Source: Pocillopora verrucosa
Taxonomy: Eukaryota > Cnidaria > Anthozoa > Scleractinia > Pocilloporidae
Length of the DNA: 64,000 bases
Reading direction: 5' to 3'
Assembly (NCBI RefSeq): GCF_036669915.1
Contig: NC_089314.1
Location: forward strand, 28,813,592-28,877,591
Shown here: positions 1-64,000 of the stretch, in pieces
How the letters are laid out: every line of letters begins with the position of its first letter
Numbering within the stretch: the stretch's first letter is position 1
Translations under genes and position numbers: made by a program
Notes under the pieces: generated by a model
Seen by the model: the letters and a program-made list of their open reading frames with translations, nothing else
What the model was told of the DNA's origin: nothing
The model's database searches: none

Positions 1-2043
1 CCCCTGAATCACACGTTAAGGTTATGAGAATAAAAGAGTGACCCCAAGAGTGACTAGTATCAAATTTCTCCCAACAGTACCACCCCTAAGTCACATGTTA
101 AGGTTATGAGAATAAAAGAGTGACCCCAAGAGTGACTAGTATCAAATTTCTCCCTACAGTACCACCCCTGAATCACATGTTAAGGTTATAAGAATAAAAG
201 AATGACCCCAAGAGTGACTAGTATCAGATTTCTCCCAACAGTACCACCCCTGAATCACATGTTAAGGTTATAAGAATAAAAGAATGACCCCAAGAGTGAC
301 TAGTATCAAATTTCTCCCCACAGTACCACCCCTAAATCACATGTTAAGGTTATGAGAATAAAAGAGTGACCCCAAGAGTGACTAGTATCAAATTTCTCCC
401 TACAGTACCACCCCTGAATCACATGTTAAGGTTATGAGAATAAAAGAGTGACCCCAAGAGTGACTAGTATCAAATTTCTCCCAACAGTACCACCCCTGAA
501 TCACGTGTTAAGGTTATGAGAATAAAAGAGTGACCCCAAGAGTGACTTGTATCAAATTTCTCCCAACAGTACCACCCCTAAGTCACATGTTAAGGTTATG
601 AGAATAAAAGAGTGACCCCAAGAGTGACTAGTATCAAATTTCTCCCTACAGTACCACCCCTGAATCACATGTTAAGGTTATAAGAATAAAAGAATGACCC
701 CAAGAGTGACTAGTATCAGATTTCTCCCAACAGTACCACCCCTGAATCACATGTTAAGGTTATAAGAATAAAAGAATGACCCCAAGAGTGACTAGTATCA
801 AATTTCTCCCTACAGTACCACCCCTAAATCACATGTTAAGGTTATGAGAATAAAAGAGTGACCCCAAGAGTGACTAGTATCAAATTTCTCCCTACAGTAC
901 CACCCCTGAATCACATGTTAAGGTTATGAGAATAAAAGAGTGACCCCAAGAGTGACTAGTATCAAATTTCTCCCTACAGTACCACCCCTGAATCACATGT
1001 TAAGGTTATGAGAATAAAAGAGTGACCCCAAGAGTGACTAGTATCAAATTTCTCCCTACAGTACCACCCCTGAATCACATGTTAAGGTTATGAGAATAAA
1101 AGAGTGACCCCAAGAGTGACTAGTATCAAATTTCTCCCTACAGTACCACCCCTGAATCACATGTTAAGGTTATGAGAATAAAAAAGTGACCCCAAGAGTG
1201 ACTTGTATCAAATTTCTCCCTACAGTACCACCCCTAAATCACATGTTAAGGTTATGAGAATAAAAGAGTGACCCCAAGAGTGACTAGTATCAAATTTCTC
1301 CCTACAGTACCACCCCTGAATCACATGTTAAGGTTATGAGAATAAAAGAGTGACCCCAAGAGTGACTAGTATCAAATTTCTCCCTACAGTACCACCCCTG
1401 AATCACACGTTAAGGTTATGAGAATAAAAGAGTGACCCCAAGAGTGACTAGTATCAAATTTCTCCCTACAGTACCACCCCTGAATCACATGTTAAGGTTA
1501 TGAGAATAAAAGAGTGACCCCAAGAGTGACTTGTATCACATTTCTCCCTACAGTACCACCCCTGAATCACATGTTAAGGTTATGAGAATAAAAGAGTGAC
1601 CCCAAGAGTGACTAGTATCAAATTTCTCCCTACAGTACCACCCCTGAATCACATGTTAAGGTTATGAGAATAAAAGAGTGACCCCAAGAGTGACTAGTAT
1701 CAAATTTCTCCCTACAGTACCACCCCTGAATCACATGTTAAGGTTATGAGAATAAAAGAGTGACCCCAAGAGTGACTTGTATCAAATTTCTCCCTACAGT
1801 ACCACCCCTGAATCACATGTTAAGGTTATGAGAATAAAAGAGTGACCCCAAGAGTGACTAGTATCGAATTTCTCCCTACAGTACCACCTCTGAATCACAC
1901 GTTATGGTCATGAGAATAGAGGAAACGATCACTAAAGAAAGAAGGTTAAGATTGGTAAACAAATTCTCCTCGTCAGCACCTAGGAAACGTATAGAGAGCA
2001 GTATGGAGAATATGCATACTGGTCTTAGGGTGTAAAGGGTGTA
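1..2043 (+). repeat. 82-bp tandem satellite array, copy 1, ending in a MITE right end
   Basis: About 23 head-to-tail units of 82 bp run from base 1 to about 1890, with only a few substitutions per unit (for example CACATG/CACACG and CCCTA/CCCTG/CCAA variants). From about 1900 to 2043 the sequence continues as the unrepeated right half of a family A miniature element: GAGAATAGAGGAAACGATC, a CTCCTCGTCAGCACC box, AGTATGGAGAATATGCATAC, and a terminal TTAGGGTGTAAAGGGT. The array is therefore an internal expansion of the left half of that element. The left end lies outside the window. Confidence 0.95.
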
Positions 2044-2111
2044 ATGATTGAAAAAGGTAAGAAATCGAATAGAATCTTTGCGATGCCCACGCGAGCCTTT
2101 GCCGTTTTTAA

Positions 2112-3316
2112 CTCGTGAATTGCGCGCATGCGCAAGAGCGAGTTATAGATACGATGTGGGGAATGGCATTCGCTCGCTCGCTCGATTGGTCGATTCCTGT
2201 AAACTTTTTTTAGATTTTAGGCTTTTGAGTGCATTTGATAGTTTTTGGCGAGCAATAAACAGACGAAATGGCGACCTTTGTTGCTAAGAACAGTGGTGGG
2301 GTGAAAAAGAAGCCAATGATAATCTTAAAAGAGTTTTTTTTTTTTCGTTTTAGTCTCAACAAGCGGCGCCAGCGACTGGCAGCCATGCAAGGATTCACAC
2401 TGAAATAACAGAACAACCTTCGTTTTTCATAAAATTGTAATTTACAATCCTTGAACTTGAAAACAATCCGAAGATTTATTGAAAATATCACTTACTGTGA
2501 AGCGCTCGGAGTTTACAGATGTTCAAAAGCTTTTTCTGTTATGGCGTGAGATTAAGGACAAAATTGATCATTACGTTTCGTCGCGTGTGTTTTTCCTGTG
2601 TGAAGCAACAGAAGATGCCGGCGACTGACGAAATTACAAAAAATCAAATAACACCTACACAAACAATTTTAGCTACCGCTTTTCAGTGAATTTTTAAAGA
2701 ACAATTTTCTTTTAAGTTTCAAGACAATTTGAAGATTCAACATACATACAACGTACTTAAATGCGAAAGTTACACACCACAAAATTGATAAATAGGCCTG
2801 AAATGAAATTCTATCTTGTTATTGATTATACGTTGCCTAGCACGTGACTTAAATCTACCCAGGCGGAGATCCAAAATGACGGTGGCAGGCTTGGCTTAGT
2901 TATATCACTCAAAACTCGTTCCCGTTTGTCTCATTTGATAAAGAGGGAATCGTTAATGTTTTCATTAAGACAGTATTGCCTTGATTTTCTAATATTTACA
3001 ACGAAAGACAGTAAATTTCACTTTTCACCCACATTGACTTCCAACCTTTTCTTTTGAACCAGAAACAAAAATGATAGACGTTTAAAGCACATGACATCAT
3101 CCACCTTGTCAAATGTAATAGTATGATCATTTCAATTGTAATGCCTTCTTATCCCAACGTTACTTTGTTTCTTTGCTACATTAGCGAATACTGAACTACT
3201 GCTCGTACTCTAGATATGACAATCAACCACAAAATTCCCTAAACCAGATAACATTAAACATAATCTAAAAAATCATGTGTCAATTCACGAGTTTGCTCAC
3301 AGAGCACTTTGATTAA
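2112..3316. mobile_element. About 1.2-kb segment present in duplication copy 1 only, flanked by TTAA
   Basis: Copy 2 of the segmental duplication (around 17765) runs straight through this point, while copy 1 carries 1205 extra bases. TTAA occurs on both sides (2108-2111 and 3313-3316). A 13-bp inverted pair, AACTCGTGAATTG at 2110-2122 and its complement at 3281-3293, sits at or near the ends. No transposase is encoded. This could be a non-autonomous TTAA-targeting DNA transposon in copy 1, or a deletion between TTAA microhomologies in copy 2. The inverted repeat stops about 20 bp short of the right boundary, which weakens the transposon reading. Confidence 0.5.
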
Positions 3317-3807
3317 TTTTGAGAGCAACTCAGTCAAAGCCATTGTGGCACCGTCATATGATACTCTAAAATACTATAATTTTTTCATGTGTAGCTTTAG
3401 CCGGTACTTCGCGAAAGTCTGTTCATCTGACTTTTGAATAACGGTTGTTCTGTAACCTCATCTTTTGAATTTTGTTATTACACATATGGTTTAGTTTTAG
3501 TGCTCCAGATATATTTTGTTATTACACATATGGTTTAGTTTTAGTGCTCCACATATGGTTTACTTTAGTGCTCCAGTTATTGCTTATAAAGTTAATAATC
3601 GTGTAAGGGTAGGTCACGCAATATTGGAAGTAGATAACAAAAGGTTGGAGTTCTCACCTCTTAATTGACGAATTAAGACATACCATGAGGTATCTCTGGG
3701 GAGCCTTTGATTTTTGTCTTAGTCTTTTTACATTTGTCAAATTTTACTTGACCGCGCCAATGTCCTTCAGATATGGAGATAAACAAAGTCAAGTATGAAA
3801 TAACAAA

Positions 3808-4815
3808 TTAAAAATAAGATCCCAGTTTTCTATTGAAAAGGAAATCTTTGACGTTCTTATGAATATGATGAAGTTTGATTAAACACTGTCCAGTCGCGCG
3901 GTGCTGCAGAAGAACGTTTGGGACAAAATTACAGTCGTCATAATCATCAATCGGCATAAAGAACCCTCTATGACCCACTGCTATCACACCAATGGCATGA
4001 GCAAGCATTCCTACATAAACATCGTCCATCCTATACGGCTTAATTACATCAAACAGGGGAACAATGCACTCGATAACGTCATACGTCATAACAAAGCCAG
4101 CCCCACTACAGAAATCTGGATAGTGAGTGTGGTTGTACTCTTCGTAGCTGACTTTCCATTTACCGTCTCGACGTACACGAGGATTATGATGAATTCGTCC
4201 CAGGAAAAGTCTCTTTTCTGGAGTTGATTCCTTTTGCAAAAAGAGAATTAAATCAGCGGTATTAACCAGGATATCGTCGTCTGCTTTCAAAATGTAAGAA
4301 AAATTACAATATCGCGATGCCCACTCAAAGGCCATCATAATCTTAAAACTCTGTCTCCAGTAATTCTCGTAATAGTCCGCGCGAATCAAGTCTCCATAAA
4401 CTTCGTCTTCCTTATCGACAAAACGTGAATGTGTTTGATCCTCTGTTTTCGCAATAAGAAAGTATGTCTTCCACTTTGGAGACACGTTATTGTCAGTGCC
4501 CCAGGTTTGACGAATTAGATTTCTTCTACCTTGGTTTGCAGGTGCAGATGACACTAAGATGAGAAGAAAATAGTTCCTTGAACATGATTTCGTTGTTATC
4601 AAAGTCGTTTTATGCCGTGGAGATTGTTTCCAAATTTTACAATCGTGGCTTGGTCCAGACTGACGGGGAGTTGGAGCATCGGAAGGGAATCTTATTAGAG
4701 TACCACAAACGATGGTTGTTACCAAGGCAGCCAATGCCACAATAATGGTTCTAAACTTTCCTCTATGAATTTTCGATATGAAACAGACCAAACAGTATCT
4801 CAGTTTACGAAACAT
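3808..4815 (-). CDS. Beta-1,3-galactosyltransferase-like glycosyltransferase (GT31), copy 1
   Basis: An intronless 335-residue type II membrane protein. It has a short basic cytosolic tail, one hydrophobic anchor at about residues 23-43, then a lumenal GT31 domain. Visible GT31 motifs are RRNLIRQTWG (about 97-106), the metal-binding KADDDILVN (about 178-186), HYPDFCSGAGFV (about 232-243) and MDDVYVG (the family's EDVYVG with Asp replacing Glu). Length suits the animal B3GALT/B3GNT family, which adds Gal or GlcNAc in beta-1,3 linkage in the Golgi using UDP-sugars; donor and acceptor cannot be told here. It lies downstream of the 82-bp array. The copy at 18257-19264 differs by six residues, three of them Arg gains in a short loop after the DxD motif (Q to R, G to R, L to R going from copy 2 to copy 1). 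Any 5' UTR exon is not identified. Confidence 0.94.
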   Translation of the reverse strand: MFRKLRYCLVCFISKIHRGKFRTIIVALAALVTTIVCGTLIRFPSDAPTPRQSGPSHDCKIWKQSPRHKTTLITTKSCSRNYFLLILVSSAPANQGRRNLIRQTWGTDNNVSPKWKTYFLIAKTEDQTHSRFVDKEDEVYGDLIRADYYENYWRQSFKIMMAFEWASRYCNFSYILKADDDILVNTADLILFLQKESTPEKRLFLGRIHHNPRVRRDGKWKVSYEEYNHTHYPDFCSGAGFVMTYDVIECIVPLFDVIKPYRMDDVYVGMLAHAIGVIAVGHRGFFMPIDDYDDCNFVPNVLLQHRATGQCLIKLHHIHKNVKDFLFNRKLGSYF

Positions 4816-5671
4816 ATCTGGAGTCTTTCACTGGTTACACGAAGCCACACCTCTAAAAAATCCGGGACCCCCTTACCTAAAAATAATTGGAATGTCATCA
4901 ATGTGAGTTACTAGGCTGCAAAAGCAAAAACAAGGACAGCAGCAAAAAAACAAGAAAACCTTTACCTAAATGAAATTTCACTCTACCACGCTAATATCCT
5001 TTATATAGGGTATAGGGTTGAATGTTTGAAAAGATGAACCCGATAACAGATCAATTTTGGACACAAAAAATACAGGAACACCCTTGATTCCCCCCCCCCC
5101 CCCCTTACTTAAAACGAGTTTGAACTGACCAAGTGATGTCTTTAAGTGACTGTACAAGACGACAGCGAAATAAGTGATTATGTAAAGGTTTCAAATGAGG
5201 CCCTGAGCTCTTGTATAAAGAATAATTTTCCAAGCTTTCACCGATCCACGAAATCATCACGGGTAGTAGTTGTTTTAAAATACAGCTTTATATATCTGAG
5301 TGAATTCACAAAAACATACGCAAAAACACAACAAACTTAAAGTCAATATCCGTACACAAACCTCTCAAACTTGAATACTTCCCCAACCGAAATGATCTAG
5401 TTCACTAGAAGGCCCTTCTAGTCCCGGGGATGCCACAAAGCATGGGTCTAACTCTAAATCAATGGACAGAGGCCAAAAAAATCCAGCCTCATAATAACTC
5501 AACCAAGATGCCCACTTCTTTGCAAAAAGCAAATCCCCCAAGAGTAATAAGTCAAAAACCTACCCTTCCCACCACCCGAACTTTCCACACAGAGCCATTT
5601 GCAACCCACCCCTGGAAAGGTTGGTGACTGGGCTGCATGCAGGCCCTACCCTTACCAAGTTGCATTCTTCT

Positions 5672-5809
5672 TCAAAGGATATGTTTGATGTGTTCGAGTA
5701 AACCGCAAATGAGAGAACGTTTGACGACGTAGCTTTCAAATCGATAACATTGTCGAAATGCAGAGGTGAGACCAAGAACAAAGATGAAACTAAACTCGAT
5801 GAGATTCAT
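5672..5809 (-). CDS. Possible first exon of a small secreted protein (decayed or spurious)
   Basis: On the minus strand an ATG at 5809 opens a 45-residue frame that begins MNLIEFSFIFVLGLTSA. It looks like a signal peptide with a plausible cleavage after TSA, followed by a Cys-containing stretch, and it ends in TGA just before a GTAAGG splice-donor-like sequence. In duplication copy 2 (ATG near 20254) the frame is kept but the signal-peptide end reads VLDFPSA, which is less like a cleavage site. No family is recognised. It may be the first coding exon of a lost secreted-protein gene, or chance. Confidence 0.22.
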   Translation of the reverse strand: MNLIEFSFIFVLGLTSAFRQCYRFESYVVKRSLICGLLEHIKHIL

Positions 5810-6815
5810 TAGACGATGGTCTGTGTCGAAGATGAACCAGGAGGAGTCACGAGAGACGTTAGGGGTGTCTCACGATAGTCCACCATTTTGAAAACCGCGA
5901 GGGGCTTGGGGGAGGGTTTACGGGCTCCAATTAACACGACAGCATGACATAGTGCCTACGGCCTTCATTGAAGGAAGGCACAGTGGGCAAAAAATGAAAC
6001 AATGCTCGCTCATTTTTGCCAATGTGATGGCCCCATACACTTAAGCCTCACACGCTTTGTTCTCCCATTATCTGCTGAATGATTTTGTCCAGTTTGTTTG
6101 GAGGTTCCCGGCAACATGGAAGTTCGCACGCCTAACAAAAGAAAGACTGTGATATCTATACTTTATAAGCTTTACAATGATATATTGTTGTTTTTTTTTC
6201 TATGGTTTCTTCAAAAGTAGTGCGCGTAGGACGATTTTTCCGGAAGGCACCCTATTAGAGTGAATTCATATACAACCCCTTTGTCATATGCTAACTATTG
6301 CGTTAAATATCAAATACCTATCTGGCAGGTATGTCCACCAATAGTATCGGCCTCAGAGGATTTTTTAGCATGGTGCAGCATTGATGATGCATATGTGCTC
6401 ATAATTAGCCTTTTTTCATGTAATTTAGTAGTATATATTACATTAGTATTAAGAGAACTTTGAGTGAGCAAAATATGGTAAAATGGCAATGTTCGTTTAG
6501 TTACAAAAAGATCCCCCAGGTTTTTTTTAAAGGTAATATTAAGGACGTGTTGTTGCGTTCAAGTGGGTTTTTGTGCCTGCCGCGTCCTCTTTATAGGAAG
6601 GCCGTAGGCACTCGTAGCTACTACAATCGGACTGCTGCGCTCATATGAATTAATTTTTATAGTTTACAGATCTGCGTGACCCGGAAACTAATGCATTTTT
6701 AAAATATTACGAAACAATAAATCAATAAATAAATAAATATTTTAAATTCATCATTTTACGGTCATTCGGGCAATTCCGGGTATTCCGGTTCCGAATTCTG
6801 GCATTCCATATTTCA

Positions 6816-9680
6816 CTCTCGATGAAAAACGAAACGTATGTTTCTTGAGTAGGTGTGATTTCGCTACTCTGTCGATTCTGGTCTTTGTCAGATATCAAGT
6901 GAATCATTAAAAAATTGAAACTATTAAAACTTCTCCATTTATTTATTTCAATAATTTTTAATATATAATTACTTTTATGATCTGGAAAACCTGGCTATTT
7001 AATTAGACGAAGATAAATTTTAATATTGTAATAGACGCGTTACAGATCCTGGTTTTACGTGGAAGCTTCTTTTGTCGTGACAATCTTATAAGCGTATCGG
7101 GTGATTCTTTATTTTCTAAGAGAAGGGTTTGATGACAGTCGGGTTACTTAAGATAGAGGTGTATAATTGAGTGTAGCACGGTAATGGCAGACTTGTAGCA
7201 AGGATATTTAGAATGCGCACAGCAGAAGTCATATAGTAAATAAATAATGGTCCAAAATAATTAGTTACGAAATTGTTTAAGGAAATTGTGCGTGTCCGTC
7301 TGGGTTGGAACATCCTGTGACGTTGCGTGATGTGCCATTCGTGTCGCAAATATTGCGTGCGTGCGAGTGTAAATTACAGACGCGTTGATCGGAGTATAAT
7401 GGGAAAAAGCTGTTAAAATCAATTCATCAGGAAATAGCTTGGGATTTTAGTAAACCACAAATAATCTTGGTATTGCGTCGTTCAGGCGTGCATTTCCGTT
7501 GTAATAGCAGATAAATAGAATCGCCCATATCACTATCTTGTAGCAGAAGATCGAGGTCGTTTGAATGTAGAAAGTACGGATATTGTATGGATCATAAATA
7601 AACGCAAGAAATCGGAAAGGTGAAGAATTCTGCAACAACTTTCATGTTCTGAGGACGTTGCTCTTTTAAGTGTAACACCTCTCTATTTTTAATGTAAAAT
7701 TATCTTTTGTGTGTTGTTCAAGCGTTTGACCAAAACGTCTCAAATTATTAGGAGCGATCTGCATTGTAAGAAATTGTATCATCATGCACATAATGGATTT
7801 GTCTTTGGTTTTACTTTTCTTTTTGGGTGAAATGAATGAATTCTGTTGAATGAATTTTAACTAAACTTGAGGCACTCAGACATTTACATGACAAGCTGTC
7901 ATATCGTAAAGTCAAGCAACAGGACTGGTATGTTAATTGCCTTTGTGTAATTTATTCTCGCGAAAGGCTCATGTCTATTTACAGTAGATTTATCTCCTCT
8001 GATCTTGCTTTCTATTTGCGTAGTTTCGATCTTTTTGAAAAATTTTGAGTTCTGTTCTGCCGTCTTTACGACATGGCCGCCCCGAGAAAGCTGGCAAGAA
8101 AAAGGATCCTCTAATCCGCTCTCGGTCACATAAGTTTGTTTTGGTTTTGTCTAAACCAATCGTATCTAAGGAAAAGGTTTAGACATTGTCCGCGTGGACT
8201 GTTTGGTGAATATCCAATGCAACAAACATTTCTGTATGGGTACACTGATTTAGTTTTACCAGAATCCATGTTTTCTTTAAAAGCGAAAAGAAAAGAACCC
8301 AGAATTAAACTTAAGCTGCTATTGAGGTGATGCGAAGCAGATACACACGAGTTCCTCGGTTGGATACGAGCCAGGAGGAATTGAGTCTACTGTTGCTTTT
8401 ATTCACATGCATAGAGAAGAAAAATATATTAACTAAGCTAGACAAAAAGTAGTCTAGGAAAGCTGTTGAAATTCTCAAGCTCTCGTTGTTCGCATTAAAG
8501 GAAAGAGGCCTTCTCAGAACGCCATTAAAGTGAATACTGAAATTTGCTCACACTTTAAAAATCAGAATGAGACTACTGTGGCGATTCCCAATGGAATGGA
8601 AACCTTGCGAAGCTCATTCAAGCCCTTTTCGTTTTTAAAAACTTTGTTTGTCCTTGATATAAGAATGACGCCACCTTGGTTTCAACGGGTCTAACCTAAA
8701 CCTTTATGCAAGCACTGGACTTCAGCGATTGATCTAATGAATGACCTTGACACTGTTCGCCAAAATAAATATTCTTATGAAGGGCTCGATGGCTTAGAAC
8801 GCGGTTTTGTTGTACAACGTATAAACTTTGTGTAGAAAACCGGCCTAGAGTGTTCTCCCAACCACGACAAGCATGCCTTAAAAATATCGCTCTTGTTCGA
8901 GAGTAAATTTCTCTCATGTGGTATTCATTCCATCACATGACATGCGATTTCTCTCATCGCTAACTGCCGCAATGCAATGAAAAAAGCGAAACTTTCTAGC
9001 TTTTAAAACCGTGCTTATAATAAAAGGCCCGTTCATGGTTAAAAAAATCTACCGAAATATTTCCAGGATAGCGAAGTGATACAAATTTATGCAGATGATG
9101 GGGGACGCTCATCAAGCTGAAGTCAAGTTGTAAAGCTATAGATACAACAAGCTCTTTGACTCAGTGGCAGTAAGATCAGCAACGAGCGAATTTAATTTTT
9201 TTGCATAAATTATGATTAAAAATCGACTTACCGTGGGGCGCTGATAGTTTCCTGTCCCATAAGCCTTCTGAGATATTCACGCGTTGCAAACCATCTTGAT
9301 TCCCGGCGGGTCTAAAATACTGGTAGCTGGTCACTGACTGTCAACGCGGACCCACATGAACTGTCACGTTTTTCTTCATTTGTTTCGCAATGTTTTGTTT
9401 GTAAAGTGGTGACCTTTCATCTGATCGACTGACATTTAAAACTAATGAATGAGTTGCCAGTGATCGGATCCTTGTGTTTACGCACAGATTTCTGGGATGT
9501 ATGGCGAACGGTTGTTCCGAAGTCCAAAAAAACGATTTTAGTGAGATTTTCGCTTTTTCGCCGCCCTTTTATCAGAAATGGATTTGGGTAATGCTTATAC
9601 AAGGAAGGCGTAAGTCTTTGTTTGAAAAACCACGTAATATGTAGTAAAATCTACCGATAAACTTGTCTCCATGCGCCACA
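6816..9680. other. Non-coding region with partial second similarity to copy 2
   Basis: No gene is supported. From about 8040 to 9262 the sequence matches copy 2 again (for example ACATGGCCGCCCCGAGAAAG at 8072 against 21397), then stops. The 6816-8040 segment has no counterpart in copy 2. Short open frames here are interrupted and lack family features. Confidence 0.6.
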
Positions 9681-11679
9681 GGCGGCCCAAGCTCCAGCTC
9701 TGAGATGATCATCTTACGCAATTAGAGTTATGTCGGAATAGATTTTTACAGTTCCCAGCGCCATATTGGACATGTAACCGCGCACACGTGAGAACGAGGC
9801 TGAGGTTGACTCGTGTTGAATCTCTCAGAGCACTTTTGGTGAAATTCGTACGTACGCAGTAAAATTGTTCGATTTTTAAGGAAAATGGATGGTCTTAGCC
9901 GAAATCTCGATAAAGCTAATACTTCTCCCAAATAGAAAGGAAAGCAGTGTGCCGCTTTTGGTTGTTCAAATACATTTTATGGCCCCAATGGTTTGCTTAC
10001 GAGCTTTCACTTCTTCAAGTTTATGCACGGAGGCATGTATTTTTGCTAAGTATTTATCGTTCTATACTTATCTTATTCTCTGTGAATATTATGTATGAGG
10101 GTAACTATTGTTGCAAAATTAGTACAAATTTTATATTAGGTACCTGAATTGTTTTAAGTTCAACAGAGTGTTTTTATTCCGGCGCTAAGTCAATAAGTTC
10201 AGTACTGCTCACCTGTTTACAACATGGCTTGCCTAAAACACTCCTAGCAGAGAAACTTTTGGAAAGTAATTGCTTTTAATAAAATAACCAAGACACTGTA
10301 TCTTCAGAGTTTTAACTTATTATGGCAGACCCAGAAATTTGACACAAATTTGGTAGCAATTGTGACAAAAGAAGTTTTCAGTAGTTGTTGTTTTTGTTTT
10401 TTTATGATAGCATAGTAATTCACCATGGATGCCACATGAAACTCTCAAAAAATATTTTGTGTGCCTTATGTATCAATCAATTTGATGTTCAAATTGACAA
10501 ATAGAAAAAGCGAGTTTCACCAATTAAAAGAGTTCTCAACACAAAGATGAACTATGACACTAAATTTCATTGTTCACAAAATCGTCCTCATAATAAAAAG
10601 TTTGAGAGAAGTCTCACAAAAATAATTTCTCATACAGTTCGATGGTCTGAAAGATTCTCTTTCAAACAAATCTTATGGTAACTGTAACAGTGTAAAATAA
10701 ATATCTTGATTTGGATATATTTCTCAATCTTGTAAGTATCTTCTTTACATCTCAAATTTATATCATCATAACATTGGTTAACACAATGCAACAAGAACTA
10801 GTATAGTAAACCTTTGTGTCAGAAGGCCACTGAGCACTAAGAATGGGAATTTCAATTCACTGAATGTTTATCACTGACAGAAACTTAAATGTGTGTAAAG
10901 GACTAACATTGTTGAGATCAGTAGCTGAGAGGAAGCATTTCTGTTCTCTCCCTTTAACCCTTAAAAACCCAAGATCTGATTGTTAATTTTCCCTTGTAGC
11001 TGCTACACATTACTTGTAAATAAGTTATGAGAATTTGATGTAAGATCAAGATAACTTCTGCCTGATAAGTTTTAGTATTATCAGTATCTGTTTGCTGGAT
11101 AGTGTTTGGATATTATAGGGAGAAGTTGCATGAATCAGTCATTTTTGGGAGTTTTGAAATTGTTGATTCTTTCAATGCTGTCTTGCCACCTAATAAATTA
11201 CCATGAGTTGCAAACTGAAATGGTTTTCAATGTATCATGAGCATGAGTTGTCCTGGGCCAGAAGGGGTATCTGTTACAGTTTCCCTCATGGGTTGATAGA
11301 AAGAAGGGTTATAATCAAGTGGCTGTACAGGCTCTATTGTATAGTTTCCCATAAGATACAATGTACAAATGGCAAACTAGAATACATCTTGGTAAACAAA
11401 ATGAGAACAACTTTAACTGAAGAATATGGTACAACAACAGCAGCAATAACAAATCTGCTCTACCTAGAGGGCTACAGCCTTTGCCTCGCTTTCTAAGCCA
11501 TATTAAACAGCTTCTGTGGTACTTCCTGTGGATCGATCTGTCTAATATCCGATTTAGATTTGATGTCGTGGAAGAGAAAGAAGGAACTTGAGGGCAAACA
11601 GTTTTGGAGGTTCGAAGATGGTCTCGTCACGGGTTCTCGTGTTCGGTACCCTAGGATCAAACTTTATTATTTTTGGCTA
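9681..11679. other. Intergenic, repeat-derived; no gene seen
   Basis: About 70 bases around 9745-9815 recur in inverted orientation near 12505-12575 (sharing CCAATATGGCGC), indicating a dispersed repeat. A family C miniature element lies at 10952-11155. Nothing else is recognised. Confidence 0.6.
10952..11155 (+). mobile_element. Family C miniature element
   Basis: Begins CCTTTAACCCTTAAAAACCCAAGATCTG and contains a GATGTAAGATCAAG box and GGATATTATAGGGAGAAGT. It aligns along its length with 62021-62215. It is non-coding, and its ends resemble the CCCTTTA ends of families A and B. Confidence 0.65.
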
Positions 11680-12407
11680 GGTTCTCATGTTCTTCTTACC
11701 GAATCGAATCTTTCTGATCAATACTTTGTCGATTGGCTTCGCTGCCACACATCGGTTGCGGGGTACCATTCACACTGAGAGCGGCGACGTGCTGGTTAAT
11801 GGCTTTGGGTTATTTTGGAACGTTCTTCTCATAAAATCCTCAATGCAAACAGCACTCCTCCGATGTGGTTGCCTTTTCCTTTTCCTCGAAGATCGAGGCC
11901 AGTCGGGTACGTACACGCTGCGCTTAATACATCACAGGTGGGTGAAAACTCCAGAAAAACTCTGTGAGGCGTTTTCTTCATCGAGTGAAGAACATTTGCC
12001 CTTACATAAGTTTTGTTTTCAAAACATTTACCCTCCAGTTTTTTCACATTTCCTTCGAAGAAGAACTGAGAGGATTTCAGCTTTTCGTTATGCGTTCCTC
12101 TCAACACGATGTGGCGGTATTTTCGTGTGGAAACAACGGGGTAATCGTAAAGCTGAATGAAATTAATCTCGGGTAAATTACGGAGATCGCTCCTTACCAT
12201 AGTTGCTTCGTATTTGAAGTCGCTCTGGTTTTGTTCTAGGTCCTGGAATTCTGTAAGAAGTTCTCGGTTTTCTCTACTACTTGATGGAGCATAGACTTTC
12301 GACACTAAGTCGGCTCTAATTCCGCCCGTCGATTTTGAATTAGATTTTAAAATCTCCCTGAGATCTTTTGTTTTGAGTTTCTGGATGTCATCTGACGAAA
12401 TTTCCAT
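11680..12407 (-). pseudogene. Decayed SAP-domain / SWIM-type zinc-finger protein of the cnidarian YqaJ-associated type
   Basis: A 192-residue minus-strand frame starts MEISSDDIQKLKTKDLREIL, an N-terminal SAP-like DNA-binding helix pair (about residues 1-38). It continues into the region that, in expanded cnidarian proteins as I remember them, precedes and includes a SWIM zinc finger (FFFEGNVKK and a CDVLSAAC box). The SWIM ligands are damaged: the expected CxC is CTYP and the expected KCNH is KGNH. The frame then breaks at FALRIL plus stop, but related coding resumes in another frame near 11680-11760 (AKPIDKVLIRKIRFGKKN). Such genes often lie next to a YqaJ-like exonuclease domain; none is seen here. 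A dead, repeat-borne gene copy is the best reading; family assignment is from memory. Confidence 0.6.
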
Positions 12408-12703
12408 ATAGTTGTATTAAAGAACCATTTTGAAGGGAGAAATCGCATTAAAAAGTGTATTAGAACGTGAAATGTCAGCAGATCAGCTGTTTGAAAGAAC
12501 CGCCGGTCAACCCCAGCCTCATTATCGTGTGGTTGCGGTTACTAATCCAATATGGCGCCGGGAACTGCGAAAAGGTTGTATGGGAATATTTACGACCGCT
12601 TTAACGAATTAAAAAATACGTCAAATTCTCAATAAAATACCTCACCTTACTTCCACAACGTATCGCTTGCTATCTGACCGCTTACTTCGATGAAAAGAGC
12701 CCA

Positions 12704-13024
12704 GTGAGTTGTCCATTTCGAGGTTTTCAACGGCTTTTCTTATGTACGTTGAAATATTTAGAGCTCTGTTACGAGTGTATTCCGGATGAGGTACACACCA
12801 CAGACGTGTTGCTTGACTTGGAAAAAAGACGAAAGAGAGGAACTCGTCTTGAGGACATTCTAAGAAAGCGGAGAGAAAAGTCTGAAAGGGAGAAACTGTT
12901 AAAGACCTTTGGAAGCATCCATATCATGCCAGAGTCGTGTGATTGGCTTTCTCCAAATCTGTGCCTGTATATAGATCTTTGGTATTTTATACATAGCTCG
13001 TTGTCTTTTTTCTTCGAACGATAA
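12704..13024 (+). CDS. Unrecognised open frame with charged helical segment
   Basis: A 106-residue frame on the plus strand. Its middle (DLEKRRKRGTRLEDILRKRR and the following EKSEREKLLK) is highly charged and helix-prone; the ends are hydrophobic and look like read-through of intronic or UTR sequence. It lies about 300 bp divergent from the SAP/SWIM relic. No family recognised and no clear splice sites. It may be an exon fragment or chance. Confidence 0.15.
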   Translation: MSCPFRGFQRLFLCTLKYLELCYECIPDEVHTTDVLLDLEKRRKRGTRLEDILRKRREKSEREKLLKTFGSIHIMPESCDWLSPNLCLYIDLWYFIHSSLSFFFER

Positions 13025-14099
13025 GGTAAAAGTGGGCCACTGAAATAAAGGAGCTGGCTGAATCGAACCTCCTCTGCAATACGGTTATGGAAATGTTAAT
13101 TTTGGGGACTCATTTTAAATAAGGAGATAAAAATCATTTGTACGGTCTTAAAAAATCATCCTTGATGAGACCTCGTATAACTATGAATCTCTTCAAAGAA
13201 ATCAGGGGAATAGTTGTTTGTGCACAACATAATCAAGTTTTATGTAGGCAGGAATAGTGACGAGCAGTTGAAAAAACTAAGTGAGTGGGTCAATATGGCG
13301 ACGTTAGAGTAATACTTATGCTTTTGTGTTGCAAAACAACTTTAGCGCTTTTCAAACCCAATCGATAGTTTCTTTTTCGGGAAAGAGCTGACTAGATATA
13401 TTTTCATCCCTATGTACAGTTGGAGCATCAAATGCCTCGAATTCAGATTAAAACAATTTCTTTGGCAGGAAATTAATGCAACATCTTGCTGGAAAGAGCA
13501 GCAGTAGATTAGGTTTGAATGATATTGAGAGTCTCGAGAACTTTCGATCCCATCAAAAGTTATTCACTGTACATGTGTTTGCATCGTTTCCCTCTATAGG
13601 AAAATAAACGAAATGAATTCTGTCTGTAAAATAAGTTTGAACATAAAGCTAAGGATTGTATAGTAATGAAGATATGGCACCCTTTCTCCTGTGAAACAGG
13701 AGTTATGCCCAAAGCTGATGAATTTTACTCAGAGTCACACTGCTAACATGTTAAATCAAATATATCTCGTTGTTTCGTTAAAGGGAGATCTACGCGACTA
13801 GGGAGTTTCTGAGACATTTCCTTGGATGAAACGTTTTCAAGAAAAAATACTTGGTGTGAAATGCCTTTTTGGAGTTATCCTTTTTATTTATTTATTTATT
13901 TTTTATTAAAGCATTTCTTACGTTTACATACAAAATAGAAATTAAGAAAAAAAAAGAGAAAAAGACACACACACACACACACACTTATATAGAACAAATA
14001 GATGAATACCAAGCTAAACACACACACAAAACTACTACAGCAATACAGTTACCTAGTATGTAAATTACAATGTCATCACTTTAAAACTAATGATGGAAA
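13025..14099. other. Non-coding; low-complexity A-rich tract and (AC)n
   Basis: No gene is seen. A T-rich run near 13880-13905, an A-rich run near 13945-13965 and a CA microsatellite at about 13964-13984 lie next to the 3' side of the LINE fragment. Confidence 0.7.
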
Positions 14100-15301
14100 T
14101 TAATCATGACACCACTTATTCGTAAAAACGTTCATTAACTTTTCCCACTTTCTAAAATGATTTTTTAATTTGTCTCTTTTGCCGGCAATATGGAGTTCGA
14201 TATTGTAAACTCGCTTTGTACTGGCTGTAAAACCTTGAAGAGAAGGTATACCACTCTGGTATTTCCGAGAGTGAATATAAAACTTACCCAGAAGCAAAAT
14301 ATGGTTAAACAAGAGAAAATCTTCCGCAATATCGAACTTACCAAAAATGACATCTTCCTCTTCAAGATTATCAACAGAGATGTTATGATCGCGCAACCAG
14401 GACAAGACATGAAATTAAGAGATCCTCGAAGCTAAGAACACTACTGAAACGAGTAGTTGAAAATAGGGCTTGAAAAAAATTCAGGCCAGTACGGAATTTG
14501 AACCCATGACCTCTGTGAGAGCGCTGCACCGGTATCGCAGAGGTCATGGGTTCAAATCCCGTACGGGCTTGAATTTTTTTCAGGTCCTATTTTCAGCTAC
14601 TCGTTTCAGTAGTGTTCTTAGCTGCGAGGATCTCTTAATTTCATCAGGACAAGACATGTTTCCAAAAACTAGATGATACTCTACAGGAAAAGAGTAAATG
14701 CTCTACGGATTCAACCTCTGTTTGGCAGAAAGCACAGGACGGCGAGTCAGCCATGCCAAAACGAAACAGTTTTTCGTTTGTAAAGACAATACGGTTTAAA
14801 ATTTTAAACTGAAATTCTCTAAGTTTAGATTCTAATGCTCTCCAGGAAAAGCCGGCAGATTTGCTTTGAGGAAGCATCAAGAATTGGAACCAAATTGTTA
14901 CTAATTAGAATAGCAGGTGAATCCGGAGGTGGATCAATCACCGGTGCAGTAGTTTCCCTTTTAATTGTCAAGGGCCAATTGGCAGGCATAGAGTTAATAA
15001 GACCCATAATGAAGGAACTTTGCTCAGGATTGAGATTTTCTTTAGTTGAAAATAATTCGAAAATTTTTAAAAACCCTAAATCTGCAATATCTCTACGATA
15101 CACAGATTTCTTATTAATGCAGAGAAGCTTGTTATTCCAACTAACTTCATTTGCAATTTCGTGCAGCAAGCTGGGCGTTCTTGCATTTTCTTCTGACCAA
15201 GCATCGAAACATTGTTCATAGAAACTTGGTAGATAAATACTTAATTTAGAAGTATCAAAGTTACAATGCAATATGAGCCAATATGGCGCCTTTCCATACA
15301 A
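14100..15301 (-). pseudogene. 3' part of a non-LTR retrotransposon (LINE) polyprotein, broken
   Basis: Three minus-strand frames follow one another. The 15301-14825 frame gives the region after the reverse transcriptase. The 14880-14644 frame carries a zinc-knuckle of the zf-RVT kind (CAFCQTEVESVEHLLFSC, spacing C-x2-C-x8-H-x4-C). The 14405-14100 frame gives the C-terminal tail (LLGKFYIHSRKYQSG). The first step is a frameshift near 14850. The second break is the 236-bp fold-back insertion at 14409-14644; the reading frame on the two sides matches once the insert and one target duplication are set aside. The reverse transcriptase core and endonuclease are absent, as in a 5'-truncated copy. L1/Tx1-like by feel, not proven. 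Confidence 0.8.
14409..14644. mobile_element. 236-bp fold-back MITE with tRNA-like B boxes in both arms
   Basis: The two halves are near-perfect inverted repeats of about 110 bp. Left starts ATGAAATTAAGAGATCCTCG and the right end is its complement. The 11-bp direct repeat CAGGACAAGAC flanks it at 14398-14408 and 14645-14655. Each arm contains a sequence like a Pol III B box (GGGTTCAAATCCC in the right arm, a slightly divergent complement in the left). It is inserted in the coding part of a LINE fragment. A target duplication of 9-11 bp is typical of Mutator-like elements, so a MULE-mobilised MITE is plausible. Confidence 0.88.
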
Positions 15302-16011
15302 CCAACTAAAACTGCCTTTGGGAGGCTATCCTGCTCATTATTTCAGTGAAGGCCTGTGTTCTTTACTTGATATGGCGTTTTGTTTGCGCGATCAAAAGTC
15401 TATTTTCATACCACTGAACCAAGTTGATACTCTTGATTACGAAAAACTTCTGGAAATATTAATAAATGAAATCATCAGTTCAGTCACGGTACTCTTGATA
15501 AGTTCAGTCCCTGAACAGATGAACTAATTTTGCTCTTGTTATTACTTGTTTTCTTTTCGTAAGAAATATGTTCAACTCCAGAAGAGTTGATTAACATGGA
15601 CGTTTCCTTTAATGAAAACCGTTTTGGCATCAACCTAGATTCTTCTAACTACTAAATTTTTTTACAATTAGCTTGCGGTAGTATTTCATGCTGATTATTT
15701 TTACAAAGTCTACGAAAAGCCAGCCCTATCGCACGTCTTGATGATTTGCATTCTGTGCACTTTTTTACTAAAAAAGCGTCGCTCACAAAGGATGAAGGTC
15801 CCATCGAAAAGTTCACATTGCAATGAATTCCGCTAAAGGCGGTGCGATTCGGTCTTGCATGGCAAATTTGTTGAACAAAGCTAGAATTGTATTTTATTGC
15901 GTTCTCTATTCCTAGTAAAAAGCTATTTCACACGTCCAATCAGTTTTAGAATTTACCTCAAAACTGCATGTTCTTATAAACGGCACGAAAAATGAAAGCC
16001 CCTTTACATGG
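15302..16011. other. Intergenic, no gene supported
   Basis: A plus-strand open frame crosses 15273-15527 but has no recognisable domain, splice signals or repeat relation. The remainder is AT-rich and featureless up to the start of the second satellite array. Confidence 0.6.
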
Positions 16012-17697
16012 TTAACCCTTTAAACAATAAGAGTGACTGGCATCAAATTTCTCCCTACAGTACCACCCCTAAATCACATGTTAAGGTTATGAGAATAAAA
16101 GAGTGACCCCAAGAGTGACTAGTATCAAATTTCTCCCTACAGTACCACCCCTAAATCACATTTTAAGGTTATGAGAATAAAAGAGTGACCCCAAGAGTGA
16201 CTAGTATCAAATTTCTCCCTACAGTACCACCCTGAATCACATGTTAAGGTTATGAGAATAAAAGAGTGACCCCAAGAGTGACTAGTATCAAATTTCTCCC
16301 TACAGTACCACCCCTAAATCACATGTTAAGGTTATGAGAATAAAAGAGTGACCCCAAGAGTGACTAGTATCAAATTTCTCCCTACAGTACCACCCCTAAA
16401 TCACATGTTAAGGTTATGAGAATAAAAGAGTGACCCCAAGAGTGACTAGTATCAAATTTCTCCCTACAGTATCACCCCTGAATCACATGTTAAGGTTATG
16501 AGAATAAAAGAGTGACCCCAAGAGTGACTAGTATCAAATTTCTCCCTACAGTACCACCCCTAAATCACATGTTAAGGTTATGAGAATAAAAGAGTGACCC
16601 CAAGAGTGACTAGTATCAAATTTCTCCCTACAGTACCACCCCTGAATCACATGTTAAGGTTATGAGAATAAAAGAGTGACCCCAAGAGTGACTAGTATCA
16701 AATTTCTCCCTACAGTACCACCCCTGAATCACACGTTAAGGTTATGAGAATAAAAGAGTGACCCCAAGAGTGACTAGTATCAAATTTCTCCCTACAGTAC
16801 CACCCCTGAATCACACGTTAAGGTTATGAGAATAAAAGAGTGACCCCAAGAGTGACTAGTATCAAATTTCTCCCTACAGTACCACCCCTGAATCACACGT
16901 TAAGGTTATGAGAATAAAAGAGTGACCCCAAGAGTGACTAGTATCAAATTTCTCCCTACAGTACCACCCCTGAATCACACGTTAAGGTTATGAGAATAAA
17001 AGAGTGACCCCAAGAGTGACTAGTATCAAATTTCTCCCTACAGTACCACCCCTGAATCACACGTTAAGGTTATGAGAATAAAAGAGTGACCCCAAGAGTG
17101 ACTAGTATCAAATTTCTCCCTACAGTACCACCCCTGAATCACACGTTAAGGTTATGAGAATAAAAGAGTGACCCCAAGAGTGACTAGTATCAAATTTCTC
17201 CCTACAGTACCACCCCTGAATCACATGTTAAGGTTATGAGAATAAAAGAGTGACCCCAAGAGTGACTAGTATCAAATTTCTCCCTACAGTACCACCCCTG
17301 AATCACATGTTAAGGTTATGAGAATAAAAGAGTGACCCCAAGAGTGACTAGTATCAAATTTCTCCCTACAGTACCACCCCTGAATCACACGTTAAGGTTA
17401 TGAGAATAAAAGAGTGACCCCAAGAGTGACTAGTATCAAATTTCTCCCTACAGTACCACCCCTGAATCACATGTTAAGGTTATGAGAATAAAAGAGTGAC
17501 CCCAAGAGTGACTAGTATCAAATTTCTCCCTACAGTACCACCCCTGAATCACATGTTAAGGTCATGAGAATAGAGGAAACGATCACTAAAGAAAGAAGAT
17601 TTAGATTGGTAAACAAATTCTCCTCGTCAGCACCTAGGAAACGTATAGAGAGCAGTATGGAGAATATGCATACTGGTTTTAGGGTGTAAAAGGTGTA
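16012..17697 (+). repeat. Family A MITE containing an 82-bp satellite expansion (array copy 2, complete)
   Basis: Left end TTAACCCTTTAAACAATAAGAGTGAC at 16012, right end TTTTAGGGTGTAAAAGG near 17679-17696. In between, about 18 units of 82 bp precede a single unrepeated right half. Single-copy family A elements elsewhere (for example 45611-45825) show the unexpanded form. The unit junction falls at GAGTGAC, which occurs both near the element's left end and at the end of the unit, suggesting microhomology or slippage as the start of the expansion. Confidence 0.93.
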
Positions 17698-17765
17698 ATG
17701 ATTGAAAAAGGTAAGAAATCGTATAGAATCTTTGCGATGCCCACGCGAGCCTTTGCCGTTTTTAA

Positions 17766-20700
17766 TTTTGAGAGCAACTCAGTCAAAGCCATTGTGGCAC
17801 CGTCATATGATACTCTAAAATACTATAATTTTTTCATGTGTAGCTTTAGCCGGTACTTCGCGAAAGTCTGTTCATCTGACTTTTGAATAACGGTTGTTCT
17901 GTAACCTCATCTTTTGAATTTTGTTATTACACATATGGTTTAGTTTTAGTGCTCCAGATATATTTTGTTATTACACATATGGTTTAGTTTTAGTGCTCCA
18001 CATATGGTTTACTTTAGTGCTCCAGTTATTGCTTATAAAGTTAATAATCGTGTAAGGGTAGGTCACGCAATATTAGAAGTAGATAACAAAAGGTTGGAGT
18101 TCTCACCTCTTAATTGACGAATTAAGACATACCATGAGGTATCTCTGGGGAGCCTTTGATTTTTGTCTTAGTCTTTTTACATTTGTCAAATTTTACTTGA
18201 CCGCGCCAATGTCCTTCAGATATGGAGATAAACAAAGTCAAGTATGAAATAACAAATTAAAAATAAGATCCCAGTTTTCTATTGAAAAGGAAATCTTTGA
18301 CGTTCTTATGAATATGATGAAGTTTGATTAAACACTGTCCAGTCGCGCGGTGCTGCAGAAGAACGTTTGGGACAAAATTACAGTCGTCATAATCATCAAT
18401 CGGCATAAAGAAGCCTCTATGACCCACTGCTATCACACCAATGGCATGAGCAAGCATTCCTACATAAACATCGTCCATCCTATACGGCTTAATTACATCA
18501 AACAGGGGAACAATGCACTCGATAACGTCATACGTCATAACAAAGCCAGCCCCACTACAGAAATCTGGATAGTGAGTGTGGTTGTACTCTTCGTAGCTGA
18601 CTTTCCATTTACCGTCTCGAAGTACACCAGGATTATGATGAATTTGTCCCAAGAAAAGTCTCTTTTCTGGAGTTGATTCCTTTTGCAAAAAGAGAATTAA
18701 ATCAGCGGTATTAACCAGGATATCGTCGTCTGCTTTCAAAATGTAAGAAAAATTACAATATCGCGATGCCCACTCAAAGGCCATCATAATCTTAAAACTC
18801 TGTCTCCAGTAATTCTCGTAATAGTCCGCGCGAATCAAGTCTCCATAAACTTCGTCTTCCTTATCGACAAAACGTGAATGTGTTTGATCCTCTGTTTTCG
18901 CAATAAGAAAGTATGTCTTCCACTTTGGAGACACGTTATTGTCAGTGCCCCAGGTTTGACGAATTAGATTTCTTCTACCTTGGTTTGCAGGTGCAGATGA
19001 CACTAAGATGAGAAGAAAATAGTTCCTTGAACATGATTTCGTTGTTATCAAAGTCGTTTTATGCCGTGGAGATTGTTTCCAAATTTTACAATCGTGGCTT
19101 GGTCCAGACTGACGGGGAATTGGAGCATCGGAAGGGAATCTTATTAGAGTACCACAAACGATGGTTGTTACCAAGGCAGCCAATGCCACAATAATGGTTC
19201 TAAACTTTCCTCTATGAATTTTCGATATGAAACAGACAAAACAGTTTCTCAGTTTACGAAACATATCTGGAGTCTTTCACTGGTTACACGAAGCCACACC
19301 TCTAAAAAATCCGGGACCCCCTTACCTAAAAATAATTGGAATGTCATCAATGTGAGTTACTAGGCTGCAAAAGCAAAAACAAGGACAGCAGCAAAAAAAA
19401 ACAAGAAAACCTTTACCTAAATGAAATTTCACTCCACCACGCTAATATCCTTTATATAGGGTATAGGGTTGAATGTTTGTAAAGATGAACCCGATAACAG
19501 ATCAATTTTGGACACAAAAAATACAGGAACACCCTTAATCCCCCCCCCCTTACTTAAAACGAGTTTGAACTGACCAAGTGATGTCTTTAAGTGACTGTAC
19601 AAGACGACAGCGAAATAAGTGATTATGTAAAGGTTTCAAATGAGGCCCTGAGCTCTTGTATAAAGAATAATTTTCCAAGCTTTCACCGATCCACGAAATC
19701 ATCACGGGTAGTAGTTGTTTTAAAATACAGCTTTATATATCTGAGTGAATTCACAAAAACATACGCAAAAACACAACAAACTTAAAGTCAATATCCGTAC
19801 AAAAACCTCTCAAACTTGAATACTTCCCCAACCGAAATGATCTAGTTCACTAGAAGGCCCTTCTAGTCCCGGGGATGCCACAAAGCATGGGTCTAACTCT
19901 AAATTAATGGACAGAGGCCAAAAAAATCCAGCCTCATAATAACTCGACCAAGATGTCCACTTCTTTGCAAAAAGCAAATCCCCCAAGAGTAATAAGTCAA
20001 AAACCTACCCTTCCCACCACCCGAGCTTTTCACACAGAGCCATTTGCAACCCACCCCTGGAGAGGTTGGTGACTGGGCTGCATGCAGGCCCTACCCTTAC
20101 CAAGTTGCATTCTTCTTCAAAGGATATGTTTGATGTGTTCGAGTAAACCGCAAATGAGAGAACGTTTGACGACGTAGCTTTCAAATCGATAACATTGTCG
20201 AAATGCAGAGGGGAAATCAAGAACAAAGATGAAACTAAACTCGATGAGATTCATCAAGCGATGGTCAGTGTCGAAGATGAACCAGGAGGAGTCACGAGAG
20301 ACGTTAGGAGTGTCTCACGATAGTCCACCATTTTGAAAACCGCGAGGGGCTTGGGGAGGGTTTACGGACTCAAATTAACACGACAGCATGACAGTGCCTA
20401 CGGCCTTCCTTGAAGGAAGGCACAGTGGGCAAAAAATGAAACAATGCTCGCTCACTTTTGCCAATGTGATGGCCCCATACACTGAAGCCTCACACGCTTT
20501 GTTCTCCCATTATCTGCTGAATGATTTTGTCCAGTTTGTTTGGAGGTTCCCGGCAACATGGAAGTTCGCACGCCTAACAAAAGAAAGACTGTGATATCTA
20601 TACTTTATAAGCTTTACAATGATATATTGTTTTTTTTTTTTTCTATGGTTTCTTCAAAAGTAGTGCGCGTAGGACGATTTTTCCGGAAGGCACCCTATTC

Positions 20701-21245
20701 GAGTGAATTCATATACAACCCCTTTGTTATATACTAACTATTGCGTTAAATATCAAATACCTATCTGGCAGGTATGTCCACCAAAAGTATCGGCCTCAGA
20801 GGATTTTTTAGCATGGTGCAGCATTGATGATGCATATGTGCTCATAATTAGCCTTTTTTCATGTAATTTAGTAGAGAACTTTGAGTGAGCAAAATATGGT
20901 AAAATGGCAATGTTCGTTTAGTTACAAAAAGATCCCCCAGGTTTTTTTTAAAGGTAATATTAAGGACGTGTTGTTGCGTTCAAGTGGGTTTTTGTGCCTG
21001 CCGTGTCCTCTTTATAGGAAGGCCGTAGGCACTCGTAGCCACTACAATCGGACTGCTGCGCTCATATGAAATAATTTTTATAATTTTCAGATCTGCGTGA
21101 CCCGGAAACTAATGCATTTTTGAAATATTACGAAACAATAAATAAATAAATAAATAAATAAATATTTTTAAATTCATCATTTTACGGTCATTCGGGGAAT
21201 TCCGGGTATTCCGAGTATTCAGGTTCCGGTTCCGAATTCTGGCAT
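17766..21245. repeat. Segmental duplication, copy 2 (core unit)
   Basis: Near-identical partner of about 3317-6815. It lacks the 1.2-kb segment found in copy 1, has a shorter C-run near 19540 and small indels that shift the offset from about 14449 to 14421. Downstream similarity resumes at 21370-22290, is interrupted by the 4.1-kb transposon nest and continues to about 26760. Confidence 0.93.
18257..19264 (-). CDS. Beta-1,3-galactosyltransferase-like glycosyltransferase (GT31), copy 2
   Basis: 335 residues, intronless, same start and length as copy 1. All GT31 landmarks are intact: N-terminal anchor at about 23-43, RRNLIRQTWG, KADDDILVN, the CSGAGFV segment and MDDVYVG. Differences from copy 1 are N for Y7, F for L9, I for T in the stem, and Q, G and L where copy 1 has Arg in the loop GQIHHNPGVLRDG. 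Because the Arg-free loop looks more like ordinary B3GALT sequences, copy 2 may be nearer the ancestral state; that is an inference. Predicted Golgi enzyme acting on glycan chains. Confidence 0.94.
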   Translation of the reverse strand: MFRKLRNCFVCFISKIHRGKFRTIIVALAALVTTIVCGTLIRFPSDAPIPRQSGPSHDCKIWKQSPRHKTTLITTKSCSRNYFLLILVSSAPANQGRRNLIRQTWGTDNNVSPKWKTYFLIAKTEDQTHSRFVDKEDEVYGDLIRADYYENYWRQSFKIMMAFEWASRYCNFSYILKADDDILVNTADLILFLQKESTPEKRLFLGQIHHNPGVLRDGKWKVSYEEYNHTHYPDFCSGAGFVMTYDVIECIVPLFDVIKPYRMDDVYVGMLAHAIGVIAVGHRGFFMPIDDYDDCNFVPNVLLQHRATGQCLIKLHHIHKNVKDFLFNRKLGSYF

Positions 21246-23144
21246 TCCAACCTGCCAAAATACATGTAGTTGGGACAGCGGGGCGCGAGAATAGAGATGG
21301 CATGTCGAGAATTAGATTTACATTACATTAATTCCGAAATGAATAAGTCGATGCTGTCTCTTAAAATTTTAAATTCTGTTCTGCCGCCTTTACAACATGG
21401 CCGCCCCGAGAAAGCTAGGGGAGTTACTATATCACGGGCGACGAGTGGGGGATGAAGAAAAGACCGAAGTACGAGTGGTCAGCGGGGAAACAAATTTAAT
21501 ACTTCATATAGAGACATATCAGTTATAGTTGCGGAAAACAATAGTGTTGTAAAGCCGAAATATCAACAGTATACTTCGCTAAATAAAATGTTAAGCAATT
21601 TTTCAAAAGTGTTGATGGCACATATATCTTTTACTGCTGTATTAAACAATAGAGGCATCGGAAAAGGAATCGGTGGCATCCGGAAGGCACCTTAAACTTA
21701 GGCTACTATTGAGGTAGAACTGGGAACCAGATTTGTTCATAATCAGCAGGTACACACGATTTCCTCGGTTGGATACGAGGCGGGTGTGATGGAGTCTGCT
21801 GCTACTTATAACCATGCATAGGGGAAGAAAAAAATATTAAACAAGCCAGACAAAAAGCAGTCTAGAAAAGCTGTTTAAATTCTCAAGCGCTCGTTGTTCG
21901 CATTAAAGGAAAAAGGCCTTCTCCGTCAGAACGCCATTAAAGCGAATACTGAAATTTGCATACACTGTCGTTAATAGTTAATGCAACAAAGCGAATGTAC
22001 TCATTGACTTTCAAAGTCGGTATGAGACTACTGTGGCGATTCCTAGTGGAGTGGAACCTTTCGAAGCTCATCCAAGCCCATCTTGTTTTTAAAAACTTTA
22101 TTTGTCCCTAATTTAAGAATCACGGCGCCTTGGTTTGAACGGGTCTTACCCAAACCGCGGTTTTATGCAAACACTGGACCTCAGCGAGAAATCCAGTACT
22201 TGACCTTGACTGTTCACAAAAAATTAAGGTTCATAAAAAAGGCTCGCTCAAAGTGTTCTCCCAGCAACAACAACCATGCCTCAATAAGGCTGTGACTAAA
22301 TGCCCGGACGACGAGCACGGTCTCAAATAGACTAAATGCCCGGCAGTCAAGAATTTTTATGCAACTTAGCAGGGCGTGAAATTGCGCCTAATACAGGCGC
22401 CGAATACCGGTCACTTCGCAAACGTGTCACTTCGCAAACTGTCACTTCGCAAACGTCCTTTGTCACTTCGCAAACGCATCCAAGTCGATTCGCAAACGTC
22501 TTCGAATTATTTTTAAAAAGGTTGATATAACTTCATATTATGTTTCTTTACAATCTTTTATCGAAGAAAGTTATAAAATTAAGAAGAAGTAATGTAGTAA
22601 GTTTTATCAGCGTGAAAGCTTACTTTTGCCATTTTGGAAGCTCGGCAGGCATCCAACTTCTTGGAATCTTTTCAATAAATCTTATCTAACTCAGTGTCTC
22701 GAAGTGTCTCAATGTCTAGCTTGCTTTTTCATTATTTTCTATCCTTCTTATTGATGTCTTATCGTTACTGTGATCTTACATCAGACGATGACTTTCCTTA
22801 CTCATGTGAATATAGTCATCGGGAGATCGGTACGTTTCGTTCGATGAAACGATTTGTTATCGATCGATCGCATACCGTTCACTTCGCGAACGTAGTCGCG
22901 ATCCCAGTCGATTCGCAGACGTGTTCAAATTATTTATAAAAAGGTTGATTTAACTTCGAAAGATGTTTTTTTATCATCTTTTATCGGAGAAAATAGCAAT
23001 GAATTAGCATTAATCCGTTTACTTTCCCGTTTGGAAACTCATGCCGGCATTCAAGTCGCATGTAATTAATACTTCTTGGAATATTTGCGATAAATCTTAG
23101 CTAAACGGTTTCAGCTAAACTCGGTTTGCTTTCTGTACATGTAC

Positions 23145-23284
23145 ACCAAACAATGCATTTAGCTCGAAACTCTCGAAACTATGTGTAGCGGACGGAGGGA
23201 TCTAGAGACATTCCACCAAACAATGCATTTAGCTCGAAACTCTCGAAACTATGTGTAGCGGACGGAGGGATCTAGAGACATTCC
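23145..23284 (+). repeat. Exact 70-bp tandem duplication
   Basis: Two identical 70-bp units, 23145-23214 and 23215-23284, each starting ACCAAACAATGCATTTAGCT and ending GAGACATTCC. No mismatch is visible, so it is recent or an assembly artefact. Confidence 0.95.
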
Positions 23285-24070
23285 ATCGTTGCTCCGAACG
23301 CGATATTTAGATAAGACTTTATACGGAAACCAAGTAAGCCACTCGTATCGATCAAAGCTCTTTAATTTCTTGATTTACTTGATTACGTAAAAACTGAAAG
23401 GATAATTACAACGAAAAGCCTATTACTATAATTCGTACAGAACATCGATTGTACAATAACAACGCAAAAGGGGGTGTATCACGGTACTAGAAAGTCACAA
23501 AATAACACTAATCACGAGCAATAATATAAGAGAAATACTATAACTAAATAGATTAATACAAATTACAACTACAAATCATACCTCTTTCTCCAATCTTAAC
23601 TCTTTTCTTTCGGTTTCTTTCGAGTAATCAACGCTACTATATTCCCACGTGTTATCTCGTCGCTCGATTAAGAAAATTGATCTGCTGAGCTATTTGCATC
23701 TCATAACCCAACGGAAGTTACACAATCATGGTTAACTATTACACATTAATCATTACACTATGTCAATATTGTCACTGGAACTGCACTGGAACTCATATTT
23801 CGCCCATTTATCTGGTAAGTATTCGTTGTAGTATTTTAGTACTAAATAATTGAAACTGACTCCGGATTTGCTAACTCACATGCACTTGAAAAATAATAGT
23901 CACTACTTGTATAAGAAAGAGGCAACGGGACTTGCTACCAAATATTTTATTTATAGAAATGCTTACATCACTAGGAGTAAATAAAAATAAGTCTTACAAA
24001 ATAATTATGCATTATCTAAAACTCAAGCCGGTCATTTACTTTACTTAGTTGTTGGAAAAAATGTACTTAC

Positions 24071-24296
24071 CATACGCAGGTGTACTTTGCGACAAATTTG
24101 GATTAAAATCCACTGAACAGATCATGCATTTCCAATCAATGCTTTGATCCAATCTAACAGCTGATCGGTATTGGTCCCGGCTTATTCCCGTTCCACAAGT
24201 TCTATGGCACCAGTTGCCACAGCTGTCACACAGCAAGGCCTGTTGCCTTGTGGTGACAGGACGATCACACGATAAACAAAGATACACTGAAGACAT
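24071..24296 (-). CDS. First exon of a transposon-encoded PHD-like zinc-finger protein
   Basis: Starts MSSVYLCLSCDRPVTTRQQA and spans 75 codons plus one base to a consensus donor (GTATG followed by GTAAGT). Cys/His pairs CLSC, CDSC, CHRTC and CMIC follow the C4-HC3 order of a PHD-type or related treble-clef finger. In cnidarian genomes similar N-terminal modules sit in MULE-type transposase proteins, as I recall; the transposase exons are missing here. It lies within the inner inverted-repeat element, so it is a mobile-element gene fragment rather than a host gene. A TATATAA motif lies 69 bp upstream of the ATG. Confidence 0.55.
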
Positions 24297-24364
24297 TTTA
24301 AAAGTATGCTCGTATTGAGTTGAATGGTTGAATAATGGTAAGAAATGGGCTTCAAGGTAGCCCC

Positions 24365-24371
24365 TTATATA
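24365..24371 (-). promoter_or_regulatory. TATA box of the element-borne zinc-finger gene
   Basis: On the minus strand GGGTATATAAGGGG lies 69 bp upstream of the ATG at 24296, the usual position for a Pol II TATA box with a short 5' UTR. Confidence 0.55.
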
Positions 24372-26769
24372 CCCGTCTAGCGGATCGAAAAATTCAATGA
24401 AAACCTGCTTATTGGTTACTTTGACACATGTGAAAGCATTCTTTTGGGAGGGAAAAGTTAATTGATCTGTTTACAGTACTGGCATCTATTGTTCTGGACT
24501 AATTGCCAATCGTAATCATGACATCAATATCACATCAATTGTGCACAAAAGACTTCGAAGCGTATTGTTTTCGACGTAACAATAGAAATGGCGTCCACCA
24601 AATTTGAACTTAATGGATTTTTGGACACGGATATCATACTATTTTTCTTATGGCGCGTCACAATGACAGATTCAAAACAATTTGGTTTAACACGATCTTT
24701 AAAATAAGCCGTTTTTTGCCGAAATTGGTCCAGTATTAGCCGAGATATTTAAAAACGGACATCGAAGATACGTTTGCGAAGTGACCGGTATTCGAAGATA
24801 CTTAACCTTCGATCAAAAAAAAAAACTCAGAAAGAATCTTTTTAGACAAACAATACTTGAAAGATATATCATATGGAGCAGTTATTTATTTGATTTTTCG
24901 GATGAGAAAAGAGAATGCCATAAACTCCCACAAATACTCTAATTTCTGATGTCGGCGAACTGGCACATTTGTGAAGTTTAGAGATGTGATGGGTAGATTG
25001 ATGGGTGCTGTTGCATGGTTTTTCTTTATAAGTAACAAATCGAGAGTCTAATAGTTAAGTTTAGTTTATAATTACACTTCCATTCTTCATACAGAGTTAT
25101 GCACTATATTTATGAAATATTATTGCTAATTGTGCAATTTCATGGTTTCACATTTATCACCCGTTGGAGTTTGGGTTTTGTTTGCTTCTGTTGCTACGCG
25201 ACTTGTTACGCTTGGGACGGCATTGCAATCCTCCTTTTCCTCCGACACAGTGTTCTTTCTTTGGGACTGTTATTGCCTTCAAATCAAATACATTTCTTGT
25301 TGCTGTGCAAAACTAAGTAGTTGTACATTATTATTAGCGTTTAGCAGTTAATAAGTCTAATTCTTCAACAACTCTAAGGCGGTTTCGATCGAAGCATAGA
25401 TAGATGTAAATTTGTGTCTTGTTCCTCTTCTACATCTATCTTGGATATGTATTCAATACCCTGTCTTCACTTCGTGCGTTCCAGCTTACACGGTTGTCGT
25501 CAATCACACAGAAACCATCACATTTGTAAATATTTGTAAATACTGGAGAATAGTTTAGTAGATCATTTAGTGGTTTAATAAAGTGATACTGTGCGTGTAT
25601 TTTTCTACATTGCTCGTCGATCAGTCGAGTCACGTAATCAATTCATCATTTATAATGATTAAAAGTAACGTGATTCTCTTCTGTTGATTTTCGTTGATTC
25701 ATATTACGTTTGCGAATCGACTGGGATGCGTTTGCGAATCGACCGAGGACGTTTGCGAACTGACAGTTTGCGAAGTGACACGTTTGCGAAGTGACCGGAT
25801 ACCCAGGCGCCAATGCGACTACATTTTTCACTTTGGTGACCAAATCCTGAAAATTAGTCGCCAAATTGGCGACTAGAATGTTTCATCATAACCTTACCTA
25901 GAGATATAGTGAATTAAAAGGATTTGCAAAGACAAATCCGCGGCAAACTTCCTCGTTAAGTTTGTTTCCAAGACGCAGCAGATGCATCTCGATCGATAAC
26001 TAGACGCCATCTTGGATTTAGGTGAGCTTAAACATTGCATATCATCCATCCTAGTGTCCCCTTTGTAGCACGTTAAAGATCTTTTCCCTAACTTAATTTC
26101 TAGAACGATGACAACGTAAAAAAAAGGTTTTGTTTGTCTTTCAAAATGGCGACCGACTTTTCTTTAATTGGCTACCACTTTGATGGGTTTAGGAGCCAAG
26201 TGGCTATCAGAAAAAAAAATTAATTTCACGCCCTGAACTTCCACCGAAAGGTTCTTTCAAACTTCTTAAGAGTATCAGACGTTTGTTAAGAAATGTCAAG
26301 CGACTCCAAAAATGCCGGGCATTTAGTCTGTTTGAGACCGTTCCCGGCTACCGGGCAGTTAGTCACTGCGTATTAAAAAAAACATCGCATTAAAAAAAAC
26401 ATCGCTCTTTTTCAAGTGTAAATTACTCATTTCATCACATGACATGCGATTTCTCCCCTCGCTAACTGCCGTAATGTAATAAGAAAAGCGAAACTTTCTA
26501 ACTTTTAAACTGTGCTCATAATAGGAGGCCCGTTCATGATTAAAAAAAATCCACTAAAATACTTCCAGGATAGCGAAGTGAGACAATTTCATGCAGATGA
26601 TGGTGGACGCTCTTCAAAGCTGACGGTAAGTTGTAAAGCTGTAGATACAACAAGCTCTTTGACTCAGTGGCGGTAAGATCAGCCACAAGCAAATTTCATT
26701 TTTAGTAGAAATTATTATTAAAAATCGACTTACCGTGGGGCGCTGATAGTTTCCTGTCCTATCTCAGGC

Positions 26770-28370
26770 GGCCCAAGCTTACGTCTCTAGAAGAAGCAAA
26801 CGATTGATTCATGAAAGCAGAGCGATTAGGTGTCATGTCATGTGATGAAAGTCTGCGCCGACAATAACTCTAAACCGTCACCAAGACAATATTCTATCTT
26901 ACTGTAATTCGATTTTGTTCTATTGTCCATTTTTTAGCTTTTCGCTCTTCTATTGTACTTTTTCACACCCTCCCCTGTATATATTTCCATTCACGCGCTT
27001 ATATTTTTTACATTCGTTAAAGGCTATAGTATAATAGCCGAAAGCTCATATTTTAAAACCTTTTTAACTAGAGAACGTTTTTTTACCTTTCTCACTATGT
27101 CATATCCTGATTACAGTTCAATTTTTAAAACTCTGATTGCTTCTGAAAAATGGTAAATCATTAATTCACATCGTAACGCATTTTTCAAGTAAAATTTTGA
27201 GTTATACATTTTTGGAACGCATTTGGAAGCCATCGGAGTTTGTTATTCAACAGTTTGAAATTACCGCAATGTTAGTGCTCACATGCCGGCTTTTTCTGGA
27301 TCTGTGAAAAATATGCAAATTGTTTGGAAGTCAGCCAAGCGAAACTAGCATTAACTTAAAAATGTTCTGACCCAAGTATCAGCATTACATCCGAAGCATC
27401 AGTGTGACGATAAGTTTTCGCCCAAACTGGAGGACTGAATTTTCGCGGACGGCACAATTACAACTGGGGGAAATAACTCGGTAGAGACGACTCGGCAGCT
27501 AGAACGGAAACTCGTCACGATTTCCTGGTACACGGAGATCTGCTTCGAGCGAGCTTATACGGACGTCAAGGATAAGACGATCTTTGGTTCCACAGTACTT
27601 TTATTTTAGGTCAGGCCAACAAGCGACATGACCTCTAGCATACTCTAGTTTGTAATCATCAAAGCTGTACAAGGTACTTGCTTAAGAAGTAACTGGTGTG
27701 AAGTGCTATTGTTACACAAATCGCAATATTTGAATAAGGACACAAAGGAGCGGAAAAAAGTCTCTTTGAAGTTAAACGAAAACTACTTAAATATTCCATC
27801 TGTTTCTACGACGGAAAGAACCTCAAAATTAAAAAGACGGATGCAATAAACTCTATGCCATTAAAGTAGGAAACTTAGGTGCGAATTTACAGCTCTGGTA
27901 TGGAAAATAATACCTATCTTAATAATTGCAGTAGCGCAGCTTAGGAAATAAAAAACGGAAAAGCAATTAAAAGTTTCTGCTTACCCATGCAAGATTGGCT
28001 TGGAAACCATCGCATGAAAAGAAATTAAAGTTACGAGTATAAACTCAGCTGCTATCTACCATGAAAACCAATGTTTCCAGAAAGACCATTAACACTTATA
28101 TTTACCTAAAAAAACCATGTAATAAATAACAAAAGTGCCGACAAGCAGGTGCATATGATGAAAGCGAGTAACAACAAAAATCTATTCAAAAGCTACTGTG
28201 GTTTTTCATGCATTTTTTTGATTTATTAAAATGAAAGGACTTGAAATGGTTAAATGTGAAAGTTTACGAATGAATATGTACCGAATAACACACACGGGAA
28301 AATCAATGAATTTTCTCGTAACATCAGTAAGCACTCTTTTTACTAAGTTATTATTAAGTTATTGCTAGAT
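26770..28370. other. Intergenic, no gene seen
   Basis: AT-rich, with interrupted short frames. Sequence related to copy 1 ends near 26765; a short box GGCGGCCCAAGCT at 26767 also occurs near 9683, hinting that copy 2 lost about 400 bp of the duplicated unit. Confidence 0.55.
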
Positions 28371-28376
28371 ATATGG

Positions 28377-28470
28377 CGTTGGCGAAGTGACCAGTAGGAC
28401 GTTGGCGAAGCGACTCATCGCGTTGGCGAACGTGACATTGGCGAAATCACTCGTTGGCGAAATCGATTGT
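28377..28470. repeat. Transposon-end-like cluster of GTTGGCGAA repeats
   Basis: Five loosely spaced copies of the GTTGGCGAAGTGAC type (spacing 15-22 bp) lie in 94 bp. The motif resembles, but is distinct from, the GTTTGCGAAGTGAC subrepeats of the element at 22402-25803. No matching inverted end was found nearby, so it may be a single remaining terminus. It directly abuts the THAP relic. Confidence 0.6.
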
Positions 28471-29910
28471 AACAACGACTCGAGGTACACAACTGGTATA
28501 TCCTACCATTGCTTTCCGAGGGATGAAGCTCTACGATCACAGTGTCTGGCAAAGATCTCACGAGCGGATCTGGTCTTTTCGAAAAACTCCAGGCTGTTCT
28601 CAGAACATTTTACACCTGAGTGCTACGTACGAGACTTGAAAGCAGAAATTCTTTGTTTGAAACCCAGATCTACGCTAAAACCAGGTGCGATACCCACGTT
28701 TTTTTTTTGGGTTGTTGCAAACTCTTAGAGCTGCTCATCACTTATGCATGATTGATAAAAAAATTGAAAGGTGAATGCTGTTTGGGGGCAATAACAATTA
28801 TATCTTAAGGGATATCACCCGAATAGGTTCCATAGAGAAACATTAAATTTTCACAGAAAAGTATTTCTTCTCCTTAAGCAAAACAATATTCTAGTTTCAT
28901 GTTTTTTTTTTCTGAGTAATCTTTGTACTTTGTCTCTCCTGAAAATTTTTGACCAGTAGGTAAGCAAAATTAAATTGTTTCAGAATGAAGTGATTATTCT
29001 TTAATTCTAGGAACATTTTAACTGTCCCTTGTTAACCAGCAGGTGAACAAAATTAGTACAAATAGACTATATATAAATTGTGGATATTATTCTTTAAACA
29101 ATGAATTTTTTTTAACCTTCTTTACTTCTATGCGAATAAAAACTTAATACAACTGGAAATTTTAAGTTAAAACCACTGCAGGCTTTCAACCAATGGAGGG
29201 CAGGGTCAGGTGTTATATTTTCCAAGAAAATCCCATTGAATCATTTGCTGTAACCATATGGTAGCATAGTTTATCCCCTATACCTACATTTTTCATTCTC
29301 TCAAAGGGTCTCTAACCCATACCATAACAGAGTTAATATTTTTTCTGTTATAGTATATAGCCTCTGTAACTGCACAACCTAGTTGAGGAATCGAAGAGCA
29401 TGCAGCGAACACCAAGGGGAAATAAAATGCGAAAAGCCACAGGGTGATACCAAATACATTGTATTGTCCTGAGTGTGGTACAGCTGTGATTAAGAGGAAC
29501 CAATCCACACAAGGAAGCCAATGTATGAATAATCATGAGTACTCCTGGCAAAGCCAGCCAATGCTTGAGGGGATGACAGCTGGAAATTTGTTGCTGTCAT
29601 CATCTATTTTGCTCAGTGGCTCTACCTTTACAAAAGTAGCATATTTAGCAGATATCTTAAATTTGAAAATTTTCAGTGAGAAAACACTTGTAATCAATGA
29701 GTTCTGGTTTAAAGAACAAAATTCCACTTTTTCTGAGCTAGGGGGCGAGAACTGTGGCTTTCAGGGGGTGAGCGCTGTGACAGTCCTGGCCACAATGCAA
29801 AATATGGGACATATACTATGATTGATCAGAAAACTGATAAGATTGTTGACTTCAAGATCGTTCAGGTCAGTGAAGAAAATTATAGCAATGCCATGGTTTA
29901 ATGCCATAAT
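28440..29910 (+). pseudogene. Decayed THAP-domain transposase-like gene
   Basis: The first part, in the open frame 28387-28728, shows a THAP zinc-finger pattern: FPRDEALRSQ, SRLFSEHF and the terminal GAIPTFF (AVPTIF-like box). Expected zinc ligands and a Trp are changed (SEHF lacks the preceding Cys; SQCLAK has Cys in place of the usual Trp). A second frame, 29444-29821, encodes a region starting CPECGTAVIK with a following LLSSSILLSGS; in cnidarian THAP proteins, as I recall, such a segment lies between the THAP finger and an RNase-H-like core. The coding continues shifted at about 29800-29900 (YTMIDQKTDKIVDFKIVQV). Frameshift, ligand loss and missing catalytic region mark it as dead. Confidence is lower for the mid-region's family. 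Confidence 0.65.
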
Positions 29911-30019
29911 GCCATAATTTCGACGCTTTTTTATTGAATTTAGTATTTATTTAGATATGAGATATACTTATTAAGATTTTGTTGTTATAATTTTAAATTA
30001 TAGAATATTCCATATCTAG

Positions 30020-30051
<32 letters not shown>

Positions 30052-30500
30052 TTAACTTTATTGTGTTCGCGGAATACCTGTAAATTAGCTGGCGTGCTTT
30101 CACAGACCCCGATTTCGGTTCCGTATGTGAGAGCACACCATTATTGTAGCTAAGTGTATTTTCACAATAAACTCTTATTGTATTGTATTGTATTGTATGG
30201 AAAGAGAGGGTTTTAAACGCTGTATGGAAAACATTAATGAAAAAGAGGGGAAAATTATGGTTGTTGCAACTGACCATCATGTGGGCATTTGGGCTGACAC
30301 GAAAAGAAATTTCCCTGAAGTTGATCAATAGTGACATCTCATTTACATCTACATCTATATCTACTTTTATTAATTTAAAGTTGGCAAATTCTGCACCAAG
30401 ATCACACCAACCAACTCGCGCGCAAAGAAAGAAGACTTGAAATTATATTAAGGCTTGAAATTATATTAAGAACGATTGTGATCAAGAAACGGGGAAGGAA
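29911..30500. other. Poly-T tract and LINE-like 3' tail, no gene
   Basis: A run of 26 T at about 30021-30046 is followed by GACCCCGATTTCGG and ACAATAAACTCTTATTG with a (TATTG)n tail to about 30196. Such a pentameric tail is typical of some non-LTR retrotransposon 3' ends. Nothing coding is supported. Confidence 0.5.
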
Positions 30501-30519
30501 TATTGCACAATAGTGCAAT

Positions 30520-31478
30520 TAAAAAATCAACCCTCAGGTACACACTACCTAGGAGTTTATGGACGAGATTAAAAATAACCCTCAGGTATACACTACCCAG
30601 GAGGGTATAGAAGAGATTAAAAATAACCCTCGGGTATACACTACCCAAGAGGGTATAGAAGAGATTAAAAGTAACCCTCCGGTATACACTACCCAAGAGG
30701 GTATAGAAGAGATTAAAAATCAACCCTCAGGTATACACTACCCAGGAGTTTATGGAGGAGATTAAAAATAACCCTCAGGTATACACTACCTAAGAGGGTA
30801 TAGAAGAGATTAAAAATAACCCTCGGGTATACACTACCCAAGAGGGTATAGAAGAGATTAAAAGTAACCCTCCGGTATACACTACCCAAGAGGGTAAAGA
30901 AGAGACTAAAAATCAACCCTCAGGTATACACTACCCAGGAGTTTATGGAGGAGGTTAAAAATAACCCTCAGGTATACACTAGCCAAGAGGGTATAGAAGA
31001 GATTAAAAATAACCCTTAGGTATACACTACCCAGGAGGGTATAGAAGAGATTAAAAATAACCCTCGGGTATACACTACTCAAGAGGGTATAGAAGATAAT
31101 AATAATAACCCTCCGGTATACACTACCCAGGAGGGTATAGAAGAGATGGAAAGAAACCCTCAGGTATACACTATCTTAGTAGGTATAGAAGATATTAAAA
31201 ATAACCCTCAGGTATACACTACCCAAGAGGATTTAGAAGGTATTAAAAATAACTCTCAGCTGTACACTACCCAAGAGGATATAGGAGAGATTAAAAATCA
31301 ACCTTCAGGTATTCACTACCCAGGAGGGTATAGAAGATATTAAAAATAACCCTCCGGTATACACTACCCAGGAGGGTATAGAAGAAAATAATTAAAAATA
31401 ACCGTCAGGTTTACACTACCCAGGAGGGTATAGAAGTGATTAAAAGTAACCCTCAGGTAAACATTACCCAAGAATGAT
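30520..31478 (+). repeat. 48-bp minisatellite, about 20 units, with a four-unit higher-order repeat
   Basis: The unit reads roughly AACCCTCAGGTATACACTAC, then CCAGGAGGGTATAGAAGAG and ATTAAAAAT. A variant unit with GAGTTTATGGA recurs at 30555, 30748 and 30941, exactly 193 bp apart, so four units (one of 49 bp) form a higher-order repeat in the left half. The right half is more diverged. Open frames exist on both strands across several units but are broken by the 193-bp step, so this is not a gene. Confidence 0.92.
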
Positions 31479-31611
31479 TAGGGAGATTACAGACTCTGGA
31501 AACTGGTTTGGATGTGTCCTTGTCATTCCTTTCAACGTCGCGAAGGCGTCAACATCGAAGCTCTGTAGAAGTGGTCTAACGTACCCGATCGCCTGCCCCT
31601 GGGTTTTCTTG

Positions 31612-31821
31612 ACCCTTTAACCCTAAGAGTGACTAGCATCTAATTTCTCCTTACAATATCACAACTGAATCACACAGTAATGTCATGAGAATAAGGGAAA
31701 TCTTGAATCACCAACTAATGAAAATCTTGATTTTTTGACAAATTTTCTTTCTTAGCACCTTGGTAAATGTACAGAGAACAGTTTGGAGAATATGAATAAC
31801 AATGTTAGGGTGTAAAGGGTT
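31612..31821 (+). mobile_element. Family A miniature element
   Basis: Ends ACCCTTTAACCCTAA and TTAGGGTGTAAAGGGT are inverted. Internal boxes AAGAGTGACTAGCATC, GAATCACAC, CTTAGCACCTTGG and TTTGGAGAATATG match the unit and flank of the 82-bp arrays in single-copy form. Confidence 0.85.
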
Positions 31822-33238
31822 AGGAAAGGGTACCGAATACCCGAAAAGTGGGATGGGTACCAACTCCAGTTTATTCTGGCACTAGACGAAAGTAGTTTCT
31901 CAAGTGCACCTCGCATATTTTTTTAATTTCGGAGCGTTATCTTTTGGTGTCCTTCTCACATGCTCAGATGGACCATTCTCGTGACTAACTATGCCCTTTT
32001 CTCACCTCTACTCTCTTCTCGTCTCGGGATAGGACGTAACTGTAACCTTTTTTAGATAAACAAACAAACGTATGCGTCCACGAAACGTTATAGGCTTGTA
32101 AAACTGATACGACGTCCCCTTTGCTGTGGTTTTCACTGATTAAGACTCCATTCTGACCATTCTGCTCTCATGAAACTGGGGAAAAGTTTGGCGATTTCTG
32201 TCGAGCTTCCAGCTACGGAACCTGCGGCACTACTTCAGGTGCTTCGAGAAGAAATAGTTCTTGGCACAAGTTGACGTTGAATTTTGCTTAGGAGGGTTGC
32301 TTCTCTATAACATTTTTGAAGTATTGTCTCCCCGCAACATACCCACAGTCTGGTTGATGGGGTCGAGGGCTTCATCATACCGATTTTCATTCTGGTTTGG
32401 ACCTGTTGTCCTGAGTAATTACCACATAAAAAGATGCAATAATGTCGTTTTATTGACAAATGATAGAAAGCTTAAGTGCAATAATTACTTTTGCATACCC
32501 AATGTTATTTATGATAGGAAGACCGCTTGATATTCAGGCAACGGGTGTTACTAATAACCAAGTTATTTTGTGTTGCGTATAGCCGGTCCAAGTTTTTTCA
32601 ATCGTAGCTTGGTCCAAACCGATTACGAAAAGGGGTTGGAGCACCCAGACATATTTTTTTCTCTCCGGTGCATTCTGCGGGTGACTAACATGTAATTTCT
32701 CCTTACAAAATCTCGTCTGAATCACACATAAGGTCATAAGAATAAAGGAATGATCAACAACTAAAGAAGCTCTTGATTGTTAAACAAATTCTCCTTGTCA
32801 GCACCATGAAATTTATGATGAACAGTATGGAGAATATGCATACTGATATTAGGATGTGAAGGGTTAGGAGGAGTCATGAGGGTTTCACGTAGGCTATCAT
32901 TTCTTAATCAACTCTTTATCGGGAAATCGTGTGAGTCATTTCTCGTTTCGGTGATGAAAGACAATTCATCCTGCATTTTCTTAACCAACGCCTTTCACGA
33001 AAACAAATAACGCACTGTTTCGTAATTACTGTCGGTGTCAGGTTCCTGTTCTTGTGTCGGTCATAATATGTGTTTTAAATACAACAGAGTATTTGGAACA
33101 ATAGCATCAATCAATCATCGTAATTTCTGTGAAGAAGTTGAATTTAGCAACATGTTTCGGATCCACGTGAACAGTTAGGAAAGTTTATTTAACGACTCGA
33201 CCAAATGCAGGAGTTACTGGACTCTATGCGAGATTCTC
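31822..33238. other. Intergenic, includes an eroded family A element
   Basis: Contains a family A copy at 32679-32866. The short frames at 32235-32530 have no recognisable family. The DSL gene's 5' UTR and promoter should lie in the last few hundred bases, but no TATA or initiator can be assigned with confidence. Confidence 0.5.
32679..32866 (+). mobile_element. Family A miniature element, left end eroded
   Basis: GGGTGACTAACATGTAATTTC, ATCACACATAAGGTCA, TCTCCTTGTCAGCACC and AGTATGGAGAATATGC boxes in family order. The right end is TTAGGATGTGAAGGGTT; the left CCCTTTA end is not intact. Confidence 0.75.
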
Positions 33239-36200
33239 ATGATGTTCATAACAGCCATTTCTACTCTACTAGTAATGTTGACGGTAAGCTTCTTCAACGA
33301 ATACACACTTGATACCATCTCGCACGCAAGAGGAGAAGTTAATTCTTAACACAGTATTTACATTTTGGTCATCGTAACTCTGAGCCAAAACAACGGTTTT
33401 CAATTAATATTCTCTACTCTTTTCGATCGCTTTCAAAATACAACATGTTTTATGTAGTGTGGGCCAAGCATAGATGTAATATATGATCTCTCTTTTCATA
33501 AACCTTACGAGCTTCACTTTTAGACAAGCACTCACGGAGCCCTGAATGTAGAAATCAAACTACTTACGATTGTTGACCATGAACCAAGAGACTGTTGAAA
33601 AACTAGATAATAAGATGTACTTAGTTGTTAAAAAAAAATGAAAAATTTTACTCGATCTAGGCGCAGAATAGTTGCCGTCTATAGGCCAGTCGACCTTTAC
33701 CTCTAGGCCGAGGTCATCCCAAACTGACTGATATTCGCCACGTCTTTGTTCTCCATAACCTTTCGGCTTTAAGTTTTGTACCCTACTGATCAATTTTGCA
33801 CTCCCTTGAGTAATCCTTATGTGAATTTTTATCAATTTTTTTCAAAATTTTATTGAAATACAATCACCAATAATTACGAAAAGAGGCCTCACACAGCTTT
33901 CAACTTTGTGGGATTGCGTGAACTCGATATAGCTGAATAACGCAAATTAGAACAGAGGATTACAAATATTTTTCTGCAGTTTCATAAAATAGGGTTTACG
34001 TTCGCGAGCATACGTTTGTCAAATACCCAGAGCATAACTGGAGCCTGTAGCGCGAGCGCAATTTGTAGACTGAAATTTTATCAAATGTTCATCATGATTC
34101 TAAATTGCACGAAAATCATTGTACTTCTTGTTGATGGTGCATTAACAATTAATTTAAACTTTCAGCGCTCAATTCGAACTTTTTCTACTGTTTTCAATTG
34201 ATTAACGAGTTCTTGACCGATGAGCATTCAGAAAAATGCGGATAAATCCTTACTCGCATAATTCAAGCTTCATTTTCGGTAGGCACTATTTGGATCACGA
34301 ATTACGCGAATTAGCTGCTCTTAGAATCATTTTCCTTGTTATTTTCCTCTTTAATTGCGGCAGTCATTTTTTTCGAGTGATTATTAATAATTATGTTTTA
34401 TTGAACATAGCTGATGGTATTGAGCAATTTGCAAATGAGTGTCGGGAGTCATTCGAGACGGCGTCGATTCTGTTTCACTTTGCCTTGTAATTGTTTCGTT
34501 GCGCAAAACTCTCAACCAATCAGAGGAAAAGTTAAGACCATCGTTACTATGTCACTTGCGTTTTCCCGTGCTTGCTCTAGTTTGCTTGTTTTTACCTTGA
34601 ATTCTTAGCTCTTTCTGATATTTTTTAGTGTTTCAGCTACCTACTTAATTACGTTTTCGCTCAGGAACTCCCATGAAGATCTCAAGGAAACAAAACTCAC
34701 TGTTTCCCTTGAGGCCAGTCAATAATTGCTGACTATTATGACCGGCTTTTGTGATTACTTTCGCCTGGGTTGACTCTTATTCTGACGAGATTCTAACGAG
34801 TTGTCGTTATAATTAATTTCAGGGCTATTGCTGTGGTTGGGGACTGTTATCAATCAAACTGGTTAATTACAAAAACCCTGGCAGTACGTTATTCAACGGA
34901 GAATGCTGTGACACTGTGGGTTGGTGCCTCGATCAGTGTGAAAATTATTTTAAATTCTGTGTCACTGCACTTGGTTCTCTGAATACCTGTAATCTCGGTT
35001 CTACCGAGACAAAAGTACTCGGGGATGACGACTTTAGTTTCCCTGGCGTTGGAGCTAGTCTGGGAACGAATTTGCAAAATCCGCTGACATACAACTTCTC
35101 TTCTTGGCAGGTACAAACCCTTAACAGAAGGTGGAGCAGATTTTAATTGGGCCCAATGTTTTTTTAACCGGGTGTGACTTCTTTTACGTTGTTTCAATCA
35201 GTGATCTGTCTAGAGAACTCATGACAGCCTTGTTACAATTTATTACAACTACGAAACAGATGTCGGGTCCAAATATTATCTATTTAATAAGCTGAATAAT
35301 ACACGCATTTTCAGTTGTTCTTACTTTTGATAATTTTGAGGACAGACAATTGATGACGTCACTTTGAGGAACGTTTTCTCTCTTTCTTATGTAAAACCAA
35401 GATGAAGATTCAATGTTGCCATATATTTGTTCGGCAGAAGATCACAGAAGATATATAAGACGTCAAAAATTTGGCAAGAATTTCAGTGGCATACTTGGCT
35501 GCGCCGCTCTATTACTTAGCAAACTTTCGGCAACAGGGAATCATTTTGTTGAACAGATGTCAGATACTATCAGATGGAAGAGAGCAGGAGTTGCTAAGTT
35601 CTCAAGGCTATAAAGACATTCGCGTCTCGTTTTTTCTTTTTTACCCTGAGCTGTCAAAGGCACCTCGTGATATTCTTTTTTGTCCTGATTAGTCGTTTTG
35701 ATTTTTTTTGTTTGGCTGTTCAACACCGAGCTTCGGGGGATTTGGGACGAGAGTTAAGTTGTAATCTTAATAAGTGATCATTTGCCTTATAGTCTGAGTT
35801 TTGCACATTCACGCTAGAAAAACAAACATGAGAAACCAACAGAATAGCAACAGTTGATATTCTCTTGGAGAAACACTTTACCATGCCTGGAGATCTCAGA
35901 GACTGCCTCAGTTAGCATACGTGTTATCAACGGTGGGTAAACGATGGCTGGTTCTTTTATTTTCCAATCTAATGGTGTTTTCTCTAGTTTTATTCTGAGT
36001 ATTTTCTTTTTTTTCCCAGGGAAGTACTGTTGTGGTGGAAGTCTGGGATGACGACGGTAGTCAGATCGTTGGAAAACTTCATGATTTTGTGGACAAGTAC
36101 ACTTTAACGATAACTCGTGACGCTGATCCGGATCCAAAATTTGACACACAAGAAATAAAGACGTTATGCGGTAAACGGTCGTGTATGACCGTGATAGTCA

Positions 36201-39200
36201 CGCTACATTGTGCCACCAGTTATCTGGTACCCGACTGTGGAATGTATTGTGTGTCACGTAACGATAGTCTTGGTCACTACCACTGTAACTATACTGCCGG
36301 GCGGAAGGAGTGTGACGAAGGATGGTATGATCCTTCAACGGATTGTGTAAAGAAGAAGAAGGTGTGTGCTCCTAGGAATGACTCCTCAGGACACTACTCT
36401 TGTGATCCTGTCAGTGGAGAGAAATTCTGCCTAGATGGGTGGACTGGGGATAACTGTACACAAGGTAATGGATCTCTTAAAGTGGCGATGCAAAGTTAAC
36501 ATTTTTTCCTGAGTGTAACTTAGAAATGGGGGGGGGGGGGGAGGGGGGGGAAGGGTCCTACAACGGTGTCTTATGGAACCAAGGAGCATAATGGGACATT
36601 TCCTATAAAAGTCTTTTTTACTTTCCCGTAATAAAAGTGGAGGAATCGGCCCTTGAGCTGTGACAAAACCACTCTTAGTAAGGTAGAAAATAATGTATTT
36701 GAATTATTTATAACTTTGTTTGTTTTCAGTTTGTCCTTTTCCGTCTTGTGAATCAAGCTGGTTCAAGTCTACAACAGAGCAAATCTCCCCTCAAAGCTCT
36801 CTAACATTAAAAGTGAGGACATCTATACCAACACCTGAGATGACGAAGTATACCACACTAACTACCACAAAACAATCTGCAGCGAATCTCACTCCTTTAT
36901 CGAGAAGTTATTTAACTGCGATACAGACGCCTTCACTCCGTTCTTCAACCTCTCATCCTTTAACTGAAGGCCCAGTGAGCACCAGTCATGAGACATTTGA
37001 AACGCGTCTACAGTTCTCAACTTCATCGCTCACCCAAAATGACTCTATAAAGAAGAGTATTTTGGCTGTTCATGTTTGGTCCAGTCATTCAACACCAACG
37101 CTACAATCAAATCTGTCATCAACTCTGTCTTCGCTTTCATCATTATCAACAACCTCTTCATCAAAATCACCATTTTTATCCCCATCCTCCACGTTTCTCA
37201 TTCAAATACTTGCGCATGCTTCCATATCTTTCTCTACTACATCGCCGACCACATGTGCATCGACTTTCCATTATGTTCCCAGTCTTACATCCTCGCTTGA
37301 TCAAAATCCTACTTTCGTGCTGGTTCCCAGTCCCACTTTCTCGCTGTTTTTCAATCCCACATTCTCGATGAATCCCAGCCCAAGTGCAGGCCGTCCAAAA
37401 AATGGCGTAGAAATTGAAATGAGACCTGGGTACAATGTAAGTAATTATTTTTCTTTAATCACTTTTTTTCTAAGAGTATCGAGTGATTGAAAGTGATGGT
37501 AATGCTTATCTTGTGAATAAAAATAGTAGCATGCCATTGACAGCTTCTAGAGCACTCCTTTTACTCGGCGTTTAGTTTGGGACAAAATTTGCGATCCGAC
37601 CTCGACAGTGAACCAGCTATCCAGACTGACAAAAGAGTGACAGATACTTTAATTTCCACAAGAAGAGGTCTTACTGTAGTCATTAAACTCGAAGCTCAGT
37701 ATTTATCTAAGAAGTGGAACGCACGAGAACACGAAAAAAGTGTAAATCACGAGCCAGGGGCAAGTAAATTTCAAACTTTTCGAGTATTCTTCTTATTGCA
37801 CCGCTAAAGCGATAGAAAGTGCGGTGTACGTGCTATTATAAAACAAAACACCGTATTTTTCCATTTTCCTTGGGTTTACCGGTGCAATTAACGAATCATA
37901 GATTTTCGACCAATCAGGGCGCTCGTATTATCTCAGTTATCTTCCACCTCCTCCAACAGTCTCTTCGCCTTTTCTCATCTCCTCTCTCTCCCATTTTCTC
38001 ATATCCTTACCTTTCCTCTTTTACTTACTGTCCTTACTAGATTCTACATCACTTCAACTGTTTTTAGGGTTTCCGCACATGCACGCACTGTATCAACCCT
38101 TTTACGATAATTGTATATCATTTCATATGTTTTCTTTTGCAGTGGACAAGAGAAAGTGAGGAACAAGTTAAACTAGAGTTGATTAGTACTATCAATAAAT
38201 TCTGTATGAAGCATTTACGACCATGTCAAATTACTACGAACGCAACCTTAAACAGGTAACGAAATAAGCTGTGATGTCTTGGAATTCAAGACGGTATTAG
38301 TAACTTATAATTTAGGGTAGGCAACGATCTGTTGTTGCTTGGAGTGCTTGTCGTTTGGTTGTCGTAAAAACAACACCAAAGTGATCACAACGACAGATCA
38401 GAAGAAAGATGAAAAACCTTCGGAGCCCGCAATGACAACTCATATTAAAAACAAACAAATTACCGAGACCGCGGGAAGACGCGGGTGACCAAGTGGCGAT
38501 TGATTTTAGTTTTGCATCTGATTGGTTGAGAGAGAGTGGCGCGAGTTTTCTGAACCAATCACAGAGCGAAGTAAAGCAAAAGCAAAGCAATCCAAGATTA
38601 CTTTTGACGCTCAATAGAAAGTTGCTCTATCTTGCCTGTGATACACACATGACAAAATAAATTTTCTGATATATTTTACAGATATATTCCTGTCACTATT
38701 GTTTTTTTTTTGTTTGTTTGTTTTCCTCAAGAACGGTATTTAACATGTCACATGTCGTTTTGAAAGTTGTGCATGGCTTAGACGGGAAAGTCTACGTCCG
38801 ATGTAAAGTGAAGATTCCCATGAACGTACCACATGTACCCGGCTCAGGTGAGGTCCAGTTATAATTGTGCCTTAGATTATAATACCTCTTTTTGTTTGCG
38901 TCGCAGGTGTAGAAATTGCTCATTGATGGGTTTTTACTATTCTATGCTGTCTGTAGTAATGACTTTTTTTCGGTTGCATTGCATTCCCCCACGCAAAAAT
39001 TCATGATGTTCTTGCGTGTATCTGCTCCTTTGAGGTATATATTCTATGTGAAAAAACTATTTATTTCACACATACTGAGATTTATACTGTCAAGTGTTAA
39101 TGTTCGTGTCTTTGACTGGACGAACGATATAATTTCACAGTCGTTCCCTTCAAATCTTTGAAATGTGTCGGTCATTTCTCAGTAGGAATGAAACGAAAAC

Positions 39201-40423
39201 ATGATTACCAAAAAAATGCTTGCACAAGTTTTCACTCGTTGCGATGCATGAAAAAACTCGCTCGTTTGCTGCGCCCACTTGGTCGTTTTTTTTTTTTTTA
39301 TGCATCGCAACGAATAAAAATTGTACAAGCCCTTTCCATGGAATAATCTCTGTTATCTCGTCCTGAGACGAGGATTAGAAAAAGACATCTACGTTTTTTT
39401 TTCTTTCTTGTATTTCATTCTTTTCAAGGATACTTGCAATCTGTTGTACTCAAACGAATAATTTTGGAGAGCAAAACGCCTTTGGAGAAGAATCTTGACG
39501 CAAAGATTGTGACTGTCAAGGAGATTGGTTGGGACCAACCAAATCCTTCCCCAGCAAAACCGTCGTCCGCTAGTTCCAGTATCATTAGGACGATCACAGT
39601 CCAACCAACCACCAGGCAGACTCACTATCCTAGCTTCCTTCCGTATGTCTTGGTGGGCCTGTGTTTGCTTGCCGGACTGATAGTGATTGTTGCATTTTAC
39701 AGGTAACTGATTCTGGAACCCTTTGCCAGTTTCTCAGTTCAATAAAGCGATGCACAAATAATCCACAAATGAAAATGCACCCTTGAATCACAAATGGAAT
39801 GAGCGTTCATGCATTTCCACCACAAACCATTTTCATTTCTACTTGTCTCAGGAGGAGCAAGTTACGTCAAGCCAGAGTGCTGCCTGAACCAGAGTGCCCC
39901 ACAGAGGAAGAACTGTTGGTCTTACCAAACAGGAAATCAACAGTGCGACCATTTTCAGCTCCGACTGATACAACAAGAAGGGTACGGCAGGGTTTCCAGT
40001 GATCAAAATATTTTGCAAGGTTGTTCAGGGTTGAAATAGTATTGAATACGTTGAGTGTTAAAAAGAACAATTAATAGGTCCAAGATTGCAGTAATTATTA
40101 AAAATTGCATGCTACGGAATCATATTAGTTTGCTTTCGCCGAAGTTGATCTTCCGATTTTTATTTCACCAGGATAACTTTCACAACGACTCCAGGTTACT
40201 TCACGAAAGTTCAGAAGGCTCCAGTAGACGTCAGAAATACGTAACCTTTCGATCAGAATCGCGTCTTCATGAATTAAATAACCTTTATGTGAAGTCACTA
40301 AATAAAAACAAAGACTCTGTTGACACTTGCCACGAGGAGAAAAACTTATTCCTGTCGTTTGAGAGACTGCAAGAACTCACTTTGCCGGGGGTTTTCATCA
40401 AAGATAAGGATGGACACCCCTGA
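33239..40423 (+). CDS. DSL/Notch-ligand-like membrane protein without EGF repeats (nine exons)
   Basis: Coding exons: 33239-33283, 34823-35110, 36020-36464, 36730-37436, 38143-38255, 38732-38847, 39429-39702, 39852-39981, 40172-40423. All introns are GT-AG and phases close to a 789-residue protein. Order: signal peptide (MMFITAISTLLVMLTG), Cys-rich MNNL-like domain (about 25-140), a six-Cys DSL domain (about 175-220, spacing C-x8-C-x3-C-x11-C-x8-C-x10-C, with GHYHC), a second partial DSL-like module (about 227-257, GHYSC and CLDGWTGDNC), a long Ser/Thr-rich stalk (about 260-500), a juxtamembrane segment, a transmembrane helix (about 640-661, FLPYVLVGLCLLAGLIVIVA) and a basic 128-residue tail. 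Delta/Jagged ligands carry many EGF repeats; none is recognisable here. Likely a cell-surface signalling or adhesion protein; Notch binding is inferred only from domains. Confidence 0.83.
39218..39331. repeat. Intronic fold-back repeat
   Basis: CTTGCACAAGTTTTCACTCG with TTGCGATGCAT at the left is mirrored by ATGCATCGCAACGAATAAAA with ATTGTACAAG at the right, giving arms of about 31 bp around a T-rich loop. It lies in an intron of the DSL-like gene. Probably a small MITE remnant. Confidence 0.75.
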
Positions 40424-40733
40424 CCACTACAAGATCAAGCAAAACTGTGGCAGAACGTGGGTTAAACTGGTCGGCCGAAATTTTTCGCAGACACCGACTT
40501 CGATAAAAATCGATATATCATCTGTAATGCAAGAGTTTTATTTAGTAATCAAGGTTATGCCACATGTAATTAAGGCTCGCGTGAAAGGAATGAAAGCGTA
40601 AACGAGCCCTAACTTTACGCCGCAGCGCCTTAGTTTTACGACTAAGGGGTACCAGATGAACTGCTAGTGGTCGTGTATCAATCACGGGCCGCTTGTTCGA
40701 ATGCTACTTCGCTCCAACCCTGGAGTACGAGTC

Positions 40734-40946
40734 AACCCTTTACAACCCTAAAATTAATATCCATAATCTCCATACTCCTCTCTGTACATTTCTCAAGGTG
40801 CTGACAAGGAGAATTCGTTTAACAGTCAAGAGATTCTGTAGTTGGTGATCATTTCCTTTATTCTCTTAACCTTAGGGAGTGATTTAGGGATGATGATGAT
40901 GTGAGAGGAAATTAGATGCTGGTCAATCTTAGGGTGTAAAGGGTTA
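40734..40946 (-). mobile_element. Family A miniature element, reverse orientation
   Basis: Starts AACCCTTTACAACCCTAA and ends TTAGGGTGTAAAGGGTTA. Internal CATACTCCTCTCTGTACATT and GGTGCTGACAAGGAGAATTC are the complements of family A boxes. Confidence 0.85.
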
Positions 40947-41052
40947 CACTTTTTTTTTTTAAGAGTTAAGAGGGGCTGATCGGTTTTGGGCTTTAATCTT
41001 GAATTGAGGGAAATCTGAACGAAACATGTAAATAGTAAATTTGTCTGCACAG

Positions 41053-41263
41053 TTAACCCTTTAACTACCAAGATCTTATTTGTAATTCTCCTAACTATCT
41101 GCTGTACAGTTCTTGTGATGTGTGTTTGGAGAATTTGGTGTTGGATCAACTTATAATCTCTTAACTGATATTTGCCTTTATTCTTATTACTTGTCTGCTT
41201 GATATTGTATTGATATTGTAAGGAGAAATTATGTCTTGGTCACTCATGGGAGTTGAAGGGTTA
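41053..41263 (+). mobile_element. Family B miniature element
   Basis: Ends TTAACCCTTTAACTACCAAG and GGGAGTTGAAGGGTTAA are inverted. Internal boxes TTGGATCAACTTATAATCTC, CTGCTTGATATTGTATTG and TAAGGAGAAATTATG are shared with 48657-48866. Confidence 0.85.
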
Positions 41264-42002
41264 AGAAAACCACACAGAACATTTATAAAAACTATTATAG
41301 TTACCTAAAGATTATTCTGAACAGCTCCCCAATGGTGATTAATAGCAAGATGTTGATATTGCTGATTTGAGCTTACAGTAATGTATATATTGTACTTCTA
41401 TTTAGCAAAACAAACTAGAGCATTTGAAATAAGACTCTATGTTTCCCTGTACAATAATCTTTAATCCTAGATTAGATTGTTCAAAGTTAAGATGCTTTAC
41501 AGGGAGGTTTTATTAAGGCCACAGCAGATTACATGTAGACTTGGAATCACAGAAATACACTTCTATCACTACAGACTCAGATATACATGGCACTTGTTTC
41601 AACACATTCTTTATCACCAAGCCCTCTGGTTAAGAATTTGTTGAGAACACTTCACATGTACTGGTAGGTCCACTCTAAGCCTGTGATGTGGTGTGCCACT
41701 TAAAGTTTTAACATTATGTCCATGTAAAGATTTTATTTATTGAATCTCCTTTGGCAAATTCAGTGCATTTCAGTAATATTAGCTTTTTAAGGTTAGAGAT
41801 GAAGATTGTATAAGCAGAAGAAAATGTTGTTTCTCTGTCTTGATGTTGGTCAAATCTAAGAAATAATTTTTCTCATTTGTGGGAAATGCTTGACCACTTT
41901 TTCATGTCCATCTCTTGCTGATCAACAAAAGGTTCTCTTACTCCCATCTCACCGTTCCCTCTGACTTTTAAGACAAAAGCTTGTCCCATGTCACTTGTCT
42001 TT

Positions 42003-43456
42003 TTAATCATCAGACTTTTTAGGTGGTTTCTCATATTCCTGTGCTTTGGAGAAAAGGTATTCCATGGCATTGTGAAGATCTGGCAGCTGTAGGAATGAGA
42101 GAATGTTGTGGTGAAATGACAAAATTCAATATGTTAACTTGTGTTCATGTAGAAGTAGAAGGGTTTGTATTTTTTCTCATTTAGAACAAATCATGGTCTC
42201 GTTACTTTCCATGGATTTTAGTAATAATAATAATTAAAATAAAGTGAAAAAGGTCATTCACCCAAGGTATTGCCTGTATTTTTTCTCTCAGTAGAACTCT
42301 TCTCCCCCATTTTCCATTCAGCAATATTGTTCAAAAATCAACTCTTCTAAACCACATCAAATATTAACAACATATTTCTTGGGACAGATCATGCTTTGTG
42401 AACCTCTGATAGCTCTAAAGTATTGAACTGATCCAAAGGATTACTGTGGTAGTTCTCCTAAGTAGTATTACGCTATGCTAAACAGTGAACTCACTGATAT
42501 GTTCTCAACAACTTGAGGAATTTCTGTGAGGATTTTTGCCTAAACGTACCTCATATGTTTGAGCTAAATAAACACCAAAGATATTTCCAACCAAAAGACC
42601 AGTCTGTAAACAAAATATTGCAACAAGCTATAATTAAATTTAAGCTAGAACCAAAAGGCAGGTGCTACGCAGTGTGTGGCTTTAAAAACATCCAGATTAT
42701 CTCCTCAGAATTTAGTGGACCACAGTAAGGTAGTGTTACTTGGAATATACATAATTCTGGGGCCCACATAGTTCAACAGTTTTTACTGTGCAAAGGTTAT
42801 CAGCTATTTTAAGTGGTTAGTACAGAAGGGGAATCTCTGAAGGGGATTATCTGTACCACTGTTTAGGGAAACCCAAAAATTTACCAGGATTTAGTTGTAT
42901 TCCGTGGTAAAAACTTAAAATCATTACTTTTAAGTGTCTGGCAAATAACCTCACATATGCTTGTTGATCAGAGTCAGTAGAGGATTTCCTCAACTCACTC
43001 TGTGCTGATCAAAGGTTGATGGTTTAATGGTAAATTTGCCCTTTATCATTTCGTTCTTACATGGAATTCAATGGGAAATATCCTTCTGGCCTTTTTTTTG
43101 AATATAGTACTACTAGTGATGATAAAATATTTGGGATTTTGTGGTCTGCTTCTTTTTGAAGACAATCAATTCCGGAATGAAAGGAATACTAACTTATAAG
43201 CAATTAGCGGAACCCCATTCTTGAGGATAGTTAGAGCACTGCCTCGCCCTTCTCCTGGTCCTGGTATTTCCAGTAATGAGAAAAATCCTACAATATGTAA
43301 TTCCTCTTCATTCTAACTTATGTTCTATTGCTTATTTGAAGACAACCTTGTGCCCTGGGAAGGTTCATGATGCGACCATAAAATTGCCAAACATCCAGGG
43401 TAAATAGATGTTGATATACTTACAACAAGAGAAAACAGCTGAGTTGAGGCAGGCAT
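42003..43456 (-). CDS. STMP1: Short transmembrane mitochondrial protein 1 (STMP1)
   Basis: Three tiny minus-strand exons, 43456-43424, 42603-42550 and 42086-42003 (11, 18 and 27 codons plus stop). All have consensus GT-AG sites and phase 0 joins, giving 56 residues. It starts MPASTQLFSLV. The middle exon encodes the hydrophobic segment (TGLLVGNIFGVYLAQTYE); its GN-x-x-G-x-YLAQ-x-Y core is the hallmark of the STMP1/Mm47 microprotein (47 residues in mammals). The third exon gives a charged tail ending KPPKKSDD, like the mammalian KKKPP end. The family resides in the mitochondrial inner membrane and is linked to respiratory-chain function. It lies head to head with MRPL38, sharing 142 bp of promoter DNA. 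Confidence 0.85.
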
Positions 43457-43598
43457 AGTGAGTGATACCTCTGTTCATAAGATGAACATTCACCCTATAT
43501 TTACTTTTTTGCCGTAAGGATTACCGTGAGGGAACTCAGCCCAACTTTTGTGAAACTTTTGCGCCCGCGATATACGTATCCAGCAGTACCTTTTCATC
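43457..43598. promoter_or_regulatory. Bidirectional promoter region between STMP1 and MRPL38
   Basis: Only 142 bp separate the two divergent start codons. The MRPL38-proximal half is relatively CpG-rich (GCGCCCGCGATATACG) and no TATA box is evident, as is common for housekeeping bidirectional promoters. Both genes encode mitochondrial proteins, so shared regulation is plausible but inferred. Confidence 0.6.
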
Positions 43599-46500
43599 AT
43601 GGCGGCCAATATGGCGAGAAGAACTAGTCAGTGTATTTTCCGCTCCTCGAGAAAGATGTTCTCATTTCCTATGCGTCCTAGAAATACAGATCAATTACGG
43701 ATGAGTAGTATCAATACTGAAGGTAGGTCATTCGCGTAAACTTTTTATTTTTACGATCTTTCACGCTAGGTAAGGCAGCTGGGACCGTGCAGCAACGCCT
43801 GCATTCAGATCTAGAAACATGGGCTGGGCTACGAACTGATTTAGTTTTAGTTACACTTAAGAAGTAATTCCTCCATTGTACATTTGTTTACATAATGGGG
43901 GGGGGGAAGGGGGGGAGTCATACATGTAGAATTCACATTATTTTTTCACTCCTAAGATCTCGGTGGTAATTCTTCTTTCTGTCTGCTATACTAGTCTTAA
44001 AATGTTAGTGTGGAGAATTTGGTAGAAGGTCAACTGATAATCCTCTTATTGGCATTTTTCTTAATTTCTCATCACCTGTCTGCTTGATTCTTAATTTCTC
44101 ATCACCTGTCTGCTTGATATTGTAAAGAGAAATTTGGTCTTGGTCGCTTATGTAAAGTATGAAACGTTAAAATTAAAAACATGTTTAAAGACATATCTGT
44201 ATTTCCTTTGATTTCATCTCAGCTTTTGGAGCCCAGGATATTGTTGATCAGCCTAAAAAAAGGAAACAAGTCAGGAGGATGCAATCTGTTATATGCAAGA
44301 AAAATAGGCATGATCCTGCAATGGAAAGAGCAGCCAGAGAAGGATCTTGTAAGTCATGCCACAAAGTTTTTGTATAATTATGTAAGGCTGGAAATAAGTG
44401 TTTATGATACTTGAATATTAGTATATGTGAAGAGTTGTGGACAAAGCAGTTGCTGCAATTTATTCAATTATTTATTTCATTCTTATGCCGATAGTTTCCT
44501 TAATTTTCACATGGAAGCCTCCTTTTGGATATTTCACCTACTTGTAATTGCTTGGTTTATATGATGAAGCTTATTTTTAATCCAAGACTTTACTTTGAAC
44601 AGTACTTATTCCGCTGGAAGCTGTTCAAAAGGAGTGGAAATCAAAGAATGAATTTTCTATAACAACAAAGCTAGCCAAGCATTATGGCATTTTTAAGCAT
44701 ATTTTCAATGGAGAAGAGTTCACAGCAACAACTAGGATGTCAGTAACATTTGGAGAAACAGATCATGTGATTCATGGAAATTTTTTGACACCATCTCAGG
44801 TACATCAAATTAAATGTCTTAGCAAATGTATTGCTACTGTAAGTGAAGTGTATTAGAGTTCCCAGATATGATTATGTCATTACTGATGTATTCTGGAACC
44901 AGTGAAATAATCTCAAAGATCATGGTGCTGTGGGTTAAGAAAGCTGATGATGAAGTTGCTTTCAAGTTAATTTTTTTTCTTCTGTTATGTGTTGAGCAGT
45001 GCAGAGTTGCATGCCTCACTGGAATAGTAAATCAATTTTAAAACAAACTATTCAATTATGTGATAACTTCTGTTCAAATATTTCCTGGTATGCCTTTACA
45101 ATGTACATTGTAAGAGGATCAGTCTAATGGACCAATTGATGCAACAGAGAGTTTGTGTCTATTGCTTGGAAATAAAGGGTGTTTGTATGGTCATTGTATT
45201 TGTATTGTTCTTGTAAACAGTACTTTATATTGATCTATTCTTCATGGATTGATTATGAATTACTGGTAATCTCTGTAGGCTACTACTCAACCAACTGTCA
45301 GTTACACCTGTGAAGATGACAGCCTCTGGACAGTGATATTCACCAATCCAGGTAAAAGACATATTAAGTGTTGGAGTACAAGCCCCTGCGCTTAGAGTTA
45401 CCACACCTGAGAAAAAGGGTTTTGAAAACCATATTGAATTTCCTAAACACCCAAGGCCTTTCAGAAATATGAATTCCTATTTGTACTGAGTTGTAAAATA
45501 AATTCTTTTCTCCATGTTACATAGAACTTAAGTCAGACATTCTTTTAAAATGTAACTGGAAAAATGCTCTTTATTTTTAATTTTTTTCTTTTTCATTTCT
45601 GATCTGCTCTAACCCTTTGAACCCTAAGAGTGACCAGCATCCTATTTCTCTTTACAGTATCATCCCTGAATCAAACATTTAGGTCATGAGAATAAAGGAA
45701 ATGATCACCAACTGAAGAAGCTCTTGATTGTTAAACAAATTCTCCTTGTTAGCACCTTAGGAAATGTACACTGTATAGGGAACAGTATGGAGAATATCCA
45801 TACTGATATTAGGATGTTAAGGGTTCATTTGTAACTTTCAAATTTGTGCGAATTGGCAGTAGACTTGATAAAATGCAAATTCTGGTAAAAAATTTTGTAT
45901 AAGTAACAACATGATTTTGAGTGCAATTTGGTAAATTTTTCTAAGACAACAAAATTGCATGAGCCTGTAGAGCGAGTGCTATTTGCAGTCTGAATTGGCA
46001 GTAGACATGATAAAATGCAAATTCTGGTAAAAAATTTTGTTTAGGTAACAACATGATTTTGAGTGCAATTTGGTAAATTTTTCTAAGACAACAAAATTGC
46101 ATGAGCCTGTAGAGCGAGTGCTATTTGCAGTCTGAAAAATTTACAAGTGCTAATTTACATGGCATTGTAAGTGAAATCATGTTGTTACTTGTTAATAATT
46201 TACATGAAAAATGTATCACAAATAGTCAAGAGGGACAAAATTTGGCAATGCATACTATTTGTAATTTGCACTCATGTTACAACTTTTCACTCGTGTTACA
46301 TGCAAAATTCACTTGTTTTCAGCCAATCAGATGTGCATGATTTTTTCATGTATAATATTAATTTAGTTATTACATATTAAAGTTTTTGTCATAATTAATT
46401 TTATAGATGGTAACTTGATAGAGAGAGACACAGAATTTTTACATTGGATGGTGTAAGTTTTTTATCTATTCATTTGTCTTTTTATTGATTAATCAATAAT

Positions 46501-49500
46501 GTATTATTTATTATCATTTTGTTGACCATTTTCTTTGAATTCCTTTTCTAGTTCAGAAAGCTAGTGCTAGCTAGTGTTTTCATAAGGCATACAGCAAAGA
46601 TTGTTTTGAAATCCAAGTAAAATTAATACACAGATGTCTTACTGCAGTTACCTAACCTTACTTCTACTACCTCCTTTATTTAGTGATTTTCCTTACTCTC
46701 TGATTTTAGGTTAAAGAATTTGGTATTGGATCAACTGATAATCTCCTAATTGATATTTTTCTTCGTTCTCATCTCATCACTTGTCTGCTTGATTTTTTAT
46801 TAACCCTTTAACTCTCATGAGTGACCAAGACAGAATTTCTCCTTAATGCATCAATACAATATCAACCAAATAAGTGATGAGAATAAAGGAAAATATCAAT
46901 TTGGGGATAATTAGTTGATCCAATACTAAATTCTCTGAACTAACATTATGAGAATTGTATGTTTAACAGTAAGGAGAATGACAAATTTGATCTGGGAGTT
47001 AAAGGGTTAATATTCATTGTAAGGACAAATTCTGTGTTAGTCGCTCATGGCAGTTGAAGTGTTAGTAGGGAAAGCATTCTTTTTAAAGAACAAAATGTAT
47101 TTGCTTCATCAGTGATGCAAAATGTTGAAGACTGTAGTAGAAAACTAAATATGGCATAACATGTATGGAGATTTTAATCTTTCTTTTATTGCAGTGTCAC
47201 CTGATGCATTTTGTTTTGTTTTCAGAGGAAATATTCCTGGCTCAAGAATAAACGATGGTGATGTTCTTTGTGATTATCTTCCACCAGTGCCAGCCCATGG
47301 GACAGGCTTTCATAGATTTGTTTTCTCTCTGCTCAAACAAACTGGCAAATTGGATTTAAGAAGTCATGTCTGTATAGATGGAAGGTATGATTAACCCAGT
47401 TTAGTCAGGTTGTTGAAAAAACATAACAGGAAATGGTGACATGAAGCTTCTCCTTGGGAGTCATGTTTCAGAAGCCCCATTGTAACTTTTGACCTTTGAT
47501 AGTTAGAATGCATCATTGGTTTTTTTTTTTGGTCAAAAAAAATTTACTTGTACATGTGCATCTAGACCAATTGAAAAGATAGATTTGAATAGGCAGTGAT
47601 TGTTTCTTTAAAGTTATGGATGCCTTCTGAAAAGGTTAGCAGAGGTACCACTCTTAATCCTTGACTGTAAGGCTTAAGAGTGGTACAAGGTTTAACCCTC
47701 TGCCCCCTAAGAGTGACTAACATCAATATCTGTAATTTCTCGTCACACCATCACCCCTGAATCACACATCAAAGTGGTGAGAAAAAAGGAAATGATCAAT
47801 AAGCAAAGAAGCTCTTGATTGGTAAACAAATTCTCCTCGTCAGGAACCTTAGGAAATGTACAGAGAACAGTATGGAGAATACCTATACTGATGTTGGGGT
47901 GTAGAGAATTAACAGTGTATGGTTCACTCTACAAAGATTGACATGGGTGGAAAACTAGCCCTTTATGTAAAACCCCTTTTCCAGGGCCCTTGCTCTTGGG
48001 ACTGATTACTCTGTCATTAATTTGTTAAATACTTTGTAGTCTTTTCTGTCAACACTTTCTGTCATCCAGCTTTTCAGTATGGATTTAAAAATTTGGAAAA
48101 GTTTCCAACACAAGATCAGACTGCAAAATCTGCTGCTTTTTCTCTAATTCATTTGTATATCAGAGTTAATGAACAAGTGTGATACATTATTTTCAAATGT
48201 CATTAAGTATTGTATATTCTAAAAGTATGATTTTCAATTTTCAATTTTCAACAGAGATATATCCAGTCGCACATTTTCTACAGCAAAGTTTATATCTGAT
48301 CATAACAACAACTTGACTCCAGCTGGACTGTGTTTCTTCCAAGCTACCTGGGATGAGAGTGTTACTCAAACATATATGGAAAATTTAGGTATGGTGTCTT
48401 TTTTAGTATTTATTGAATGTAGAATTTACTTAGTATACAAGGTGTGCATGTTGACAAACTTAAGTCATGTTGACTTAAAAGGGATATCAACTCCTATCAT
48501 CAAACATTTTAGCTTGTGCATGATTTGTCTAAAGGCATGATTTGACAGAACATTCCCCTCTAAAACCGGGTGATATTTGGGGATATCACCTAAGTGATAT
48601 TCCCCAATTTTCAAACCTTACATCCACTATGACAAATCTTCATTTACGATTTAATTTAACCCTTTAACTCCCAAGATCTCAATAGTAACTTTCCTTACTG
48701 TCTGCCATAAAGTTCTTGTGATGTTAGTTTAGAGATTTGGTATTGGATCAACTTATAATCTCCTAATTGATATTTTTCTCTATTCTCATCACTTGTCTGC
48801 TTGATATTGTATTGATATTGTAAGGAGAAATTCTTTCTTGGTCAGTCATGGGAGTTAAAGGGTTGAGATGGGAGAGCAGGAAGCATTTTGTGGTTGTTAC
48901 AGAGGAAGGAAATATTTAATTGTTCATAAGGTTGTACCAGAGAACATTAAAAAGAAAACATCTCACACAGCATGGGAAGCTTTTTGTTAACATTTTTTCA
49001 TACGCATTGCAATACATTTGAAGGACAATAAACACAATAGCCTCAATTTTGTGCAAAAATATTCTTGTATATTTATCCTTGGACATAATCTGTTCCTCCA
49101 AGCTCACAGTTTTTCTTGAGCTTCTAGAGGAACTGTTCACAATGCATAACAGATAATGTCTGTGGACAAATATCCATGCATATTTTGGCACAGAAAAGAG
49201 GCTATTTTTTATTTACTGTAACCAGTCTTTTAAATAAAAACTTTGAATGTCTTAGCAGTCAGCAGACCTTTTACATTTGAGAGTGATAATTATTATTATG
49301 CTAGTGTGCCCATGTAGTCTCCATCTGTAAGGGTGTTTAACATGTCTATGCATTTTAGTGTCAAGATAGCAGGGCTAAGTGGAAGCCTAGTTTATGCAGA
49401 CCTTGACTTTGTGTAGTTCTATAAAAACCCCAAAACAAGGTCGCTTTCAAACCATCATCACTCAAAAATCAATCAAGGATCCAATTAAATAAGTGGTAAC

Positions 49501-50206
49501 AAACCCCGCTGTTTGTTTGTTTGTTTGTTTTTGTGCTTTTTTGTTTTGAGCAAAGATACCTGTCATCCAAATGAACAAAGATAGCAATCCCAATATGTAT
49601 AATGTATGACTTGAGTGGCTCCTCTTGCCTGCTTAAAAAGCCAGTCATCTTCATGTATGCCACTTGTAGAGCCATGAGTGGGTAGCCTGTAAGCAGGTTC
49701 TTATTCTTATCACTGGAAGTTGTGAATTTGGGGAGAGGTTTGCAAGGGTGTGGCACCATGTAAGACCCTTTAAAGACCTCTCATTGGCTCACATTGCTCA
49801 AGGCCAATGATAATGTGTTAAAAATGAGGGCCAGCTTGAAAGTCTTAAATAGGGTGTAAATTGGTGTCTGTGTCTCAGACTGACTGTTATTTGGGTGTTG
49901 TATATGAATCTCATTAGATTCCAGCTGAACTCAGAGGTGTACATGAATAAACACAAATCCTGAGTTTAAGAGAAAATCTTATATCTGGTGCATAGTTTTG
50001 TTTTTGATGTACTGTTTTTTTGCTCTCATTCTTATCATAATTATTGTCATAATTATTTTGATGATTATGGCTATTGATCCAGGGATCAAATCCATTTTTC
50101 AGGTATGACAGAACCTGTGTTTAAGCCTAAAGAATTCTTAACACCTGAACAAATCAGGAAAATTGTTATCAGAGAAGTGTCTGAGAAGAAATACAGGAAT
50201 ATGTGA
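43599..50206 (+). CDS. MRPL38: Mitochondrial large ribosomal subunit protein mL38 (MRPL38)
   Basis: Eight exons: 43599-43722, 44223-44348, 44603-44799, 45279-45351, 46407-46452, 47226-47384, 48255-48388, 50103-50206. All sites are GT-AG; phases sum to 963 bases, 320 residues. The N terminus (MAANMARRTSQCIFRSSRK) is basic and Ser/Arg-rich like a mitochondrial import signal. Family marks include IPLEAVQKEW, LAKHYGIFKHIF, the PEBP-fold signature FLHWMVGNIPGSRINDGDV, YLPPVPAHGTGFHRFVF, and LTPAGLCFFQATWDESVT near the C terminus. It is shorter than human MRPL38 (380 residues), mainly at both ends. It forms part of the mitoribosome central protuberance. Introns carry several MITEs. The ATG at 43599 has a good context (CATCATGGC). 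Confidence 0.95.
43947..44169 (+). mobile_element. Family B miniature element, eroded ends, in MRPL38 intron 1
   Basis: CACTCCTAAGATCTCGGTGG, AATTTGGTAGAAGGTCAACT and the CTGCTTGATATTGTAAAGAG box. It contains a 30-bp-scale internal tandem duplication (TTCTTAATTTCTCATCACC repeated). A G-rich run (about 43897-43914) lies just upstream. Confidence 0.7.
45611..45825 (+). mobile_element. Family A miniature element (well preserved), MRPL38 intron
   Basis: Ends AACCCTTTGAACCCTAAGAG and TTAGGATGTTAAGGGTT. Contains AGAGTGACCAGCATCC, GTCATGAGAATAAAGGAAAT and CTCCTTGTTAGCACCTTAGG. It gives the single-copy layout against which the 82-bp arrays can be understood. Confidence 0.85.
45855..46137 (+). repeat. 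142-bp tandem duplication in an MRPL38 intron
   Basis: Units 45855-45996 and 45997-46137 differ at only a few positions. Each ends GAGCCTGTAGAGCGAGTGCT followed by ATTTGCAGTCTGAA. A diverged relative, GAGCCTGTAGCGCGAGCGCA, occurs near 34040 in a DSL-gene intron, so the unit belongs to a dispersed element. Confidence 0.88.
46690..47065 (+). mobile_element. Family B element interrupted by a second, inverted family B element (46800-47010)
   Basis: The outer copy carries TTGGTATTGGATCAACTGAT and CTGCTTGATTTTTTAT, then breaks. The inner copy is flanked by TTAACCCTTTAACTC and GTTAAAGGGTTAA and is family B in reverse. The outer copy resumes with TATTCATTGTAAGGACAAAT. The bases at the junction (TTA/TAA) suggest a 2-3 bp target. 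Confidence 0.8.
47694..47912 (+). mobile_element. Family A miniature element in MRPL38 intron
   Basis: AACCCTCTGCCCCCTAAGAG start, CACCCCTGAATCACACATC, TCTCCTCGTCAGGAACC and AGTATGGAGAATACC boxes, degenerate right end. Just upstream, TACCACTCTTAA and TTAAGAGTGGTA form a small hairpin. Confidence 0.8.
48657..48866 (+). mobile_element. Family B miniature element in MRPL38 intron
   Basis: Ends TTAACCCTTTAACTCCCAAG and GGGAGTTAAAGGGTT are inverted. It contains TTGGATCAACTTATAATCTC and GATATTGTATTGATATTGTA, matching 41053-41263. Confidence 0.87.
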
Positions 50207-50294
50207 AATCATTTACAAGGCTGGTGAATGATGACCACAACTTGTAAATATCATCTGTAATAAAAATGCTCTTCCTTCACACTGTTTCAATGTA

Positions 50295-50300
50295 AATAAA
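50295..50300 (+). promoter_or_regulatory. Polyadenylation signal, MRPL38
   Basis: AATAAA about 90 bases after the MRPL38 stop codon; another AATAAA lies at about 50261. Confidence 0.6.
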
Positions 50301-52515
50301 ACAATTCCTTAAACATTCTTACATGAAATTTGTATTTTGTTTGATCTTCATGCAGTTAAACTTATTTTTTCCTATACATCATATTTCTTGTAAATCCATC
50401 TAGAAAATTTGGAGATATATAGAGGATATTACACCATGGTCAGAAGATATTAATTTTATGTTGGAGTGACTAGAACAATGTCTTGCAAGTGAGAGCAACA
50501 AACAAGTGAGATATTGTTCTTGCCTCAAGAACATAAACTTTATATCTTCAAGCTAACATTTAATATACTCTATTTATTAATAAATATACATTATGATTAT
50601 AAAGATTGCTTGTATTTTCACGAGTGTATCATCCTCTATTTCTCTTGTCTCTTGTCTTGTTGCATTTTTTGAGAGAATCTCAGATTGTTGTTACGGTGTA
50701 TTTAAACTGAGAGAAAGAATACTATACTGCTACAAACTCAACTACTTAATTAAACCACAAAACATAAGATAATTCTTATTTAGAAGTGACTCCTGGAGGC
50801 CCTACAATAATCATCCTTTTAAGACTTACTTAAACTCACTAAAGACTCTTAAGTCAGCTAAAAACATTCTCATCCATATAATAAAGCATGTCAATTTTGT
50901 TTCATTTGATATGTACCAATTCTTGTAAATTTTTCTGGTCAGTTTGTTGATGCACAAGGTGTACTAAATAATCAGACTGTATGTATTTATGTTTGATTAC
51001 TTTGTGTCAAAAATATTTATACAGATGAGCTAGGTATACCCCACAACATCTAAACCAATGGAAAGTTATCCGAGTAGAGTTCACTTTAGTTTGATCCTCA
51101 TGTCTGTGTTTTCTATCTCAGCATTCCAATTTGACTGATAACTTGTACCTTGGCATTGATAATTCATGTTGTTATATACCAACTCAGTAAACTTTCACTC
51201 AACAAAACAAGCACTGTGATTGGTTAATTCTTGATCATGTGCCCCTTGATCAAATTCAAATGTATCCCAACAGTGATACAATTGCACAGTGGTTGCATGT
51301 GAGCTGAATACAACAGCATGTTTTTACCATATGATTGTTTAAGGGAAAGTCTAAATATACAACAAAGCACTAACTGTATGGTCCCTTGGGAAACTTGTTA
51401 GTTTTGTTTTCCCTCAAGTCCTGATATTTCCCTTAAGTTTGTCTCTGGAAATGTCAGGACTCTTGGGAAAACAAAACTAACTGTTTCCCTCAGAACCATA
51501 CTTCAAACTTCTGCAAACTCAGAGGGAATTATCTTTTTTAGCAGATTGTTTAAAAAATATCATACAATAATAATTAATGAATTTGGTATGTACGTAATAT
51601 CATGAACTATCAAACCTCATGTCTGTGTTATCTGCCTTTGGCTTTGGCAGATAACTGAGACCTTGACATTGATAATTCATGATGTCATGCCCAACCTCAT
51701 CCAATAATTGCTATGGAGAATGAAAAATATCAGTAATCATATAATGTTTTTTTCACAGACTGTGTCCCTAATTTCTTCCTAGCCAGAGGCATTATCTGGA
51801 AATATACCATGTTAAATCACCAGATGAGAAATGATTTCAAAAATAATGATTGACAAAATGCAACACTGTGTGATAACTTAAAAATATTTTAATATTGCTC
51901 CAAATAACTTTAGCTACCTGGAATGATTTAATTCATTAGGTTTTTGCCAATAATACAGTTACATGTCAGTGCATGTGTTGTGCCAATCAATTCAAAGCTT
52001 CAGCATACCCCAAACAACCCATGACCATTTGACCATTGTCCATACCTGGATGGGGAATTTGAACCAGAAGGGTCAAGTGTTTTCAGTGGAATGGAAATGG
52101 AGTGGAATGGAGTCTGAGGTGTTTAAAGGTAACTGGTAGGTGATAGTTCAATTTCACATTGAAATGGCTTAGAAAAAAAGATCTTGGGTTTTAAAGCTCA
52201 GTCAATGTGTTACAGAATATAATTTTTACACAATCCATATCCTCAAAAGTTCAAATGCCCAAAGGGTGCCTGATGGGGGGAGGGAGGGAAGTTAAAGCTT
52301 CAAATTGGTTGACGCATAATATGCAAGTTACCTGTTAAATCCATGCACATGGAGTTTTCTGTAGATTACATCTAAGGTGACTGTTCGACTGTTCGTCTGT
52401 TCTTCAAATCAACTAAAATGATTCTATTTGAATATCACATTGTAGCCTGAATTCTCTAGTCGTAGCACTAATTATAGAGTAATTTCAGTCCTCAACCTGT
52501 TTAGTTGACTATCAT
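50301..52515. other. Intergenic between MRPL38 and the WD40 gene; hairpin repeats
   Basis: No gene seen. Two palindromic patches occur: GTTTTCCCTCAAGTCCTGAT mirrored near 51460-51495, and TATCTGCC with GGCAGATA near 51630-51655. These look like fold-back MITE remnants. AACTGTTTCCCT also occurs near 34700. Confidence 0.55.
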
Positions 52516-53892
52516 TCATTTGTAGTTGTTTAAGAGGTAATTTTTGATACCATTGGGTACTGGAAGTGAATTGATTTTATTTCCTGGCACACTGTGCAAG
52601 ATCACCACTCTGCACAAATGTTGCAAGTCAAATCTCATGGGCATGGCCCAAACTCGAACCATACTATCACTGTAACCAGCTGCTACATACTGTTGGGATT
52701 TAGAAAAAGCAATGGAGTAAACAATGGTATTTTGAATCCTGAGACCAAAAGGGCTAGGTTCTTTTATGCATTCTAATAAAAACAGTGAATCCAGAGTTTC
52801 AGCCCCAAGCATAATAATATTGGCATCTGACGTTCCAACAGCAATCATCTTCCCGTCAGGAGAATACTGACAGCAGTGCAACAGTCGGGAAAATGATACT
52901 TTACGTTCTTTCTCCCGCGCATAGCGCAGTTCTCCAGCATGGGCACTTGAATGAACTTCAACCTTGTTCCAGATTTCCACGCGACCGTCCTGCATACAAC
53001 ACGCAAGCACCTCGAATCTCCACGCAGGATTAAAAATACTCCAGCACACATTTCCTCGGCATCTTCTCCTTAAAACGGTCACGACATCCAGATTTTTGCT
53101 GCGTAAGATACACAGTTGTTCTTTGGAAGTCGAGACAGCGAGGTACTGACCATCCGGAGAAAATTCACAACGGGTAACGAAGCCACAGAAGTCTGTTATA
53201 TCGCGTAAAACAACTCTCGCCTCGATCTGCATGGACTTCACGTTCCACAATCGCAACTCGTTGGTCTCCCTCATACTGTGAAAATCAAGAGAAGCAGCGC
53301 TAACAATGTGACGAGCATCTGGTGAAAACTTACAGCAAAGTGTTTGACCAGTCATTCCATTGCAACAAGGTTGAAATTTATCCACTCGCTCTGCGATTTC
53401 AGCATAAGAACTTCGGTTTCGTTTGACAAGCGCGACTTCTCCTTGTCCAGAATTAGTAATGAAAGATACAAGATTGCCGTCGGATGAGATGTCACACTCT
53501 TGCGAGTGGTAAGTGAGGAGTTCCCTTTTGCAGGACCCTGAGTTGATGTCAAATTCTCTTAAATGGCCACATCCGATATCAGGGGTAAACGGTCCACAAG
53601 GAATCGGTGTAGTTGACGTCAAAAGCAGAGCTTCGTCGTCTGGCGAAAAAACACAACAGTGAACCTCTTCGTGAAACCTTCTGGGTTGTTCATCTTCTTC
53701 ATCTTCGTCTTCTAGGTTTCTTACAGAACCCCGATAATGATGCAACTCAGCAACGATTCGGGGAAAATTAGAGTATACAACGCTTGTATTTCCCTCGACT
53801 GATCTCCTCAACGGCCGCACCGGTTGATTAGGATATACGGCAGGTGTCGGTTTATCGATCTTCTTTCGTGACTTCGTCAGCTTGTTACCCAT
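52516..53892 (-). CDS. WD40-repeat / SOCS-box protein (single exon)
   Basis: 458 residues, intronless. It starts MGNKLTKSRKK, a Gly2 plus Thr/Ser context suited to N-myristoylation followed by a basic patch, suggesting membrane tethering. An acidic stretch (EDEDEEDE, about residues 61-68) precedes about seven WD40 blades with recurring FSPD motifs (FSPDDEALLL, FSPDARHIVS, FSPDGQYLAV, YSPDGKMIAV) and WD-type ends (LRLWNV, VEIWN, VRVWAM). The last 38 residues, LQHLCRVVILHSV to LPVPNGIKNYLL, match the SOCS box, which binds Elongin B/C and Cullin-5. This is the layout of WSB-type substrate receptors of ubiquitin ligases; the substrate is unknown. Direct orthology to WSB1 or WSB2 is not claimed. 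Confidence 0.9.
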   Translation of the reverse strand: MGNKLTKSRKKIDKPTPAVYPNQPVRPLRRSVEGNTSVVYSNFPRIVAELHHYRGSVRNLEDEDEEDEQPRRFHEEVHCCVFSPDDEALLLTSTTPIPCGPFTPDIGCGHLREFDINSGSCKRELLTYHSQECDISSDGNLVSFITNSGQGEVALVKRNRSSYAEIAERVDKFQPCCNGMTGQTLCCKFSPDARHIVSAASLDFHSMRETNELRLWNVKSMQIEARVVLRDITDFCGFVTRCEFSPDGQYLAVSTSKEQLCILRSKNLDVVTVLRRRCRGNVCWSIFNPAWRFEVLACCMQDGRVEIWNKVEVHSSAHAGELRYAREKERKVSFSRLLHCCQYSPDGKMIAVGTSDANIIMLGAETLDSLFLLECIKEPSPFGLRIQNTIVYSIAFSKSQQYVAAGYSDSMVRVWAMPMRFDLQHLCRVVILHSVPGNKINSLPVPNGIKNYLLNNYK

Positions 53893-55029
53893 TTTGATAT
53901 CAGCCAGGAAACTTGAACGAAAACCTCTTATTTTCAGAGTGCGTAGCAGTGTCTTCCTTACTTTGAGAAGGCAAAGAAACGAAAACTTCCGTAGGCGAAG
54001 TTTGGCGAATCAGGTTGTGGCAACAGCTGCTGTACAACAGGGAAGAAGTTGGTGCTGTCAACAAAAACAGCCGATCGCTTCCATCGTAAACATGACAGTT
54101 TTCAAGGGTAATTCCGCTGTACATTAAAATCGATGTAAAGCGAGGGCACTCTTAGACAGGGATGTTGGGGTATAGTACATTATAGGTGTCTCATTTTTAT
54201 GAATTATCTGTTAAAGATATGGCCGGTCAAAAGTAAAAATTTGTTTTATCCATTTTGAAATAACTGGTGATTGCATCCTTGCAAACTGATTGTCTCTCAT
54301 CTGTGCAATTTAATCACGAATCGCACCATTTAATGCTCTCTTCTCCCAGCCAAGCTGAAAGATTTACTGAGACTTAACAACCTATCAGATTGCAAGCCCT
54401 ATTAATTTGATTAAAGTAACTAATCAAATTTCAGGAAAATAAAAGACAACTTTGGTTAAGTCTAGTTATGAGCAACACTATCAGTCTACTTATGTCAACT
54501 CTTATTTATATTACTCTCTGAGGCCCAGTTGTTCGAAGGCCAATTACACCTGTAATGCCAACACAGTTAAATTTTAATCCAGATTTCTTTATTTTTTTGT
54601 TCAAAGCCTTTGTCTGTTATTTTACCTCCCTTCTTTTAAGAGCATCCATGCTGAATTTTCTTTTAAAGCTGTCAGATCTAAAATAAAATTTTTACACCAA
54701 CAGTGGGTTAACTTAACCCACCTTTGAACAACTTGGCCCACTTTAACTGGGTAGCAAAATGAACAGAATTAGTTTTTAAAAAATTGTGGTGAGCTTGAGG
54801 CCCACAGTACTTCTACCCAACTGCCCTTCAGCAGGGTCTCTCCATTTTAGGTAGAAAACTTAATGGAGCAACAAATAATATTCTTTAGAGTCCAAGTTGA
54901 TTGATTGCCAGTGTGCCACAGCCTGGCAGCTGGACAGCTGTTTCCACCTGGTTATTTCTTATCAGCATTTTGGTGTGACCACAAGAAATGCAACAACCAA
55001 TAGCAGTGCTGCTGTCCAAAGCTTGAATA

Positions 55030-55147
55030 AGCTACATGAAACACGTAGGAAGCATAATTTTCAATCCAATTTACATGAAACATGTGGGAAGCATAATTTT
55101 CTACCCAATTTACATGAAACATGTGGGAGGATAATTTTCTTCCCCAT
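55030..55147 (+). repeat. 39-bp tandem repeat, three units
   Basis: The unit is TTACATGAAACATGTGGGAA plus GCATAATTTTCTACCCAAT; the third unit has a one-base indel pattern. It translates as 13-residue repeats in one frame, but there is no gene context. Confidence 0.85.
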
Positions 55148-55549
55148 ATTTGACTTGTTTCATCATCACTCAAATTTCTATTCTGAGTTTTTTAAAACTA
55201 TTTTTGTCCAAAGAATGGAAAATTCAAAATATAAACATTATCTATCTTAGTTAACCTAGACAATAATTTGAGAAGATATTGATTGTGAGTATCAGTGAAC
55301 TGAGTTGTTTAATTTTTGGTGAATATCACTATATTTAGGTTGGTAGAATTTGCTTTTTAAAACCCTATCAAAGTAAGGGTGAGTAGAATACCTTTTTGCT
55401 TAAATTTACAATTTACTGTTACTACTCTATCTCAAATTGCATATATACTTAAGCTGTGGGTTCTAAAGTTCACCCAGAACAAAGTTGAGAATTTTTCTTG
55501 CATGTTTTGAGATAGAATAAGAAAAATGGTAAGTTTGAGCTTGGTGACG

Positions 55550-55790
55550 ACATGGAGAAAGATGCTTTTTTTTTGTCATGTCACAAGCATGGGACAAAGA
55601 AAAATTCTGATTACATACATGAACTTCATTATGGGCCTTGCTCACCAGAGTCTCTATGGCTCAGTGATAGAGCATCCAAACTGCAGAGCTCAAAGGTCTG
55701 AAGTTCAAATCCTCATGGGGAAATAGAATTTTTCTTTTCCCTTTGTCCCAAACACTTGTGACAAGACCAAAAACGTTTTCCTCTACTTCT
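55550..55790 (+). mobile_element. tRNA-headed short element (SINE or fold-back)
   Basis: Contains an A-box-like GGCTCAGTGATAGAGCATC at about 55658 and a B-box-like GAAGTTCAAATCC at about 55702, spaced as in tRNA promoters. The outer ends are inverted (GTCACAAGCATGGGACAAAG against CTTTGTCCCAAACACTTGTGAC), so the unit can fold back. A related copy is at 55880-56040. Confidence 0.65.
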
Positions 55791-55879
55791 TTACCAAGCT
55801 CAAAACTTACCAACATTCCTATTGTTAACAAACATGGCACAATCGACATCACTGATCCTAGCAGTATGGAAGATGCATG

Positions 55880-56040
55880 TCATACATGAAGTTTGTAATG
55901 GGCCTCGCTCACCATAGAGTCTCTGCGACTCAGTGGTAAAGCATCTGGGTGAGGAATCCCAAGGTGCAAGGTTTGATTCTTCATAGGAACTCTGATGTTT
56001 CTTTGTCCCACACTTGTGATAAATGAAAAACATCTTTCTC
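55880..56040 (+). mobile_element. tRNA-headed short element, second copy
   Basis: Same order: GGGCCTCGCTCACC, A-box-like GACTCAGTGGTAAAGCATCT, B-box-like AGGTTTGATTCTTC, then the CTTTGTCCCACACTTGTGA tail. It is diverged from the neighbour but clearly the same family. Confidence 0.65.
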
Positions 56041-57141
56041 TTTCTTACATGTATCCAACATGAAAAATAATTTGAAAAGGTATTTGGGGTGGGGGTGGGT
56101 TAGGGTACAGATACATTTCTGTATCAGAGAAATAAAAAACATTAAGATAACTGTGACTTGTACTGAAGGACTCTACCCCTAAGATATAAAATGGTGCATC
56201 CTGAAGACTCATTCATTTGTAGCAATGAGATTTTATCATCAGCAAATTTTGAATTTTCCTCGTAGTCTTGTTGAGAGAAAATAATGTGACTTGCAGGTGC
56301 ACATTAATAACTCCATATAGTTCAGGGTTGTATAAAAGGGCTGGAAGCTGGGTACATTCCCTGGCTGCTTAGCAAGGTTTCACCAGCTTCTCTCATAGAA
56401 AGTCATGTCTACTTTTTAAAAAACTCCCTCTAATTAAAACCAAGAAGACCCTGTAGTTGCCTCAAAATAAGGAGCTGAATTGTTGAAAGCACCATTGGCA
56501 CTAATCCAGAATTAACTGCTGTGGCACAGTCAAGAAACTTTCTTAGAGGACGTCAATCAGGGATTTCAATAAATCAGATTTAAAAATTCACCACATTATC
56601 ATGCCACTCTACCTGCCCCATGAATGACTTAACAACAAATCTTTTTCAAATAAAGGTTAAAGTTTTTCTTAATCTCATTGAAACATGTGTGGTAGTCTTA
56701 CACAGTAAATGACTCTATAAACAATGTTGACTAGGTTCAGTTGCAGACGGCACCAAAGTCTGAATCATATGGTCAAACTTTTTTTTCTGGACAGGACTAC
56801 CCAGGCCTCAAATTGTTTTTTTTTCCAGAAAAGAGGTCTCCTTGTCTCATAATATTGAAATATAAAACAATTATTTTACAACAATGATTTGCAATGCACA
56901 GCTACTTCAACTTCAACCACCCACTATTTCTGAACAATCACAATACAGCCTATCCTGAAGAGCACATTTATGGTTATGACATTTTTCATTGACTGAAATG
57001 GTGAATTGTTGTGTAGCAAGCTGAGATAAACTCCAAGTCCTCATCAATTAATCTGTACTGTGACTGATCTTGGGTGCCCAATTAAATTATTACTTAAACA
57101 ACAAAACTCTTTTTCCAAAATACTCATCATACAAAATGTAT

Positions 57142-57350
57142 TAACTCTTTAACCCTAACATCAGTAATCGTATTCTCTATACTGTTCTCTAGTTATTTCC
57201 TAAGATGCTGACAGAGAGAATTTGTTTAGTAATCAACAGCTTCTCTGGTTGATGTTCATATCCTTTACTCTTGTGATCTTACTATTTGATCCAGGGTAAT
57301 ATTGTGTCAGACCAATTACATGCTAGTCACTTTTAGGGACCACAGGGTAA
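57142..57350 (-). mobile_element. Family A miniature element, reverse orientation
   Basis: TTAACTCTTTAACCCTAACA start with complements of the GTATGGAGAATA-like and CACC-TTAGG-like boxes (CTATACTGTTCTCTAG, CCTAAGATGCTGACAGAG). The right end (TTTTAGGGACCACAGGGTAA) is eroded. Confidence 0.75.
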
Positions 57351-57400
57351 AACTTATGGAGAAGTCTAATAATTAAGTAAAATACCAGTTAAATTATAAT

Positions 57401-58304
57401 CTAATTGCTTTTTCCACTGTCTGGCTCTGAAAAAGTTCTATTTTTTATACTTGAAACTAAAGATGCTTTCCATTTTTCTTCTGGTACAACCTTGGCCCAC
57501 TCCGGTACAGCTGATGAGGGAAGACTAATTCCTGACATCACCTGTCTGATGAGATCTACTTGTTCTGAAACATCAAAGATCATAATACATCAAAACATTT
57601 TTGCTTTCATATGATTGGTCCAAAAATGTCATATGACTTTAAATACCCTACCTGAAAATTGGGAATATCAAGCAATATTCTAAAACATTTTCAAACAGTG
57701 CGTGCAAAAAATATTTTTATAAAAGGTGATTCAAGATGTGAGAGTTTTTCTCTTGCAACTGAAGAAATGAACTTGTTTATCAATTAAGCTTTATCATAGA
57801 GCCAAAAAAAGTTAAAATTCTCTGAGTTACACATTATTAAGAACATGAGGTTTCTTTCAAAAATTTTTTTGCCCTATATGCTGCAAAAAATTGATTTTTA
57901 AAAATAATGAACACCTTGGCCTTAAAGTGTTAATCAATACAAATATTCAACATCTGACTCCCTCTTGAATTTGAACTTTTGAAGAGTGGTTTGTTCTGAT
58001 TCCCGCCCTTCAGGTCAAAAATTGTGTTCACATGCCCCAACCAATTTTTTAATAAAAGGCAAAATCAGCAGCTGTGACTCTCTACTTTCTACTCCCTTGC
58101 AAAAGTAAGCTATTTACCATAAAAACCCCACATTTAAAGATATAATGCTTGTATGCTGCTGGAAAGACTTGACACTAGTTGTTCACATTGACACTAGCTC
58201 CTCACATTCCTCACCCATCAAATTCATCATAATCCCTAATCTACAATTACAATTGGTCTTTCTGCTTGCCTTGTTTCATTTCTGGCTCAGCACTTCTGTC
58301 AGCA

Positions 58305-58363
<59 letters not shown>

Positions 58364-59232
58364 GGTACTGCTTTCACTTGAATTAATAATTACTGCATTG
58401 TTTACATCTATAGCCTCCTCCTCCCCTGTCTGAGGTTGAAAGTTAATATTTTTATTTGTTTTCTGTTTGTTTGAAGTAGGTTATTGAGCTGTAACAAAAT
58501 AACTTCCCTTTCACCAACTAGTCTCTTATTTGTGTCTTACAACAGAGTTGCTGGAACATTAGGCTACTCTAGCTAAAATCAAAATGCCTGGTATAGGCCC
58601 TTGAAAGCATACACCAAAAACAATAATGTGTACCTAAAGTTTACTGTACTGGAGACTCGACATGCACCATTTATGAACAAAAATAAAAGCTTTAATGATC
58701 AAAACATGTTAAAACTAAATTGCAGTATCTTGAATTCCCTTTCCTTGGTTGATTCTCAGTTTCCTTTGTTTCAGTTAACCTGGTTGTTGGTAACTTGGGT
58801 CAAAAGGCAAAGGAAAATTAGGAAACTTCGTAAATGAAATTAAGAGTCAATCTGCAAAATCTCCGAGAAATTTCCAAGTGACGTGACATACAAGAGTCTG
58901 CCTATTAAGCTTTTCCGAATTGCAAGCTGTTTGCTCTAGGAAAAATCAAGACAAGGAAAGTTTCATTAGCAAATTCAATGTGTACATACGTTAGCTAGCC
59001 ATTGCTCTGCAGGTTGTAGCCCGTCGTTTTCATCCTGAGCCAGTTGAATATAGCCTTGATTAAGATCATCCTCACCGTCTAAGTTGTCTTCGTCGTCACT
59101 ACTGGAGGTTTCCATGATTGCTGGTACCACTGACTCGTCCTCTTCTGAATCTGAATTCTCTCCTTCTCGAGGAGCATCCACAGGAGAAATATGCAGGGGC
59201 ATTGCAGACTTTTCTTCGAGAAAATCGGACAT
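57401..59232 (-). CDS. MEA1: Male-enhanced antigen 1 (MEA1) family protein
   Basis: Three minus-strand exons: 59232-58990, 58429-58270, 57564-57401; phases close to 188 residues, close to the 185 of human MEA1. The N-terminal half is acidic (DSEEDES, SSSDDEDNLDGEDD) and contains GYIQLAQDEN, the counterpart of the family's GYSYQPLNQD. The middle exon encodes TGEEEAIDV and a run of about 20 Ser from a pure ATC repeat (GAT on the plus strand, 58305-58362). The C-terminal exon gives EQVDLIRQVMSGISLPSSAV, then PEWAKVVPEEKW, the conserved MEA1 core. The intron after exon 2 would start GC (CAAG then GCAAGC), a GC-AG intron. The ATG at 59232 was chosen because the frame upstream is closed by a stop without another ATG. 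Biochemical function is not established. Confidence 0.83.
58305..58362 (-). repeat. Trinucleotide repeat coding poly-Ser in MEA1
   Basis: About 19 uninterrupted GAT units on the plus strand, read as TCA serine codons on the minus strand inside MEA1 exon 2. Pure repeats of this length are usually length-variable. Confidence 0.9.
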
Positions 59233-59239
59233 CGATAAG

Positions 59240-60491
59240 TATTTAGCTTCCTTCGGCCGACATTTTGAATCTTTTCTTCGGCGTTTGAAGTTTCGGGAAC
59301 TGGGTACAAGAAAGTAGGAGGCCCGCAATGCATGCGTAATAATTACAGTCGATTATGAGTCACCATGAAATGAAATTTGACAATTACATGTAAGGTTATG
59401 TAGCACTTTACGCTCCTTCAAAGACTAGCATGCCGACGAGAATCTTGCCATAGGGCATACCAGATCATATTTTCGTTTTTAGATGAAATTGTTCTCCAAA
59501 AGTTTCCGTAACCGCTGAAAATACCGTTTAATGGAAAAGAAAGAGAGAAAAAAAAAATCTCTATTTGGACCCAAGATATTCCCTGATAATTGTCATCGCA
59601 CATTACCTGTGCCAATATTGAAGTTCTAGAGGATTTTTGTGCTTCGAAGAACAGATTATGTTGTTATGTTATGAAAGTATTTCAAGTTGCCCTACGTGAG
59701 ATTGAGCAATGAAAGGTCGGTGCCATTCTCTATTGTGTATTCATCTCATAATCTTACGTCAGAGCAACTTGAAATACTTACATTCGGTTTGATAAATTAT
59801 TTATGTCCCTAACCATCAGCAGAATTGTTGTGTATTGTTATGTTGAGTTACTCTTCAAGATAATTTTGAAGAGTGCGGGAAAAACGCTTACAGATACTAT
59901 TAAAACAAATTTACTGAGGAATGTTGACTTTTCAATGCTCTTCGCGAACCTTTATAAACAAAAAAGTTTATCTCTTATTTTGAATAGAAAACAAACAATT
60001 TTTAAAAAAGTTCCATCATTTTGAACAAGAGTCTTGAAAATTAGGGCATATCACATATGGTTCTCACCGGATGTTCCTCAAATTTAGCTGTGTTATTTGA
60101 CTCTAGAACTGCTTTTAGGCTAATCGCGGTCGAATGTAAACTTTTGATGTATGATAGACCCCTGCAGTCCTTTGTTTTTCGCTGAATTTAAAAAGACTGA
60201 CTCTGAGCTTTTGAACGGGACATAATTTCTCTTTTAATAATTAATCTAACACATATGCATAAATGGCATAGAGTTCTATTTGAGTAAATATATCCTGTTT
60301 CGATGTAAATCAAACTTCAGAGCTTTTTCTATGTTTTCTGTGTTCTTGAGATTAGAAAAAAAGGAAACCTTGTGAATAAGTTCTAGACTGGGGATCAAGG
60401 TACGGTGTTTCTGAACAAAAAAAGAAAACGAAAAACAAAGAATGTTTACCGAAAGGAGGATCTTATAACGGGGAGGGAAGGATTCACACGA
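59240..60491. other. Upstream of MEA1 and intergenic; no gene seen
   Basis: The first 150 bases should hold the MEA1 5' UTR and promoter. The remaining frames are short and carry no recognisable domain. Confidence 0.5.
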
Positions 60492-63400
60492 ATGGAAACA
60501 TTTCTGACATTTCTGCTGATTTCATTGATTTTTTTGCCTTTCCACTATTGCCAAGGTAAGTATATTCAGCTTTCGAATAGTTTGAAATTTTTCTTTTTTT
60601 AAATAAACTTGTTGTCTTGGGTTTTCAGTGGTATTCAGGTTAACAAGCATTTAGAGTGAAACTATTATGAGGAAAATTGCCAAGTTCGATCAGATTTCGT
60701 TTCATCATGGGTAGCGACCTTTCTCAGATAACTTTTAGGGTGAGAATGTATAAAAACCAAAATTTTGCATAAGTGCGTGTTGTGTTTTTCTTGTTTTTTT
60801 TTTCTCAGCATAGATTAGAATTCATTCAATGAAAAAATCTCCGAAAATTCCCTACAAGTTATATTTGAGATTTTTTTGACAGAATCACTATAAAAAAGAA
60901 CTTTCTTCGGAAACGCGTTCAATTCATTTCTTGTAGAAATTTTGAACTTATGCTAGTCATTTTCAGTTAAATGTCTTATACCGTTGACGTCTTTCCTACA
61001 CAAAATTTAGTGTCAAAGATCACTATTATTCGGGTAAAAAAGGGTTGTCTAAAAAACCTCGATAATCTTTCGAGTACTGGGATGGACAACGTTCTTTAAA
61101 GAAAGATACAGATATTGTTTCTCGCGCTGAGATCACAAAAGGGAAGATACTGACGTTCTTCTTCACCCCAATTTTCATTATATTCTTTGTTGTGTTATGT
61201 CGATGAAATCATCAAATATTTATCACGCCCATGTTTGAGAAAAAATTAAAATTTTAGCAAATCAAACCTTGCTGAAAATTGTTCTATTTTTTCTGATTAT
61301 CAGACGCCAAAATAAGTTTTTATTTTTGTTTGTGGTACTTCCAGTCGAGTAACGAAGTTTCATTTATGGGTTTTTTCTTTTGAAAAGTTAAATTTCCTCA
61401 CGAATATCGCCTATAAAAAGTTTACAGTTCTGCTTGACGAATCACTTCTCTTCTTGAAATTCAAATAGCCGAGATGTTACGATATTGCTGCAAAGGCTGA
61501 ACGGCGTCGTTAAAATGTTTTGGGATACCTTGCAAGTTCGCAAATGAAAATTTTGCGTCAAATCGACCTTCACTCGAATCCAACCGATGAATCAATCCAA
61601 TGTATAAGTCCGCTCTTCTTCTCCTATATGAAAGAACTTGAGAAAAGAACCTCGTATAGTTTAATCGTTTTTATATTCAATAAAGGGGGTAAGTTTCTAA
61701 AGAAACTGTAGCGCTGCGTCGGTGGGAGAGTATACAACTGAGTACTGAGTTGAAAACGTAAATTGGCCACCGTAAAGGGTAAAATAGCTGACGTTTCGAA
61801 CGTTAGCCCTTCGTCAGAGCGATTGAGCGATTTTATATTCAATAAAGTCAACTAAGAAAATTTTGCGAATTTATTGAAAAATAACATTTCACCAATTTTT
61901 AGAAGAAGTACGCTATCGTGATAAGAAATGGTTTGAGCGTGACAGACTGACGAGTTTTAACCGCTCACATAATGACGAGAGTACGAAGGAAATAAAACTG
62001 ATACTCCATTGTGGTACATCAATCCTTTTATCCCCAAGATCTGATTTTTAATTCTCCCATCTAGTTACTATATATTTCCTTGTAAATTAGTTACGAGAAT
62101 TAGATGTTAGATCAAGGCAATGACTTTTACGCGATAAGTCCGGGTATTCTCATTACCTGTTTACTGAATAACGTATGGATATTATAGAGAGTAGTCACGT
62201 GTTCATCACCAGTGGAAGGCTTAATGCGTCAAGGAAGCTGTAATACAAAAAAGTGGTGAAGTAGAAATAAGGGTAATAGGACCGAGAGAAGTCCAACTTG
62301 GTCTCAAAAAATTCGAGTGATTAACACAATCGGACGATTGCGAGGCGGAAGTCCTATTTGTCAATAACGAGTATGATTACAGACAGAATTGAATTGCACG
62401 AAATTCTGTTACCAATTAACCATCACCGTCACAATTCTGAAAAAAACAAATACATTTAGGGACAAACATCTCCGGTAGCGACAATGTCTAAAGTAAAAAA
62501 TTCCTCCACTTTGAAAATTCCCCTGGTTATTGTGATCAATTCTGTGATTGGTGGATTAAGCAGAGTGGACTAGCTATGATTGGCTACTTAAACTGTCCGA
62601 TTTCTGCCAACTGTCAGAATTCCCTGTACGCTTACAACTGTACAGAATGATCAGCGAAAAATGAAGCAGCTAATGCACCAATTACATTTGAGGAAATTGT
62701 AATGGTCATGATCAATGCTGAAATAGCTGACTAGTCCACAGTCCTCTCATCAATGTATGGATCGACTCTTGTATCAGTTTTCCTCATTTTGACGGACGGC
62801 GATGGTCGTCAGGTAGCTCTGTCACGAAAAGACACCACTGCCTCGGCTCTCAAGATATCTTTCAGGGCTGAAGGCCAAGGTGCAAAAAACAATCTGTTAT
62901 AAGTTCGGATAATTTCATTCAGTTGCTGCAAGAGAATATCTCTTGGTTGCTGGTAGCGACAATTTCTTGTACTGCTCACGATTAACTCCGAAAACTCACC
63001 ACGACTGGCAATCGTAACTGGCTGTCCTTGAGGTTTTCGGCTGGTCTACCTTTCGATCTTCGTCTTTGCTTTACCTCTCCGAATAACATTCTGTGTGTCT
63101 TCATTTTTGCTTTCAAAACTGTTGTCTTAGTCAAATAAACCACTACTATAATTTGAGTTTCTTTAGAGATATCAGATAACACTAAAGCCACACCCAGGAA
63201 GTTTTAGAGAGGATAATTATAATTTTCTTTTTCACTTGCAGCGCTAAGGTTTCGGACAAATATCTTCGTTACCATTTACGAAGAGAAACAGCCAGGTTAG
63301 TATTCCAGTTTCCAAACAGTCATTTCCCATGTTTTCCCTCCTCACCAAAGTTCCTCCTTAATATGATTTACAGTCATTTTGATTAAGTTTCTAATTAGCT

Positions 63401-64000
63401 CTTTTAAAACAACGACCAAAGGAATAAAGCGGGTATGTAGTGATGTGATCTGTATGTTGGTTATAAACGAAGGCCAAGTACCCTGAATAAAGTCTCGTCA
63501 TAAAATGTTTGCATCGACCGGCAAAGTTTTCGATGGTTACCTCCAAGCAAGCCTTGTTACATCTTTTATCAAATTCAAATGCGATCGATAAGTCGTAGTT
63601 CAACTTTGGTTTTAGCACGAATCTTAGTAAGGTTTAGTAGAACCATTCCAACAATAAGTAATTTCAATAAAAAAGTTAAAACAAGTAAAGTTCCTGAAGT
63701 GGAGAAAAATACAAATTCAGACACTTAAAAAGTGCTGGACGTTGTTCTGAGAGGAAACAGCTCTTGCGAACTGATGTATCAGATGAAAATGACCATCACC
63801 GGCAAGGAAATCGTGTGAAGCCTTATGGTAGAAGCGCACGTTCATTCGGTTACATTTAAATCCAAACAGTTGATCTTACCAAATTCCCTCCCTCCCCCTC
63901 TTGCTCATCAGCACTCAGTGCCGTATGTCAATAAGGTACCTTTTTGTTCTTTAAGGCTCATTTGTGGCTCGTGCAAGTGCTACTCCAGATCCAGTAAGAT
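60492..64000 (+). CDS. 5' exons of a secreted or membrane protein, possibly cadherin-like (runs off window)
   Basis: Exon 1, 60492-60555, starts METFLTFLLISLIFLPFHYC, a strong signal peptide, and ends at a GTAAG donor in phase 1. Exon 2, 63242-63295, and exon 3, from 63956, join in frame to give LRFRTNIFVTIYEEKQPGSF and then VARASATPDPVR up to the window edge. The EEKQPGSFVA stretch resembles the start of a first cadherin repeat (YxxPEExxxGSFVG in protocadherins), but too little is visible to be sure. Exons 2 and 3 are very short (54 and at least 45 bases). The first intron is 2.7 kb and holds a candidate ribozyme-bearing retroelement end and a family C MITE. Confidence 0.5.
61709..61850 (-). 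mobile_element. Retroelement end with hammerhead-like motif (Penelope-like candidate)
   Basis: The minus strand of 61785-61825 reads CTGACGA, then AGGGCTAACGTTC, then GAAACGTCAGC. This fits a minimal type I hammerhead: CUGANGA core, a GGGC/GUUC stem II with UAAC loop, GAAA, a two-base stem III (AC/GU) and the GUC cleavage site, with GCU/AGC in stem I. One extra A sits after the CUGANGA core. Similar motifs are known in Penelope-like retroelements. The assignment is by pattern only. Confidence 0.5.
62021..62215 (+). mobile_element. Family C miniature element
   Basis: AATCCTTTTATCCCCAAGAT start, GAATTAGATGTTAGATCAAG, GGATATTATAGAGAGTAGTC; colinear with 10952-11155. Confidence 0.65.

Follow-up and report, generated by a model that had tools for sequence, protein, structure and literature searches.

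Ligand-like genes that contain DSL domains and lack EGF repeats have already been reported from cnidarians and from a sponge. For Nematostella the relevant passages of Gazave et al. 2009 (PMC2770060) list cnidarian DSL-only genes with 1–11 repeats and one MNLL gene with three DSL domains, and they leave open whether such EGF-less genes are true genes or results of misassembly. The sponge protein AmqDelta4 is described in passages of PMC3482393 as a Delta-type protein with signal peptide, DSL domain and transmembrane (TM) helix and without EGF repeats, and sponge Deltas are said there to lack the DSL binding sites that are essential in bilaterians. The Hydra gland-cell DSL protein has 332 amino acids with a signal peptide and a DSL domain and is likened, in the corresponding part of PMC3180645, to a soluble DSL ligand of C. 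elegans. Known ligands contact EGF12 of Notch via their C2 domain and EGF11 via their DSL domain according to passages of PMC5538765, which cite Cordle et al. 2008 for critical DSL residues. The YYG motif is counted within the DSL domain in the passages of PMC2770060 mentioned above.

Here, we describe a gene at 33239–40423 (forward strand) of a coral window, i.e. of the whole stretch of 64,000 nucleotides that was analysed (C3:28813592–28877591). It combines an MNNL domain with two DSL units and no detectable EGF repeat and is therefore of the type listed by Gazave et al. 2009. From its sequence we suggest, at about an even chance, that it encodes an EGF-less membrane protein of the Notch ligand type, i.e. 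a putative Notch ligand or modulator. This kind of gene has already been reported. New are the occurrence of five such genes on one contig, the tiling of DSL units, the evidence from introns and an architecture with stalk and TM helix, and in those parts of the literature that our search covered neither tiled DSL units nor a coral cluster of EGF-less DSL genes is described.

The predicted gene and its genomic relatives

The gene model comprises nine exons with GT–AG ends throughout and a total of 2370 nt, corresponding to 789 codons and a stop codon (Table 1). Exact phase closure over nine exons had been claimed in a previous reading of the sequence alone, and re-splicing reproduced it with a product of 789 amino acids.

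Table 1. Exons of the predicted gene, their position in the window, their predicted content and the evidence for them.
Exon	Coordinates	Strand	Predicted content	Evidence
1	33239..33283	+	signal peptide (MMFITAISTLLVMLT); 15 codons	ATG; donor 2nd of 477 GT; without codon support
2	34823..35110	+	N-terminal half of MNNL/C2	Pfam MNNL at residues 22–155; MNNL match in own genome 2.9e-12
3	36020..36464	+	C-terminal half of MNNL/C2, DSL 1 (C175–C220), four-cysteine DSL unit 2 (C227–C257)	DSL matches in own genome 38.2 and 42.9 bits
4	36730..37436	+	VCPFPSC at start, then Ser/Thr-rich mucin-like stalk	degenerate 24-bp repeat at 37275–37382
5	38143..38255	+	begin of juxtamembrane region	splice ranks
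6	38732..38847	+	juxtamembrane region	donor 1st of 477, acceptor 74th of 444
7	39429..39702	+	end of juxtamembrane region, Ser/Thr-containing linker, TM helix (~641–661)	hydropathy, splice ranks
8	39852..39981	+	cytoplasmic tail	splice ranks
9	40172..40423	+	rest of cytoplasmic tail, stop	

Splice sites were scored with generic consensus frequencies. Among the 477 GT in 33000–41000 the eight donors rank 1, 2, 4, 5, 7, 9, 12 and 27, and among the 444 AG of the same region the eight acceptors rank 1, 3, 7, 8, 10, 19, 21 and 74 (the last one belonging to exon 6); these ranks are partly circular because the exon model was picked with such signals in mind. When the region was simulated 400 times with a first-order model, an open frame of the length of exon 4 (258 codons) never occurred, while frames of the length of exons 7 and 9 arose by chance in 155 and 135 of 400, respectively. 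Codon log-odds place exons 2 and 3 above non-coding sequence (0 of 1000 controls were equally high) and fail to set exon 1 and exons 4–9 apart from intron (137 to 907 of 1000 controls), which at exons 4–9 may be due to training exons that are rich in cysteine-rich domains. Exon 1 was placed by its donor site and by expectation only, exons 4–9 by open frames and splice sites. Codon and splice results together therefore mean that exons 2 and 3 are well supported and that exons 1 and 4–9 are likely parts of a real gene.

The genome searched for relatives comprises 353 Mb in 52 contigs. At least 33 matches of the DSL profile were obtained, all over the cut-off, with three on contig C7 and 30 on C3, and of the latter two lie in the window gene and 28 at 28942658–28965888. 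The MNNL profile gave seven matches, three on C7 and four on C3. Read from its open frames, C3 contains five EGF-less genes, namely the window gene and genes B, C, D and E, which follow on the same strand about 88–112 kb downstream and whose models are partial, with MNNL and DSL exons read. In gene B an open frame of 596 amino acids contains 15 DSL stretches. Its MNNL domain is divergent and emerges only in comparison with the window gene (1.5e-5, 28% identity), being absent from the MNNL matches in the genome as well as from the Pfam scan. By eye its frame also has a hydrophobic stretch resembling a TM helix. The C2–DSL cores of genes D and E hardly differ, with terminal branches of 0.018 and 0.012. 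Contig C7 carries three EGF-bearing ligands, i.e. a Delta-type gene, a Jagged-type gene with many EGF repeats (both names were assigned by eye) and a third ligand. A search for the Notch repeat (LNR) gave four matches at two places in the genome, which therefore contains a candidate Notch receptor.

Domains of the predicted protein

The Pfam scan of the whole predicted protein revealed MNNL (1.2e-19) and two stretches of DSL (1.7e-18), both far over their cut-offs, and no other family over its own cut-off; neither an EGF family nor the VWC domain that marks the Jagged/Serrate subfamily was among the matches. Both matches had been named beforehand as decisive for the assignment, and the domain search agrees with the proposal of a ligand-derived protein with MNNL and DSL and without EGF, modelled as a type-I membrane protein. 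The head of 257 residues gave ten sequence matches in the PDB at E≤0.01, all of them Notch ligands, headed by DLL1 (4xbm, 3.9e-12) and followed by Jagged-2, Delta and Serrate. Viral and prokaryote collections contained no relatives of the gene.

Exon 3 alone encodes the C-terminal half of C2 together with both DSL units. The first DSL domain is complete, as had been read from the sequence, and has six cysteines with spacings 8, 3, 11, 8 and 10. Its YYG motif is missing; the domain reads CATSYLVPDC there, with SYLVPDC at the YYG place of the ligands. At the position where DLL1, JAG2 and the Jagged-type gene of the coral have Phe, unit 1 has Leu and unit 2 has Ser. Cordle et al. 2008 reportedly found this Phe to be critical in Jagged1. 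As an argument it is weak, since the Delta-type gene and the third EGF ligand of the same genome also carry Leu and Ser at this position and sponge Deltas are said to lack such sites.

The DSL domain follows the pattern C1-8-C2-3-C3-11-C4-8-C5-8-C6, and its disulfides would pair C1–C2, C3–C4 and C5–C6. In gene B the 62 inter-cysteine gaps cycle through 8, 3, 11–12 and 7–8, with a single 9, a single 1 and a 4 at the end as deviations. Spacing and cycle together therefore describe an array of four-cysteine units in which C5–C6 of one DSL are C1–C2 of the next, with a period of about 34 residues and not 45. The genome search, in which Pfam DSL matches overlap and follow one another every 105 bases or so, agrees with this tiling, and the four-cysteine unit is regarded as the module of the array because it is repeated 15 times in gene B. 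The cysteines of both units of the window gene are spaced 8, 3, 11, 8, 10, 6, 11, 8 and 8, so that 10 and 6 stand at the joint to the second DSL where 8 and 3 would be regular. Judged from these spacings the window gene has two DSLs that tile but are joined less tightly. The second unit had been taken for a half DSL repeat with the last four cysteines only; the four cysteines are there, and if C209 and C220 are counted for both units, the second one also reads as a DSL with six cysteines. Given alone to Pfam it matches EGF_laminin at 0.028, under the cut-off.

A recent internal duplication within one exon, as had been proposed for this unit, can be discarded. Positions 36020–37436 contain no direct DNA repeat of at least 18 bases, and the two units are 48% identical (15/31). 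Among 27 other units the closest ones to unit 2 are the DSL of the third EGF ligand and unit 12 of gene B (61%, 19/31 each) and unit 1 ranks 20th, whereas seen from unit 1 its neighbour ranks 12th; this comparison includes all 15 units of gene B and those of C, D and E in part, with the short first unit of gene C missed. Unit 2 thus ranks its own neighbour poorly and the pair of modules is, on sequence comparison, probably old.

Hidden EGF exons were sought at the level of DNA with a profile made from 16 six-cysteine repeats of the genome's own ligands, the spacing pattern of which leaves out the short EGF1 type. None of the 2479 open reading frames of at least 18 amino acids in the six frames of the whole window encodes an EGF at E≤0.1 (best 0.13). 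Three of them reach E≤1, and of these the DSL exon (0.45) alone lies within the gene. Likewise, 36 kb around the four downstream genes contain 1359 frames, of which none reaches E≤0.1. When 20 kb of the third ligand gene were scanned, the same profile recovered 18 of 763 frames at E≤0.01, so that the absence of EGF repeats after the DSL domain, as noted in the first reading, is borne out in the DNA with a positive control.

The stalk was expected to be rich in Ser and Thr, and this holds for residues 267–495, where both amino acids make up 38% compared with 17% in residues 1–260; the approximately 115 residues preceding the TM helix (exons 5–7) are not mucin-like. The stalk contains N-glycosylation sequons, and the repeat in exon 4 has 4.5 copies. 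Of the juxtamembrane region no second copy was detected in the genome, its own three exons being the only matches at E≤1. In Pfam it approaches Ig_Shg (0.029, under the cut-off), and its order of strands and helices, judged by eye, could suit a SEA-like domain. Nine PDB matches at E≤10 were all to tau (best 0.033) and were taken as chance, so tau was rejected as a solved relative of this region. Signal peptide and single TM helix were read from the hydropathy of the predicted protein. The helix, which had been predicted in the first reading, reaches a hydropathy of 2.70 over 21 residues and is followed by basic residues, and the tail counts 127 residues and not 128. It contains nine Lys, one YxxPhi motif (YVTF) and one NxxN motif (NFHN).

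Intron evidence, phylogeny and origin

Each of the five C3 genes encodes the C-terminal half of C2 within the same open frame as the first DSL, with markers 129–177 bases apart, whereas each of the three EGF ligands on C7 has these parts split, 646–3439 bases apart with stops between. The intron between C2 and DSL that is missing in the former and present in the latter suggests a common origin of the C3 genes, and a single loss before they split would be the simplest reading. Exon 3 ends in phase 1, two full codons past the sixth DSL cysteine and within the next one (C-T-Q-split codon). The DSL exon of the third EGF ligand ends at the identical place (C-L-I-split codon) before EGF1. Exon 4 with its start VCPFPSC occupies the position of EGF1 (start PICSHGC); it may have arisen from an EGF1 exon by decay and growth into the stalk, and the 24-bp repeat would be in keeping with such growth.

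The phylogenetic reconstruction comprises ten C2–DSL sequences with long branches, about which the program issued a warning. One split (98/98) puts Delta, Jagged, DLL1 and JAG2 on one side and all five C3 genes together with the third EGF ligand on the other. The best-scoring tree places the window gene beside this third ligand at 52/46. It contains no clade of the five C3 genes, although such a clade is not rejected (p-AU 0.256), and neither is a grouping of the window gene with Delta and Jagged (p-AU 0.138). We propose a ligand that had lost its C2/DSL intron as the probable ancestor of the five C3 genes, in which the DSL array would then have grown or shrunk by four-cysteine units.

Function, alternatives and comparison with known systems

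An EGF-less ligand or a competitor for Notch is favoured because both modules that contact Notch are kept and LNR candidates are present in the genome. Arguments against binding of Notch are the loss of the YYG motif, the altered spacing in the hairpin and the Leu or Ser found in place of Phe. In the predicted protein the C2 (MNNL) head and the two tiled DSL modules would be held above the membrane by the Ser/Thr-rich stalk and the juxtamembrane region, which would stand in for the EGF repeats. We infer expression, surface location, common descent and Notch binding of the product, which at cell contacts may bind Notch or compete with Delta and Jagged for it and could so act as a short-range ligand or as a cis-inhibitor.

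The main rival, to which we attach a considerable though minor part of our confidence, is a ligand-derived protein for adhesion or recognition that has ceased to bind Notch, belongs to a cluster enlarged by tandem duplication in the manner of recognition families and uses its tiled DSLs as a cysteine-rich binding rod at the cell surface. Clustered genes with a variable number of modules, as seen from the 15 DSL stretches of gene B and the near-identity of D and E, would fit such a role, as would the loss of YYG from the first DSL and the mucin-like stalk; however, C2 as one of the two Notch-contact modules is retained with strong similarity. The motifs of the tail are neutral in this respect because only YxxPhi and NxxN were included in the scan.

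It is rather improbable that the locus is a decaying gene, i.e. a former ligand stripped of its EGF repeats in which exons 4–9 belong to no real transcript. Codon statistics that cannot tell these exons from introns and a juxtamembrane region without a second copy in the genome would be expected in this case, but the nine exons are free of frameshifts and stops, their splice sites are among the best of the region, and the 258-codon frame as well as the TM helix with its basic residues speak against decay. A canonical Delta or Jagged gene with EGF exons that were missed or lost by misassembly, as allowed for similar Nematostella genes in the passages of Gazave et al. 2009 (PMC2770060), is very improbable, since three EGF-bearing ligands sit elsewhere on C7, the EGF profile (without the short EGF1 type) finds nothing at E≤0.1 in either the window or the C3 cluster, the model continues to a TM helix and tail of its own and the joined 164 kb contain no N.

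Five EGF-less genes on one 32-Mb contig, accompanied by three EGF-bearing ligands elsewhere in the genome, bear on the doubt of 2009 whether such genes are real or due to assembly errors. Returning to the reading as a putative Notch ligand or modulator, this gene suggests how a Notch ligand may lose its EGF repeats yet keep both receptor-contact modules, and that DSL can be an expandable tiled repeat and not just a single domain. It also opens the direct question whether a natural C2–DSL head without EGF binds or blocks Notch. With clearly less than even confidence we suggest that cnidarians possess a radiated group of EGF-free relatives of Notch ligands with a hairpin-sharing DSL rod, which might form an EGF-independent arm of Notch signalling or a new recognition system.

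Among the described systems the sponge protein AmqDelta4 differs in that a second DSL and a mucin stalk are not part of its description in the passages of PMC3482393. The Hydra protein is likewise cnidarian with signal peptide and DSL; MNNL, stalk and TM helix are not mentioned for it in the corresponding part of PMC3180645. Closer is the Nematostella gene with MNLL and three DSL domains, which also has several DSLs beside MNNL, is described without EGF and occurs beside normal Delta and Jagged genes, although stalk, juxtamembrane region, TM helix, tail and tiling as seen in the window gene go undescribed in those passages (PMC2770060). From the three EGF ligands of its own genome the window gene differs in lacking their C2/DSL intron, and with one of them it shares the identical place of the intron after DSL. 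In contrast with canonical Delta, Jagged and Serrate proteins such as DLL1 (4xbm) and JAG2 (5mw5) it has no detectable EGF repeats, no YYG in the first DSL and an extra DSL unit, but like them it has a head of C2 and DSL and is modelled as a type-I membrane protein.

A duplicated stretch in the window

Two near-identical frames of 339 aa lie 14,449 bases apart, the flanking repeats being included in the copying, and each is preceded by an 82-bp tandem array. The paired frames, their flanking repeats and these arrays thus constitute a duplicated stretch; the Pfam scan of the pair was given copy 1.

Neighbouring frames and repeats

The THAP frame upstream of the EGF-less Notch-ligand-like gene is possibly transposon-related. 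The 48-bp/193-bp array contains an open frame with repeats resembling VYTTQEGIEEIKNNPQ. Downstream of gene E, another EGF-less DSL gene on C3, the frames with GLKIAL..PKVK.VLLGTPAEE apparently represent another tandem gene family.

Features and their positions (joined, coordinates in the joined 164 kb of C3)
Feature	Position	Strand	Match or method
Galactosyl_T frame, copy 1	window 3808-4827	-	Galactosyl_T 3.1e-42
Galactosyl_T frame, copy 2	window 18257-19276	-	
82-bp arrays	window 1-1918; 16029-17572		
THAP domain frame	window 28369-28728	+	THAP 8.5e-12
48-bp/193-bp tandem array	window 30522-31473		tandem-repeat detection
497-aa single-frame protein, WD40 repeats and C-terminal SOCS box	window 52516-54009	-	SOCS box 2.5e-9
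GLKIAL frame, three similar copies	joined 153512-163489		
Gene B, DSL array	C3 about 28942451-28944238		
DSL exon, third EGF-bearing ligand	C7:18261333-18261464	-	
DSL exon, Delta-type gene	C7:18306770-18306904	-	

DSL genes and the Teneurin EGF profile

On contig C7 some 45 kb separate the DSL exon of the Delta-type gene from that of the third EGF-bearing ligand, both being on one strand. The DSL array of the EGF-less gene B also matches EGF_TEN (Pfam Teneurin EGF) over the cut-off (3.8e-22), probably due to common cysteine spacing.
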